DNA of 44,429 nucleotides from Puniceicoccaceae bacterium (GTDB lineage Bacteria > Verrucomicrobiota > Verrucomicrobiia > Opitutales > Opitutaceae): NCBI GenBank assembly GCA_007695295.1, contig REEB01000104.1, positions 1-44,429 of the forward strand, written 5' to 3'. The notes under the pieces are model-generated. The model was given only the letters and a program-made list of their open reading frames with translations. It was not told the DNA's origin and searched no databases. How positions within the stretch are numbered: position 1 is the first letter of the stretch; each line of letters starts with the position of its first letter. Below are positions 1-44,429 of this stretch, piece after piece. The position numbers were made by a program, and so were the translations under genes.

Positions 1-592
1 CGATGAGGGTGGTCTCCGCGACCCGTGGCAGGGCCTTGATCTCGTCGTTGAGCTGGGCGGCGAGGCGGCGAAGTTGGAAAGGATCATAGGTTTGGCTGTG
101 GAGCGTGAGCGCGAGCACCGGGACGTCGTCGATGGTGCGCGGCTTCATCAAGGGGAAACTCACTCCGGCAGGGATGCGGTCGAAATTGGAGCGCAGTTTT
201 TCATTCAGCCGCACGAGGGCATCCTCCACCTCGGTGCCGACGAGGAAGCGCACGATGACGAGGCTCCCGCCCGGCTCGGTGGTGGAGTACACATACTCGA
301 CTCCCGGCACTTCCCAGATGAGCTGCTCCATCGGCCGGGTGGCCCGGTTCTCAACCTCTTCGGCGGTCCGACCCGGCATCGAGACCATCACGTCGATCAT
401 CGGCACTTTGATCTGCGGCTCTTCTTCGCGCGGCAGCATGAGGATCGCGAAGACACCAAGCAGGATGGAGGCGAGGACCGCCACCGGCGTAAGCTTCGCA
501 TCGATAAAGAGAGCCGCCAGCCGGCCCGCGAAACCATAGCCGGCGGTCGACAGACCGGTCGTCTTCGGGGAGGGATCGGGGTTGTCGCTCAT
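1..592 (-). CDS. RND-family efflux pump inner-membrane subunit (N-terminal part, runs off window)
   Basis: The first 197 residues of an RND (AcrB/MexB-like) proton-driven exporter are visible; the rest lies beyond the left edge. After a short cytosolic N-terminus there is one transmembrane segment at about residues 26-45 ([17 protein letters not shown]). It is followed by EEEPQI and the [11 protein letters not shown] stretch that opens the first periplasmic porter subdomain in this family. The start codon is fixed by a 4-bp ATGA overlap with the stop of the adaptor gene (589-592), which implies translational coupling. It is the last visible gene of the leftward operon that begins at 3407 and would form a tripartite pump with the adaptor and TolC-like proteins. 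The substrate cannot be told from this part. Identification as an RND pump is firm; subfamily (drug versus metal) is open. Confidence 0.9.
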
Positions 593-1632
593 GGCCGGAG
601 TTCCACGGGTTGACCGCTGCGCAGACCGGGCGGGGGATTGAGAATGACCCGTTCACCACCGGACAATCCGGCAAGGATGAGCACGCGGCCCTCCGCTTCC
701 GTTCCCGTGCGCACGAGTTGCAGGCGGGCGCGGCCGTCCGCAACCACGAAGACCCGCTCGATCTGTCCAAAACGGCTCACCGCGGCCGCCGGAGCCTCGA
801 TCCGCCGGACGGTTTCGGCAGGCAACCGGAGGCGGGCAAACGAACCCGAGGCCAGTCCCGCATCCGCGGGCAGATCAAACTTGGCCGCCACCGTGCGCGT
901 CCGGGAATCAGCCGCACCGGATAGCTCCACCAACGTCGCCCGGATTTCGCGGCCACCGGAGGTGACTTCGAACGTATCGCCAATCCGGATACGGGATACC
1001 AAGCGCTCGGGGACATCCGCTTCCAACCGCAGGGGCCCGGCGCGCTCCAGTTCCAGCAGGGGATGACCGGGCACGGCCAGATCGCCTTCGTGAGCGAAGG
1101 TGCGCACCACCACCCCGTCGAAAGGCGCGTCGACGCGGGTGTAAGAGAGCATGACCTCGGCCTCTTCGAGTGCCGCCCGGGTCATCCGGCGACGGTCCTC
1201 CAGCCGGCGAACCGACTCCGCGGTGGCCGCCCCCTGCCGGAGGAGGGCGCTTTCGCGCTCAAGGTCGCGGGCGGCCTGGAGATCGGCGGTCCGGGCTTGT
1301 TCGACGCGGGCCACGATTTCGCCGGCGGCGATGACGGCAAGCCTCTCGCCCCGGGCCACCGGGCGACCCAGCTCGGCTGGAAACTCCGTGATCACGCCCA
1401 TGATCCTCGGAGCAAGGACGGCTCGGTCCATCGGCCGCACGGTGGCGCTGAGCTCCTCGAAGCGCGGTGCCTCGACCAAGCGGACTTCGCCGGTGGCAAG
1501 CGGCTGCGGAAACCGCGGCAAATCGTCGGGAACGGCGGAATCGGGACGGCCGCAGCCCGCTCCCAGGAGCAGGAGAGTGGCCGCAGCCGCACCGGCCAGA
1601 CGCCAAATGTATAGGTGGTTCGATTGTTTCAT
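589..1632 (-). CDS. RND efflux periplasmic adaptor subunit (HlyD/MFP family lipoprotein)
   Basis: This 347-residue adaptor would bridge the inner-membrane RND pump and the outer-membrane channel. The N-terminus has a hydrophobic stretch ending in a lipobox-like LLLLGAGC, so Cys27 is the likely lipidated residue. Next come a biotinyl-lipoyl-like half (around [20 protein letters not shown]), a helical hairpin (about residues 110-150), the second lipoyl half ([23 protein letters not shown]) and beta-barrel and membrane-proximal domains. Order and length are normal for the family. The gene starts 22 bases after the TolC-like gene ends and its stop overlaps the start of the pump gene, so all three should be made together. 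Confidence 0.93.
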
Positions 1633-1654
1633 GACAAAATGGAAGGGGGCAGGC

Positions 1655-2983
1655 TCAGTCGATCAGGGGCAGCCCCGCGGCCCGGCGCAGGCTGGCGCGG
1701 GCCTCCACCACCCCGGTGCGGGCAAGGGCAAGGCGCAGTCGGGTCTCCGTGAGGCGGGCTTCCGCTCCGAGTAGCTCGGCGGCCAGCAGGTCGCCGGCTT
1801 CGAAGCGGAGCCGGGCGATGGCGGCGCTTTCCGCCGCCTGCTCCACAATGCGCTCCGAGGTCTGCAATCGACGCTCGGCCAACTCGACCGCCCGCCGGGC
1901 TTCTTCCAGCTGCAGACGAAACGCGAGATCGAGTTCACGGGCACCGGCCTGGGCTTCGGACCGCCGGGCCAACGCAAGCCGGGTCCGGGCATCGCTTCTC
2001 CCTCCGTCAAACAAAGGCCACTGCATCCGAACGCCGCCGATCCAGCTGTCGCCGTCTCCCCCCAGTCGCCAACCGCGGTCGTACTGAAAACTGGCGAAAG
2101 CCTCGACCTTCGGCAACCGGCTTCCGCGGGAGGCTTCCACGGCTGCATCCGCAGCCTCCACCCGTGCTTCCCACGCCCTTAGCTCCGGACGCGCCGCGGC
2201 CGTCAGCTCATGCCCGGGAGATACCGCCCAATCCGGAATGGCATCGGCGGGGTTGATTTCCATTGCTCCATCGGGATCACGATCGAGCAGGATCAGCAGA
2301 CGCTGTTCGGCAAGACGAACCGCCTGGGCGGCGGCGAAACGATCATCTTCGGTCCGCGCCAACTGCACTTCCAGATCAAGGACTTCGTTTCGCAGGAGAT
2401 CTCCCTTCTCATGGCGGGCTGCCGCTGTCTCGGCCGATGCACGCATCGCCCGGACGGAGGCACCGAGAGCCGCCTCGGCTTCCCGCGCCGCGATCACTCC
2501 CAAATAGCGGCGCACAACTTCAAGTTCGAGTTCGGCGATCACGCCGGCTTCATCTGCCCGGGCGGTTACCGTTTCAGCCCGACCGGCACGGCGGCGGGCC
2601 GTCAGCTCTCCCCCGTGGTAGAGTGGCAGGGTGGCGGTGACCGCGGCATGGAAGTGATCCACCTGCCCGGGCCGGTTGAAATCAATCGTCTCGGAAAATC
2701 GACCCGTATTGAGGATCGTACCAAAGGCACGCATGGGCTGGTCGGTCTGCAGGTAGCCGGCATCGAGCATCACCGCGGGCAGGCGGAGCGCATCGGCTTC
2801 GCGTTGTGCCGCCCGGGCCGCCGCCACCCGCTCGCGGGCGATGGCGGCCCGCGGACTGGCTTCACGGACCTCTCGAATGGCCTCTTCCAGCGTGAGTGCG
2901 CTGATCACCGGTGTGCCGAAAGCCATGAGCAACAGCCCGAGACCCATGACGACCGGCCGAATTGGGAGCTGAAAAGCATTCAT
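1655..2983 (-). CDS. TolC-family outer-membrane efflux protein
   Basis: A 442-residue outer-membrane factor with a signal peptide (MNAFQLPIRPVVMGLGLLL and on, cleavage probably after VISA). It has two repeats of the long alpha-helical and beta-strand TolC fold: LTLEEAIREVREASP opens the first, and the region around RLALARRSEAQAGARELDLA is helical hairpin of the second. The open frame extends upstream to 3226, but the ATG at 2983 is preferred because it overlaps the stop of the preceding small gene as ATGA (2980-2983) and sits directly before the signal peptide. It supplies the exit channel for the pump encoded downstream. Confidence 0.92.
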   Translation of the reverse strand: MNAFQLPIRPVVMGLGLLLMAFGTPVISALTLEEAIREVREASPRAAIARERVAAARAAQREADALRLPAVMLDAGYLQTDQPMRAFGTILNTGRFSETIDFNRPGQVDHFHAAVTATLPLYHGGELTARRRAGRAETVTARADEAGVIAELELEVVRRYLGVIAAREAEAALGASVRAMRASAETAAARHEKGDLLRNEVLDLEVQLARTEDDRFAAAQAVRLAEQRLLILLDRDPDGAMEINPADAIPDWAVSPGHELTAAARPELRAWEARVEAADAAVEASRGSRLPKVEAFASFQYDRGWRLGGDGDSWIGGVRMQWPLFDGGRSDARTRLALARRSEAQAGARELDLAFRLQLEEARRAVELAERRLQTSERIVEQAAESAAIARLRFEAGDLLAAELLGAEARLTETRLRLALARTGVVEARASLRRAAGLPLID

Positions 2984-3162
2984 GTCCGTTCGAGGCTGAG
3001 CGCGATAAGCAATCCCATGATGCCACCGAAGAGGGCCCCACGCCACCAGGTGGCCGTGAGCGGACAGGCGCCAGTGGTGCACTGACCAACCGCTCCCAGC
3101 AAACCTCCGGCCACCGCTCCCAGGAGCAGACCCAATCCACACCGCAAGAGGATCGGAGTCAT
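2980..3162 (-). CDS. DUF6132-like small membrane protein
   Basis: A 60-residue protein with two hydrophobic segments (about 4-24 and 37-56) around a cysteine motif, GQCTTGACPLTA. This motif resembles the G.C.TG.CP(I/L)T signature of DUF6132-type proteins, which have no established biochemical role. An upstream in-frame ATG at 3198 exists, but the ATG at 3162 makes an ATGA overlap with the previous gene (3159-3162), matching the operon's other junctions. The cysteines lie between the two membrane segments and could face the periplasm or bind a thiol or metal; that is inference. Its position directly before a tripartite pump suggests a shared stress response. Confidence 0.75.
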   Translation of the reverse strand: MTPILLRCGLGLLLGAVAGGLLGAVGQCTTGACPLTATWWRGALFGGIMGLLIALSLERT

Positions 3163-3407
3163 CGCTGCTCCTCCTGCCGGGGCTCCGACAAACGGCAACC
3201 CACCGCCTCATCTCGGAACCAGCCAAGCCGGCGTCCGATGAGCGTCGGCGGACAAAAACCGGTGAGGGCGGACTGGATCAGGTTGAGCCCGACAAACCCG
3301 GTCAGCAGCAGCCACCAAGGGCTGTGCAGTTGGGCGAGCCCGAGACTGAGGAGGACCATGCTGCCGGCGAGCACGCGGATAAAAGAATCTGGATTCAGTC
3401 TTGACAT
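3159..3407 (-). CDS. DUF2892-like (YgaP transmembrane-type) inner-membrane protein
   Basis: An 82-residue protein with the hallmark pattern of DUF2892 proteins: an N-terminal RVLAGSMVLLSL membrane segment, HSPWW, then GLNLIQSALTGFCPP. This is the membrane hairpin that in YgaP is fused to a rhodanese; here it stands alone. The Cys in TGFCP is conserved in the family. It is the first gene of the leftward operon and its start lies within the control region facing the ArsR gene. The tail after GWFRDE (about 18 residues) is hydrophilic and not part of the usual family. Exact function of stand-alone copies is not established; a link to sulfur or thiol chemistry is inferred from the family. Confidence 0.82.
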   Translation of the reverse strand: MSRLNPDSFIRVLAGSMVLLSLGLAQLHSPWWLLLTGFVGLNLIQSALTGFCPPTLIGRRLGWFRDEAVGCRLSEPRQEEQR

Positions 3408-3456
3408 AATTTAATTGGTATATGAGCATTTAGTCATGCTACGATGCACTTGTCAA
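3401..3456. promoter_or_regulatory. Divergent promoter/operator between the efflux operon and arsR-like gene
   Basis: The region holds a perfect TTGACA box on each strand: rightward at 3401-3406 and leftward at 3456-3451. The leftward box is followed after 17 bases by CTAAAT (3433-3428), 20 bases before the operon's first ATG. The rightward box is followed after 17 bases by GAGCAT (3424-3429). Both -10 positions fall on the dyad AGCAT-N6-ATGCT (3425-3440). ArsR-type repressors bind such dyads, so one bound dimer could block both promoters. The -10 boxes are weak matches (3 of 6), so promoter assignment is inference. Confidence 0.55.
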
Positions 3457-3485
3457 CGACGGAATTTGGTTTTATCGGTGCGGCC

Positions 3486-3818
3486 ATGAAGCGGGACTTG
3501 AATGATGAAGCCCTTGAGCTGGTGGCCCGGCGGTTTGCCGTCCTCGGCGAGCCGATGCGCCTGCGCCTGCTCCACTCCCTCCTCGACGGCGAAAAAAACG
3601 TCACCGCCCTCGTCGAGGCCACCGGCGGCCAACAGGCCAACATCTCCCGGCACCTCCAGACCCTCGCCACGGCCGGTTTCGTCAAACGCCGCCGCGAAGG
3701 ACTGCAGGCCTTCTATGCGATTGCCGACCGCGATGTCTTCCGGCTCTGCGACATCGTTTGCGGCGGCCTCGAAAAGCACCTCCAGGCCCAGGCCCGGGCC
3801 ATCCCTTCGGCGCGGTGA
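3486..3818 (+). CDS. ArsR/SmtB-family winged-helix repressor
   Basis: A 110-residue regulator with the ArsR fold: RFAVLGEPMRLRLLHSL (helices 1-2), a recognition-helix region NISRHLQTLATAGFVKRR, and a wing around REGLQAFYAI. The C-terminal helix has a Cys pair, RLCDIVCGG, but no full metal-site signature such as ELCVCDL is present. A thiol- or sulfur-responsive sensor is therefore possible, as in some relatives found beside YgaP-like genes. The start at MKRDLN is chosen because relatives begin there and because the predicted rightward promoter would leave almost no leader for the upstream ATG at 3444. It faces the efflux operon across a 56-base control region and probably represses it and itself. 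Confidence 0.88.
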   Translation: MKRDLNDEALELVARRFAVLGEPMRLRLLHSLLDGEKNVTALVEATGGQQANISRHLQTLATAGFVKRRREGLQAFYAIADRDVFRLCDIVCGGLEKHLQAQARAIPSAR

Positions 3819-4057
3819 TTCCCCCGGTTCGGGAAAAAGCAGCCGGAGTCGGTCCGACGCCGAACACGGGCCGGCAAAGCCCGTATCCGGGGCTCCGGTG
3901 ACTTGAGGAACTCCGTAGTTTGGTTCTTGCTACAGGACCACAGCCATGGCCGGTGCCGAAGCCCGGGCTCCGGTTGCTGATCCGACCAAAAGGTTGCGGC
4001 GACAATGGTTTTCCTACAGGGTGCTTTCCTCTTCACCAACCCAACCGAATCGTTCTC

Positions 4058-5401
4058 ATGCACCACCTCTCTCGTTCACTCAGGGCCGCCACTTTCATCT
4101 GTCTCGGCGGCGTTTTCCTCGCACCTGCGGCAACTGCCTCGGACCCCGTAGCCGAGGCGGTTCAGCAGTTCAGGCAAGCCACCTCCACTCTCCCCACTCC
4201 CCAACGCGACGACCGCGAAGCCGTGCAAGTCTGGTCCGATGGCCGACGCCAAGCCGCTGTCGACATCCTCGATTCCTTCGACTTTGACCGGATCGACGCC
4301 GAAACCATCGCCGGCCTCAGCAACGCCCCCCACAGCCTCATTCAGATCGCCGGCCGAACCTCCGAAGCCGTGGAGCGACTCGATGAACTGAGCCGCTTGA
4401 GCACTGCCGAAGGCGCCCGGGCGCTCATCGTCCACCTGCGCTTTCTGCCCTCCGTCGCCCGCGGGGCCGATGCGGATGCACAGCGACAAGCGCGCACAAA
4501 CCAGCACGACCACCTCACCCGCCTCCTCGAGCACCCCGGACTCCGCGAAGCGCTGCCCACCATGGCCGGCGACGTCTTCCAGTTTTTCCGTCGCATCGAT
4601 TCGGATGTGCTCCTGGAAATCGCCCCGAAACTCACGGGGTTGCCGGGATTGCTCAGCACTTCCACCCCTCCGGAAGAAGCCGCCCCCCTGCGCTTTCTGG
4701 TCCAGGCCGTTCTCGATCTGGAGGATCGTATCGATCCCTCATTGCGCGAAGGCATCCGGACCGCGGCCAGCAATGCCGCCCGCCGGATCCTTGCCACCAA
4801 CGAAGACCACACGGCCCTGACCCAGACCCTCGAGTTCATCGATGGCGCCTTCGCCCGTGATGAACTGGTCGGCCACCCCGCGCCCGAACTCCACTTCTCC
4901 TGGCACACCCTCGATGACAACTCCGTCCAGACGCTCTCCGACCTCCAAGGGCAGGTCGTGGTCCTCGATTTTTGGGCCACTTGGTGCGGGCCCTGCGTGG
5001 CCAGTTTTCCCGATGTTGCCCAACTCCAGGAGCACTACGAAGGCTATCCGGTTGTAATCCTTGGTGTGACCAGCCTGCAGGGACAACACATCTCCCGACC
5101 CGGGGGGCTGGGCGGCCCCATAGAGCGCATCGCCACCCGCGATGATCCCGAACGGGAATTTGAGCTCATGAAGTCCTTCATGGAACAGATGGACATGACT
5201 TGGCCGGTCGCCTTCAGCGAAGAGCGCGTCTTCAACCCGGACTACGGGGTGCGGGGCATACCTCATGTCGCCATCATCGATCCGGCCGGCGTGGTGCGTT
5301 ACCGCGGACTGCACCCAAGCTCGCGGGTCACCCCCCGGGAGGAAAAACTCGGCATGATCAACGGCCTGCTGCAGGAATTCGACCTGCCCCACCCCCGCTG
5401 A
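4058..5401 (+). CDS. Secreted TlpA-like thioredoxin-domain protein
   Basis: A 447-residue protein with a signal peptide (start MHHLSRSLRAA, cleavage near APAATAS). About 270 residues of helical, family-unassigned sequence come next, then a C-terminal thioredoxin fold (about 280-440). The active site is W309-C310-G311-P312-C313 inside VVLDFWATWCGPC, and a cis-Pro loop occurs in GIPHVAIIDP. This is the TlpA/ResA class that exchanges disulfides in the periplasm. The open frame reaches back to 3920, but only the ATG at 4058 gives a signal peptide. The last codons and stop lie in a 37-bp sequence repeated at 9647-9683. Target proteins are unknown; no strict operon partner is adjacent. Confidence 0.9.
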   Translation: MHHLSRSLRAATFICLGGVFLAPAATASDPVAEAVQQFRQATSTLPTPQRDDREAVQVWSDGRRQAAVDILDSFDFDRIDAETIAGLSNAPHSLIQIAGRTSEAVERLDELSRLSTAEGARALIVHLRFLPSVARGADADAQRQARTNQHDHLTRLLEHPGLREALPTMAGDVFQFFRRIDSDVLLEIAPKLTGLPGLLSTSTPPEEAAPLRFLVQAVLDLEDRIDPSLREGIRTAASNAARRILATNEDHTALTQTLEFIDGAFARDELVGHPAPELHFSWHTLDDNSVQTLSDLQGQVVVLDFWATWCGPCVASFPDVAQLQEHYEGYPVVILGVTSLQGQHISRPGGLGGPIERIATRDDPEREFELMKSFMEQMDMTWPVAFSEERVFNPDYGVRGIPHVAIIDPAGVVRYRGLHPSSRVTPREEKLGMINGLLQEFDLPHPR

Positions 5402-5407
5402 GGCAGG
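5371..5407. repeat. 37-bp direct repeat, left copy (3' end of tlpA-like gene)
   Basis: This stretch covers the final codons (QEFDLPHPR), the TGA stop and 6 bases beyond. It is repeated at 9647-9683 with a single mismatch (C at 5396, G at 9672). The two copies bound the McrBC genes. The repeat contains an inverted CCTGCC...GGCAGG pair (5384-5389 and 5402-5407) that could fold as a hairpin. It may be an attachment site or a long target duplication. Confidence 0.85.
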
Positions 5408-5704
5408 TGGCTCCGCCCCTTGGTGCGGCCGTTTCCAGCAATGAGCACAGTTGCCACCGTTTTGACGGTTTCCAGCGATACCATCCTTCGGCAAAAGGCA
5501 GGCCAGCGTCCTGAACCGAGGACAACGAGCTTCTTGCCGGACTAATTGCACCTTCCGTTCCCGGAATGACCCGGATGCCTGCGTTGGTTCGATTCGAGAA
5601 CCGGACCACCGGAGAATGGCATGCGCTGATGGATACTACACCGGCTCCTCGGCCCGGAATGAAGATGGCTTGAAATAATCCAATCCGAATGTTGCCATGA
5701 CCCC
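5408..5704. other. Intergenic segment inside the left edge of the restriction island
   Basis: About 300 bases without a credible gene on either strand; the short open frames lack family features. It must contain the mcrB promoter, but no convincing -35/-10 pair was identified. A small imperfect dyad, GGTTC-N7-GAACC, lies near 5587-5603. Confidence 0.5.
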
Positions 5705-7816
5705 ATGGTCAAAACCTTGGAAATCTCGGCGGATGCTGCCAACCGGCTGAAGGTAAAGTTTAAAAAGGTGTTTCCGGACTTTTCCTCGTTTGAAGTTCCT
5801 GGGGAGGATTTCATGAACAACGAGCTGAGCTATAAGGCAAAACTCCTCCAGAAATTCCAGGAATCGATGACCGAGGCGCGGATGCGCAAGCTGCTGGATC
5901 AGAACAATGGCAGCGAAATTATCGCGAAATTGGAGCAGTACGGAAATCAGTTGGCCCATTTCACGTCTTGGAACAAGACATTTGGCAAAGACAACGAGAC
6001 CCGGACAGCCACCTTGTCGACATTGTTCGAAACCACCCGTGGGCCTTGGAGCGGTGCCTCAACTCTCGAACCACTCTTTCTTTGTTTTGGGCACCACGAC
6101 CTAAAACCGGATTGGGGAGCATTGTCGGTGGCGCTCTGGCTCTTCCGACCGGAGGACTACTTTCCCATCAAAATTTCCGCCTTCCGATCGATAGCCAAAA
6201 GCGAACTCGGGCTAAAACTTGCACCTGGCGCACCGAATCCTGAAAACTACGCCGAGGTGATGGACTTCCTGGAGGCCTTTCGACAGGTGCTTCGGAAATG
6301 GAAGCCCAAGAGCCCCGTCGATGTACAATCGGTTCTCTATGCACTGTCGTATAAGCACCTGAAACCCATGGCCTCCCCCTTCGATCGCATTTTCATCGAT
6401 CGAAAGCAGGCCCATGAGATTTTTGCTCTTTTCCGTGAGGGGATGGAGCGACTACCGTTGGACTTGAACCAACCTGACGATCCCAGGATTGCCATTTCTC
6501 TGCTAACAAATGGCAACGCCTCAGCAACCCCGGAACAGATACAGCTTGTCTTTGGAAAGTGGCCGCTCATCAGGTTTGCGCAGTTGGAGACCGGCGACCA
6601 CGGATTAGAGTTCAAGTGCCTTCGCTCGCTGGCTTTGGAGAGCGGTGAAATCCTCGAAGGTGAAAACAATTCATCTATTTCCAACGCAGACGACAAGGAA
6701 GTGGCTTGGTTGCGGATCAAACCAGAGGAGATGGAGGGCAACAAGGTCCGCAAGGTCTTTCATGACAGCATGCAGCACATGGGAACTCAGTTTCGGGATT
6801 GGAATGAGCCTGCCGACCGCAGACATCACATCCCGGAATTATTTGCCGCTCTTAAGGATACCAAGAAACTCAAGGCTCTACTGGACAACGGCCTGCAGGA
6901 GTCTCACTCCGTGAAGGCTCAACAGAATGACTCCCAATCTTCCACCAGACGCTCCCTGACGTTTACCGAGGCCATGGGGGACCTGTTCATGCCAGTGGAG
7001 GATTTCCAGAAGATCGTTGAGACCTTGCGGCGCAAAAAGAACCTCATTCTTCAAGGTGCGCCCGGCACCGGCAAGACCTATGCCGCACGACGAATTGCCA
7101 CCGCATTGATGAACGAGGAGGACTCAGAGCGTGTTTGCATGATCCAGTTTCATCAAAGCTACAGCTATGAGGATTTCATCCAGGGCTGGCGCCCGAACGA
7201 AATGGGCGGTTTCTCCCTCCGCAACGGTCATTTCAAGGTGTTCTGCGAACGCGCGGCAGAGGATCCGGCCCACCCGTATGTCTTCATCATCGATGAAATC
7301 AACCGGGGAAATCTCAGCCGCATTTTCGGAGAAATGATGGTTTTGCTCGAGGTGGACAAGCGGAAAGAAAGGATGCCGTTGACGTACCAACCGGATACGG
7401 ATTTCGAAGTCCCCGAGAATGTTCACCTGCTCGGACTAATGAACACCGCGGATCGTTCCCTGGCGGTGGTCGATTACGCGCTGCGGCGCCGGTTTGCCTT
7501 TGCCACCCTTCCGCCACGCTTTGATGCCCCCAAATTCTCCGAAGTCCTGAAGTCAAAAGGGATCTCCCCTCAACTCATCCAAAGCATTCAACAGGTGATG
7601 ACTAATTTGAACCAGGAGATCGCCAAGGATACGGAGCAACTTGGCCCAGGGTGCCGGATCGGACACAGCTTCTTCGTGCCAGTTTCTGCTGTGTCCGACG
7701 AGGCGGCTTGGTACCGCGATGTCATCGAGTGGGAAATTATTCCCTTGCTCGAAGAATACTGGGTTGATCAGCCCGACCGTGTCGAGAAAGAGAAGCATAG
7801 GTTACTGAATCCATGA
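5705..7816 (+). CDS. mcrB: McrB-like AAA+ GTPase of a modification-dependent restriction system
   Basis: A 703-residue protein. The C-terminal half is the McrB motor: Walker A GAPGTGKT (451-458), Walker B FIIDEINRG (D530/E531), and N580-T-A-D583 in MNTADRS, the element tied to guanine nucleotide choice in McrB. An arginine-rich DYALRRRFAF sensor region follows. The N-terminal 430 or so residues are helical and match no DNA-reading domain I can name; in this family that part recognises the modified base. E. coli McrB is much shorter. Its stop overlaps the mcrC start as ATGA (7813-7816). Base composition is visibly more A/T-rich than the genes on either side, consistent with horizontal gain. 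Confidence 0.9.
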   Translation: MVKTLEISADAANRLKVKFKKVFPDFSSFEVPGEDFMNNELSYKAKLLQKFQESMTEARMRKLLDQNNGSEIIAKLEQYGNQLAHFTSWNKTFGKDNETRTATLSTLFETTRGPWSGASTLEPLFLCFGHHDLKPDWGALSVALWLFRPEDYFPIKISAFRSIAKSELGLKLAPGAPNPENYAEVMDFLEAFRQVLRKWKPKSPVDVQSVLYALSYKHLKPMASPFDRIFIDRKQAHEIFALFREGMERLPLDLNQPDDPRIAISLLTNGNASATPEQIQLVFGKWPLIRFAQLETGDHGLEFKCLRSLALESGEILEGENNSSISNADDKEVAWLRIKPEEMEGNKVRKVFHDSMQHMGTQFRDWNEPADRRHHIPELFAALKDTKKLKALLDNGLQESHSVKAQQNDSQSSTRRSLTFTEAMGDLFMPVEDFQKIVETLRRKKNLILQGAPGTGKTYAARRIATALMNEEDSERVCMIQFHQSYSYEDFIQGWRPNEMGGFSLRNGHFKVFCERAAEDPAHPYVFIIDEINRGNLSRIFGEMMVLLEVDKRKERMPLTYQPDTDFEVPENVHLLGLMNTADRSLAVVDYALRRRFAFATLPPRFDAPKFSEVLKSKGISPQLIQSIQQVMTNLNQEIAKDTEQLGPGCRIGHSFFVPVSAVSDEAAWYRDVIEWEIIPLLEEYWVDQPDRVEKEKHRLLNP

Positions 7817-9318
7817 CGCGTCGAATACCCATTCGGAATCTCTATTATCTTCTGCTCTATGCACTGGAGCTCGATCCTCTGAGAGGTCGCGTTCCAAGCA
7901 GGATCACGAACGCGCCGGATCTCATCAATTTCTTCGCCCTGCTTCTGGCCCTCCAAGTCCGCACCCTTCGGAACCGCGGATTGGACCGCAATTACGTTGA
8001 GCAGCGGGAAGAACTCGGCCTCCTGCGGGGCAAGCTGGATTTCCACGCCAGCAGCCGCCGGCTAAGCCGCCGAACTTCCAGCATGATCTGTGAATTTGCC
8101 GAACTCAGCGTCAACATCCTCTCCAACCGGATTGTCAAAACGACGATAGAAGGTCTGCTTCGTCGTCAGGATCTCGACCGGACAAGCCGTGACGCGCTGC
8201 AACTTCCCCGGGAAATGCTCAGGCGGGTTGACGTCATTCCATTGACTCCGTCGGTGTTTCACCGCGTGGCCTACCATCGTAACAACCGCCACTACCGGAC
8301 CTTGGTCAACCTCTGCCGCTTGATTGCCCGGCACTCCATGCCAACGGAAGAAGAAGGCGATCACGCCTTTCACGGCCTCGAGGAAAACCCGGAGATGCTT
8401 CACAGCATCTTCGAAAAGTTCGTGCGCAACTTTGCCACCATCCTCTGTCCGGAAGGCAGGGTTTCGTCCAGTATTGTCCAGTGGAACGGCGACGGCCTGG
8501 ATCTGCCGTCGCGAGCGGCTCTGCCAGTGATGAAAACTGATTTGTCCATGTGCTTTCCGCACCGCAACCTCATGCTGGACTGCAAGTTTTATCGGGAGGC
8601 CCTCACCATGAACTTTGATCGCGCCAAGCTTCGATCGGCGCACTTGTACCAACTCCATTCCTACTTGACCAACCAAGCCAGGGCACCGGGCTGGGAAACG
8701 GCCGCGGGCATCCTGCTCTATCCCGAGGTGGACGAAGAATTTGATTTTTCTTACCGGATCAGCGGCCACCCCATCCGTGTCACCTCGCTCAACCTCAACC
8801 AAGACTGGCCGCTGATTGAGCAGCATCTCCGCGATATCCTTCTAACCGTACCTGGAGAAAAGCGTCAGCTCTGGGTTGAAAATGCCCGTCTTGCTCCTCA
8901 TCCATTTGACCGCAACTGCAACACATGGTTGCATGTGAAGCTCGGAGGACAATGGTTTTCCGCTGGCGAAAAGTTCAGCATTCTCGAATCCGGTTGGGCT
9001 GTCTACAACAGCTGCGCTCTCGACGAATCGACGGCGGGTTGGATTCGGCGGAATGGCGAACACCGCCCGGCGGATCATGAGACCCCTGCCCTCCGTTCCA
9101 ACGGCCACATGCTCATAACCAGCCATCCGGTTCTGGTTGCCATGGCACTGCGCAATTGCCAGCATAACAACGGCGAGCCGATGCCCATTTCAGACGGTGC
9201 TCCCGTGATTCCGACCTTTCGGGAATCCGTCCAAGAAGTTCTGAATCGCACAATCAAAAATGCGTGGAATAGAATTCATGCCGACAAGGTGCCTGGTCTC
9301 AAGCGGTGGAGCGAATAG
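7813..9318 (+). CDS. mcrC: McrC-like nuclease subunit
   Basis: A 501-residue partner of the McrB-like motor. It opens with RIPIRNLYYLLLYALEL, the usual McrC start, and contains a PD-(D/E)xK-type site: D243 in KTDLSM, then D256-C-K258 in MLDCKFY, with the spacing expected for McrC. McrC joins McrB rings, stimulates GTP hydrolysis and makes the double-strand cut in modified foreign DNA. It is longer than E. coli McrC because of an extra 120-150 residue C-terminal tail (after about GEKRQLWVENARLAPH) that I cannot assign. It is translationally coupled to mcrB and is the last gene before the right-hand repeat. Confidence 0.9.
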   Translation: MTRRIPIRNLYYLLLYALELDPLRGRVPSRITNAPDLINFFALLLALQVRTLRNRGLDRNYVEQREELGLLRGKLDFHASSRRLSRRTSSMICEFAELSVNILSNRIVKTTIEGLLRRQDLDRTSRDALQLPREMLRRVDVIPLTPSVFHRVAYHRNNRHYRTLVNLCRLIARHSMPTEEEGDHAFHGLEENPEMLHSIFEKFVRNFATILCPEGRVSSSIVQWNGDGLDLPSRAALPVMKTDLSMCFPHRNLMLDCKFYREALTMNFDRAKLRSAHLYQLHSYLTNQARAPGWETAAGILLYPEVDEEFDFSYRISGHPIRVTSLNLNQDWPLIEQHLRDILLTVPGEKRQLWVENARLAPHPFDRNCNTWLHVKLGGQWFSAGEKFSILESGWAVYNSCALDESTAGWIRRNGEHRPADHETPALRSNGHMLITSHPVLVAMALRNCQHNNGEPMPISDGAPVIPTFRESVQEVLNRTIKNAWNRIHADKVPGLKRWSE

Positions 9319-9646
9319 GCGCTTTCGGGCTTCCCAAGCGCATCCGCCCGAGGCATTTCAGCCAAGCCATTGGATTCAGCTTCGGAAACCAGAGCACGAC
9401 GAGGCTCCGCTGGCGCCACAAAACCGGCCAACGGCCAACCGTTTGGCAGCATCCCGTTATCCAGTTGTTTTGGAGATCCAGCCAAACCCTCCCGCTCCTT
9501 CGGCCTCATGAAATGGAGGCCCGATGATTCGCTCAGTCCACCATAGCGGCTGAACACCAAAACCAGGACGGGGAAGGGGGAATGATTTCACCGTACCAGC
9601 AAAGGAGGACAAGGTCCATGAGCCGATCCTCCGCAGTGTTCTTTGG
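9319..9646. other. Gene-free right flank of the restriction island
   Basis: About 330 bases between mcrC and the right repeat. Both strands stay open for 70-95 codons, but the translations have no recognisable family, start signal or composition of a real protein. It may be a degraded mobile or dispersed element carried with the island. No terminator with a T-run was seen. Confidence 0.4.
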
Positions 9647-9683
9647 GCAGGAATTCGACCTGCCCCACCCCGGCTGAGGCAGG
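9647..9683. repeat. 37-bp direct repeat, right copy (detached tlpA 3' tail)
   Basis: This repeats 36 of 37 bases of 5371-5407, including the reading frame for QEFDLPHP and the TGA stop, although no tlpA-like gene precedes it. The detached copy marks the right boundary of the inserted McrBC segment. No integrase gene lies between the copies. Confidence 0.85.
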
Positions 9684-9704
9684 CGGCCGGGGGCTGCAAG
9701 AGGC

Positions 9705-9726
9705 GGGCCGCTCAGCTTCGCGGCCC
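9705..9726 (-). terminator. Possible hairpin terminator of the polysaccharide lyase gene
   Basis: A 7-bp perfect stem, GGGCCGC / GCGGCCC, with an 8-base loop lies just beyond the lyase stop codon. The following leftward sequence is only modestly T-rich, so intrinsic termination is uncertain. Confidence 0.35.
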
Positions 9727-9732
9727 GGCCTG

Positions 9733-12444
9733 TCAGGGTTCGCGGATGGCTTTGATCCGGATGAACACAGCCGGACCGGCCCCGTCCGCCGCCAGCTTCA
9801 CTTCCAATTCACCGTCGACGGCGGTAATCTGCTCCTCCGCCACCGGCACCCATTCCTGGAGGTCGCCGGACTGCTGGATCTCCAGACGGGCATCGGCCCG
9901 GGCCCCGGCGAAGGGCACCCGGAGCACCAGTGCCCCGTCCGCCGCCAACTCGGGCTCGAGCAACCGGCCCGCCGGCTCAAGCGGATTGAGGCCGGTCAGG
10001 TATTTGAGCAGGTTGGGCCAGCCGTCCTCGAGGGGCTGGAAAAAGTCGGCGGCCACCCCGGTATTTTCAGTCGTGCCGAAGTGCAGGTGCCGCCAAGCCT
10101 GCAGCTCCGTCCAAGTCTGCACGGTAGCCGTGGCCACGGGAGAATCCGCAAAGGGCGTCCGCGCGAAAACGCGGTAGAAAAACACCGTGCCGGCCGGCAG
10201 GCCGTCTTCGGCAAACGTCTCCGCATCCCCAGGCAGCTCCGCGACCAAGGTCCAGTCAGACTCGCCTTCGGCCCGCCGCTCCACGTGGTAAGCCAAGGCA
10301 TTGTCGACTCCGTCCTCCCAGTCCAATTGTATCCATCCATCGGCGACAACGGCGGCGGTCAGGCCGGTGGGGGCGGAGGCGCCGGGACCGACCCGGCGGA
10401 GCAGCCAGGGCGGTACTTCCGCCGCATCGTCGCGTCCATCCCGGTAAGGAACCACCGTGCGCTGCCCGTCGTACGGGGGGAGGTCCGCCGCCACCGCGTT
10501 GACCGCGGCCAGAGTCCACTCCCCGGACGCGCGGCTGAATGCAACCACATCGGTCTCCCCGCCGGCAGTGAGCGTGAGAACCCCGTCTTCGACCGACACC
10601 TGGGGCGGCGGCCCTCCGGACGATGTGGGGTAAAGCACCGTCAGCAGGGTGCCTTCATCCGCCAGGCGCCGGTAGGCGACATGATTGAGGGCGGCTCCGG
10701 ATCCCAGGCTGCGTTGGAACGCATCCACTCCCCCACCGATCAGGTACAGATCCCTTTGTTGGCCGACAATGCGGACCGCATCGGTGCCGGCCTGCAGGGG
10801 ATGGGTGGTTTGAAAGCGATGCTCAAACTGAACCGGCTGGGCGGCCGCCAAGTCATCGAGCAACACGACAAAGCGCCCCCGCACCATGACGAGGTGGCGG
10901 ACGGCCCGGGTCAATTGGACGGAAGCCGGGTAGAGCGGCGCGATCTCCGCCGCAAGATAGTGAAACCCTTCCCCCGAGCCGAAATGCAGGTAGTCGCCCC
11001 GGGGCGGCGGCCCGCCGGTCTGCTGGCCTTGCCCGTTGACCAGCAGGGTGGACTGAAACGCGCTGCCAAGGTGGTTGAGCGACGGTTCGAGGTGGATGAG
11101 GCGCTCGTTGCCGACGAGGAGGACAAAGGCGCCGACATCGCCCCGGTTGTGGGCCGCACCGCCACTGAAGGCCAGGTAGAGGTCGCCGGACTGGAGCACG
11201 GCATGGCCCGCGTCGCGGAAAAGCACGGCTTCCTGGAGTTCGGGGCGGGCCTCTCTGTACAGCGAGGGGGCGTCGCGCCGCCAGATGAAATAAAGCGGAC
11301 TGGCGGCATGCCAGTAGAAGCGCTGCCCGCCGTTGTCGGCCGCCCAGCGCAGGAGCCGGTCGCCTCCCGGCACCATGGAGTCGGTCAGTGCGGCCCGCAG
11401 GCTGGAAGGGCCGCCTTCATTGCGGCCGTCGAGGCTCCAAAGCCCCGCACCCCAGTTGAAATGCATTCGGCCCAAGTTGGCGAAATGCAGGTCCGGAGCG
11501 TGCATGTAAACATCCCAGTAGGCGCCGAGGCGATCGTCGGCCAGCTCCCGAAGCAGCCCGGAGAAGCCGCCGAAAAACCGTTGGTGGGCTGCGGCCGCCA
11601 TGAGCACGTACTCGATCCCATAGTTGTTGTAGGTGACTCCCTCGTGGCCTCCGCTGTCGGCCAGAAAATGCGCCCGCAAAGCCGGCTCGAGGTGGTGGTA
11701 GCCCAGCTCGGCGGCCGCACGCGCCTCCGGGGAAACGCCATAAAACGCCAGGGCGGCCAGAATGCTGCCGCCATGGCAGACCCCGCGCCAGTTGTTGACG
11801 GGGTGATTGACCCACCAGTTGGGCGAGAGGTTGGGATTGATGGAGGAAAGGTAGGGATTGATGCCTTTCGCCACCGTGGCATCCCGTAGTACGGTGCGCT
11901 GGGCGGGCGTCAGCACATCATGGCACCAGTCGTACACAAACGCCATTCCGGTGCTCTGCTCGGAGGTTTCCAGATCCGCCCCCCGGTTCCAGACAAAGCC
12001 CGTTCCCCAAGTGTTGAGGGCGGCCACGGCCAAAGCGCCTTCGATGGCCCGCTCGGCATAACGGACGTCGCCGGTGATGATGTAGGCAAAACCAAGCAGG
12101 GCGCTGTCGCCTTGGAACAACCGGGGATTGGTCGAAGGCGATTGATTGAGCAGGGAGTTTGCCCGGATGAGTAGTCGGTTCCAGCGCGGCAGGAAGGCGG
12201 GATCCTGCACCCGCGCCTGGAGCGCGGGAATGTCCTCGGCCGAGAAGAAGAGATAGGGGTGCTGCAGGTCCGTCCCCGGCGCTTCCATGGGAGAAGCGAC
12301 CGGTGGAGGGCTTGTCCCGGCCGGGGAGGAAGCCAGGGCCGAGCCGGCCGGCAACACCAGCAGGACGGCAACAATTAGATTAAAACAAACGCTCTTTCGC
12401 CAGGGGCTGGAAACGCCGGAGGAGGATACAGGATGCAGGTTCAC
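9733..12444 (-). CDS. Secreted heparinase II/III-like polysaccharide lyase with FN3 and C-terminal module
   Basis: Domains in order: signal peptide (WRKSVCFNLIVAVLLVLP to GSALA); an alpha/alpha-toroid lyase domain starting HPYLFFSAEDIPALQARV; a heparinase II/III-type beta-sandwich (around GGAAHNRGDVGAFVLL); a fibronectin type III domain (PTGLTAAVVADGWIQLDW); and a C-terminal module beginning WPNLLKYLTGLNPLEP. Such lyases cleave uronic-acid polymers outside the cell; the actual substrate is not evident. The open frame continues to 12687, but that ATG would overlap the start of the divergent gene and gives no signal peptide at the N-terminus. The in-frame GTG at 12444 puts the signal peptide about 15 residues in and is preferred (903 residues). 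No Shine-Dalgarno sequence supports either start. Confidence 0.78.
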   Translation of the reverse strand: MNLHPVSSSGVSSPWRKSVCFNLIVAVLLVLPAGSALASSPAGTSPPPVASPMEAPGTDLQHPYLFFSAEDIPALQARVQDPAFLPRWNRLLIRANSLLNQSPSTNPRLFQGDSALLGFAYIITGDVRYAERAIEGALAVAALNTWGTGFVWNRGADLETSEQSTGMAFVYDWCHDVLTPAQRTVLRDATVAKGINPYLSSINPNLSPNWWVNHPVNNWRGVCHGGSILAALAFYGVSPEARAAAELGYHHLEPALRAHFLADSGGHEGVTYNNYGIEYVLMAAAAHQRFFGGFSGLLRELADDRLGAYWDVYMHAPDLHFANLGRMHFNWGAGLWSLDGRNEGGPSSLRAALTDSMVPGGDRLLRWAADNGGQRFYWHAASPLYFIWRRDAPSLYREARPELQEAVLFRDAGHAVLQSGDLYLAFSGGAAHNRGDVGAFVLLVGNERLIHLEPSLNHLGSAFQSTLLVNGQGQQTGGPPPRGDYLHFGSGEGFHYLAAEIAPLYPASVQLTRAVRHLVMVRGRFVVLLDDLAAAQPVQFEHRFQTTHPLQAGTDAVRIVGQQRDLYLIGGGVDAFQRSLGSGAALNHVAYRRLADEGTLLTVLYPTSSGGPPPQVSVEDGVLTLTAGGETDVVAFSRASGEWTLAAVNAVAADLPPYDGQRTVVPYRDGRDDAAEVPPWLLRRVGPGASAPTGLTAAVVADGWIQLDWEDGVDNALAYHVERRAEGESDWTLVAELPGDAETFAEDGLPAGTVFFYRVFARTPFADSPVATATVQTWTELQAWRHLHFGTTENTGVAADFFQPLEDGWPNLLKYLTGLNPLEPAGRLLEPELAADGALVLRVPFAGARADARLEIQQSGDLQEWVPVAEEQITAVDGELEVKLAADGAGPAVFIRIKAIREP

Positions 12445-12685
12445 GGGGAATAGGGGATCGTCCCAGTTTACCCGGGATGCGTCCGCAAGGGGTCCGGATC
12501 GCACCGGCCGGCGTCCTTTCTGGGCGATTTGATTTGTTAATTCCGGTCTCCGGCCGCCGGTGGCGACGGCATCAGGAGCCCCCTTCCCCACTTGGCGCAC
12601 GGGCCGCGGGCACGGCCATTTGCACTCAAGGGTTGCAATTGTTTTGAAACCACCGTAACCGCTTACCCTCCTCTCCTTCGTTGCC

Positions 12686-15600
12686 ATGACGATCCTCCTA
12701 CCCCGTCAAATCCGGATGCTGTTTTGGGCTCTGGCCCTCCTGGGATTCGCCGCAGGGGCCGGGGGACAATCCGGCCCGCCAACCGCAGACCATGTGCTGC
12801 GGATCAAGCTTTCCTCCCCGGCTGCGGAACAGGTGCGTTCCCATGGGGTGCTGCGGTCCGCCACGGACACCCCAGCCCGCCTGGGTCTCGCCGCGGTCGA
12901 CCGCCTCAACCAACGCCACGGAGCCGTCTCCGTGCGCCCGCTCTTCCGCACCCCGCCCGGCTTCGAGGAGCGCCACCGCGCCTTCGGGCTCGACCGCTGG
13001 TTTGAGGTCACTTTCAACGGCCCCCGCGAGGTCCTCGCCCTGAGCGCGGAATACGAGAATTATGAGGAAATCCAGGTGGCCGAGCCCATTTACGAGAAGA
13101 CCACCCTCCAGGATTTTCCCGACGACCCCCGCTTCGTCCAACAATGGAGCCTGCGTAACGTCGGCCAAAACGGTGGCGCCCCGGGGGCGGACATTTCCGC
13201 GCTCGCCGCCTGGGACTTGGAAACCGGCCAGCCCGATGTGGTCGTCCTCGTGGTCGATTCCGGCATCGATGCCGCCCACCCGGACCTCGCTCCCAATCTC
13301 TGGATCAACCCGAACCAAGGCCCGGAAAACGGCTACGACGGCGACCTCCACGGCTGGAATTTCGTCAACGACAACAACCTCATCAACGACACCAACGGCC
13401 ACGGCACCCAGGTCGCCGGCATCATCGCGGCCGCCACCAACAACGGCACCGGCATCGCCGGCATCGCCGGGGGCAGCGGCCAGGGCGACGGCGTCCGGCT
13501 CATGATCGCCCGCACCTTCGCCACCAACAATGCCAACGGCGGCTTTGCCGAGGCCCTCGTCTACGGGGCCGACAACGGCGCCGTCATCGCCAACAACAGC
13601 TGGGGCTACACCCAGCCCGGCGTCTACGAGCAGGTCGTCCTCGATGCCATCGACTATTTCATCGCCAACGCCGGCTACGATGCGGCCGGAGAGCCGGACG
13701 GCCCGATCCAGGGCGGAGTGGTCGTCTTCGCCGCCGGCAACAGCGGCAGCTCGGATCCCTACTACCCCGCCTTTTACCCCCCGGTCGTCGCGGTCGCCTC
13801 CACCACCCGCAACGACTTCAAGTCGGTCTCGTCGAATTTCGGCGACTGGATCGACCTCGCCGCCCCCGGCCTCGCCATCCACACCACCCAGCGCAACGGC
13901 GGCTACACCACTTCCTCCGGCACGTCCTTCGCCGCCCCCCATGTCGCCGGGGTGGCCGCCCTCATGGCGAGCCGGTTCCCAGGGCTCCCCGCCGATGTAT
14001 TGGTCCATCGGATACTGATGACGACTGATCCGATCGACGCCCTCAACCCCACTTTCTCCGGCCTGCTCGGGGCCGGCCGCCTCAATGCCGCCCGCGCCCT
14101 CGACGAAGATCCCCTCGCCCCGCCCGCCGCGATCGACGACCTCACCGCCGAGGAGATCCGCCAGGACCGCCTCCGCCTCGTCTGGACCGCCCCGGCCAGC
14201 GGCTCCGGCGCCGGCCAGGCCGCCGCCTATGACCTGCGCTTCTCGACCGGGCCGATCGACGAGACCAATTTCGCCGAAGCCGCTCCCGTAACCGGACTGC
14301 CCGCGCCCGCGCCCGCGGGCACGACCCAGTCCGTTGTCGTGACCGGCTTGTCACCAGATACCGAATTCTGGTTTGCCCTCCGCTCCCGCGACTTTCTCGG
14401 CAACTACTCCGGCCTCTCCAATCCCGTCGCCGCCACCACCCTCTCCCCGCCGGAAGGCTCTGTCCTGCCGGCTTCGCTCGACGAATCCCTCGCCACCGGC
14501 ACCAGCCTTGAGCGCACGGTCACCTTGTCCAACACCGGGGCCGGACCGATGGACTTCACCGTGGAGGACAGCCTGCCAGGCTGGCTCTCCGTCCACCCCG
14601 CATCCGGCGCCCTCCCGGCCGCGACCAACCTCGAAATCACCGTCACCTTCGATGCCACCGGACTCGCCAACGGAAACTACGCCGCGGAGCTGACCTTCGC
14701 CACCGACGATCCCGCCACCCCCGTGTTGACGGTGGCCATCGCCCTCACCGTCACCGGCGGCTTCCCCGTGATGGAACTCTCCCCTCCGGAGCTCGACTTT
14801 GGCTCGGTCTTCATCGGCTATCCCCGGAGCCTCCATGCCGTCCTCCGCAATCCTGGCACCGACGTCCTTACCGTGACCACGGTAACGGCTTCCGGAGCCG
14901 GCTTCTCCGCCAGCGGCGATGGATTCACCCTTCCGGCCGGCGCGGAGACGGAAATCGAGGTCGTTTTCGACCCGCCCGATGAAGGCCCCTTCACCGGCAC
15001 CCTGACGGTCGCAGGGGACGCACCGGACGACCCCGAGCTGAGCCTCACCCTCGCGGGCGAAGGGCTCATCGCCCCGTCCGCGGTCGTCACCCCGGCGGCG
15101 TTCGAGGTAACCCTGGAGCACGGCCAAATCATCGAGCCGGAACTCACCCTCTCGAATCTCGGCGGCAGCCCGCTGCTCTTCACCATCGAGGTCGAGCAGG
15201 GCGATCAACTCTCCATCGCCCTTGGTTCGGCGGAAGCCGCGGAGCCGGCCCCGGCCGGAATCGACCGCGTCCTCCCCGTTGATCTCGTTCATGACGACGG
15301 CACCCCGGAGTCCTCCATCGGGCTGGCCTTCGGCGGCGAGTTTCTCTGGTTCCACCGCTTCACCCCGCCGAAGTCCGAGTTCCCCTTCGCGCTCGACCGG
15401 GTCGAAATCTACTTTGCGAGCTACTCCGGGGTCCAGCCCGGCGAAACCTTCGACCTCCATCTCTTCGCTGGCGGCAACCTTGATGCGGCCACCGAGCAGC
15501 GCCTGCGCTTGCCGTCCATCCCGGTGGAATCGCTCGATGCCTGGACCTCCATCCCCCTGGATACGCCGCTGGAGTTTCACGAGCCCGGCGACGTCGTTAT

Positions 15601-18600
15601 CGGGGCGGTCAACCGGGAGGCCGGCCGCAACGCGTTTCCCGCCGCGCTCGACGAATCCTCCCCCACGCAAACCAGCTCCTGGATCGCGGCCTACGGCGGC
15701 AATGTCCCGGATAACCCGACCTTCCCCGCCACCAGCCTCTGGGGGCTCATCGACAACTTCGGCTATCCCGGCAACTGGCTCCTCCGCGGCCATGGCTACC
15801 GGATCTATATCCGCCCGTCCCTCACTGCGGGCTCGGTCCCGCCGGGCGGGGAAACCACCACCTCGATTCTCATCGACGGCTCCGAGCTGCTGGCCGGCAC
15901 CTACGCCTTCACCGTCCGCATCGCCACCAACGATCCCGAAAATCCCCTCATCGAAATTCCCGGCACCCTGACCGTGACCGGCGATCCAGTCATCGAAGCC
16001 GACCCCGCCGAGTTGGACTTCGGCCCGGTCATCGTCGGAGCGACCGCCGGGCAGGTCCTCCACCTCCGCAACACCGGGCCGGCCGTGCTCACGCTCCACG
16101 ATCTCATGCTGGCGGGCGAGGGCTTCAGCCTCGATGGCGCGCCCGCCATCCTTGCTCCGGGCGAATCACTCGCCGTCACCGTCTCCGCCGCCCCTTCGCA
16201 AACGGGTCTGTTCAGCGGAAGCCTCACCGTCCTCAGCGACGACCCCGCCACTCCCGAGCTGGTCATCCCCCTCTCGGCCGAAGGCATTCCGCCCCCGGTG
16301 ATTGCCGTCACCCCCGAAGCGCTGGCGGCCACCATCACCCGGCTGGAGGAAACCAGCCGCACCCTCACCATCCACAACACCGGCGAAGGCCCTCTCCTCT
16401 ACGCCATCGAACGCCGCCTCGGGCTCACCCACGGACTGCCGGTGGCGGACGAGACCTCCCTTTGGGAGGATCCGGATTACGGCGTCGTTTTCATCCTCGA
16501 CGACGGCACGGTGGAAAACGCCGTCGGGCTCAACGGCGGGGAGCAGTTCATCTGGGGCAACCAGTTCACCCCGGAGCCGGGCGAGTACCCGTTCCTGCTG
16601 GAAGAAATCCACCTTCTCTTCGACGCCATGACCGATGCGGAGGTCGGGATGGCGCTGGACCTGTTCGTCTACCAGGTGCCGGATGGCAATCCGGCCAATG
16701 GAGCGGATCTTCTGCTCGCCCTGCCCGCCCGCCAAGTCGAGCAGGTCGGGGACTGGTCGGTCTACCCGCTGCAGCAACCGCTCTTGCTCGATGGTCCCGG
16801 GGATATCCTCATTGCAGTGGTCTTTCGCGAACCGGTCTTCACCGGCTTTCCGGCCGCCATCGACCAAAGCTCGCCCAGCCGGGGGCGCTCCTGGATCGGG
16901 CTCTACGATGGCGATGCGCCCGAGTTGCCCACCCTTCCCGTGCCCGGCAGCTGGGGCACGATCGACTCCTTCGGCCTGGCCGGAAACTGGCTCATCCGCG
17001 GCTATGGTTCGCGCCGCTTTCTCACCGCCGAACCGCCCGCCGGTCTCGTCCCGCCGGGTGAGTCGCGCGAGGTGGAGGTCGGCCTCCGGGGACCCGGCCT
17101 CACGGTCGGCCCACTGACATTCGAGCTGATCGTCCACAGCAACGATCCCGCCCGCCCCGAAGTCCTGGTGCCGGTCGAGCTCACCGTCACCGGCACCCAG
17201 CGGCTGGTCCTCGCCCCGGAGGAAGCGGTCTTTCCCGAGAGCCTCTCCGGGGAAACCGCCGAGGTCGTGCTCCGCTTCGAAAACCCCGGCCAGGACCCGC
17301 TCCATGTATCCGAAATTCACCTTCAGGGCGAGGGCTTCAACTTCGACGACACCGCCTTTGTCCTCCCGCCGGGCGGCCACCTCGAGCGCACGCTGGCTTT
17401 CTCGGCCTTCGATCCGGGTGACTACGCCGGGGAACTCACCCTCGCCAGCGACGACCCCCAGCAGCCGGTCCGGATCATCCCGCTCCAGGCCCGGGTGGTC
17501 GAGCCCGCCGTCGCCGTCCTCGGCCCCGTGCGGCTGAGCGGTTCGGGCCAGGCCGGCGACCCCGTGACCCTGGCCCTGGAACTGGTCAACGAGGGCGGCG
17601 CCGCCCTCGAATTTCACCTTCTTCCCGCCCCGGTTCATGGCGGCCCCGATGCCGCCGGGACCGTCTGGCGCTCCAACCGCGAGAGCGGCGGACCAGCCTT
17701 CGACTGGATCGACATCACCCCTTTCGGCACCCGGCTCGAAACCGTGTCCGGCACCTGGGACGGCAACGAAAGCATCAACCTGCCTTTTCCCATTCCGTTC
17801 TACGGCCAGGAACGCGCTACCGCCCGCATCTCCGCCAACGGCTGGATCACTTTCGGCGACTTCGACGGCGGCGGCTGGATCCCCCGGCCGCTGCCATCCG
17901 CATTCGCCCCCCATGCGCTCGTCGCCCCTTACTGGGACGACCTCAGCCTTGCCGCCGGCGGCACCGTCCACACTTGGCATGACGACGGCCCCGAGGAGCG
18001 CTTCATCGTGCAGTGGACCGGCGCCTCCCGCACCGCGGATCCGGGCGATGAACTCACCTTCCAGGTGCACTTTTCCCCCTTCGGCGAGATCGCTTTCCTT
18101 TACCACACGGTCGAGGTCTCCGCTCACACCGCCTCCGTCGGGCTCACCGCGGACGACGGCTGGACGGGGCTGCCGGTGGCATGGGCCGAGGCTTTTGCCG
18201 AAGCCGGGGTGGCCGTGCGGCTCCTCCCGGAAGCTTCCTTCGCCGATGGGTTTTCGCTCTCCGGCAGCGTGCCCGCAGGCAGCGCGCTCACCTTCGACCT
18301 GGTTTTCCCAACCGCCGGCCTCAACGCCGGGATCCACCTGCAGGATCTCGTCCTTTACCTCAACGACCCCGCACTGCCGGAGCAACTCATCCCGGTCCTC
18401 CTCGAGGTCTTCGGAGAACCGGCCATCAACGTGCAGCCCGGCATCCTGGACTTTGGCACCACCGTGGCGGGTTCGACGGAGGAGCGTCTCCTCACGGTCT
18501 CAAACCCGGGCACCGATGCACTCCAGCTCACAGCCGTCACCACCTCACACCCGTTCTTCAGTGTTCCCTTCGAGCCCATCGCGATTGCTCCCGGCAAAAA

Positions 18601-20098
18601 CATCGAGCTGCCCGTTTCCTTTAACCCGTCACAAGCCGGCGAATACAGCGGCACCCTCACCATTGCCAGCAACGCTCCCGCCCAATCGACGGTGCAGCTC
18701 CTCGTCCGCGGGGTCGCCACACCCGCGCCCGACCCGACTTTTGTCACCCGCAGGCTCCCGCGCTGGTATCCGCCCGGGCGCGCGCTTTCCCTGGCCGAGG
18801 ACAACCCCGTCCGCCTCCTCGCCGACCCCAAACCCGGCACCCACGCCTATGCGGTCGAGGACACCCCTCCGGCGGGCTGGACCGTCGATCCGGACTCCAT
18901 TTCACACCAGGGACGCTTCGATGCCGTCACCGGCCGGGTCAAGTTCGGGCCATTCATGGACGGTGAAGTGCGCGAGCTGACTTACGATTTGCTCGTCCCC
19001 CTCGACCAGCTCGGCGAGGTCGAGTTTGCCGGCCGGGCCTCCGCCAATGCCGTTTCCAGCCCCATCGGCGGCGACACGGTCATTGGTTTCAACCCGCGGC
19101 ATCCCGCGGACGTTTCCGAAGACTCATTTGTGCTCACTCTCGACGAAGTCACCGGCTATGCGGCGGCCTGGAAGCAGGGGCTGCCGTGGCCGGCCGAGCC
19201 CGCCGTCATCCCCATCAGCTACGTCACCCGGGGCGGCACCCTCTGGCAGGCTGGCGAGGCCTACCGCTTCGACCCCGCCGCCGGTGATCCCCCGCTCTGG
19301 TGGACGCCCGACGAGCCCGGCGCCGGGGTCAGCGACGGCTCCGAGCCCTCCGCCCAAGCCGGCATGCCGCCAACCTTCCTCATCGACGAACCCTTCGACG
19401 TTGCCATCAACGTCGACCCCTCGCCAGGCGTGCTCACTTACGCGGTCGAAGACCGCATCCCCGCGGGCTGGCAGATCGTGCCGGGCAGCGTCTCCCATCA
19501 AGGAAGTTTCGATCTCGATGCCTCCAAGGTGAAATTCGGTCCGTTTTTCGACAACCAGGCCCGCACCCTCACCTACCGCCTTCGCCCCACCCTCGGGGTT
19601 TCCGGCACGGCGGTCTTTGCCGGGCGTGTCTCCTTCGATGGCCGCGATGCCCCCGTCTCCGGGGTGCGCACCGCCCTCGGCCCGCCCGCCACCTTCCCGG
19701 AGTGGACCGCCCGCGGCGGCCTCTCCGGCCCTGCCGCCCATCCGCTTAATGACGCCTTTTCCCAAGGTCTCCCCAATCTCCTCCGCTACGCCCTCGGCCT
19801 CGATCCGGACGACAAAGCTCCCTTGGCCCGCCTGCCGCGGCTGGTTCGCGTCGACCATGAAGGCGCTCCGCGCTGGGCGTTGGCCTTTCCGATTCCGCTC
19901 GGTCCCACCGATCTCGACTACACGCTGGAGTCCGCCGAGACGTTCAGCCAGTGGCTGCCGGCCGAGCCGGAGGACGTCGTCCTCCTCCTCTCCGACCCGC
20001 AGGAAGGCCTCCGCGAAGCGCTCCTCATCGACCTCGCCACCGAACCCGACACCGATCCGCGGCGCTTCTACCGGCTGCAAGTGCGGCTCGCTCCGTAA
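12686..20098 (+). CDS. Giant secreted subtilisin-family (S8) protease with repeated anchor-type domains
   Basis: A 2470-residue exoprotein. After a signal peptide (MLFWALALLGFAAGAGG) and prodomain, the S8 domain shows D191 (VVDSGID), H239 (NGHGT), N352 (AAGNSG) and S414 (SGTSFAAPH), a complete catalytic set. An FN3 domain follows (about 480-580). Then come ASPM/Hydin-like 'LDFG' sandwich domains (from about 692, 1099, 1503 and 1911), interleaved with two related 175-residue modules (about 865-1040 and 1265-1441). A WDGN...FPIPFYG sandwich is at about 1680-1830. Two 'TYAVED..PAGW...KFGPF' units (about 2053 and 2251) flank a VTGYAAAWK segment. The end is LPNLLRYALGLDP and a tail. It probably digests external protein while attached to the cell or a polymer. 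An alternative start is the ATG at 12716. Confidence 0.9.
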   Translation: MTILLPRQIRMLFWALALLGFAAGAGGQSGPPTADHVLRIKLSSPAAEQVRSHGVLRSATDTPARLGLAAVDRLNQRHGAVSVRPLFRTPPGFEERHRAFGLDRWFEVTFNGPREVLALSAEYENYEEIQVAEPIYEKTTLQDFPDDPRFVQQWSLRNVGQNGGAPGADISALAAWDLETGQPDVVVLVVDSGIDAAHPDLAPNLWINPNQGPENGYDGDLHGWNFVNDNNLINDTNGHGTQVAGIIAAATNNGTGIAGIAGGSGQGDGVRLMIARTFATNNANGGFAEALVYGADNGAVIANNSWGYTQPGVYEQVVLDAIDYFIANAGYDAAGEPDGPIQGGVVVFAAGNSGSSDPYYPAFYPPVVAVASTTRNDFKSVSSNFGDWIDLAAPGLAIHTTQRNGGYTTSSGTSFAAPHVAGVAALMASRFPGLPADVLVHRILMTTDPIDALNPTFSGLLGAGRLNAARALDEDPLAPPAAIDDLTAEEIRQDRLRLVWTAPASGSGAGQAAAYDLRFSTGPIDETNFAEAAPVTGLPAPAPAGTTQSVVVTGLSPDTEFWFALRSRDFLGNYSGLSNPVAATTLSPPEGSVLPASLDESLATGTSLERTVTLSNTGAGPMDFTVEDSLPGWLSVHPASGALPAATNLEITVTFDATGLANGNYAAELTFATDDPATPVLTVAIALTVTGGFPVMELSPPELDFGSVFIGYPRSLHAVLRNPGTDVLTVTTVTASGAGFSASGDGFTLPAGAETEIEVVFDPPDEGPFTGTLTVAGDAPDDPELSLTLAGEGLIAPSAVVTPAAFEVTLEHGQIIEPELTLSNLGGSPLLFTIEVEQGDQLSIALGSAEAAEPAPAGIDRVLPVDLVHDDGTPESSIGLAFGGEFLWFHRFTPPKSEFPFALDRVEIYFASYSGVQPGETFDLHLFAGGNLDAATEQRLRLPSIPVESLDAWTSIPLDTPLEFHEPGDVVIGAVNREAGRNAFPAALDESSPTQTSSWIAAYGGNVPDNPTFPATSLWGLIDNFGYPGNWLLRGHGYRIYIRPSLTAGSVPPGGETTTSILIDGSELLAGTYAFTVRIATNDPENPLIEIPGTLTVTGDPVIEADPAELDFGPVIVGATAGQVLHLRNTGPAVLTLHDLMLAGEGFSLDGAPAILAPGESLAVTVSAAPSQTGLFSGSLTVLSDDPATPELVIPLSAEGIPPPVIAVTPEALAATITRLEETSRTLTIHNTGEGPLLYAIERRLGLTHGLPVADETSLWEDPDYGVVFILDDGTVENAVGLNGGEQFIWGNQFTPEPGEYPFLLEEIHLLFDAMTDAEVGMALDLFVYQVPDGNPANGADLLLALPARQVEQVGDWSVYPLQQPLLLDGPGDILIAVVFREPVFTGFPAAIDQSSPSRGRSWIGLYDGDAPELPTLPVPGSWGTIDSFGLAGNWLIRGYGSRRFLTAEPPAGLVPPGESREVEVGLRGPGLTVGPLTFELIVHSNDPARPEVLVPVELTVTGTQRLVLAPEEAVFPESLSGETAEVVLRFENPGQDPLHVSEIHLQGEGFNFDDTAFVLPPGGHLERTLAFSAFDPGDYAGELTLASDDPQQPVRIIPLQARVVEPAVAVLGPVRLSGSGQAGDPVTLALELVNEGGAALEFHLLPAPVHGGPDAAGTVWRSNRESGGPAFDWIDITPFGTRLETVSGTWDGNESINLPFPIPFYGQERATARISANGWITFGDFDGGGWIPRPLPSAFAPHALVAPYWDDLSLAAGGTVHTWHDDGPEERFIVQWTGASRTADPGDELTFQVHFSPFGEIAFLYHTVEVSAHTASVGLTADDGWTGLPVAWAEAFAEAGVAVRLLPEASFADGFSLSGSVPAGSALTFDLVFPTAGLNAGIHLQDLVLYLNDPALPEQLIPVLLEVFGEPAINVQPGILDFGTTVAGSTEERLLTVSNPGTDALQLTAVTTSHPFFSVPFEPIAIAPGKNIELPVSFNPSQAGEYSGTLTIASNAPAQSTVQLLVRGVATPAPDPTFVTRRLPRWYPPGRALSLAEDNPVRLLADPKPGTHAYAVEDTPPAGWTVDPDSISHQGRFDAVTGRVKFGPFMDGEVRELTYDLLVPLDQLGEVEFAGRASANAVSSPIGGDTVIGFNPRHPADVSEDSFVLTLDEVTGYAAAWKQGLPWPAEPAVIPISYVTRGGTLWQAGEAYRFDPAAGDPPLWWTPDEPGAGVSDGSEPSAQAGMPPTFLIDEPFDVAINVDPSPGVLTYAVEDRIPAGWQIVPGSVSHQGSFDLDASKVKFGPFFDNQARTLTYRLRPTLGVSGTAVFAGRVSFDGRDAPVSGVRTALGPPATFPEWTARGGLSGPAAHPLNDAFSQGLPNLLRYALGLDPDDKAPLARLPRLVRVDHEGAPRWALAFPIPLGPTDLDYTLESAETFSQWLPAEPEDVVLLLSDPQEGLREALLIDLATEPDTDPRRFYRLQVRLAP

Positions 20099-20160
20099 GC
20101 ACCCGTCCCCGATCACGGCCTGAGTTCAACCTTGGGCCACCCCGTCCAAGCCCGTAATCA

Positions 20161-20270
20161 TAATCGTAATCCCCTTCCCCGTTCTTCTGCAGTTCCTTCG
20201 CCGTGCCTCTACGAGGCTTCATTGCAGCCTATGGCACTCGATCAGTCGATTGCGAGCAGGATTACGATTA
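20161..20270. repeat. Inverted 12-bp TAATCGTAATCC repeat pair
   Basis: TAATCGTAATCC at 20161-20172 is matched by its exact reverse complement GGATTACGATTA at 20259-20270, with 86 bases between. The left arm is preceded by a further partial unit (CGTAATCA). It lies in the 349-base gap (20099-20447) between two convergent genes; that gap holds no credible gene. The short A/T-rich telomere-like units differ from all surrounding DNA and look like a dispersed intergenic element. Confidence 0.6.
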
Positions 20271-20447
20271 AGATGGGCCGCGGGACACCTCATCCAGCAT
20301 TCGCTCCATAACCGCCCGCCCCCGGTCGCGGTCTTCCTCGGATCGACACAGGCCGCTGATGCGGCTCAGCCCGGCCCCGTCGCCGGCCGGGTTGTTTATC
20401 CGATGGATGACATCAAGGTGCCCCGTTTCTGGGCACCCACCGGTCGC

Positions 20448-21047
20448 TCAACCATCGGCGGGCGCCGTTGCACCTGCCTTGTTGCCAGTCCTAAGATCGA
20501 GCCCCAGGGAAACTTCTCCCGCAAGCCGCAGTTGCTTGTAGTAACTTTCGAGCAACTTTCGAAAGGCAAAGAAACAAAAGCCCCCGAGCAGGAAGAAAGC
20601 GACCAGCAAACCGAGCACCGCCCGCCGGTCCACCTCGTAAGTCGAACGCCAGGAGGCCGCCACCAGACCCAACCCCAGAAGGGGAAACACAAAGGTGCAG
20701 TTGCGCGCAATGCGCATGCGCGTACGGATATAATCCAGAAAGGCGCGCATGTGTTCACATTTGGTGAAAACATTCGTGCGAACCATTCCAACATCGGAAT
20801 CCGAAGCGAAATAGAGGGCACGAATCTTACGGTCGACGGGCTTCGAAAGATGGTCCCAAACCCGGTCGAAAACAACGCCGAACGCGTAGGCAGAGACTCC
20901 GAGCACTGCGGCCACGATGTAGTCGGGGCCGGCGAAGAGCAATGCGATCGGCTCGGTTCCAAACACTCCCGTGGCCAACAAAAGCATGGCGGCCAAGGCC
21001 AGAACCCCGGAGACGATTATCTCGACAAAGGCATTGGTGGTATTCAT
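20448..21047 (-). CDS. Four-TM membrane protein of unknown function
   Basis: A 199-residue protein that I do not recognise. Predicted membrane segments lie at about 8-30, 38-60, 118-135 and 143-165. A basic, hydrophilic loop (about 66-115, around KPVDRKIRALYFASDSDVG and FLDYIRTRMRIARN) separates the two pairs, and the C-terminal tail is cytosolic. Codon use is less GC-rich than in the large genes around it. It stands alone: the leftward neighbour upstream ends 470 bases away and the downstream neighbour is convergent. The regular layout of two TM hairpins around a charged loop, the alternation of hydrophobic segments and the ATG start support a real gene; the function is unknown. Confidence 0.7.
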   Translation of the reverse strand: MNTTNAFVEIIVSGVLALAAMLLLATGVFGTEPIALLFAGPDYIVAAVLGVSAYAFGVVFDRVWDHLSKPVDRKIRALYFASDSDVGMVRTNVFTKCEHMRAFLDYIRTRMRIARNCTFVFPLLGLGLVAASWRSTYEVDRRAVLGLLVAFFLLGGFCFFAFRKLLESYYKQLRLAGEVSLGLDLRTGNKAGATAPADG

Positions 21048-21517
21048 TGCAGTCTGAGATCAGGGTCTGTCAGCAAAACCAGCTGAAAGCAAATTCCAAA
21101 GCCTCGGAAGTTTCAATGTTGACCCCGATTGTCCTGAGTAAGCTGCAATAAACTTGGCCGCCAGACCACGGCGGCCGTTTCTCAAGTCCAAGCCGGCCCT
21201 GTTTGCCTGCTTCTTGAGTAGTCCAGCGGTTCGACGACACAATCCAATTTCTGCAACGGCGTCGTTCTGGCGGGAATCGACGGCCGTAAACTCGACTGCC
21301 AGCGAACTCCCCCGCCTGTTGGCGGTTCGCCGGATCATTGTTCTAGACGGTGAGAGCTCCGGCGAAGTCATGCATTCAATCGGACTCCACTGCTTCAGCG
21401 CGAACCCTGGACTCCAGGTCCACCGGGGCGGCGGCTTTGATGCGACCAAGTCCTGCAAGGCCGATGGCCCCGGCCCCATGCTGTCCGATAAACAGTCAGC
21501 GGGGCCAGACCCGCCGG
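21048..21517. other. 470-bp gene-poor region, possible decayed element
   Basis: This lies between two leftward genes. Long frames are open on both strands (for example 21060-21479 leftward), but no family, signal peptide or coherent fold is apparent. The region could be a dispersed repeat or a pseudogene remnant. It should contain the promoter for the membrane protein gene at 21047. Confidence 0.4.
21156..21176. terminator. GC-rich hairpin, possible terminator
   Basis: A perfect 7-bp stem, GGCCGCC / GGCGGCC, with a 7-base loop is followed rightward by GTTTC and leftward by AAGTTTATT. It could end transcription coming leftward from the CocE-like gene. T-runs are short, so this is tentative. 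Confidence 0.35.
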
Positions 21518-23416
21518 CTATTTGTCCCAGGGATGGGTTTTGCGGGCGATGGTGTGCCGGGCAGGATCGTAAACGGTGCCGGCACCAAGCTCGGTTACCG
21601 GCAGGAGAATCCTTGAAGGGTGGTCCGAGCAGAGGTGGAGGGTGTTCCGGGCAACCACCGCCTCGTCGTAGCTCTCAATCGGATCCCAGGTGTTGGGATG
21701 GACGGCGAAGCGACCGGCTTCGCTGCTGGTCACGGCGATTCCGATGCGGTGGCCGGCATTGAAAACCATGGAGGTGCTCCAGAGGTCAATCTCCAGTCGG
21801 TAGACCTGTCCTTCCTCAAGCTTTTCGGGCTGGTCGAAGCCCCGGTGGTAGCGTGCCATCATTGGCCCCCAGGCAATCAGGGCTTCATAACCGTCCGGGT
21901 AGATGTCGAGCAGCTTGACGATAAACGTCGTATCAGGGACATCACTACTAATGAACAGCTCGGCGGTCATACGTCCGGTAACTTCAAGCGCTTCCGCAAG
22001 GCTCTCGGTGGTAAAGTAGATCACGTCGTCGCGTGAACGCAACGGCCTCTGGTCGACCGGTCCGTCCGCGATCTGGCCACGCCAACCAATGTCCACCCGG
22101 ACCACCGGATCATTGGGGTCGTAGTCATAGGATCGGGTCAGGCCGGCGGTGGAGGGTTTGGATCGATCGAGCCCGCCGTCCGCCGTGAGGTAAAAGGATG
22201 TTTCCTGCGAGGGCGGCGGCCAGGAGTCGGTGATCATCCACTGGTTGCCGGGGGCCTCGGGGTCGGTGAAATCGCCCATTTTGAAGTAAAGCATGACCGA
22301 GCTGACCGAGTCGGGGTCGATGCCTCCGGTGAGCAGATTGAACTGGGGCACATCCGGCCAGAAGATGTCGCTGTCGCTGTAGTCCGGTGGAACCCGCGAG
22401 GGGCGGGGCCAGGGGCCGTGGCTGCCCGCACCCATCACGAGAACGGCCCGGCCCGTCTCTCTCCAAGCGAGCCAGTCGTCGATGCTGCCCTGCTGAAAAA
22501 TGTCGTACCAGCCCGCCATATCGGTTTTATAAATACCGACCGCTTCGTCGGCGGTAACCGGTGTGAGGGTGGGCCGATCCGGCAGAGGCGGCGTGCCCGG
22601 ATCCCAGCCGCCCCGGTTTTGGGGATCATAGCTGCGTCGGGTGGCGACCCCGCCGCGGCTTCGGAAAACGCCGAGGGGATCGGTGGAGGCGATGTGCGTG
22701 ACGATGGCGGTGAGCTTGGGTGGCCGGCGTTCGAGGACGGGAAGAGTGGCCATGCCGCCGGCGGAATAGCCGAAGAGGGCAATGGCGCCATCGCACCAGG
22801 CTTGCCGGGAAACCCACTCAATCAGGGTGTAGGTGTCCGAGGTGGGATCGCGGCGCCGCTGGGCCCGGCCGCCATGGTCGCCGCGCTCGAGGGCATCGCC
22901 GGCGGGGACGAGATCCTGGGAGACCACCGCAAATCCTTTCGCCAGGTACCAGTGGGCAAGGTCCATCTGGCCGCCTTTGCGGATCCCGCGCCCCACCAGC
23001 ACCGGGAAGGGACCTTCTCCAGGCGGAAGATAGACCTGGGTACCCAGTTCGGCTCCGTCCTCTTTTGTGACCAGCTCCATCCAGTGGCTGACCCCCTCCG
23101 GCAGCCACTTCAAGAGATCCGGACCCGGAGTGATGAGCGGAACGCGTTTGGCATGCCAGCGCACGGCTTGCTCGGCGGTGATGCGGCCGGTGCCTTCGGT
23201 ATCAGCCTCGGGGAACTGCTCGAGCAACCGGTCGATCCAGCGCGGGTCTTCGTAAAGATCGATATAAAGCAGATCGAGGTCGACGTCCTCATCGATCCAA
23301 CCGTTGATTTTCAGCAATTGGTCCCGATGCCAGAAGCCGTAATATTCGCCCGCGAAGACGGGGGCGCCGGAACCGGCGAGGTAGACTGCAGCGAGGCAGG
23401 TGAGAAGTAAGCGCAT
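21518..23416 (-). CDS. Secreted CocE/NonD-family alpha/beta hydrolase (X-Pro dipeptidyl-peptidase-like)
   Basis: A 632-residue secreted hydrolase. The start at MRLLLTCLAAVYLAGSG gives a signal peptide, while the open frame begins 16 codons earlier. Residues 70-81 (EADTEGTGRITA) look like a single EF-hand-type loop. The alpha/beta-hydrolase domain has the nucleophile elbow G-Y-S218-A-G-G and a likely catalytic His333 in GSHGPW, a motif of this family. The C-terminal third is the jelly-roll domain shared with X-Pro dipeptidyl-peptidases and cocaine esterase (FISSDVPDTTFIVKLLDIYPDG). Family members hydrolyse esters or peptides; the substrate here is not known. It is leftward and apparently single-gene. 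Confidence 0.88.
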   Translation of the reverse strand: MRLLLTCLAAVYLAGSGAPVFAGEYYGFWHRDQLLKINGWIDEDVDLDLLYIDLYEDPRWIDRLLEQFPEADTEGTGRITAEQAVRWHAKRVPLITPGPDLLKWLPEGVSHWMELVTKEDGAELGTQVYLPPGEGPFPVLVGRGIRKGGQMDLAHWYLAKGFAVVSQDLVPAGDALERGDHGGRAQRRRDPTSDTYTLIEWVSRQAWCDGAIALFGYSAGGMATLPVLERRPPKLTAIVTHIASTDPLGVFRSRGGVATRRSYDPQNRGGWDPGTPPLPDRPTLTPVTADEAVGIYKTDMAGWYDIFQQGSIDDWLAWRETGRAVLVMGAGSHGPWPRPSRVPPDYSDSDIFWPDVPQFNLLTGGIDPDSVSSVMLYFKMGDFTDPEAPGNQWMITDSWPPPSQETSFYLTADGGLDRSKPSTAGLTRSYDYDPNDPVVRVDIGWRGQIADGPVDQRPLRSRDDVIYFTTESLAEALEVTGRMTAELFISSDVPDTTFIVKLLDIYPDGYEALIAWGPMMARYHRGFDQPEKLEEGQVYRLEIDLWSTSMVFNAGHRIGIAVTSSEAGRFAVHPNTWDPIESYDEAVVARNTLHLCSDHPSRILLPVTELGAGTVYDPARHTIARKTHPWDK

Positions 23417-23721
23417 GGGGTGGATGGTGTTGGTCCGCCGGATCCGGCGGCGTTGGTGGAGCAAAGGGCAAAGAAAACGCTACCGACTCATGCAACCCTT
23501 CGGCAAGGGGAATGTCCCTCGGTGAGCCGGCTCCCGAGCTCTGGGTTCATGGCAAAGGTGAGATGAACAACGGCAGGTGCGATGAAGGACGTCAGGCATG
23601 GGCCATCTCCCACCTGAAGACAAATACGCGGTGATACCAATGGTAATGCAACGACCCTTCCCGGTTGTTCCCGCCGACCCCCGGCGCTTAATCAACAGGT
23701 GCCATCCGTTTCACCTCCGCT
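23417..23721. other. Intergenic region between CocE-like gene and ABC permease
   Basis: About 300 bases separating two leftward genes. No gene, hairpin with a T-run or recognisable repeat was found; it probably holds the promoter of the hydrolase gene. Confidence 0.4.
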
Positions 23722-25383
23722 TTAGGAAGCCGCGAAAATAAGATCCCGTCGCCCCTGAAATTTGACAAAGGCGCATCCAATCACGCATCCCGCCGAAGCG
23801 ATGGCCAGGAACACCCCGACAGCCAGCCCCCCATATTTGACGACAGCAACAAACGAAGCCGCCAAGAGGCAAAAGGCTACCAGCACACCGAGGATAAAAG
23901 CCAAACGTAGTCCCGCCTGATAAACGGGTCGACTACTCGTCGGGCGGACGATTTCCAGGGCTGAACACGCGGTGGATCCGAGCGAACAGCACAGGACCAA
24001 GACCGGGGGATAAACGAAGTGCACGATCGGTGAAAAGGCCGCCCCGTCCATCGCCGTGAGTCCGTAACGCAATGCGGCCAAGGCCACCAGCATGAGCGGC
24101 AAAGCCAAAAGATTGTGCATCGCATGGATCTTCAATACCGACCGCAACGCCGTCCACAGCGAAACCGGATAGTGGGCGACCAGCGTCGTTTTGCGTGCGC
24201 CGTTGGCCATCGTGTTCATACCCGGCCAAGCGGAGAGGCCAAACGGATAGACACAAATCAACGCGCCGAATAGCAATATCCACCCGCCCCACTCGACCCA
24301 TCCGGGTAGCATCGGGCCGAACATCGCGGGGGCATAAAAGACGATGGCTGCGACCAGCACCAGCACCGCGCCCGTCCCATACGAAGGACTCGATGCACCC
24401 GGCTCCATGGTTAGGAGTGACAATGCTCGCCGTTCCTCGCCGTTGAGGACCGCATTCGTCCACCGGGTGAGAGCGGAACCCTTCGCCTCCGGGGCGACCT
24501 TCGTCGGTGACTTGCCCGCCTCCCACCGGGCTTTCACCGCCTCGACCGGCTCGTCAGGCCTTTCGACGATGACTGGGTTTCCCCCGCCGAAATGGTCTGA
24601 CAACGTGGCCACGGTAAAGCCCTTCGCCAAATGGCGGGCAAGCATGCGAAAGACAACAAAGGCCGCTGTGGTCAGCGCCACCATCCACAGTCCGGCAAGC
24701 GTCTCCCCGGACATTAGACGACCCAGGCCCAAGAAGAACCAACTGGTCGGCAGCCACACCGCCACTTGTTCCAGAAGTTGCAGGCCCACCTGCCCGATCA
24801 GCGGAATGATCGTCGCCAAAAACATCCCGCAAATGAGCACACCGCCGGAGACTACGCCCACTTGGGCGATCAGCCTCCACCCCAGGCGATCCAAGACAAC
24901 GACACTATCGCGCAGCAGAAGCACATAGAACACACCGGCCAATCCCGCCAGCAGGTACGCCTCCCATGTGGCCTGCGGCGCAAAATAGAGCAAAATCCCG
25001 AGTGAGAGCCCCAAGGCCAAGGGATAGTCGAAACCGGTGCGCAGCGCATGGCCCACGATGATCCTCCATGCCGCATCATCCCGCACCGGTAAATACCAGG
25101 TGAAAAAGCCCCCCACTCCCAAGTAGCTCTGCTTCAGGCTATGGAAAAAATAGCCGATCCAAGCGAACGTGAGGATCCCGAGCCCGCCCCAGACTGCTGC
25201 CAACGGCACCTCCGCAAATGCGCCGAGCAAGGCGAATCCCACAAAAGCGCATAAGCCAGTTATGTTCAGGAACGCCGACTCTTCGGCCTCGCCGCTCTTC
25301 CACGCTTTCCGCAATCGGCGGGGAAAGCGTTGTTTCCATGCGCGCCGCCAGGCCCGCGCCCTTCGATTGTCGAAAGGTCTCAT
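23722..25383 (-). CDS. ABC-2 type transporter permease
   Basis: A 553-residue polytopic protein with about 14 predicted membrane segments in two halves. A hydrophilic cytosolic region at roughly 265-330 (around ERPDEPVEAVKARWEAGK) separates the halves. The N-terminus is strongly basic. It has no substrate-binding signature. Its start overlaps the stop of the upstream ATPase gene (ATGA, 25380-25383), so the pair forms one exporter. Cargo is unknown; ABC-2 systems of this two-gene type move lipids, drugs or polymers outward. Identification rests on topology and on the coupled ATPase rather than on a sequence motif. Confidence 0.8.
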   Translation of the reverse strand: MRPFDNRRARAWRRAWKQRFPRRLRKAWKSGEAEESAFLNITGLCAFVGFALLGAFAEVPLAAVWGGLGILTFAWIGYFFHSLKQSYLGVGGFFTWYLPVRDDAAWRIIVGHALRTGFDYPLALGLSLGILLYFAPQATWEAYLLAGLAGVFYVLLLRDSVVVLDRLGWRLIAQVGVVSGGVLICGMFLATIIPLIGQVGLQLLEQVAVWLPTSWFFLGLGRLMSGETLAGLWMVALTTAAFVVFRMLARHLAKGFTVATLSDHFGGGNPVIVERPDEPVEAVKARWEAGKSPTKVAPEAKGSALTRWTNAVLNGEERRALSLLTMEPGASSPSYGTGAVLVLVAAIVFYAPAMFGPMLPGWVEWGGWILLFGALICVYPFGLSAWPGMNTMANGARKTTLVAHYPVSLWTALRSVLKIHAMHNLLALPLMLVALAALRYGLTAMDGAAFSPIVHFVYPPVLVLCCSLGSTACSALEIVRPTSSRPVYQAGLRLAFILGVLVAFCLLAASFVAVVKYGGLAVGVFLAIASAGCVIGCAFVKFQGRRDLIFAAS

Positions 25384-26090
25384 CCCCCTTCTCGTTCGGC
25401 GGTGCGCAAACCCTCGATGAAGTCCTCAAAGTTTCCCCTTTCACCACCCTCCAGCGTCGACAGAGAACGCCGGTGTGCGACGAGAATCCTGTCCGCAAAT
25501 GTTTCCGCGACGCTCAGGATCTGGGTGGAGTAGAGGACCGTTGCACCGGCCTCGACCGCCGCCCGCGCCCAGCGCTTAAACTGCAGCAGACCATGCGAAT
25601 CCATGCCCGAGGCAAACGGTTCATCAAGCAGCCAGAGGCGCGGCGACACCAGACGCAACGCAGCCAGCCCCGCCTTGGAGGCCTGGCCGCGGCTCAACGT
25701 TCCGATCGGATGGTCGGCCTTCTCCAGCAGATCCAGATCGGCGAGCACTGCAAAAACCTCGTCCGCGTCCGCTTCCCGTTCATACACATGCAACACGGAA
25801 CTGATGTATTGCAGTGGCGTCCACGCCAGATAGGCCACAAGGAGTTCCGGCAGGAAGAAGAGTCTCCGGCGCAAGGCAATGTTCGTGTGCGAAATCGGCT
25901 CACCGTCCAGAAGAAGGTCGCCGGCGGAAGGTGCCTGCAAACCGGCAAGGCAGTTGAGCAACGTCGTCTTGCCCGCGCCGTTGAGGCCGATGATGCAGTA
26001 GAGGCGGCCGCCGGGTAGTTCGATATCGACGTCCTCGAATACGCGGTTTTTCCCAAAACGCTTCGAAAATCGTCGCATTCCGATATCCAC
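25380..26090 (-). CDS. ABC transporter ATPase with atypical motifs
   Basis: A 236-residue nucleotide-binding subunit for the adjacent permease. Motifs: Walker A GLNGAGKT (35-42), signature LSRGQ (132-136, usually LSGGQ) and Walker B LWLLDEP (152-158). The switch position normally held by His is Gln190 (YSTQIL). The open frame extends far upstream to 27110, antisense to the M13 peptidase gene, so an internal start is required. The GTG at 26090 places the first strand (DIGMRRFSKRFG) as in relatives and is preferred over the ATG at 26078. The divergent peptidase gene starts 153 bases away. The Gln substitution could slow ATP hydrolysis; that is inference. Confidence 0.85.
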   Translation of the reverse strand: MDIGMRRFSKRFGKNRVFEDVDIELPGGRLYCIIGLNGAGKTTLLNCLAGLQAPSAGDLLLDGEPISHTNIALRRRLFFLPELLVAYLAWTPLQYISSVLHVYEREADADEVFAVLADLDLLEKADHPIGTLSRGQASKAGLAALRLVSPRLWLLDEPFASGMDSHGLLQFKRWARAAVEAGATVLYSTQILSVAETFADRILVAHRRSLSTLEGGERGNFEDFIEGLRTAEREGG

Positions 26091-26243
26091 GGGGTCGAAT
26101 TCGACAAATCGAAGGAATGGCGGGCAAGGAAATTCCCGTCTGCACAAACCCGGAGGCCCAGGCGGGTCGCCCTTTGCCTTTGCGGCGCCCGGGCCCGATG
26201 ACTTCACCTTGCCAAACCCCGAATGCCCAATTGCGTGAACGAC

Positions 26244-28295
26244 ATGCCTGACTTCCGTCTTTTTCTCTCCTGTCTGGCCTTCAGCCTGTTGGCGGCGGTC
26301 ACCCTTCTCTCCGGGGAGGCGCCGGGGTCGCCTGACAACGACCCCGGCTTCTCGGTCTGGCGGATGGACCGCTCCGTCGACCCGGGAAACGATTTCTACC
26401 GCTTCGCCAACGGCACTTGGGAGGACACCACCCCCATCCCGGCCGATCGATCCCGCTGGGGGGCCTTCGATGAATTGCGCCAGCTCAATGATGAACGCGT
26501 CCTCGCCCTGCTTGAAGAAACCGCCGCCCTCGGCACCGCCCCCGCCGGCTCCCCCGCGGCCCTCGTGCGCGACTTCTTCCGCTCCGGGATGGACCGGGAG
26601 CGGATTGACGCCCTTGGCCTTGAACCGCTGCAACCCCTCCTTTCCGAGGTCGATGCGGTCAACTCCATCGAGGCCTGGGCCGGCCTTCTCGGCCGTTTGC
26701 TCCGGCAGGGCCAAGCCGTGGCCTTCGGCTTCTGGAGCGGCCCCGACGCCGCCGACAGCTCCGTGGTCACGGCTTACCTCAGCCAGGGCGGTCTCGGCCT
26801 TCCCACCCGCGACCACTACTTCGAGGCCCGCCATGCCGACACCCTCGCCGCCTACCGCGACCACATCGTCGCCCTCCTGGTGCTTTCGGGCCTGACCTCG
26901 CGGGAAGCCCGGAGCGAAACCGCCGTCATTCTCGAAATCGAAACCGCTTTGGCCGGTCACTCCCTGCGTCCGGTCGAGCTGCGCGACCGCGAAGCCCTCT
27001 ACAATCCCCACCCCGCGGGAGAGCTGCCGGCCCTCGCACCGGACTTCCCCTGGGCGGCCTGGAAAGAGACCGCCGGTCTTTCCGCCGTGGATACGTTTGT
27101 GGTCCGCCAACCCGGGTTTTTCGCCGGCCTCGCCGAGCTCATCCGCGAGCGTCCGCTCGAGGATTGGAAAACCTTCACCCGCTGGCGGTTGCTCCGCTCA
27201 GCCGCACCCTACCTCGGCGGGGCCTTCGAGGCCGAGTCCTTCGCCTTCAACCAAGCCACCCTCCAAGGCACCCCGGAACCCCGGCCGGCCGGTCAGCGCG
27301 TCGCTGACGTTCTTGATGACCGGATCGGCGAAGCGGTCGGGGCATTGTACGTGGAGCGTCACTACGGAGAGGATACCCGCCGGCGCATGGAAGCTCTGGT
27401 GGACAACGTGCTCGCCGCCTTCGGGGAACGACTCCGCGCCACCGGTTGGATGTCCTCGGAAACCCGGGACGAAGCCCTCCGCAAATTCGAAGCCTTCACG
27501 GTCAAGATCGGTCACCCGGAAAACTTCCGCGACTACGCCGGTCTCGAGATCCGGCCCGACGACTGGCTCGGCAATATCCACCGGGCCGCCGCATGGGATT
27601 TCGAAAGACGCCGCCAAAAGATCGGAGGCCCCGTCGACCGGGCGGAATGGTGGATGACCCCACAGACGGTCAACGCCTACTACGGCAGCTCCAACAACGA
27701 AATCGTTTTCCCCGCAGCCATTCTCCAACCGCCTTTCTTCGACCCACGCCTGGACGACGCCGTCAATTACGGCGCCATCGGGGCCATCATCGGGCACGAG
27801 ATTTCCCATGGCTTCGACGACCAAGGCCGGCTTGTCGACGCGGAAGGCAATCTCCGCAACTGGTGGTCGGAGCAAAGCGCGGAGGCCTTTGCCGCCCGGG
27901 CGCAGGTGCTGGCGGAGCAGGTCTCCCGCTTGGAGGCCGCCCCCGGGCTTTTGCTCGACGGCGAACTCACTCTAGGGGAATCCATCGCCGACCTCTGCGG
28001 CCTGGCTGTCGCCTTTGAGGCCTGGCGGCGCTCCCGCAGCGCGGAAGCCGATCCCGCGGAGACGATCGACGGCTTCACCGGGGAGCAGCGTTTCTTCCTC
28101 TCCTGGGCGCAGGCCTGGCGCACCGTCTACCGGCCCGAGGCCTTGCGGGAGCAGGTCGTGCGCGGCCCCCACCCTCCCGGCCAGTTCCGGGCCACCATCG
28201 CACCGCGCAACCACCCGGCCTTTTTCCGTGCCTTCGCCATCACTCCCGAGGCCCCGCTCCACCTCCCCGAATCGGAGCGCGCCGTTATCTGGTGA
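26244..28295 (+). CDS. M13-family (neprilysin/PepO-type) zinc metallopeptidase
   Basis: A 683-residue secreted peptidase. Zinc ligands are H518 and H522 with catalytic E519 in GHEISHGFDD, and E579 in LTLGESIADLCGL (family form GENIAD, here with Ser). D583 completes that motif. NAYY (in VNAYYGSSNNEIVFPAAIL) supplies the substrate-binding NAYY/F element. The family C-terminus is intact (LHLPESERAVIW, family ending .RVRIW). The signal peptide begins at MPDFRLFLSCLAFSLLAA; the ATG 7 codons earlier is less likely. These enzymes cut oligopeptides outside the inner membrane. It fits with the nearby giant protease as a second step in peptide use. Confidence 0.93.
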   Translation: MPDFRLFLSCLAFSLLAAVTLLSGEAPGSPDNDPGFSVWRMDRSVDPGNDFYRFANGTWEDTTPIPADRSRWGAFDELRQLNDERVLALLEETAALGTAPAGSPAALVRDFFRSGMDRERIDALGLEPLQPLLSEVDAVNSIEAWAGLLGRLLRQGQAVAFGFWSGPDAADSSVVTAYLSQGGLGLPTRDHYFEARHADTLAAYRDHIVALLVLSGLTSREARSETAVILEIETALAGHSLRPVELRDREALYNPHPAGELPALAPDFPWAAWKETAGLSAVDTFVVRQPGFFAGLAELIRERPLEDWKTFTRWRLLRSAAPYLGGAFEAESFAFNQATLQGTPEPRPAGQRVADVLDDRIGEAVGALYVERHYGEDTRRRMEALVDNVLAAFGERLRATGWMSSETRDEALRKFEAFTVKIGHPENFRDYAGLEIRPDDWLGNIHRAAAWDFERRRQKIGGPVDRAEWWMTPQTVNAYYGSSNNEIVFPAAILQPPFFDPRLDDAVNYGAIGAIIGHEISHGFDDQGRLVDAEGNLRNWWSEQSAEAFAARAQVLAEQVSRLEAAPGLLLDGELTLGESIADLCGLAVAFEAWRRSRSAEADPAETIDGFTGEQRFFLSWAQAWRTVYRPEALREQVVRGPHPPGQFRATIAPRNHPAFFRAFAITPEAPLHLPESERAVIW

Positions 28296-28385
28296 ACCGG
28301 CCCAAACCCGATTGACGCACGGCCGCGGATCGGATCATCTGGCGACCGCCGCACCGCGGGTTGGCCGGAGGGCGGCGGATCCACT

Positions 28386-29687
28386 ATGCGCATACTTGCT
28401 TTCGCGGGGTTTCTGATCGCCTACCTGGCCTGGACTTGGGCAAGCCAGAAGCTGCTCAAAAAGATCCAGCGCGACACCCTGGCCAGCCGCAGTTTCGGGT
28501 CCCATGTGCTGGCCGCGGCCCTCGCCATCGGCAGCCTCTTCACTTTTATTTACCTGCTCACCGGGTATTACAACCTCACCCTGGTGCTGGCCTTTTTCGC
28601 CGCTTCCCTGGCCGGTATTCTACTCGCGGCCCTCCTTCGCGGCCTCCTCGGCTCCATCACGACCCAGTGGGGACCCCGCGTCTTCTGGGCCGGCGGGGAA
28701 ATCGGCATGAAACACAGTGGCATCATGATCGCGACCGTGGCCGTCGCCGCCCTCGTCACCTTCGCCTACCCGGTGCTCGCCGGGGTCGCGTTTTTCACCC
28801 TCCCGCCGGATGAGCTGACGTCACGGATTTTCCAATACACGCTGCTGCTGGTTTTTCTCTCCGGCTATCCGATGGTCATCTTCATCCTCGTGCAGTTGCA
28901 GGTCTCGGAAAACGTCGACCACGGCACCCGCACCCACTTTCTCGTCAGCCAAGTCGGCAGCCTCGTGAATGTGGCGCTCTTTCTTTCGCTGCTCTTCTGG
29001 TCGCTCGACATCGGGGGGGAAGTCGGCCGCTGGGAGGTCGGCGGCATCACCCTCGCCTTTTCGCCCCTCCTGCTCGGGCTGGTGGCGGGGATGTTTCTCC
29101 TCACATCATTCATCCCCTACCTCATTGGCACCCGCCGGGCCAAGCAGTGGCGCCTCCACCTCCTGAAAACCCGCCTTGGCTGGCTTGACCAAACCATCCG
29201 GCTCCTTGAAGCGCCCACTCCCGCGCTCTACCAACCCAAACTCGACACTCTCCAGGCCGACCTCCGGGACGAGCGCGACCGCTTCGTCCGCTCCGATCCC
29301 ATGGTCGCGATCGGACTCCAGATCGACCGCGGCGCCACTCCGGAACAGGCCGCTATTTTCGCGCCCGCCTACCGCATCAGCCGCGACCTCGATCCACGCT
29401 TCCAGCACCTCGACCAAATCGGTGATTTCTCCGATCGCCTCGGAGAGATCCGCGCCGAGCTCTCCCAGAAGACCGACCCCGGGGACCAGACCGCCACCGG
29501 CGGACGCTGGTTGCCCTACCTCCGGTCCCGGCGGGAAGAAGCCGAAAAAGCCCTCGCCAGCGAGGAAAAGAACCGCACACCCGCCTTCATCGTTTCGAGC
29601 GGTATTCTGCTGCCCATTGCGACCGTCTTTCTGACCGAGTTTTCCCAGTGGCTGTGGGCGTTTTTCTCCCGCACCCTCCCCGAATGA
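28386..29687 (+). CDS. Multi-pass membrane protein of unknown function
   Basis: A 433-residue protein that I cannot assign. The first 250 residues hold about seven membrane segments (near 1-20, 42-62, 66-88, 112-136, 148-170, 188-208 and 222-246). They are followed by a roughly 150-residue charged, helical cytosolic region (about KTRLGWLDQTIRLLEAP to SRREEAEKALASEEKNR). One last membrane segment (about 405-425) closes the protein. It begins 90 bases after the M13 peptidase gene in the same direction, so co-transcription is possible. The helical region could form a coiled coil. Absence of catalytic or transporter motifs leaves the role open. Confidence 0.75.
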   Translation: MRILAFAGFLIAYLAWTWASQKLLKKIQRDTLASRSFGSHVLAAALAIGSLFTFIYLLTGYYNLTLVLAFFAASLAGILLAALLRGLLGSITTQWGPRVFWAGGEIGMKHSGIMIATVAVAALVTFAYPVLAGVAFFTLPPDELTSRIFQYTLLLVFLSGYPMVIFILVQLQVSENVDHGTRTHFLVSQVGSLVNVALFLSLLFWSLDIGGEVGRWEVGGITLAFSPLLLGLVAGMFLLTSFIPYLIGTRRAKQWRLHLLKTRLGWLDQTIRLLEAPTPALYQPKLDTLQADLRDERDRFVRSDPMVAIGLQIDRGATPEQAAIFAPAYRISRDLDPRFQHLDQIGDFSDRLGEIRAELSQKTDPGDQTATGGRWLPYLRSRREEAEKALASEEKNRTPAFIVSSGILLPIATVFLTEFSQWLWAFFSRTLPE

Positions 29688-29705
29688 CCCGCGCCCGGCA
29701 AGCGC

Positions 29706-29725
29706 CGGTGTGCGGCCGCACACCG
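29706..29725. terminator. 20-bp perfect palindrome between convergent genes
   Basis: CGGTGTGCGGCCGCACACCG is its own reverse complement and sits in the 42-base gap between the rightward membrane protein gene and the leftward aldo/keto reductase gene. It may act as a bidirectional terminator or protein-binding site; it lacks a T-run. Confidence 0.5.
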
Positions 29726-29729
29726 CCCC

Positions 29730-30710
29730 TCAGGGCAGCTTCCGGCCGCGGCCGGCGATGAAGAGCGCATTCCACTCCTCGCGGCTCAGCTCGACTTTGT
29801 CCACCTCCGCGCAGGCCTGGATGCGCCCCGGATTGAGCGTGCCGATGACGGGCTGGATTTTCGCGGGATGGCGCGTCAGCCAGGCCAACGCGATCGCCTC
29901 CCGGCTGACCCCGTGCCGCTCCGCCAGCGCCGCCACCAGCACGGTCACCGCGCGGGTGCGCTCGTCGGCTTCATCTGCTGCTTTCCCCGTGTAACGCCCT
30001 TGGGCGAGCGGCGCGTAAGCCTGCACCGCGATCTCATGCTCGCGACAATACTCGAGCACACCCTCTCCGCGGGTCGCCACCCCAGTCTCGGCATAGCCGG
30101 CCACAATGCCCCCGTCGACCGCGTTGGGAAAGAGCAGGTTGATCTGGATCTGGTTGGCCACCAGCGGCTGGCCGAGGTGCTTACGCAATAAGGAGAGCTG
30201 GGCCGGCGTGTGGTTGCTGACGCCGAAGTGTTTGACTTTTCCCGCCGCCTGCAGGGTCGCGAAGGCCTCCGCCACTTCCTCCGGTTCGGCCAGCGGATCG
30301 GGCCGGTGCAGGAGCAGGATGTCGAGGTAGTCCGTCTCCAGCCGCTTCAGGATGCCGTCGACCGAGGCCAGGATATACTCCCGGCTGAAGTCATACCGGC
30401 CCGGCACCCCCGGCGCCGGATCGTCGGCAAAACGTATCCCGCACTTGCTCTGCACCACCAAGTCCTCCCTCCGGGCCACGCCTCGCTTCCAAACCTCGGC
30501 AAATACCCGCTCCGAGCGTCCCCGGCAGTAGATGTCCGCGTGATCGTAAATTGTGATCCCCGCCTCCAACGCGGCCTCCACCGCCTCCAGTCCCCGCTGG
30601 ATCGTCTCCTCATCCGGCTCGCCCGCACTCCAGGAACCCCCCATGTGCATGCACCCGAAAATGAGACGGGAAACGGAGTAAGGCGTATGGGGAATGGGCT
30701 GCTGTTTCAT
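29730..30710 (-). CDS. Aldo/keto reductase (YdhF-like)
   Basis: A 326-residue NADPH-dependent oxidoreductase of the AKR superfamily that reduces carbonyl groups. The tetrad is visible: D56 and Y61 (YDHADIY), K89 (VQSKCG) and H135 (LLLHRPDPL). The nucleotide-binding end is present (PVIGTLNPGRI). The ATG at 30710 is preferred over 30719 because an AGGTGG sequence precedes it at suitable distance. The gene is leftward and separated from the sugar kinase gene by about 260 bases. Natural substrate is unknown; a sugar or aldehyde is likely given the neighbours. Confidence 0.93.
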   Translation of the reverse strand: MKQQPIPHTPYSVSRLIFGCMHMGGSWSAGEPDEETIQRGLEAVEAALEAGITIYDHADIYCRGRSERVFAEVWKRGVARREDLVVQSKCGIRFADDPAPGVPGRYDFSREYILASVDGILKRLETDYLDILLLHRPDPLAEPEEVAEAFATLQAAGKVKHFGVSNHTPAQLSLLRKHLGQPLVANQIQINLLFPNAVDGGIVAGYAETGVATRGEGVLEYCREHEIAVQAYAPLAQGRYTGKAADEADERTRAVTVLVAALAERHGVSREAIALAWLTRHPAKIQPVIGTLNPGRIQACAEVDKVELSREEWNALFIAGRGRKLP

Positions 30711-30840
30711 ACCACCCACCTACACCACGAAAGCCCCTGCAGGCCAGAGCAAAGCGGTGGCTCCAGCGGCAAGACCATGACCACGGAGCGGCTGCCGAGG
30801 CCTGATCACGTCTCTCAAAGCGCCCCCGGCCAACGACAAA

Positions 30841-30905
30841 CAGCCTGTCCCTATCTCGCTCCTAGCTCGCCCCTATTTCATCCCCCCTCGGTTCTGTCCT
30901 GACCC
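30841..30905. repeat. Possible REP-like intergenic element
   Basis: The gap between the reductase and kinase genes has a low-complexity stretch with CCCTAT twice (30849-30854 and 30871-30876), CTCGCTC/AGCTCGC units between them, and GTCCCTAT and GTCCTGACCCC edges. The leftward reading begins GGGGTCAGGACAGA. Such blocks resemble solitary REP-associated elements, but no transposase gene is near. Confidence 0.3.
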
Positions 30906-30969
30906 CGCCTCGTCACTTCGGCAGCTAACTCCGCGCGCCCCGGCACCGCGGTGTTTATCTGCCTCCTCT

Positions 30970-31896
30970 TCACTCCGCCGCAGCGCCGAACAACTCCGCC
31001 GGAGCACGCCCCAGGAGAGCCTTCACCCCCTCGATCGGCGTCCCCGGAACAGGCGCCACCACCGCCTCCGGCAGCGCCGTTAGTAGTTGTTCTTCCACTA
31101 CAGACCAAGCCGAAAGCCGCTGCAGGATCGGCCCGCTCACTCCCACCGGCACCGCCCCTTTCAGGCTCAGCCGTCCGGCCACCGCCACCGCCAGCCCGCC
31201 CAAGGGCCGGACCGCCGCGGCCACCGCGGCCACCGCCGAAACCAGGCCTTGGTCGGCCAAATCGAGCACCGCCGGGGCAAACCCCGCCAAGACTGCCGCC
31301 GGCCGCTCCTCCCCGTGGATCCGTCGTTTCATCGCCTGCTCGTCCCACCCGCCGCACAACCGCGCCGCCTCCTCCCCGAGCGCATCCCGCTCCGCCCAAC
31401 CCTGCGTCTGCAGGATCGCCGCCGCCCAGCCCCGCCGGCCGATTTCCGTTCCCGCACCCGCATCGCCGAGGATCCACCCCAAACCACCCGCATAATGTAC
31501 CGCCCCATCCCCGGCGCGGGCGGCCACAAACGATCCGGTACCGGCATGCATGACCAGCCCGGACGCGCCGCCCGGCGACGCCAATTCCAGGACCGGCCAG
31601 GCATCATCCACCGCCGCCACCCGGCCGTAGCCGTGCAGTCCCGACGCAAACCCTTGCCAGAAGGCCCGGTCGCCGGCCAGGCAGAGGAGCGTGCGCTCGA
31701 CCGGACCACCGCCGGCCGCACGCCGAAGCTGGTCCAACCACTTGGTCAGCCGCGCCGCCGCTTCGTCCCGCCCGAGGCTGTTCGGATTGCATCCCTCCCG
31801 CACCTCCCGGTGCAACTCGCGTCCGTCCGCGTCGAGGGCGACGAGTTCGGTCTTGGTTCCTCCTCCGTCCACGCCGAGCAATACCCCGGATTTCAT
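30970..31896 (-). CDS. BadF/BadG-family ATPase, N-acetylglucosamine kinase-like
   Basis: A 308-residue ASKHA-fold kinase. LLGVDGGGTKTELVALD (phosphate-1 loop, D10), GLVMHAGTGSF (phosphate-2 loop region) and GGLGWILGDAGAGTEIGRR are typical of the N-acetylglucosamine kinase/BadF group. That group phosphorylates amino sugars with ATP in the cytosol. The frame is open to 32046, but MKSGVLLG at 31896 matches relatives' starts and leaves room for a promoter. The small membrane-protein gene at 32061 is divergent from it. Substrate preference cannot be read from sequence; a salvage role for sugars released by the hydrolase at 32393 is an inference. Confidence 0.88.
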   Translation of the reverse strand: MKSGVLLGVDGGGTKTELVALDADGRELHREVREGCNPNSLGRDEAAARLTKWLDQLRRAAGGGPVERTLLCLAGDRAFWQGFASGLHGYGRVAAVDDAWPVLELASPGGASGLVMHAGTGSFVAARAGDGAVHYAGGLGWILGDAGAGTEIGRRGWAAAILQTQGWAERDALGEEAARLCGGWDEQAMKRRIHGEERPAAVLAGFAPAVLDLADQGLVSAVAAVAAAVRPLGGLAVAVAGRLSLKGAVPVGVSGPILQRLSAWSVVEEQLLTALPEAVVAPVPGTPIEGVKALLGRAPAELFGAAAE

Positions 31897-31970
31897 CGCG
31901 ACATTCTGGCGGCGGCGCCCCGGGCGCAACAAGGCGAAACCAGCAGCCGAAGGCATGCGGACGGATGCTC

Positions 31971-31995
31971 GGATATTTTCTGCGACTTTCCGCCG
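31971..31995 (+). promoter_or_regulatory. Conserved upstream motif of first small membrane-protein gene
   Basis: GGATATTTTC followed by TGCGACTTTCCGCCG (31981-31995) lies 80 bases before the ATG at 32061. The same 15 bases occur before the paralogous gene at 34784 (motif at 34645-34659), also preceded by a GGATTTT tract. Retention outside the coding region suggests a regulatory role or a recent duplication. Confidence 0.45.
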
Positions 31996-32060
31996 CCCCA
32001 TGGGTTCATTCCTTCGAACACCACAAGCAACGACATGCCCAACCAATCTTATCCGACCCC

Positions 32061-32318
32061 ATGAACACCTTCTCCCTGCTCCTCTCCGCCGCCTTCACCG
32101 GACTCGCCTCGCTGCCCGCCTTTGCCGCCGGCCTTCCCTTCTGGAGCCTCGCCGCCCTGCTCGGAACAACCTTCGGGCTGGTGATGGTCTTTACCCTCGA
32201 ACTCACCTCCGGCCGCCCCGCCTCAATGCGGGCGCGGCCGGCTCGCGTTTCAGCCGCCGCCACGGTGGCCCGCACCACCGGAATCGCCTTCGCCCTGCCC
32301 GCGCCGGCGGCCGCCTGA
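32061..32318 (+). CDS. Small membrane protein, paralog A
   Basis: An 85-residue protein. MNTFSLLLSAAFTGLASLPA is a signal-like or first membrane segment, and LPFWSLAALLGTTFGLVMVF a second; TSGRPASMRARPARVSA then forms a basic tail. No named family is recognised. A second copy at 34784 shares the order and many positions (MNTF.LLL.AA.TGL.SLPA, TFGL.M.F.LE, TGRPAS.R.RP.RVSA). That pairwise conservation is good evidence that both are real genes. The frame is open back to 31965, but the paralog alignment fixes the ATG at 32061. It starts divergently from the kinase gene and ends against the leftward hydrolase gene. Confidence 0.75.
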   Translation: MNTFSLLLSAAFTGLASLPAFAAGLPFWSLAALLGTTFGLVMVFTLELTSGRPASMRARPARVSAAATVARTTGIAFALPAPAAA

Positions 32319-32392
32319 GGGTAGCAGGCGCGGCCGGCCCCCGGGACATCACCAATGGGGTTGCCAGCGAAACCTCTTCGGGGCGGCCCCTC

Positions 32393-34420
32393 TCAATGCT
32401 GCACCACAATGAGGGCGTGGCAGGTAAACGCCGGCACGGTGAACCGCACCACTTCCTCAGCCTGCCGGAACTCCAGCGTCCGGCCCTCCGGCTCCAGACG
32501 CACACTGCGGACGGGCTCCGCAAGCCGGAGCGTCACTTGCACCGGAGGAGCGGACGGCAAATCCTCAATGACTTCGATCGCCCCCCGGCCACCACCCTCG
32601 CCGCCACGCCGGATCGGCTGGCCATAGAGCAGGTGAAGCACATGGCGGTGCTGGCCCCCCTGGTAGGCGAGATTGGCCCGGCCGCTCGAAGGCAGGCCGT
32701 CGAGAACCAGGCGGATGTCCTCCCCGAGCAATGACCGTATCACTCGGGCAGTGATTTCCCGCAGCGCCACCGTGCCGTGGGCGGCGTAGTCGCTGAAGAC
32801 CGGATAAGCGAGCGCAGCCAAACCGCCGCGGCGCACCCCGAAAGCGTAGCCCGAAGGTTCCGGCCGCGGCGGAGCGTGCTGGTGGCTGCAGTAGTGGGCG
32901 TAGTTGCGGTTGAAATACGGCTCAAACACATCGCCCAAACTTTCCCCGCTGGTCGGCTGCAATCGTTGCGAGCGCCCATACATCACCATCGGCGTTTCGA
33001 GCCAATCGGGCCGGAGGTCCGGATTGGGCAAAATGAAGGACGGTACAAACGGCGACTCACCGGACCAGTCCGCCCCGAGGTCGAGCGCCGGCCCGGATCC
33101 ATCAGGCCTCAGCCCGCTCGCCCCGGTCAGCAGCACCCGTCCGCCCCGCCCGAGATGAGCCGCGAGCCGCTCCGCCAAACCAGCATCGACGGGAATCTCA
33201 TCCGGCAGGACGACCAACGGGTAGGCGGAGAAGTCGCGGTCGTGGTCAAGGAGCGTGAAAAGCAGTTTTTCCTCCAGGAACATCCGCGCCACGCCGGTAT
33301 CGGCGGGATGGGTTCGCCCCGCCTTGGCGCGGGCGACGGGATCAAGCGGAGTGGCGGCGGCCGCCAGCACGGCAATGTCGGCGCAATTGACCGCGCCGGC
33401 GCACCAGGCCTCCCGCGCCGCCACCCCGGCATAAGCTTGGCCGATGACCCGGTAGGTGGAGGCATCGAGCCGCCCGCTGGGATGGAGCTGGTCCCCCACC
33501 GAACAGCGAGCCCCGAAAGCGATCATCGCGGCGCACTCGTAACGCAGGGCGTTGGGATGCTTGAAACCGCCGAACTCGCCCCAAGTGGTGTGGAATTTAC
33601 CGGTCATGCCCAGAACCGAGTGGGGCAGGTTCTCCACATACTTCAGGGAAAGCGGAAAGTGATCGTAACCCCAGCCGCCGGTCGGCAGCGATTCCAGCTC
33701 GAGGTGGGAAAACCAGGTCTCGTATTTCTCCCGCTCTCCCATCGCGATGTGGCCGGAGTTGTGGAAGACGGGGCGGTCGGGGTCACCACGCTTTACCGCC
33801 GCAGTGGTGCGCTCGTAATACAAGCGGTGCGCTTCCCCGGCACAGCGCAGCCGGGCCGCTTCGGAACACGGGTCGAGATCGTGCTCCGCCATCCAACGCA
33901 TCCGCCAGGGCGAAGCACCGGGCCGCTGGTGGATGATGTCGAGGAAAATGCCGTCGCACCCGGGAAACAACTCCACCACTTCCTCGATCTGCGCACAAAG
34001 GTAGTCGAGATACGGGGAGAGGAAATCCAGATGTCGGAAGCCGGGCTCAAGGAGCGTCTTCGACCAGCCGTCGTAGCGTCCCTCGGCGTCGATCTGCCGC
34101 CATTCCGGGTGCTCCTCGGCGGCCACGTCGTCCAGCCCGGCCGAGATGTAGATCGGCGCGTTGACGCCGATTTCTTTAGTCGCTTCGAACTGGGCACGGA
34201 GCAAATCAAAGGAGAGCCCGGGATGCATCCGGCCGACTGTCGTCGGGTGGTAGGACCAGCCATGGTGACACTTGGCGAAGAGAGTGATGGAGTCAACCTG
34301 AGCCCGGCGCAACGTCTCCTGCCACTCGGCTTTGTCAAAAGCCGCGCCGATCGCGGGGATGTGTGGCGAGGTATGGAAATCGAGATGGACCTGACGGAAG
34401 CGAAGCGTGGGGCGGTTCAT
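32393..34420 (-). CDS. GHL6-like (hypothetical glycoside hydrolase) protein with trimerisation-like domain
   Basis: A 675-residue cytosolic protein with no signal peptide. It starts MNRPTLRFRQVHLDFHTSP, then a TIM-barrel region with DSITLFAKCHHGWSYHP and APIYISAGLDD, GIFLDIIHQRPG, and RPVFHNSGHI. This is the pattern of the GHL6 'alpha-amylase family/beta-galactosidase trimerisation' proteins common in Verrucomicrobiota and Planctomycetota. A middle alpha/beta domain (about 380-500, YPLVVLPDEIPVDAGLAERL) matches the trimerisation-like fold, and the C-terminus is a beta-sandwich. Substrate is unknown. The start at 34420 is chosen by family alignment; the open frame runs on to 34705. The Asp in FLDIIHQ is a candidate catalytic residue, which I cannot prove. 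Confidence 0.8.
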   Translation of the reverse strand: MNRPTLRFRQVHLDFHTSPHIPAIGAAFDKAEWQETLRRAQVDSITLFAKCHHGWSYHPTTVGRMHPGLSFDLLRAQFEATKEIGVNAPIYISAGLDDVAAEEHPEWRQIDAEGRYDGWSKTLLEPGFRHLDFLSPYLDYLCAQIEEVVELFPGCDGIFLDIIHQRPGASPWRMRWMAEHDLDPCSEAARLRCAGEAHRLYYERTTAAVKRGDPDRPVFHNSGHIAMGEREKYETWFSHLELESLPTGGWGYDHFPLSLKYVENLPHSVLGMTGKFHTTWGEFGGFKHPNALRYECAAMIAFGARCSVGDQLHPSGRLDASTYRVIGQAYAGVAAREAWCAGAVNCADIAVLAAAATPLDPVARAKAGRTHPADTGVARMFLEEKLLFTLLDHDRDFSAYPLVVLPDEIPVDAGLAERLAAHLGRGGRVLLTGASGLRPDGSGPALDLGADWSGESPFVPSFILPNPDLRPDWLETPMVMYGRSQRLQPTSGESLGDVFEPYFNRNYAHYCSHQHAPPRPEPSGYAFGVRRGGLAALAYPVFSDYAAHGTVALREITARVIRSLLGEDIRLVLDGLPSSGRANLAYQGGQHRHVLHLLYGQPIRRGGEGGGRGAIEVIEDLPSAPPVQVTLRLAEPVRSVRLEPEGRTLEFRQAEEVVRFTVPAFTCHALIVVQH

Positions 34421-34783
34421 GATGCGGGGCGTGTCTCTGTGTTGCCCGCCCAGCCTCGTTCGCGGTTCGCTGCAGGGCAATCCCGCACTCAGCGGACTGG
34501 CACCCCTTCCCGACGCAGTTCGACTCGCTCGTAGTGGCTTTCTCACGTCGGCGAAGCAAGGCCAGGAACCCACCTCCATTCCGCCCGGCCCGCGCCCGCT
34601 CCAACAAGGTCCCGGCGGCCCCAGAACGATTTTTTGGATTTTCCTGCGACTTTCCGCCGGCCGCCGGGTTCTCCTCAGCAAGAAACCACAACCACCGGAC
34701 CACAAGCCATGAAACGCAGCATCCGTTTTCCAACTCCTCCGTCCTCTACAGCAACTCTTTCACTTCAACCCGACCCAACCATC
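34421..34783. other. Divergent intergenic region upstream of the hydrolase and paralog B
   Basis: A 363-base gap between divergent starts, with no credible gene. It should hold promoters for both sides. The only notable element is the 15-bp motif at 34645-34659, with an A/T-rich run (ATTTTTTGGATTTT) before it. Confidence 0.45.
34634..34659 (+). promoter_or_regulatory. Conserved upstream motif of second small membrane-protein gene
   Basis: TGCGACTTTCCGCCG (34645-34659) exactly repeats 31981-31995 and is preceded by TTGGATTTTCC. It lies 139 bases before the ATG at 34784, versus 80 for the first copy. It could be a promoter or operator shared by the two paralogs. Confidence 0.45.
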
Positions 34784-35035
34784 ATGAACACCTTCACACT
34801 TCTACTCGCCGCCGCCGTCACGGGCCTCATCTCCCTGCCCGCCATCGCCGCGGACCTGCCGATCTGGCAGCTCACCGTCATCCCGGCCGTCACCTTCGGC
34901 CTGCTCATGCTCTTCATTCTTGAGTTCAACACCGGCCGCCCCGCTTCGCTGCGGGAGCGGCCGGTCCGCGTGTCCGCCCCGGCGCGCCGCCGCGCGCCCG
35001 CGCCCCTCGCTCTGCCCTTCCCTGCGGAAGCCTGA
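34784..35035 (+). CDS. Small membrane protein, paralog B
   Basis: An 83-residue homolog of the product at 32061. MNTFTLLLAAAVTGLISLPA and LPIWQLTVIPAVTFGLLMLF are its two hydrophobic segments, followed by NTGRPASLRERPVRVSA and an Arg/Ala/Pro-rich tail. The TGRPAS.R.RP.RVSA block is the most conserved part and presumably functional. Family and role are not recognised. It is transcribed rightward alone and ends at a strong intrinsic terminator (35061-35097). The two copies flank the GHL6-like gene, so the region may have arisen by local duplication. Confidence 0.78.
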   Translation: MNTFTLLLAAAVTGLISLPAIAADLPIWQLTVIPAVTFGLLMLFILEFNTGRPASLRERPVRVSAPARRRAPAPLALPFPAEA

Positions 35036-35060
35036 GACAACCACCTCCCCTTTCATCACC

Positions 35061-35097
35061 GACCCGGCCCGCAATCCCGCGCGCCGGGTCTTTTTTT
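35061..35097 (+). terminator. Intrinsic terminator after paralog B
   Basis: An 8-bp perfect stem, GACCCGGC / GCCGGGTC, is followed directly by seven T residues (35091-35097). This is a textbook intrinsic terminator 25 bases after the stop codon. Confidence 0.9.
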
Positions 35098-35244
35098 AGG
35101 GCGCGCTTTGCCCGACTTCGACGCGCAGGTCCTTGCCGTCTCCGGCGCATCCGCGGTCCGGATTTGCATTGCCCCCAGCCTTTGCTTGCCTTCGCGCCGT
35201 TCCCTTTCCCAACCTCAGGGCACCCCACGGCAACCTAGCCCCGC

Positions 35245-38200
35245 GTGAAATCACTCCTGCTCAGCCTCGGCTCCCTCCGCTTCACCATCGTCCTGCTGGC
35301 TTTCAGCATGATGCTCACGTTTCTCGCCACCATGGCCCAGACCCAGCTCGGCATCTGGGAGGTCATGAGCCGCTACATCCGTACGTTCTTCGTCTGGCAT
35401 GAAGTGGGCGGATTCGGCACCCTCCCGGTCTTTCCGGGAGGCTGGACGCTCGGAGCGCTGCTCTTGGTCAACCTCGCCGCCGCCCACCTCACCCGCTTCC
35501 GGCGGGGCTGGCGCGCGGTCCCGATGGTGCTGATCCACGGCGGCATCGCCCTGCTCCTGGTCGCCGAGTGGATCACCGGCGTCTTCGCCCGGGAAATGAA
35601 CCTCGTTTTTGATGTGGGACAGTCCAAGTCCTACTTGGAGCACCCCCGCGAGGCCGAGTTTGTCCTTGTCGACGTCACCGACCCCGCCACCGACCGCGTC
35701 TATGCCGTCCACGAACGCCACCTCGCCCGCGGCCATCCGTTCGACCATCCGGAGCTGCCGGTGCGCCTGGAGGTCCGCCGGTTTCTCCAGAATTCCCGGG
35801 TCTTTCTCCTCCCGCCCGAGACCGCCTCCAACCATCCCGACGAAGCCCCCGCCGCCCGCGGCCTCGGCCCCCGCCTCCGCTTCACCGAGGAGCCCCGCGT
35901 AGTCTCCACCGACGGACGCAACACCGTCAGCGCCGTGCTCGAAGCGTTCGATGCCTCCACCGGCGCCTCCCTCGGCACCTGGGCCGTCTCCAGCGTGCTC
36001 ACCGAGCCCCAGTTCTTCACCGTCGGCGACCGCACCTTCGAACTGGCCATCCGCCCCCGGCGCGCCTACCTCGGCTACAGCCTCCAACTGCTCGAGTTCA
36101 CCCACCTGCGCCACCCCGGCACCGACATCCCCAAGCACTTCGCCAGCCGCGTGCGCCTGATCCATCCCGCCACCGGCGAGGACCGCGAGATCCGCATCTC
36201 CATGAACCAGCCCCTGCGCTACCGCGGCCAGACGTTCTACCAGGCCAGCTACGCCAATGACGACCAGACCTCCATCCTCCAGGTCGTGCGCAACCCCGGC
36301 TGGACCCTGCCCTACCTCGCCTGCGCCGCCGTCACCCTCGGGCTCGCCTGGCAGCTCGTCCTCGGTCTCGGCCGCAGCCGCGCCCGGCGACAAACCCAGC
36401 CCGCCCCCGCAACCGCCACCCCCCTGCCTTCCCCCGGAGCGGTCGGCTGGGCCGCTCTCGGCCTCGCCGGGATCTGGCTCTGTAGTGGATTTTTAATGAC
36501 ACGACCCACCGCGGATCGCCCCGACCTCGATGGCTTCGGCGCCCTCCCCGTCCTCGCCGACGGCCGCCTCAAAAGCCTCAACGCCATGGCCCGCGGCTAC
36601 CTCCGCGCCCTCAGCGGCAAAACCACCGTGACCGCGCCCGACGGCAGTCGGCTCGACGCCCGGGCCTGGCTGCTCACCCTCTCGGCCCGCCCAGACTACG
36701 CCGACACCATCCCGGTTTTCACGATTTTTCACCCTGAAGTCATGGCCCTGCTCGGTCACGACCCCGCCGGCCGCCTCACCCTCGCCTTCAACGCCATCCG
36801 CCCCCACGGGGCCGACATCCAGCACCACGCCGGCCACGCCCGCGAGATCAACCGCGCCAACCGCAGCAGCTTCGAGGACGCCATCCTCCACCTCGACTAC
36901 CTGCTCACCCTTTACTGGCGGCTCCGCCACAGCTTCCACCTCGATAATCCCGCCGGCCTCGACGCCATGGTCGCGGACTTCTCCACCTCCGTGCATCCGC
37001 GCTTCATCGAGCTGCGCGGCTTCGGGGATAGCGCCGTCCCCGAGCCGGTCGTGGCCGGCCTTCACGAAGCCATCCTGAGCTACGGCGTCCTTGATGATTT
37101 CGCGCAGTTCGCCCCCATCCCCTACCATGGCCACGGAGCCCGCCCGCGCGGCGAGTGGGTCACCCTCGGCGAGGGCTTTCAACGCAGTCTCCAGGCCCAT
37201 CGCCTCCACCCCGCCATCCCCGGCTACCGCGATCTCCTGCGCGCCTGGGAAACGGGAGCCGTCGAGCGCTTCAACGAGGCCGTCAGCGAGCTGCGCGGCT
37301 GGATGGAGGAGCAGTTTCCCGCCGCCGCCGGCCGCACCGCCTTCGAGGCCACCTTCGACCGTCTCGCTTTCTTCTATAAAGGCATCGTGCTGTATGTGCT
37401 CGGCTTTCTCTTCGTTGCCCTTTCCTGGCTGATCGGCCCCCGCCTCCGCTCCGTCGCCTACCACCTCGTCTGGTTGACCTGGCTCGCCCACACCGCCGGG
37501 CTGGTCATGCGCATGGTCATCCAAGAACGCCCGCCCGTCACCAGCCTCTACGCCTCCGCCGTCTTTGTCGGCTGGGTCGCGGTCCTCCTCGGCCTTATTC
37601 TCGAAGGACGCCTCCGCAACGGTCTCGGCCTCGCCGGTGCCACCGCCCTCGGGTTCCTCACCCTCGTCGTCGCCCACAACCTCGGCGGCGACGGCGACAC
37701 CATCGAGGTCATGCGCGCGGTGCTCGACTCCAACTTCTGGCTCGCGACCCACGTGGTCGTCATCACCATCGGCTATGCCGCGGTCTTCCTCGCCGGCGCC
37801 CTGGCCATCGCCTACCTCATCGCCCGCCTCATCCCGCGGGCCTGGACGCCGGACCTTCGCCGCACCCTCAGCACTTCAGTGATCGGGGTGGTTGGTTTTG
37901 CGCTGCTCTTCAGCTTCGCCGGCACCGTCCTCGGCGGCATCTGGGCCGACCAGTCCTGGGGCCGCTTCTGGGGCTGGGATCCAAAGGAAAACGGCGCCCT
38001 CCTCATCGTGCTCTGGATGGCCCTGATCCTGCACCTGCGGATCGGGGGGATCGGCTCCGAAAAGCTGCTCATGGCCTGCGCCGTCTTCGGCAATGTCATC
38101 GTGGCCTTCTCCTGGTTTGGGGTCAACATGCTCGGCGTCGGCCTCCACTCCTACGGCTTCATGGAAGGCGCCCCTTTCTGGCTCGGTCTCTTCATGGTCT

Positions 38201-38247
38201 CCCAACTCGCCCTCATGGCCCTCGCCCTGCTGCCCGAGCGCCGGTAG
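35245..38247 (+). CDS. ccsBA: Fused ResB-CcsA cytochrome c maturation protein (system II)
   Basis: A 1000-residue membrane protein that would deliver and attach heme to c-type cytochromes. The N-terminal ResB/CcsB-like half (about 1-390) has early membrane helices starting LGSLRFTIVLLAFSMMLTFL and a large periplasmic domain (MNQPLRYRGQTFYQASY). A linker region follows (DGFGALPVLADGRLKSLNAM). The C-terminal CcsA-like half (about 710-1000) carries the heme-handling WWD motif WGRFWGWDPKE from W905, with flanking His residues (VVAHNLGG, LATHVV). The start is GTG at 35245. Single-chain fusions like this are known from several phyla. It implies that the organism makes c-type cytochromes and respires. 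Confidence 0.93.
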   Translation: MKSLLLSLGSLRFTIVLLAFSMMLTFLATMAQTQLGIWEVMSRYIRTFFVWHEVGGFGTLPVFPGGWTLGALLLVNLAAAHLTRFRRGWRAVPMVLIHGGIALLLVAEWITGVFAREMNLVFDVGQSKSYLEHPREAEFVLVDVTDPATDRVYAVHERHLARGHPFDHPELPVRLEVRRFLQNSRVFLLPPETASNHPDEAPAARGLGPRLRFTEEPRVVSTDGRNTVSAVLEAFDASTGASLGTWAVSSVLTEPQFFTVGDRTFELAIRPRRAYLGYSLQLLEFTHLRHPGTDIPKHFASRVRLIHPATGEDREIRISMNQPLRYRGQTFYQASYANDDQTSILQVVRNPGWTLPYLACAAVTLGLAWQLVLGLGRSRARRQTQPAPATATPLPSPGAVGWAALGLAGIWLCSGFLMTRPTADRPDLDGFGALPVLADGRLKSLNAMARGYLRALSGKTTVTAPDGSRLDARAWLLTLSARPDYADTIPVFTIFHPEVMALLGHDPAGRLTLAFNAIRPHGADIQHHAGHAREINRANRSSFEDAILHLDYLLTLYWRLRHSFHLDNPAGLDAMVADFSTSVHPRFIELRGFGDSAVPEPVVAGLHEAILSYGVLDDFAQFAPIPYHGHGARPRGEWVTLGEGFQRSLQAHRLHPAIPGYRDLLRAWETGAVERFNEAVSELRGWMEEQFPAAAGRTAFEATFDRLAFFYKGIVLYVLGFLFVALSWLIGPRLRSVAYHLVWLTWLAHTAGLVMRMVIQERPPVTSLYASAVFVGWVAVLLGLILEGRLRNGLGLAGATALGFLTLVVAHNLGGDGDTIEVMRAVLDSNFWLATHVVVITIGYAAVFLAGALAIAYLIARLIPRAWTPDLRRTLSTSVIGVVGFALLFSFAGTVLGGIWADQSWGRFWGWDPKENGALLIVLWMALILHLRIGGIGSEKLLMACAVFGNVIVAFSWFGVNMLGVGLHSYGFMEGAPFWLGLFMVSQLALMALALLPERR

Positions 38248-38376
38248 CACCCGGCACCACCGCGCTGCCGGCCTCGCCGCCGCGGGCGACCACCTCGATC
38301 CCTGCAACGGTAAAACAGTTTGTGATGGGAAAGGGTTGCCGAAGCTCCCGGCAGTCTTCTAGCTTCCGCCTTTTTC

Positions 38377-39324
38377 ATGGCCTTTCCCATTTCCAACCGG
38401 AAAGCCATCCGGGAGTGGCGGTTGTACCTCTTCGTGGTGCCGTCGCTCCTGATGGTGTTGACCTTTGCGTATTTCCCCGCCGCCAGCGCCATCTACCACA
38501 GTTTCTTCGACTGGCAGGGCGGGGACACCAAGCAATTCATCGGGCTCGAAAACTTTCGCAGGGCCTTCGGCGACCGCGTCCTCTGGAACTCGTTTGTCAC
38601 CGTTTTCATCCTCATCATCGCCAATGTCCTCAAGCTGATCCCATCGATCATGCTCGCGGTGCTCATCCACCGCCTCAAAAGCGACGCCTGGCAGTACTGG
38701 TACCGCGTGCTCGTGGTCGTCCCCATGATCGTGCCCCAGCTCGTCACGCTCTTCATTTGGAAGTTCTTTTTCGATCCCAATCTCGGCATTCTCAACCAAG
38801 TCCTCGATCTCACCGGTCTCAAAACCGTACTCGTCGGCATCGACGGCCTCTTCGGTTGGGGCATTTTCCTCGAGGGCATTCCGGTGGGCTGGCTGAGCGA
38901 GCCCCGGCTCATCATCCCGGCTCTCATCATCTGGGGCTTCCCTTGGATCGGCTCCGTCGGCGTGCTCATCTACCTCGCCGGTCTCCAAGGGATCGGAATC
39001 GACGTCTATGAAGCCGCCGACCTCGACGGCGTGACCGGCTTCCAGAAGTTTCTCTACATCGAGCTGCCCCTCATTCTCACCCAGGTGCGGCTCACGCTCA
39101 TCCTGCTCATCATCGGCACTCTCCAGGGCTTCGGCCTGCAGTTGCTCCTTCTCGGTGACTCCGGCGGTCCGGGAGGCCGCGGCATGGTGCCGGGCCTCTG
39201 GATGTACAACCGTGCCTTCATCGCGGGTGAATTCGGCTATGCCTGCGCCATCGGGCTGATCCTCTTCGCCTTCATCCTCGTGCTCACGCTCATCAACAAC
39301 AAATACGTCCGGATCGACAAATGA
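38377..39324 (+). CDS. Sugar ABC transporter permease, MalF-like
   Basis: A 315-residue inner-membrane subunit with six or more membrane segments and the coupling-loop motif E212-A-A-D-L-D-G ahead of ELPLILTQ, which docks onto the ATPase. PGLWMYNRAFIAGEFGYA near the C-terminus is typical of carbohydrate uptake permeases of the MalF/UgpA class. Its stop overlaps the next permease start (ATGA, 39321-39324). No binding protein or ATPase gene lies in the window; 130 bases separate it from the cytochrome maturation gene, so the missing parts must be encoded elsewhere. Transported sugar is unknown. Confidence 0.93.
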   Translation: MAFPISNRKAIREWRLYLFVVPSLLMVLTFAYFPAASAIYHSFFDWQGGDTKQFIGLENFRRAFGDRVLWNSFVTVFILIIANVLKLIPSIMLAVLIHRLKSDAWQYWYRVLVVVPMIVPQLVTLFIWKFFFDPNLGILNQVLDLTGLKTVLVGIDGLFGWGIFLEGIPVGWLSEPRLIIPALIIWGFPWIGSVGVLIYLAGLQGIGIDVYEAADLDGVTGFQKFLYIELPLILTQVRLTLILLIIGTLQGFGLQLLLLGDSGGPGGRGMVPGLWMYNRAFIAGEFGYACAIGLILFAFILVLTLINNKYVRIDK

Positions 39325-40169
39325 GCGCCACCGTCCAAACCGTGGGCAGCCACAAGAAGCGCGACCTGCCCAAACACATCGTCATCTGGATGGTCCTCGG
39401 CCTCGAGCTGCTGCCGTTCTACATGATGCTGCAGATCAGCTTCAAGGACAACACCAGCTTCATCCTCAACCCCTGGTTTCCCAGCAACCCGGTCGACTGG
39501 ATCTGGGAAAACTGGCTCTTCGGGATCCGGCTGATCGGCCCCTACATCGCCAATACCGTCTTCGTGGCCGTCTCCGCCACCGTGGCCACCCTCTTCCTCG
39601 CCCTCATGGGGTCGTATTTCTTCGCCCGCTACAAGATGCCTTTCTCCGGCTTCCTCTGGTCGGCTTTTCTCCTCCTCATGCTCATGCCGGGCGTGGCCAA
39701 TATCGTGCCGCTCTTCACCCTCCTGAAAAACCTCAACCTCCTCAACACCCTCTGGGCGCTTATCATTGTCGGCGTCGCCGGAGGCCAGGTTTTCAACATC
39801 TTTGTACTCCGCAATTTCATCGAGGACCTGCCCAAGGACCTCTTCGAGGCCGCCGAGATGGATGGCGCCTCCCACTTCCAGCAGATGATCAACATCGTCG
39901 TCCCGATGAGCGGCCCCATCATCGGCACCCTCGCCATCCTCTCCTTCCTCGGTTCCTGGAACGATTTCCTCCTCCCGCTCATCATCCTCCGCGACCAGGA
40001 GCTCTTCACCCTCGGCGTGGGCCTGATTTACCTCGACGGCGAATACGTCAAACAATGGGGCCAGATCATGGCCGCCTTCTTCGTCGCCAGCATCCCCCTC
40101 ATCATCATCTTCCTCTTCACCATGAAGCTTTTCGTCCGCGGCCTCAGCGCCGGCGCCGTCAAGGGCTGA
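39321..40169 (+). CDS. Sugar ABC transporter permease, MalG-like
   Basis: A 282-residue partner of the preceding permease. It has six membrane segments, the EAA motif from E176 (FEAAEMDGASHFQQM), and the MalG-type segments MLMPGVANIVPLFTLLKNL and SFLGSWNDFLLPL. It would form a heterodimeric channel with the MalF-like protein and import a sugar or oligosaccharide, driven by an ATPase encoded elsewhere. It ends about 190 bases before the next gene; that gap has an A/T-rich patch (GTTAATTACCCTTAAAAAAAGG region, about 40273-40294) but no clear terminator. Confidence 0.94.
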   Translation: MSATVQTVGSHKKRDLPKHIVIWMVLGLELLPFYMMLQISFKDNTSFILNPWFPSNPVDWIWENWLFGIRLIGPYIANTVFVAVSATVATLFLALMGSYFFARYKMPFSGFLWSAFLLLMLMPGVANIVPLFTLLKNLNLLNTLWALIIVGVAGGQVFNIFVLRNFIEDLPKDLFEAAEMDGASHFQQMINIVVPMSGPIIGTLAILSFLGSWNDFLLPLIILRDQELFTLGVGLIYLDGEYVKQWGQIMAAFFVASIPLIIIFLFTMKLFVRGLSAGAVKG

Positions 40170-40359
40170 GCCGTGGGAAACCACCGCCGCTGGCGGGCCG
40201 TTTCTTCATAAAAAATACCGCTGGGTCGGCAAAGGTTGGGATTGCGGGGGGTGAACCCCGGGCGTAAATAGAGTTAATTACCCTTAAAAAAAGGCCGATA
40301 CTGCGGAAGACGATCGATCCGTCCGGGCTCATCGCCCATCATCCTACCCACACGAACTT

Positions 40360-43300
40360 ATGAAGCACCCGCTCCCGTCCGCTGGCCGCCTTTCTTCGGA
40401 AGAAGGTCGGCTCTCTCCCTGTGCCGTTAACCCGGCCTCCGCCCAATCACCCGCTCCCGCCTCCCGGGGCCGCACGCGGGTTTTTCCCCTCCTGGCCGCC
40501 GCCCTCGCCCTCGGCGCACCCGCGGGGCTCTCCGCCCAGGCTTTGGTCGTGGATACGGCGGACCTCGCCGAAGTCGCCGCCTTCCACCGCGCCATCTTCC
40601 CCACTTCCACCGGCGTTCCGATCGAGTGGTCCGGCGATCTCGACACCGCTGATCCCGGCGAAACCTCCGCCGCCTTCAAAGACGCCGTCCTGCGCCGGAT
40701 CAACTTCTACCGCGCCCTCGCCGGCGTTCCCGCGGACATTACTTTCGACGAAACCAACAACGACCGCATGCAGCAGGTCGCCTACTTCATGCTCGACTCC
40801 GGCGACACCGACCCCGCCGCCTGGGCAGACTCCGGCGCCACCCTCGCCCAGCAGGGCTGGGGCCCGGGAAACAGCCTGCTTCTCGGAAGCTTCGGCGTGG
40901 AGGCCATCGACCGCTACATCCGCGTCTTCACCTCCAGCAGCGGGCGTTTCTTCAACCGCCACAATCTTCTCGAACCGAAAAACCAGGTCATGGGCACCGG
41001 CGACATCCCCGACAACGGCGGCGCCAACGCCACCTGGACCCGGGACATCGATAAAAACCTGGCCATGCCGGAAACCCGCACCGACTACATCGCCTGGCCC
41101 CCCGCCGGCCATGTGCCCTACACCCACGTCTCCCACCGCTGGTCTTTCGCCCTCCCGGTCGCCAATTTCTCCGGCACCACCGTCTCCATGACCCGCGACG
41201 GCGCCCCCATCACCACCAGCATCGAGAGCAGCGTCATCGACGCCACCAGCTACGACGCGATTGGCTGGACCTACGACGGCATCGCCCCGGGCAGCTTCAC
41301 CGTCCACCCGCGGCCCTCCGACCCAGTGGAATACGAGGTCACCCTCAACAATGTCCTCATCGACGGCACCCCGCATTCGTTCGTCTACACCGTCACCGTC
41401 TTCGATCCCCACAGCCCCGCCCACGCCGCCACCGAGATCGCGGTTTCCGGCCCGGCCGAGCCTTGGACCGGCGAAGCGACCGAATACACCATCGACCGCC
41501 CCGCCTACTACGCCCTCTCCCAATACCGTGTCCTCTCCGCCACCGCGGACTCTTTCCTGCTCCATGCCGACGACGGACTTGACGGTGTCATCGACAATAC
41601 CGCCGATGGCGTCGATCTGGTCGTCGAAACCCCCCACCCCACCGCCGGCGGGACCTCCGCCTTCCACCTCACCCTCGATGGCGGACCGGATCAGAACTTC
41701 GTCCTCGACACCCTTTTCCATGCCCGGGCCGGCGCCGAACTCAGCTTCCAGAATCTCTACGGCATCGCCGCCTCCGGCCACCGCGCCTGGGTCGAGGTCA
41801 GCCTCGACGGCGGCACGTCCTGGTTCCCCGTCGACACCCAGTCCGGCTCCTCGCTCGGCGGCACCTACGCCCTGCGCAGCGTCCCCCTCGCCGACCTCGA
41901 AGGCCGCACCTTCCAACTGCGCTTCCGCTACGGCGTCGGTCCCACCGGCGGCACTTTCGATCAGTCCGACCCGGAATTCGGCTGGTACATCGACGCCATC
42001 GCCCTCACCGGCATCGATGTCGTGGAAACGACCCACCTCTCCGACATCGAGTCGGAGGAAGCCTTCACCCTGGTCGCGGAAGACACCGATCCGATCATCG
42101 TCCAGGCCCGGGGTTTTGTCGGCAGCGCCGCCTTCGCCGACGAGTGGGGGGCGGTCGCCATCCTCTCCCCGCAGTCTTCCGTCCTTTCCGTCATCACCAC
42201 CGACCCCGAGGGCGTCGAACTGGCCGAGGGCGATGAGCTCGTTCTCACCGCCGCCGCCACCGGCACACCCACCCCCGCTTTCCAGTGGTTCAAAGACGGC
42301 GAACCCGTCGCCGGAGCCACCGCCGCCACTCTCGTCATCGAGGAGGTTGTACCAGCTGATGCCGGCGACTACCGCCTCCGCGCCTCCAATGGCGCCGGCG
42401 AGGTCTTCAGCGCCATCGCCACCGTCGTGGTACATCCGGCTCCAGTGGTGACCCCCGGCTCCGCACCCTCCGGTGCCAAGCGCGGTGAAACAGTGGAACT
42501 CTCCGTCACCGCCACCAACGCCACTTCTTTCCAGTGGCGCAAGGACGGTGTCGCCATCGCCGGAGCCACAACCTCCGAGCTGAGCATTCTCTTCACCGGC
42601 CCGGCCCAGGCCGGCGTCTATTCGGTCGTCGCCACCGGACCCGGCGGCACCGTCGAAACCGAAGTCGCCACACTCGCCTACCTGCCCTTCGGCCGGCCCG
42701 TCAATATCTCCACCCGCGCCGTGGTCGGCGAAGGCAGCGACATCCTCATCGCCGGCTTCGTCCTCACCGGTCCCGGCGATACCCGCGTCCTCGTGCGTGG
42801 CGTCGGACCAGGATTGTCCAACTTCCTCGACCCCGACCTGCTCCTCGAAAACCCGCGCCTCGACCTGCAGCGCCGCAATCAGGACGGCACTTGGGAAACC
42901 CTTGAGATCAACACCCATTGGGCCGAAAGCTCGCTGGCCGAGGACCTCGCAGTAAATCCCTTCGTGCCCGCGGATCCGGATGACGCCGCCATCATGCTCG
43001 ACCTGCCCGCCGGCGTCTACACCGCCCGCCTGCGCGGCGACGCCGCCGGCGACACCGGTATCGCCCTCGTCGAGGTCTACATGGTCGACATCTTCGACGG
43101 CGAACTGGAAGGCCCCGAGCCGGTCAACTTCTCCGCCCGCGGCCTCGTCGGCCAGGGAGCGTTGACCATGATCGGCGGCTTCGTCGTCGACGGCGACGCC
43201 CCCCGCACCCTGCTCGTCCGCGGTCTCGGCCAAGGCCTGCGCCCGCTCTTCCCCGAAGCGCAGCACGACCTTCTGCTGGAAGGACCACGCCTGCGGCTCT

Positions 43301-43512
43301 TCGACGCCGCCGCCACCCTCATCGAGGAAAACACCGACTGGGGTGACCACCCCCGGGCCGACGAGATCGAAGCCTCGGACTTCACTCCCGCCGACCCGGA
43401 TGATGCCGCCATCCTCGTCACCCTCGAGCCCGGCCCCTACACCGTGCACCTCAATGCCCTGGATAAAACCGGCATCGGGATCATCGAAATCTTCGTCATC
43501 GGGGAGGAGTGA
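40360..43512 (+). CDS. Secreted CAP-domain protein with Ig-like and tandem C-terminal repeats
   Basis: A 1050-residue exoprotein. The signal sequence is preceded by an unusually long n-region (hydrophobic core FPLLAAALALGAPAGLSA at about 42-59). A CAP/SCP-like domain follows (about 65-240: RINFYRALAGVPADITFDE, RHNLLEPKNQVMGTGD). A beta-rich middle region contains a WVEVSLDGGTSWF sandwich. Two Ig-like domains come next (about 611-692 and 700-771: FQWFKDGEPVAGATAATL, FQWRKDGVAIAGATTSEL). Two tandem repeats end the protein (about 777-910 and 921-1050: ILIAGFVLTGPGDTRVLVRG and the matching GGFVVDGDAPRTLLVRG). Such repeats are frequent in Opitutae exoproteins. Function is not known; surface attachment or matrix binding is likely. 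The start is uncertain because the n-region is long. Confidence 0.82.
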   Translation: MKHPLPSAGRLSSEEGRLSPCAVNPASAQSPAPASRGRTRVFPLLAAALALGAPAGLSAQALVVDTADLAEVAAFHRAIFPTSTGVPIEWSGDLDTADPGETSAAFKDAVLRRINFYRALAGVPADITFDETNNDRMQQVAYFMLDSGDTDPAAWADSGATLAQQGWGPGNSLLLGSFGVEAIDRYIRVFTSSSGRFFNRHNLLEPKNQVMGTGDIPDNGGANATWTRDIDKNLAMPETRTDYIAWPPAGHVPYTHVSHRWSFALPVANFSGTTVSMTRDGAPITTSIESSVIDATSYDAIGWTYDGIAPGSFTVHPRPSDPVEYEVTLNNVLIDGTPHSFVYTVTVFDPHSPAHAATEIAVSGPAEPWTGEATEYTIDRPAYYALSQYRVLSATADSFLLHADDGLDGVIDNTADGVDLVVETPHPTAGGTSAFHLTLDGGPDQNFVLDTLFHARAGAELSFQNLYGIAASGHRAWVEVSLDGGTSWFPVDTQSGSSLGGTYALRSVPLADLEGRTFQLRFRYGVGPTGGTFDQSDPEFGWYIDAIALTGIDVVETTHLSDIESEEAFTLVAEDTDPIIVQARGFVGSAAFADEWGAVAILSPQSSVLSVITTDPEGVELAEGDELVLTAAATGTPTPAFQWFKDGEPVAGATAATLVIEEVVPADAGDYRLRASNGAGEVFSAIATVVVHPAPVVTPGSAPSGAKRGETVELSVTATNATSFQWRKDGVAIAGATTSELSILFTGPAQAGVYSVVATGPGGTVETEVATLAYLPFGRPVNISTRAVVGEGSDILIAGFVLTGPGDTRVLVRGVGPGLSNFLDPDLLLENPRLDLQRRNQDGTWETLEINTHWAESSLAEDLAVNPFVPADPDDAAIMLDLPAGVYTARLRGDAAGDTGIALVEVYMVDIFDGELEGPEPVNFSARGLVGQGALTMIGGFVVDGDAPRTLLVRGLGQGLRPLFPEAQHDLLLEGPRLRLFDAAATLIEENTDWGDHPRADEIEASDFTPADPDDAAILVTLEPGPYTVHLNALDKTGIGIIEIFVIGEE

Positions 43513-43534
43513 TCCCCCTCAAATCCGCTTGCAC

Positions 43535-43571
43535 CGGCCGCCACCCGATAAGGTGGCGGCCGTTTGTATTT
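43535..43571 (+). terminator. Intrinsic terminator after CAP-domain gene
   Basis: An 11-bp perfect stem, CGGCCGCCACC / GGTGGCGGCCG, with a 6-base loop is followed by TTTGTATTTT. It lies 23 bases past the stop codon and is a strong intrinsic terminator. Confidence 0.9.
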
Positions 43572-43606
43572 TGCACATCTTTCAGCACCAAAGGTGCGGC
43601 CATTCC

Positions 43607-43624
43607 AAAGGCGCCCGCCTTTTT
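43607..43624 (+). terminator. Second hairpin in the leader of deoC
   Basis: AAAGGC-GCCC-GCCTTT is a 6-bp stem with a 4-base loop, followed by two more T residues. It sits between the CAP-gene terminator and the deoC start and could be a weak terminator or leader attenuator. It is not recognisable as a known riboswitch. Confidence 0.4.
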
Positions 43625-43662
43625 CCTTCTCCCCAGCCGCCGACCCCGGCCATGCTGACCCC

Positions 43663-44358
43663 ATGGATCCGCTCCACACCTACCTCGACGCCGCCATCCT
43701 CAAACCCGAAATGAACCGGGCCGAGGTGGAGGCCGCCCTCGATCTCTGCCTCCCCTTCCGACCCCGCACGTTCTGCGTCCGCCCCGCCGACATCGCCTTC
43801 GTGCAGCCCCACTGCCAAAAGGCCGGCCTCGGACTCTGTGTCGTCCTCGGCTTCCCCCACGGCGACCAGCTCAGCGCCAGCAAAGCCGATGAAGCCCGCC
43901 GCTACCTCGACCTTGGCGTCGACGAGATCGACATGGTCGCCAACTACGGGCTCGTCCGCTCCGGACTCTGGGACGAGGTCCGCCGCGACCTCGAGGCCGT
44001 CACCGCCCTCACCCGCCCCGCCGGCAAGGTCCTCAAGGTCATCTTCGAAACCGCCCACCTCCAGGCGGAGGAAGTCCGCCGCCTCGTCGGGATCTGCATC
44101 GAGGCCGGAGCCGACTTCGTCAAAACCTCCACCGGCTTCTCCGGCGGCGGCGCCACCGAGGAGGTCGTCCGCCTCATGGTCGCAGCCGCCGCCGGCCGCA
44201 TCCGCGTCAAACCTTCCGGCGGCATCCGCGACGCCGCCACCGCCTCCCGCTTCATCGCCCTCGGCGCCCACCGCCTCGGCGTCGGCCACACCTCCGTCCC
44301 CGCCCTCTGCGGAGATCCGGACAGCATGCCTTCCGCAGGCCACTCCGCAACTTACTGA
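43663..44358 (+). CDS. deoC: Deoxyribose-phosphate aldolase
   Basis: A 231-residue class I aldolase that splits 2-deoxyribose 5-phosphate into glyceraldehyde 3-phosphate and acetaldehyde in nucleoside salvage. The Schiff-base lysine is K154 in DFVKTSTGF, the second catalytic lysine is K183 in VKPSGGIR, and D90 lies in the conserved DEIDMVANYG. The whole TIM barrel is present and the length is normal for the short bacterial type. The open frame reaches back to 43564, but MDPLHTYLDAAILKPE at 43663 matches the family start. It is preceded by two hairpins, so it is probably transcribed from its own promoter. Confidence 0.95.
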   Translation: MDPLHTYLDAAILKPEMNRAEVEAALDLCLPFRPRTFCVRPADIAFVQPHCQKAGLGLCVVLGFPHGDQLSASKADEARRYLDLGVDEIDMVANYGLVRSGLWDEVRRDLEAVTALTRPAGKVLKVIFETAHLQAEEVRRLVGICIEAGADFVKTSTGFSGGGATEEVVRLMVAAAAGRIRVKPSGGIRDAATASRFIALGAHRLGVGHTSVPALCGDPDSMPSAGHSATY

Positions 44359-44429
44359 CCGTCGAAAAAACTCTCTTCTGAGTCGTCCGCCTGAATTTGT
44401 TCGCTCAAACTCGCTAGACTCCCGGAGGA

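What the first reader, a model, noticed from the sequence alone, without database searches (positions are those of the whole stretch)
5371..9683. McrBC restriction island bounded by a 37-bp direct repeat, with no integrase
The 3' end of the tlpA-like gene (5371-5407) is repeated at 9647-9683 with 1 mismatch in 37, and the two copies flank exactly the mcrB-mcrC segment, whose DNA looks more A/T-rich than its neighbours. This could be an attachment-site duplication left by an element that has lost its integrase, or a long target duplication of the sort proposed for restriction genes that insert themselves. The repeat lets the island be deleted precisely by recombination.
Basis: partly seen in the sequence, partly recalled or inferred. 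Interest (0 to 1): 0.75.

Follow-up and report, generated by a model that had tools for sequence, protein, structure and literature searches.

The report
McrBC island duplicating a gene's end
A pair of bacterial defence genes (mcrB and mcrC) sits between two copies of the very end of a neighbouring gene (its last 28 coding bases, stop codon and 10 bases beyond), a scar showing that the pair was inserted there, but by what machinery is not known because no integration enzyme is left.

Summary
The direct repeat is 41 nt with 39 identical (5371-5411 and 9647-9687; the first 37 match 36/37). It occurs only twice in the 4.6-Mb genome, and both copies sit where GC content steps from about 64-67% to 53-58% and back. 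The first copy is the genuine end of a TlpA-like gene (its LLxEFxLPxP ending is conserved in homologues). The second is a detached fragment of that end, fused to a hairpin before a convergent lyase-like gene. So the mcrBC block (about 4.24 kb) was inserted at the 3' end of tlpA. No integrase, transposase or recognisable remnant is inside. No relative with an empty site is held, so the key test could not be run. Among 34 other mcrBC loci of the phylum, two more carry longer fragments of a neighbouring gene's 3' part on the far side of mcrBC. There the differences lie largely at third codon positions, so those copies are alleles from diverged lineages, not fresh target duplications. Best reading: att-like insertion of an integrase-less cargo island. 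Strong rival: recombination with donor DNA carrying the neighbouring gene's end. Interesting, but a new example of a known kind.

The parts
3920..5401 (+). TlpA/ResA-like thiol-disulfide oxidoreductase gene (target gene); start codon uncertain
   Evidence: Redoxin/AhpC-TSA domain at residues 317-468; C-terminal LLxEFxLPxP motif conserved in about 20 homologues
5371..5411 (+). left repeat copy: last 28 coding bases of tlpA, its stop codon TGA (5399-5401) and 10 bases beyond
5412..5704 (.). left non-coding spacer of the island, GC 0.57, no coding remnant recognised, single copy in genome
5705..7816 (+). mcrB: AAA+ motor subunit with unassigned N-terminal part
   Evidence: AAA_5 1.7e-23; NCBIfam McrB model 6.2e-92 over residues 413-701, below its curated cut-off
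7813..9318 (+). mcrC: nuclease subunit (overlaps mcrB by 4 bp), with about 157 extra C-terminal residues
   Evidence: PF10117 6.3e-29; NCBIfam McrC 2.3e-83 over residues 3-343, below its curated cut-off
9319..9646 (.). right non-coding spacer, GC 0.58, single copy in genome, no integrase remnant recognised
9647..9687 (+). right repeat copy: detached fragment of the tlpA 3' end
9688..9732 (.). GC-rich (0.80) hairpin region, inferred original downstream flank of tlpA shared with the convergent lyase-like gene (hairpin about 9701-9731)
9733..12687 (-). convergent gene, polysaccharide-lyase-like (DUF4962, below curated cut-off)
   Evidence: 27.4 bits, cut-off 28.7; weak heparin lyase HepB match

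Best explanation
The mcrBC block is a small horizontally acquired cargo island inserted at the 3' end of tlpA. Shown: a 41-bp piece of the tlpA end now lies on both sides of a 4.24-kb, GC-poorer segment that contains only mcrB and mcrC. Inferred: the ancestral order was tlpA, a single copy of the repeat, a hairpin, then the convergent lyase-like gene, 55 bp apart. The entry followed the logic of a site-specific recombinase acting on the end of a protein gene, leaving attL/attR-like copies, with the recombinase either lost since or supplied in trans. The island encodes a McrBC-type system expected to cut DNA carrying modified cytosines. Recombination across the repeat could in principle remove it and leave tlpA intact; this is not shown.
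For: Repeat confirmed, far above chance and unique in the genome. The left copy is the native gene end because its protein motif and DNA are conserved in homologues; the right copy is not preceded by tlpA sequence, and no longer tlpA remnant is found. The GC step coincides with both copies. McrC is patchy in relatives: 4 of 95, 16 of 388 and 26 of 385 genomes, the own genome included. Size and site match tyrosine-recombinase att repeats (8-60 bp, 3' end of housekeeping genes, one repeat holding the gene end) as reviewed in PMC5704250. The repeat holds an imperfect dyad, ACCTGCCCCAC-5 nt-CTGAGGCAGGT, 9 of 11 in the left copy, reached by 1% of shuffles, which is weak support.
Against: No integrase inside or beside the repeats; the genome's four tyrosine-recombinase matches are all on other contigs. 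One of the two mismatches lies at the centre of the dyad, where a crossover region should be identical; the right copy's dyad (8 of 11) is not significant. No phage, plasmid or viral contig carries the repeat. The two other flanked mcrBC loci have longer duplications that do not look like att sites. No empty site or circular form seen.
Confidence: 0.5

Rival explanations
1. Recombination-borne capture: donor DNA from a related lineage, in which mcrBC already lay next to the same gene's end, entered by homologous recombination on one side and illegitimate or single-crossover joining on the other, leaving a donor copy and a resident copy of the gene end on either side of mcrBC.
For: Two of 34 other mcrBC loci show this more plainly: L135 has about 425/349 nt of the oadB 3' end plus downstream DNA on both sides, with 8 of 8 coding differences synonymous and both copies about equally distant from the genes of relatives; L141 has a fragment of a uracil-DNA-glycosylase 3' part beyond mcrC, with third-position differences 3/3 and 7/9 in two blocks. 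Such flanking repeats are rare at control positions: 6 of 2819, all in one of 68 loci.
Against: In the window the repeat is only 41 bp, short for homologous recombination, and one of its two differences is non-synonymous (R/G codon), so the codon-position test has no power here. L141 is confounded by a rearrangement directly after mcrC relative to L140, and its third block has differences spread over all codon positions.
Confidence: 0.33
2. Insertion with long target duplication of the kind proposed for restriction-modification genes (Nobusato et al. 2000, cited in PMC3031569): the block inserted itself and copied 41 bp of target.
For: A naked mcrBC unit without a recombinase, flanked by a direct duplication of target sequence, is what that model predicts; PMC3031569 summarises long and variable target duplications for restriction-modification systems, and McrBC mobility was argued in PMC2614495.
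Against: A target duplication starts identical; the copies here differ by 2 of 41 (possible with age), and in the two comparable loci the differences suggest the copies were functional alleles before they met. No enzyme for it is known.
Confidence: 0.12
3. Assembly artefact or chance repeat.
For: The genome is a fragmented draft in 278 contigs.
Against: Chance expectation about 6e-11; unique repeat, with coherent genes and GC steps on both sides. Two misjoins at the same place would be needed.
Confidence: 0.03

Closest known systems
CIME (cis-mobilizable element) and integrase-less remnants of IMEs/ICEs (PMC5704250)
   Same: cargo flanked by short direct repeats at the 3' end of a protein gene, one repeat holding the gene's end; no integration or transfer genes
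   Different: no related integrase-bearing element with the same att site is known; only one operon of cargo; att function not shown
Insertion with long target duplication of restriction-modification genes (Nobusato et al. 2000, as cited in PMC3031569 and PMC2614495)
   Same: restriction genes alone between direct duplications of target DNA
   Different: copies not identical; in the two sister cases the copies are diverged alleles
Prophage e14 or phage 21 at icd (from memory, not tested here)
   Same: insertion at a gene's 3' end with a displaced second 3' end
   Different: those elements carry an integrase
McrBC type IV restriction system
   Same: mcrB AAA+ and mcrC genes overlapping in one operon
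   Different: McrC has about 157 extra C-terminal residues; McrB N-terminal part unassigned

Membership tests
McrBC type IV restriction system | AAA+ McrB motor followed by overlapping McrC nuclease gene | tested here: met
   4-bp gene overlap 7813-7816
McrBC type IV restriction system | cleavage of DNA with modified cytosine | not testable with these tools
   needs an assay
[quoted passage not shown]
   41 bp, left copy contains the conserved tlpA end
CIME / att-bounded remnant | no integration or transfer genes inside | tested here: met
   only mcrB and mcrC found; no remnant recognised in six-frame translations of the spacers (read by eye, no family search of them was run)
CIME / att-bounded remnant | descent from, or mobilisation by, a related integrative element using the same att sites | tested here: inconclusive
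   no such element found in phages, plasmids, viral contigs or the own genome
CIME / att-bounded remnant | empty site with a single repeat in relatives | tested here: inconclusive
   no close relative held
Insertion with long target duplication | direct duplication of target flanking the restriction genes, single in the empty allele | tested here: inconclusive
   duplication present; no empty allele available
Insertion with long target duplication | the two copies derive from one target (no prior divergence as separate alleles) | tested here: inconclusive
   window: 2 of 41 differences, no power; sister loci L135 and L141 argue against it
Composite transposon / IS-borne island | flanking insertion sequences or inverted-repeat ends with a transposase | tested here: not met
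   no other genes inside, spacers single-copy in the genome, no inverted match between spacers

The most novel reading that the evidence does not exclude
mcrBC operons in this phylum travel as naked units that repeatedly land at 3' ends of unrelated chromosomal genes and bring with them the donor lineage's copy of that gene end, a recombinase-free route of spread that looks like, and may have been taken for, target duplication.
Probability: 0.2. Interest if true: 0.65.

Novelty: new member of a known kind. Interest (0 to 1): 0.42.

Why it matters
How restriction genes without any transposase or integrase spread between genomes is an old question, and long target duplication was proposed from few genomes. 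Comparing codon positions between the two flanking gene fragments separates a fresh duplication from a meeting of two diverged alleles. Applied here to two sister loci it favours diverged alleles, so the question can be tested by computation on many genomes.

Tried and rejected
Searches for a relative with an empty site failed: relatives and family searches with tlpA and with the lyase-like protein and genome contigs gave no syntenic locus. Downstream regions of tlpA homologues all differ, so no shared insertion hotspot is visible. An McrC query in viral contigs found nothing; plasmid homologues are at most about 36% identical. No Rfam match in 5200-9900. No consensus promoter; terminator-like sites fewer than in shuffles. 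Relatives of L135 with oadB at 80-89% protein identity do not share the downstream DNA, so no empty site there either. The first control for flanking repeats had only 4 positions and was replaced. The dyad in the repeat was considered as a recombinase core and is weak.

Full report
Observation. The window holds a direct repeat, 5371-5411 and 9647-9687, 39 of 41 bases identical. The chance expectation for such a pair anywhere in the window is about 6e-11. In the whole 4.6-Mb draft genome only these two copies exist. Between them lie mcrB (5705-7816) and mcrC (7813-9318), identified by AAA_5 and PF10117 and by matches to the NCBIfam McrB and McrC models, both below those models' curated cut-offs. 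The copies do not touch the genes: 293 and 328 bp of non-coding DNA separate them.

Which copy is native. About 20 homologues of the upstream TlpA-like protein, from the same family and beyond, share the ending LLxEFxLPxP, and their DNA reads much like the first 25 bases of the repeat. So the left copy is the true gene end by position. The right copy starts abruptly, with no tlpA sequence before it, and runs into a very GC-rich stretch with a strong hairpin before the convergent lyase-like gene. Removing one repeat unit with the island would leave the two convergent genes 55 bp apart. The GC profile drops just after the left copy and recovers at the right copy. These facts together show an insertion at the 3' end of tlpA; the order of events is inferred.

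The empty site. No genus-mate is held. The best tlpA matches among 252 family genomes reach about 58-60% identity over the C-terminal domain only, and the genome-contig scan gave nothing closer.

What inserted it. The island has no integrase or transposase. The spacers are single-copy in the genome and share no similarity with each other, with tlpA or with the flank. Four tyrosine-recombinase matches exist in the genome, all on other contigs. The repeat is absent from viral contigs as an exact 20-mer, and the phage and plasmid collections give only chance-level matches. [quoted passage not shown]

Is this a habit of mcrBC? I examined 34 other mcrBC loci of the phylum; several are cut short by contig ends. 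Two have direct repeats close around mcrBC. In L135 the end of oadB and its downstream DNA (8571-8995) recur at 12391-12739, with mcrC ending 16 bp from one copy and mcrB starting about 120 bp from the other. In L141 a fragment of the 3' part of a family-4 uracil-DNA-glycosylase gene lies just beyond mcrC. At control positions in 68 loci chosen without regard to mcrBC, 6 of 2819 segments had such repeats at 60 bits or more, all in one locus. Leaving out the window, which was chosen for its repeat, 2 of 34 against 0.2% is suggestive; but the control positions are correlated, the control was not matched for horizontally acquired genes, and the loci are few.

What the sister loci say. In L135 all 8 differences in the 54 coding bases are synonymous, and both copies are about equally far from the oadB of related species. 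In L141 the differences are at third codon positions 3 of 3 in one block and 7 of 9 in a second; a third block shows no bias. A fragment copied at the time of insertion and left without function would collect changes at all positions. These fragments look like alleles that diverged as working genes in separate lineages and were later brought together. That argues against a fresh target duplication there and for recombination with donor DNA, or for elements carrying their own version of the gene end. L141 is less clean because its gene order breaks after mcrC when compared with L140.

Judgement for the window. With two differences in 41 bases, one of them changing an amino acid, the same test has no power here. 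I put an att-like insertion by a lost or trans-acting recombinase first (0.5), recombination with donor DNA second (0.33), long target duplication third (0.12).

Known background. PMC2614495 argued that McrBC systems are mobile and often linked to mobility genes; PMC3031569 summarises long, variable target duplications for restriction-modification genes. The window is a new example of this known kind, not a new system.

Noticed in passing
window 8842-9318: McrC has about 157 residues beyond the end of the McrC model (match ends at residue 343 of 501); many homologues end at about 345-390. No family was found for the extension.
   Followed up: partly
L135 8571-8995 and 12391-12739: mcrBC almost naked between two copies of the oadB 3' end and its downstream DNA, with 8 of 8 coding differences synonymous; the copies also share palindromic TACTGGTA-type motifs.
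   Followed up: yes
L141 9184-9288, compared with L140: Decayed fragment of a uracil-DNA-glycosylase gene beyond mcrC; L140 of the same genus shares the glycosylase-mcrB-mcrC block (about 92% DNA identity) but gene order differs right after mcrC, and the 5' part of the glycosylase gene is only 63-66% identical while neighbours are about 95%.
   Followed up: partly
window 12686-20098: 2470-aa open frame whose start looks subtilisin-like and which has repeated modules (repeat families spaced about 1.2 kb).
   Followed up: no
window 20250-21500 and 23000-25500: Other stretches of lower GC (0.57-0.61); the open frames 20250-21086 and 23722-25383 have no Pfam match.
   Followed up: partly
G000:C183:8208-10091 (L029): A second relative (46% identity) of the lyase-like protein in the same genome, its match read through one in-frame TGA.
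   Followed up: no
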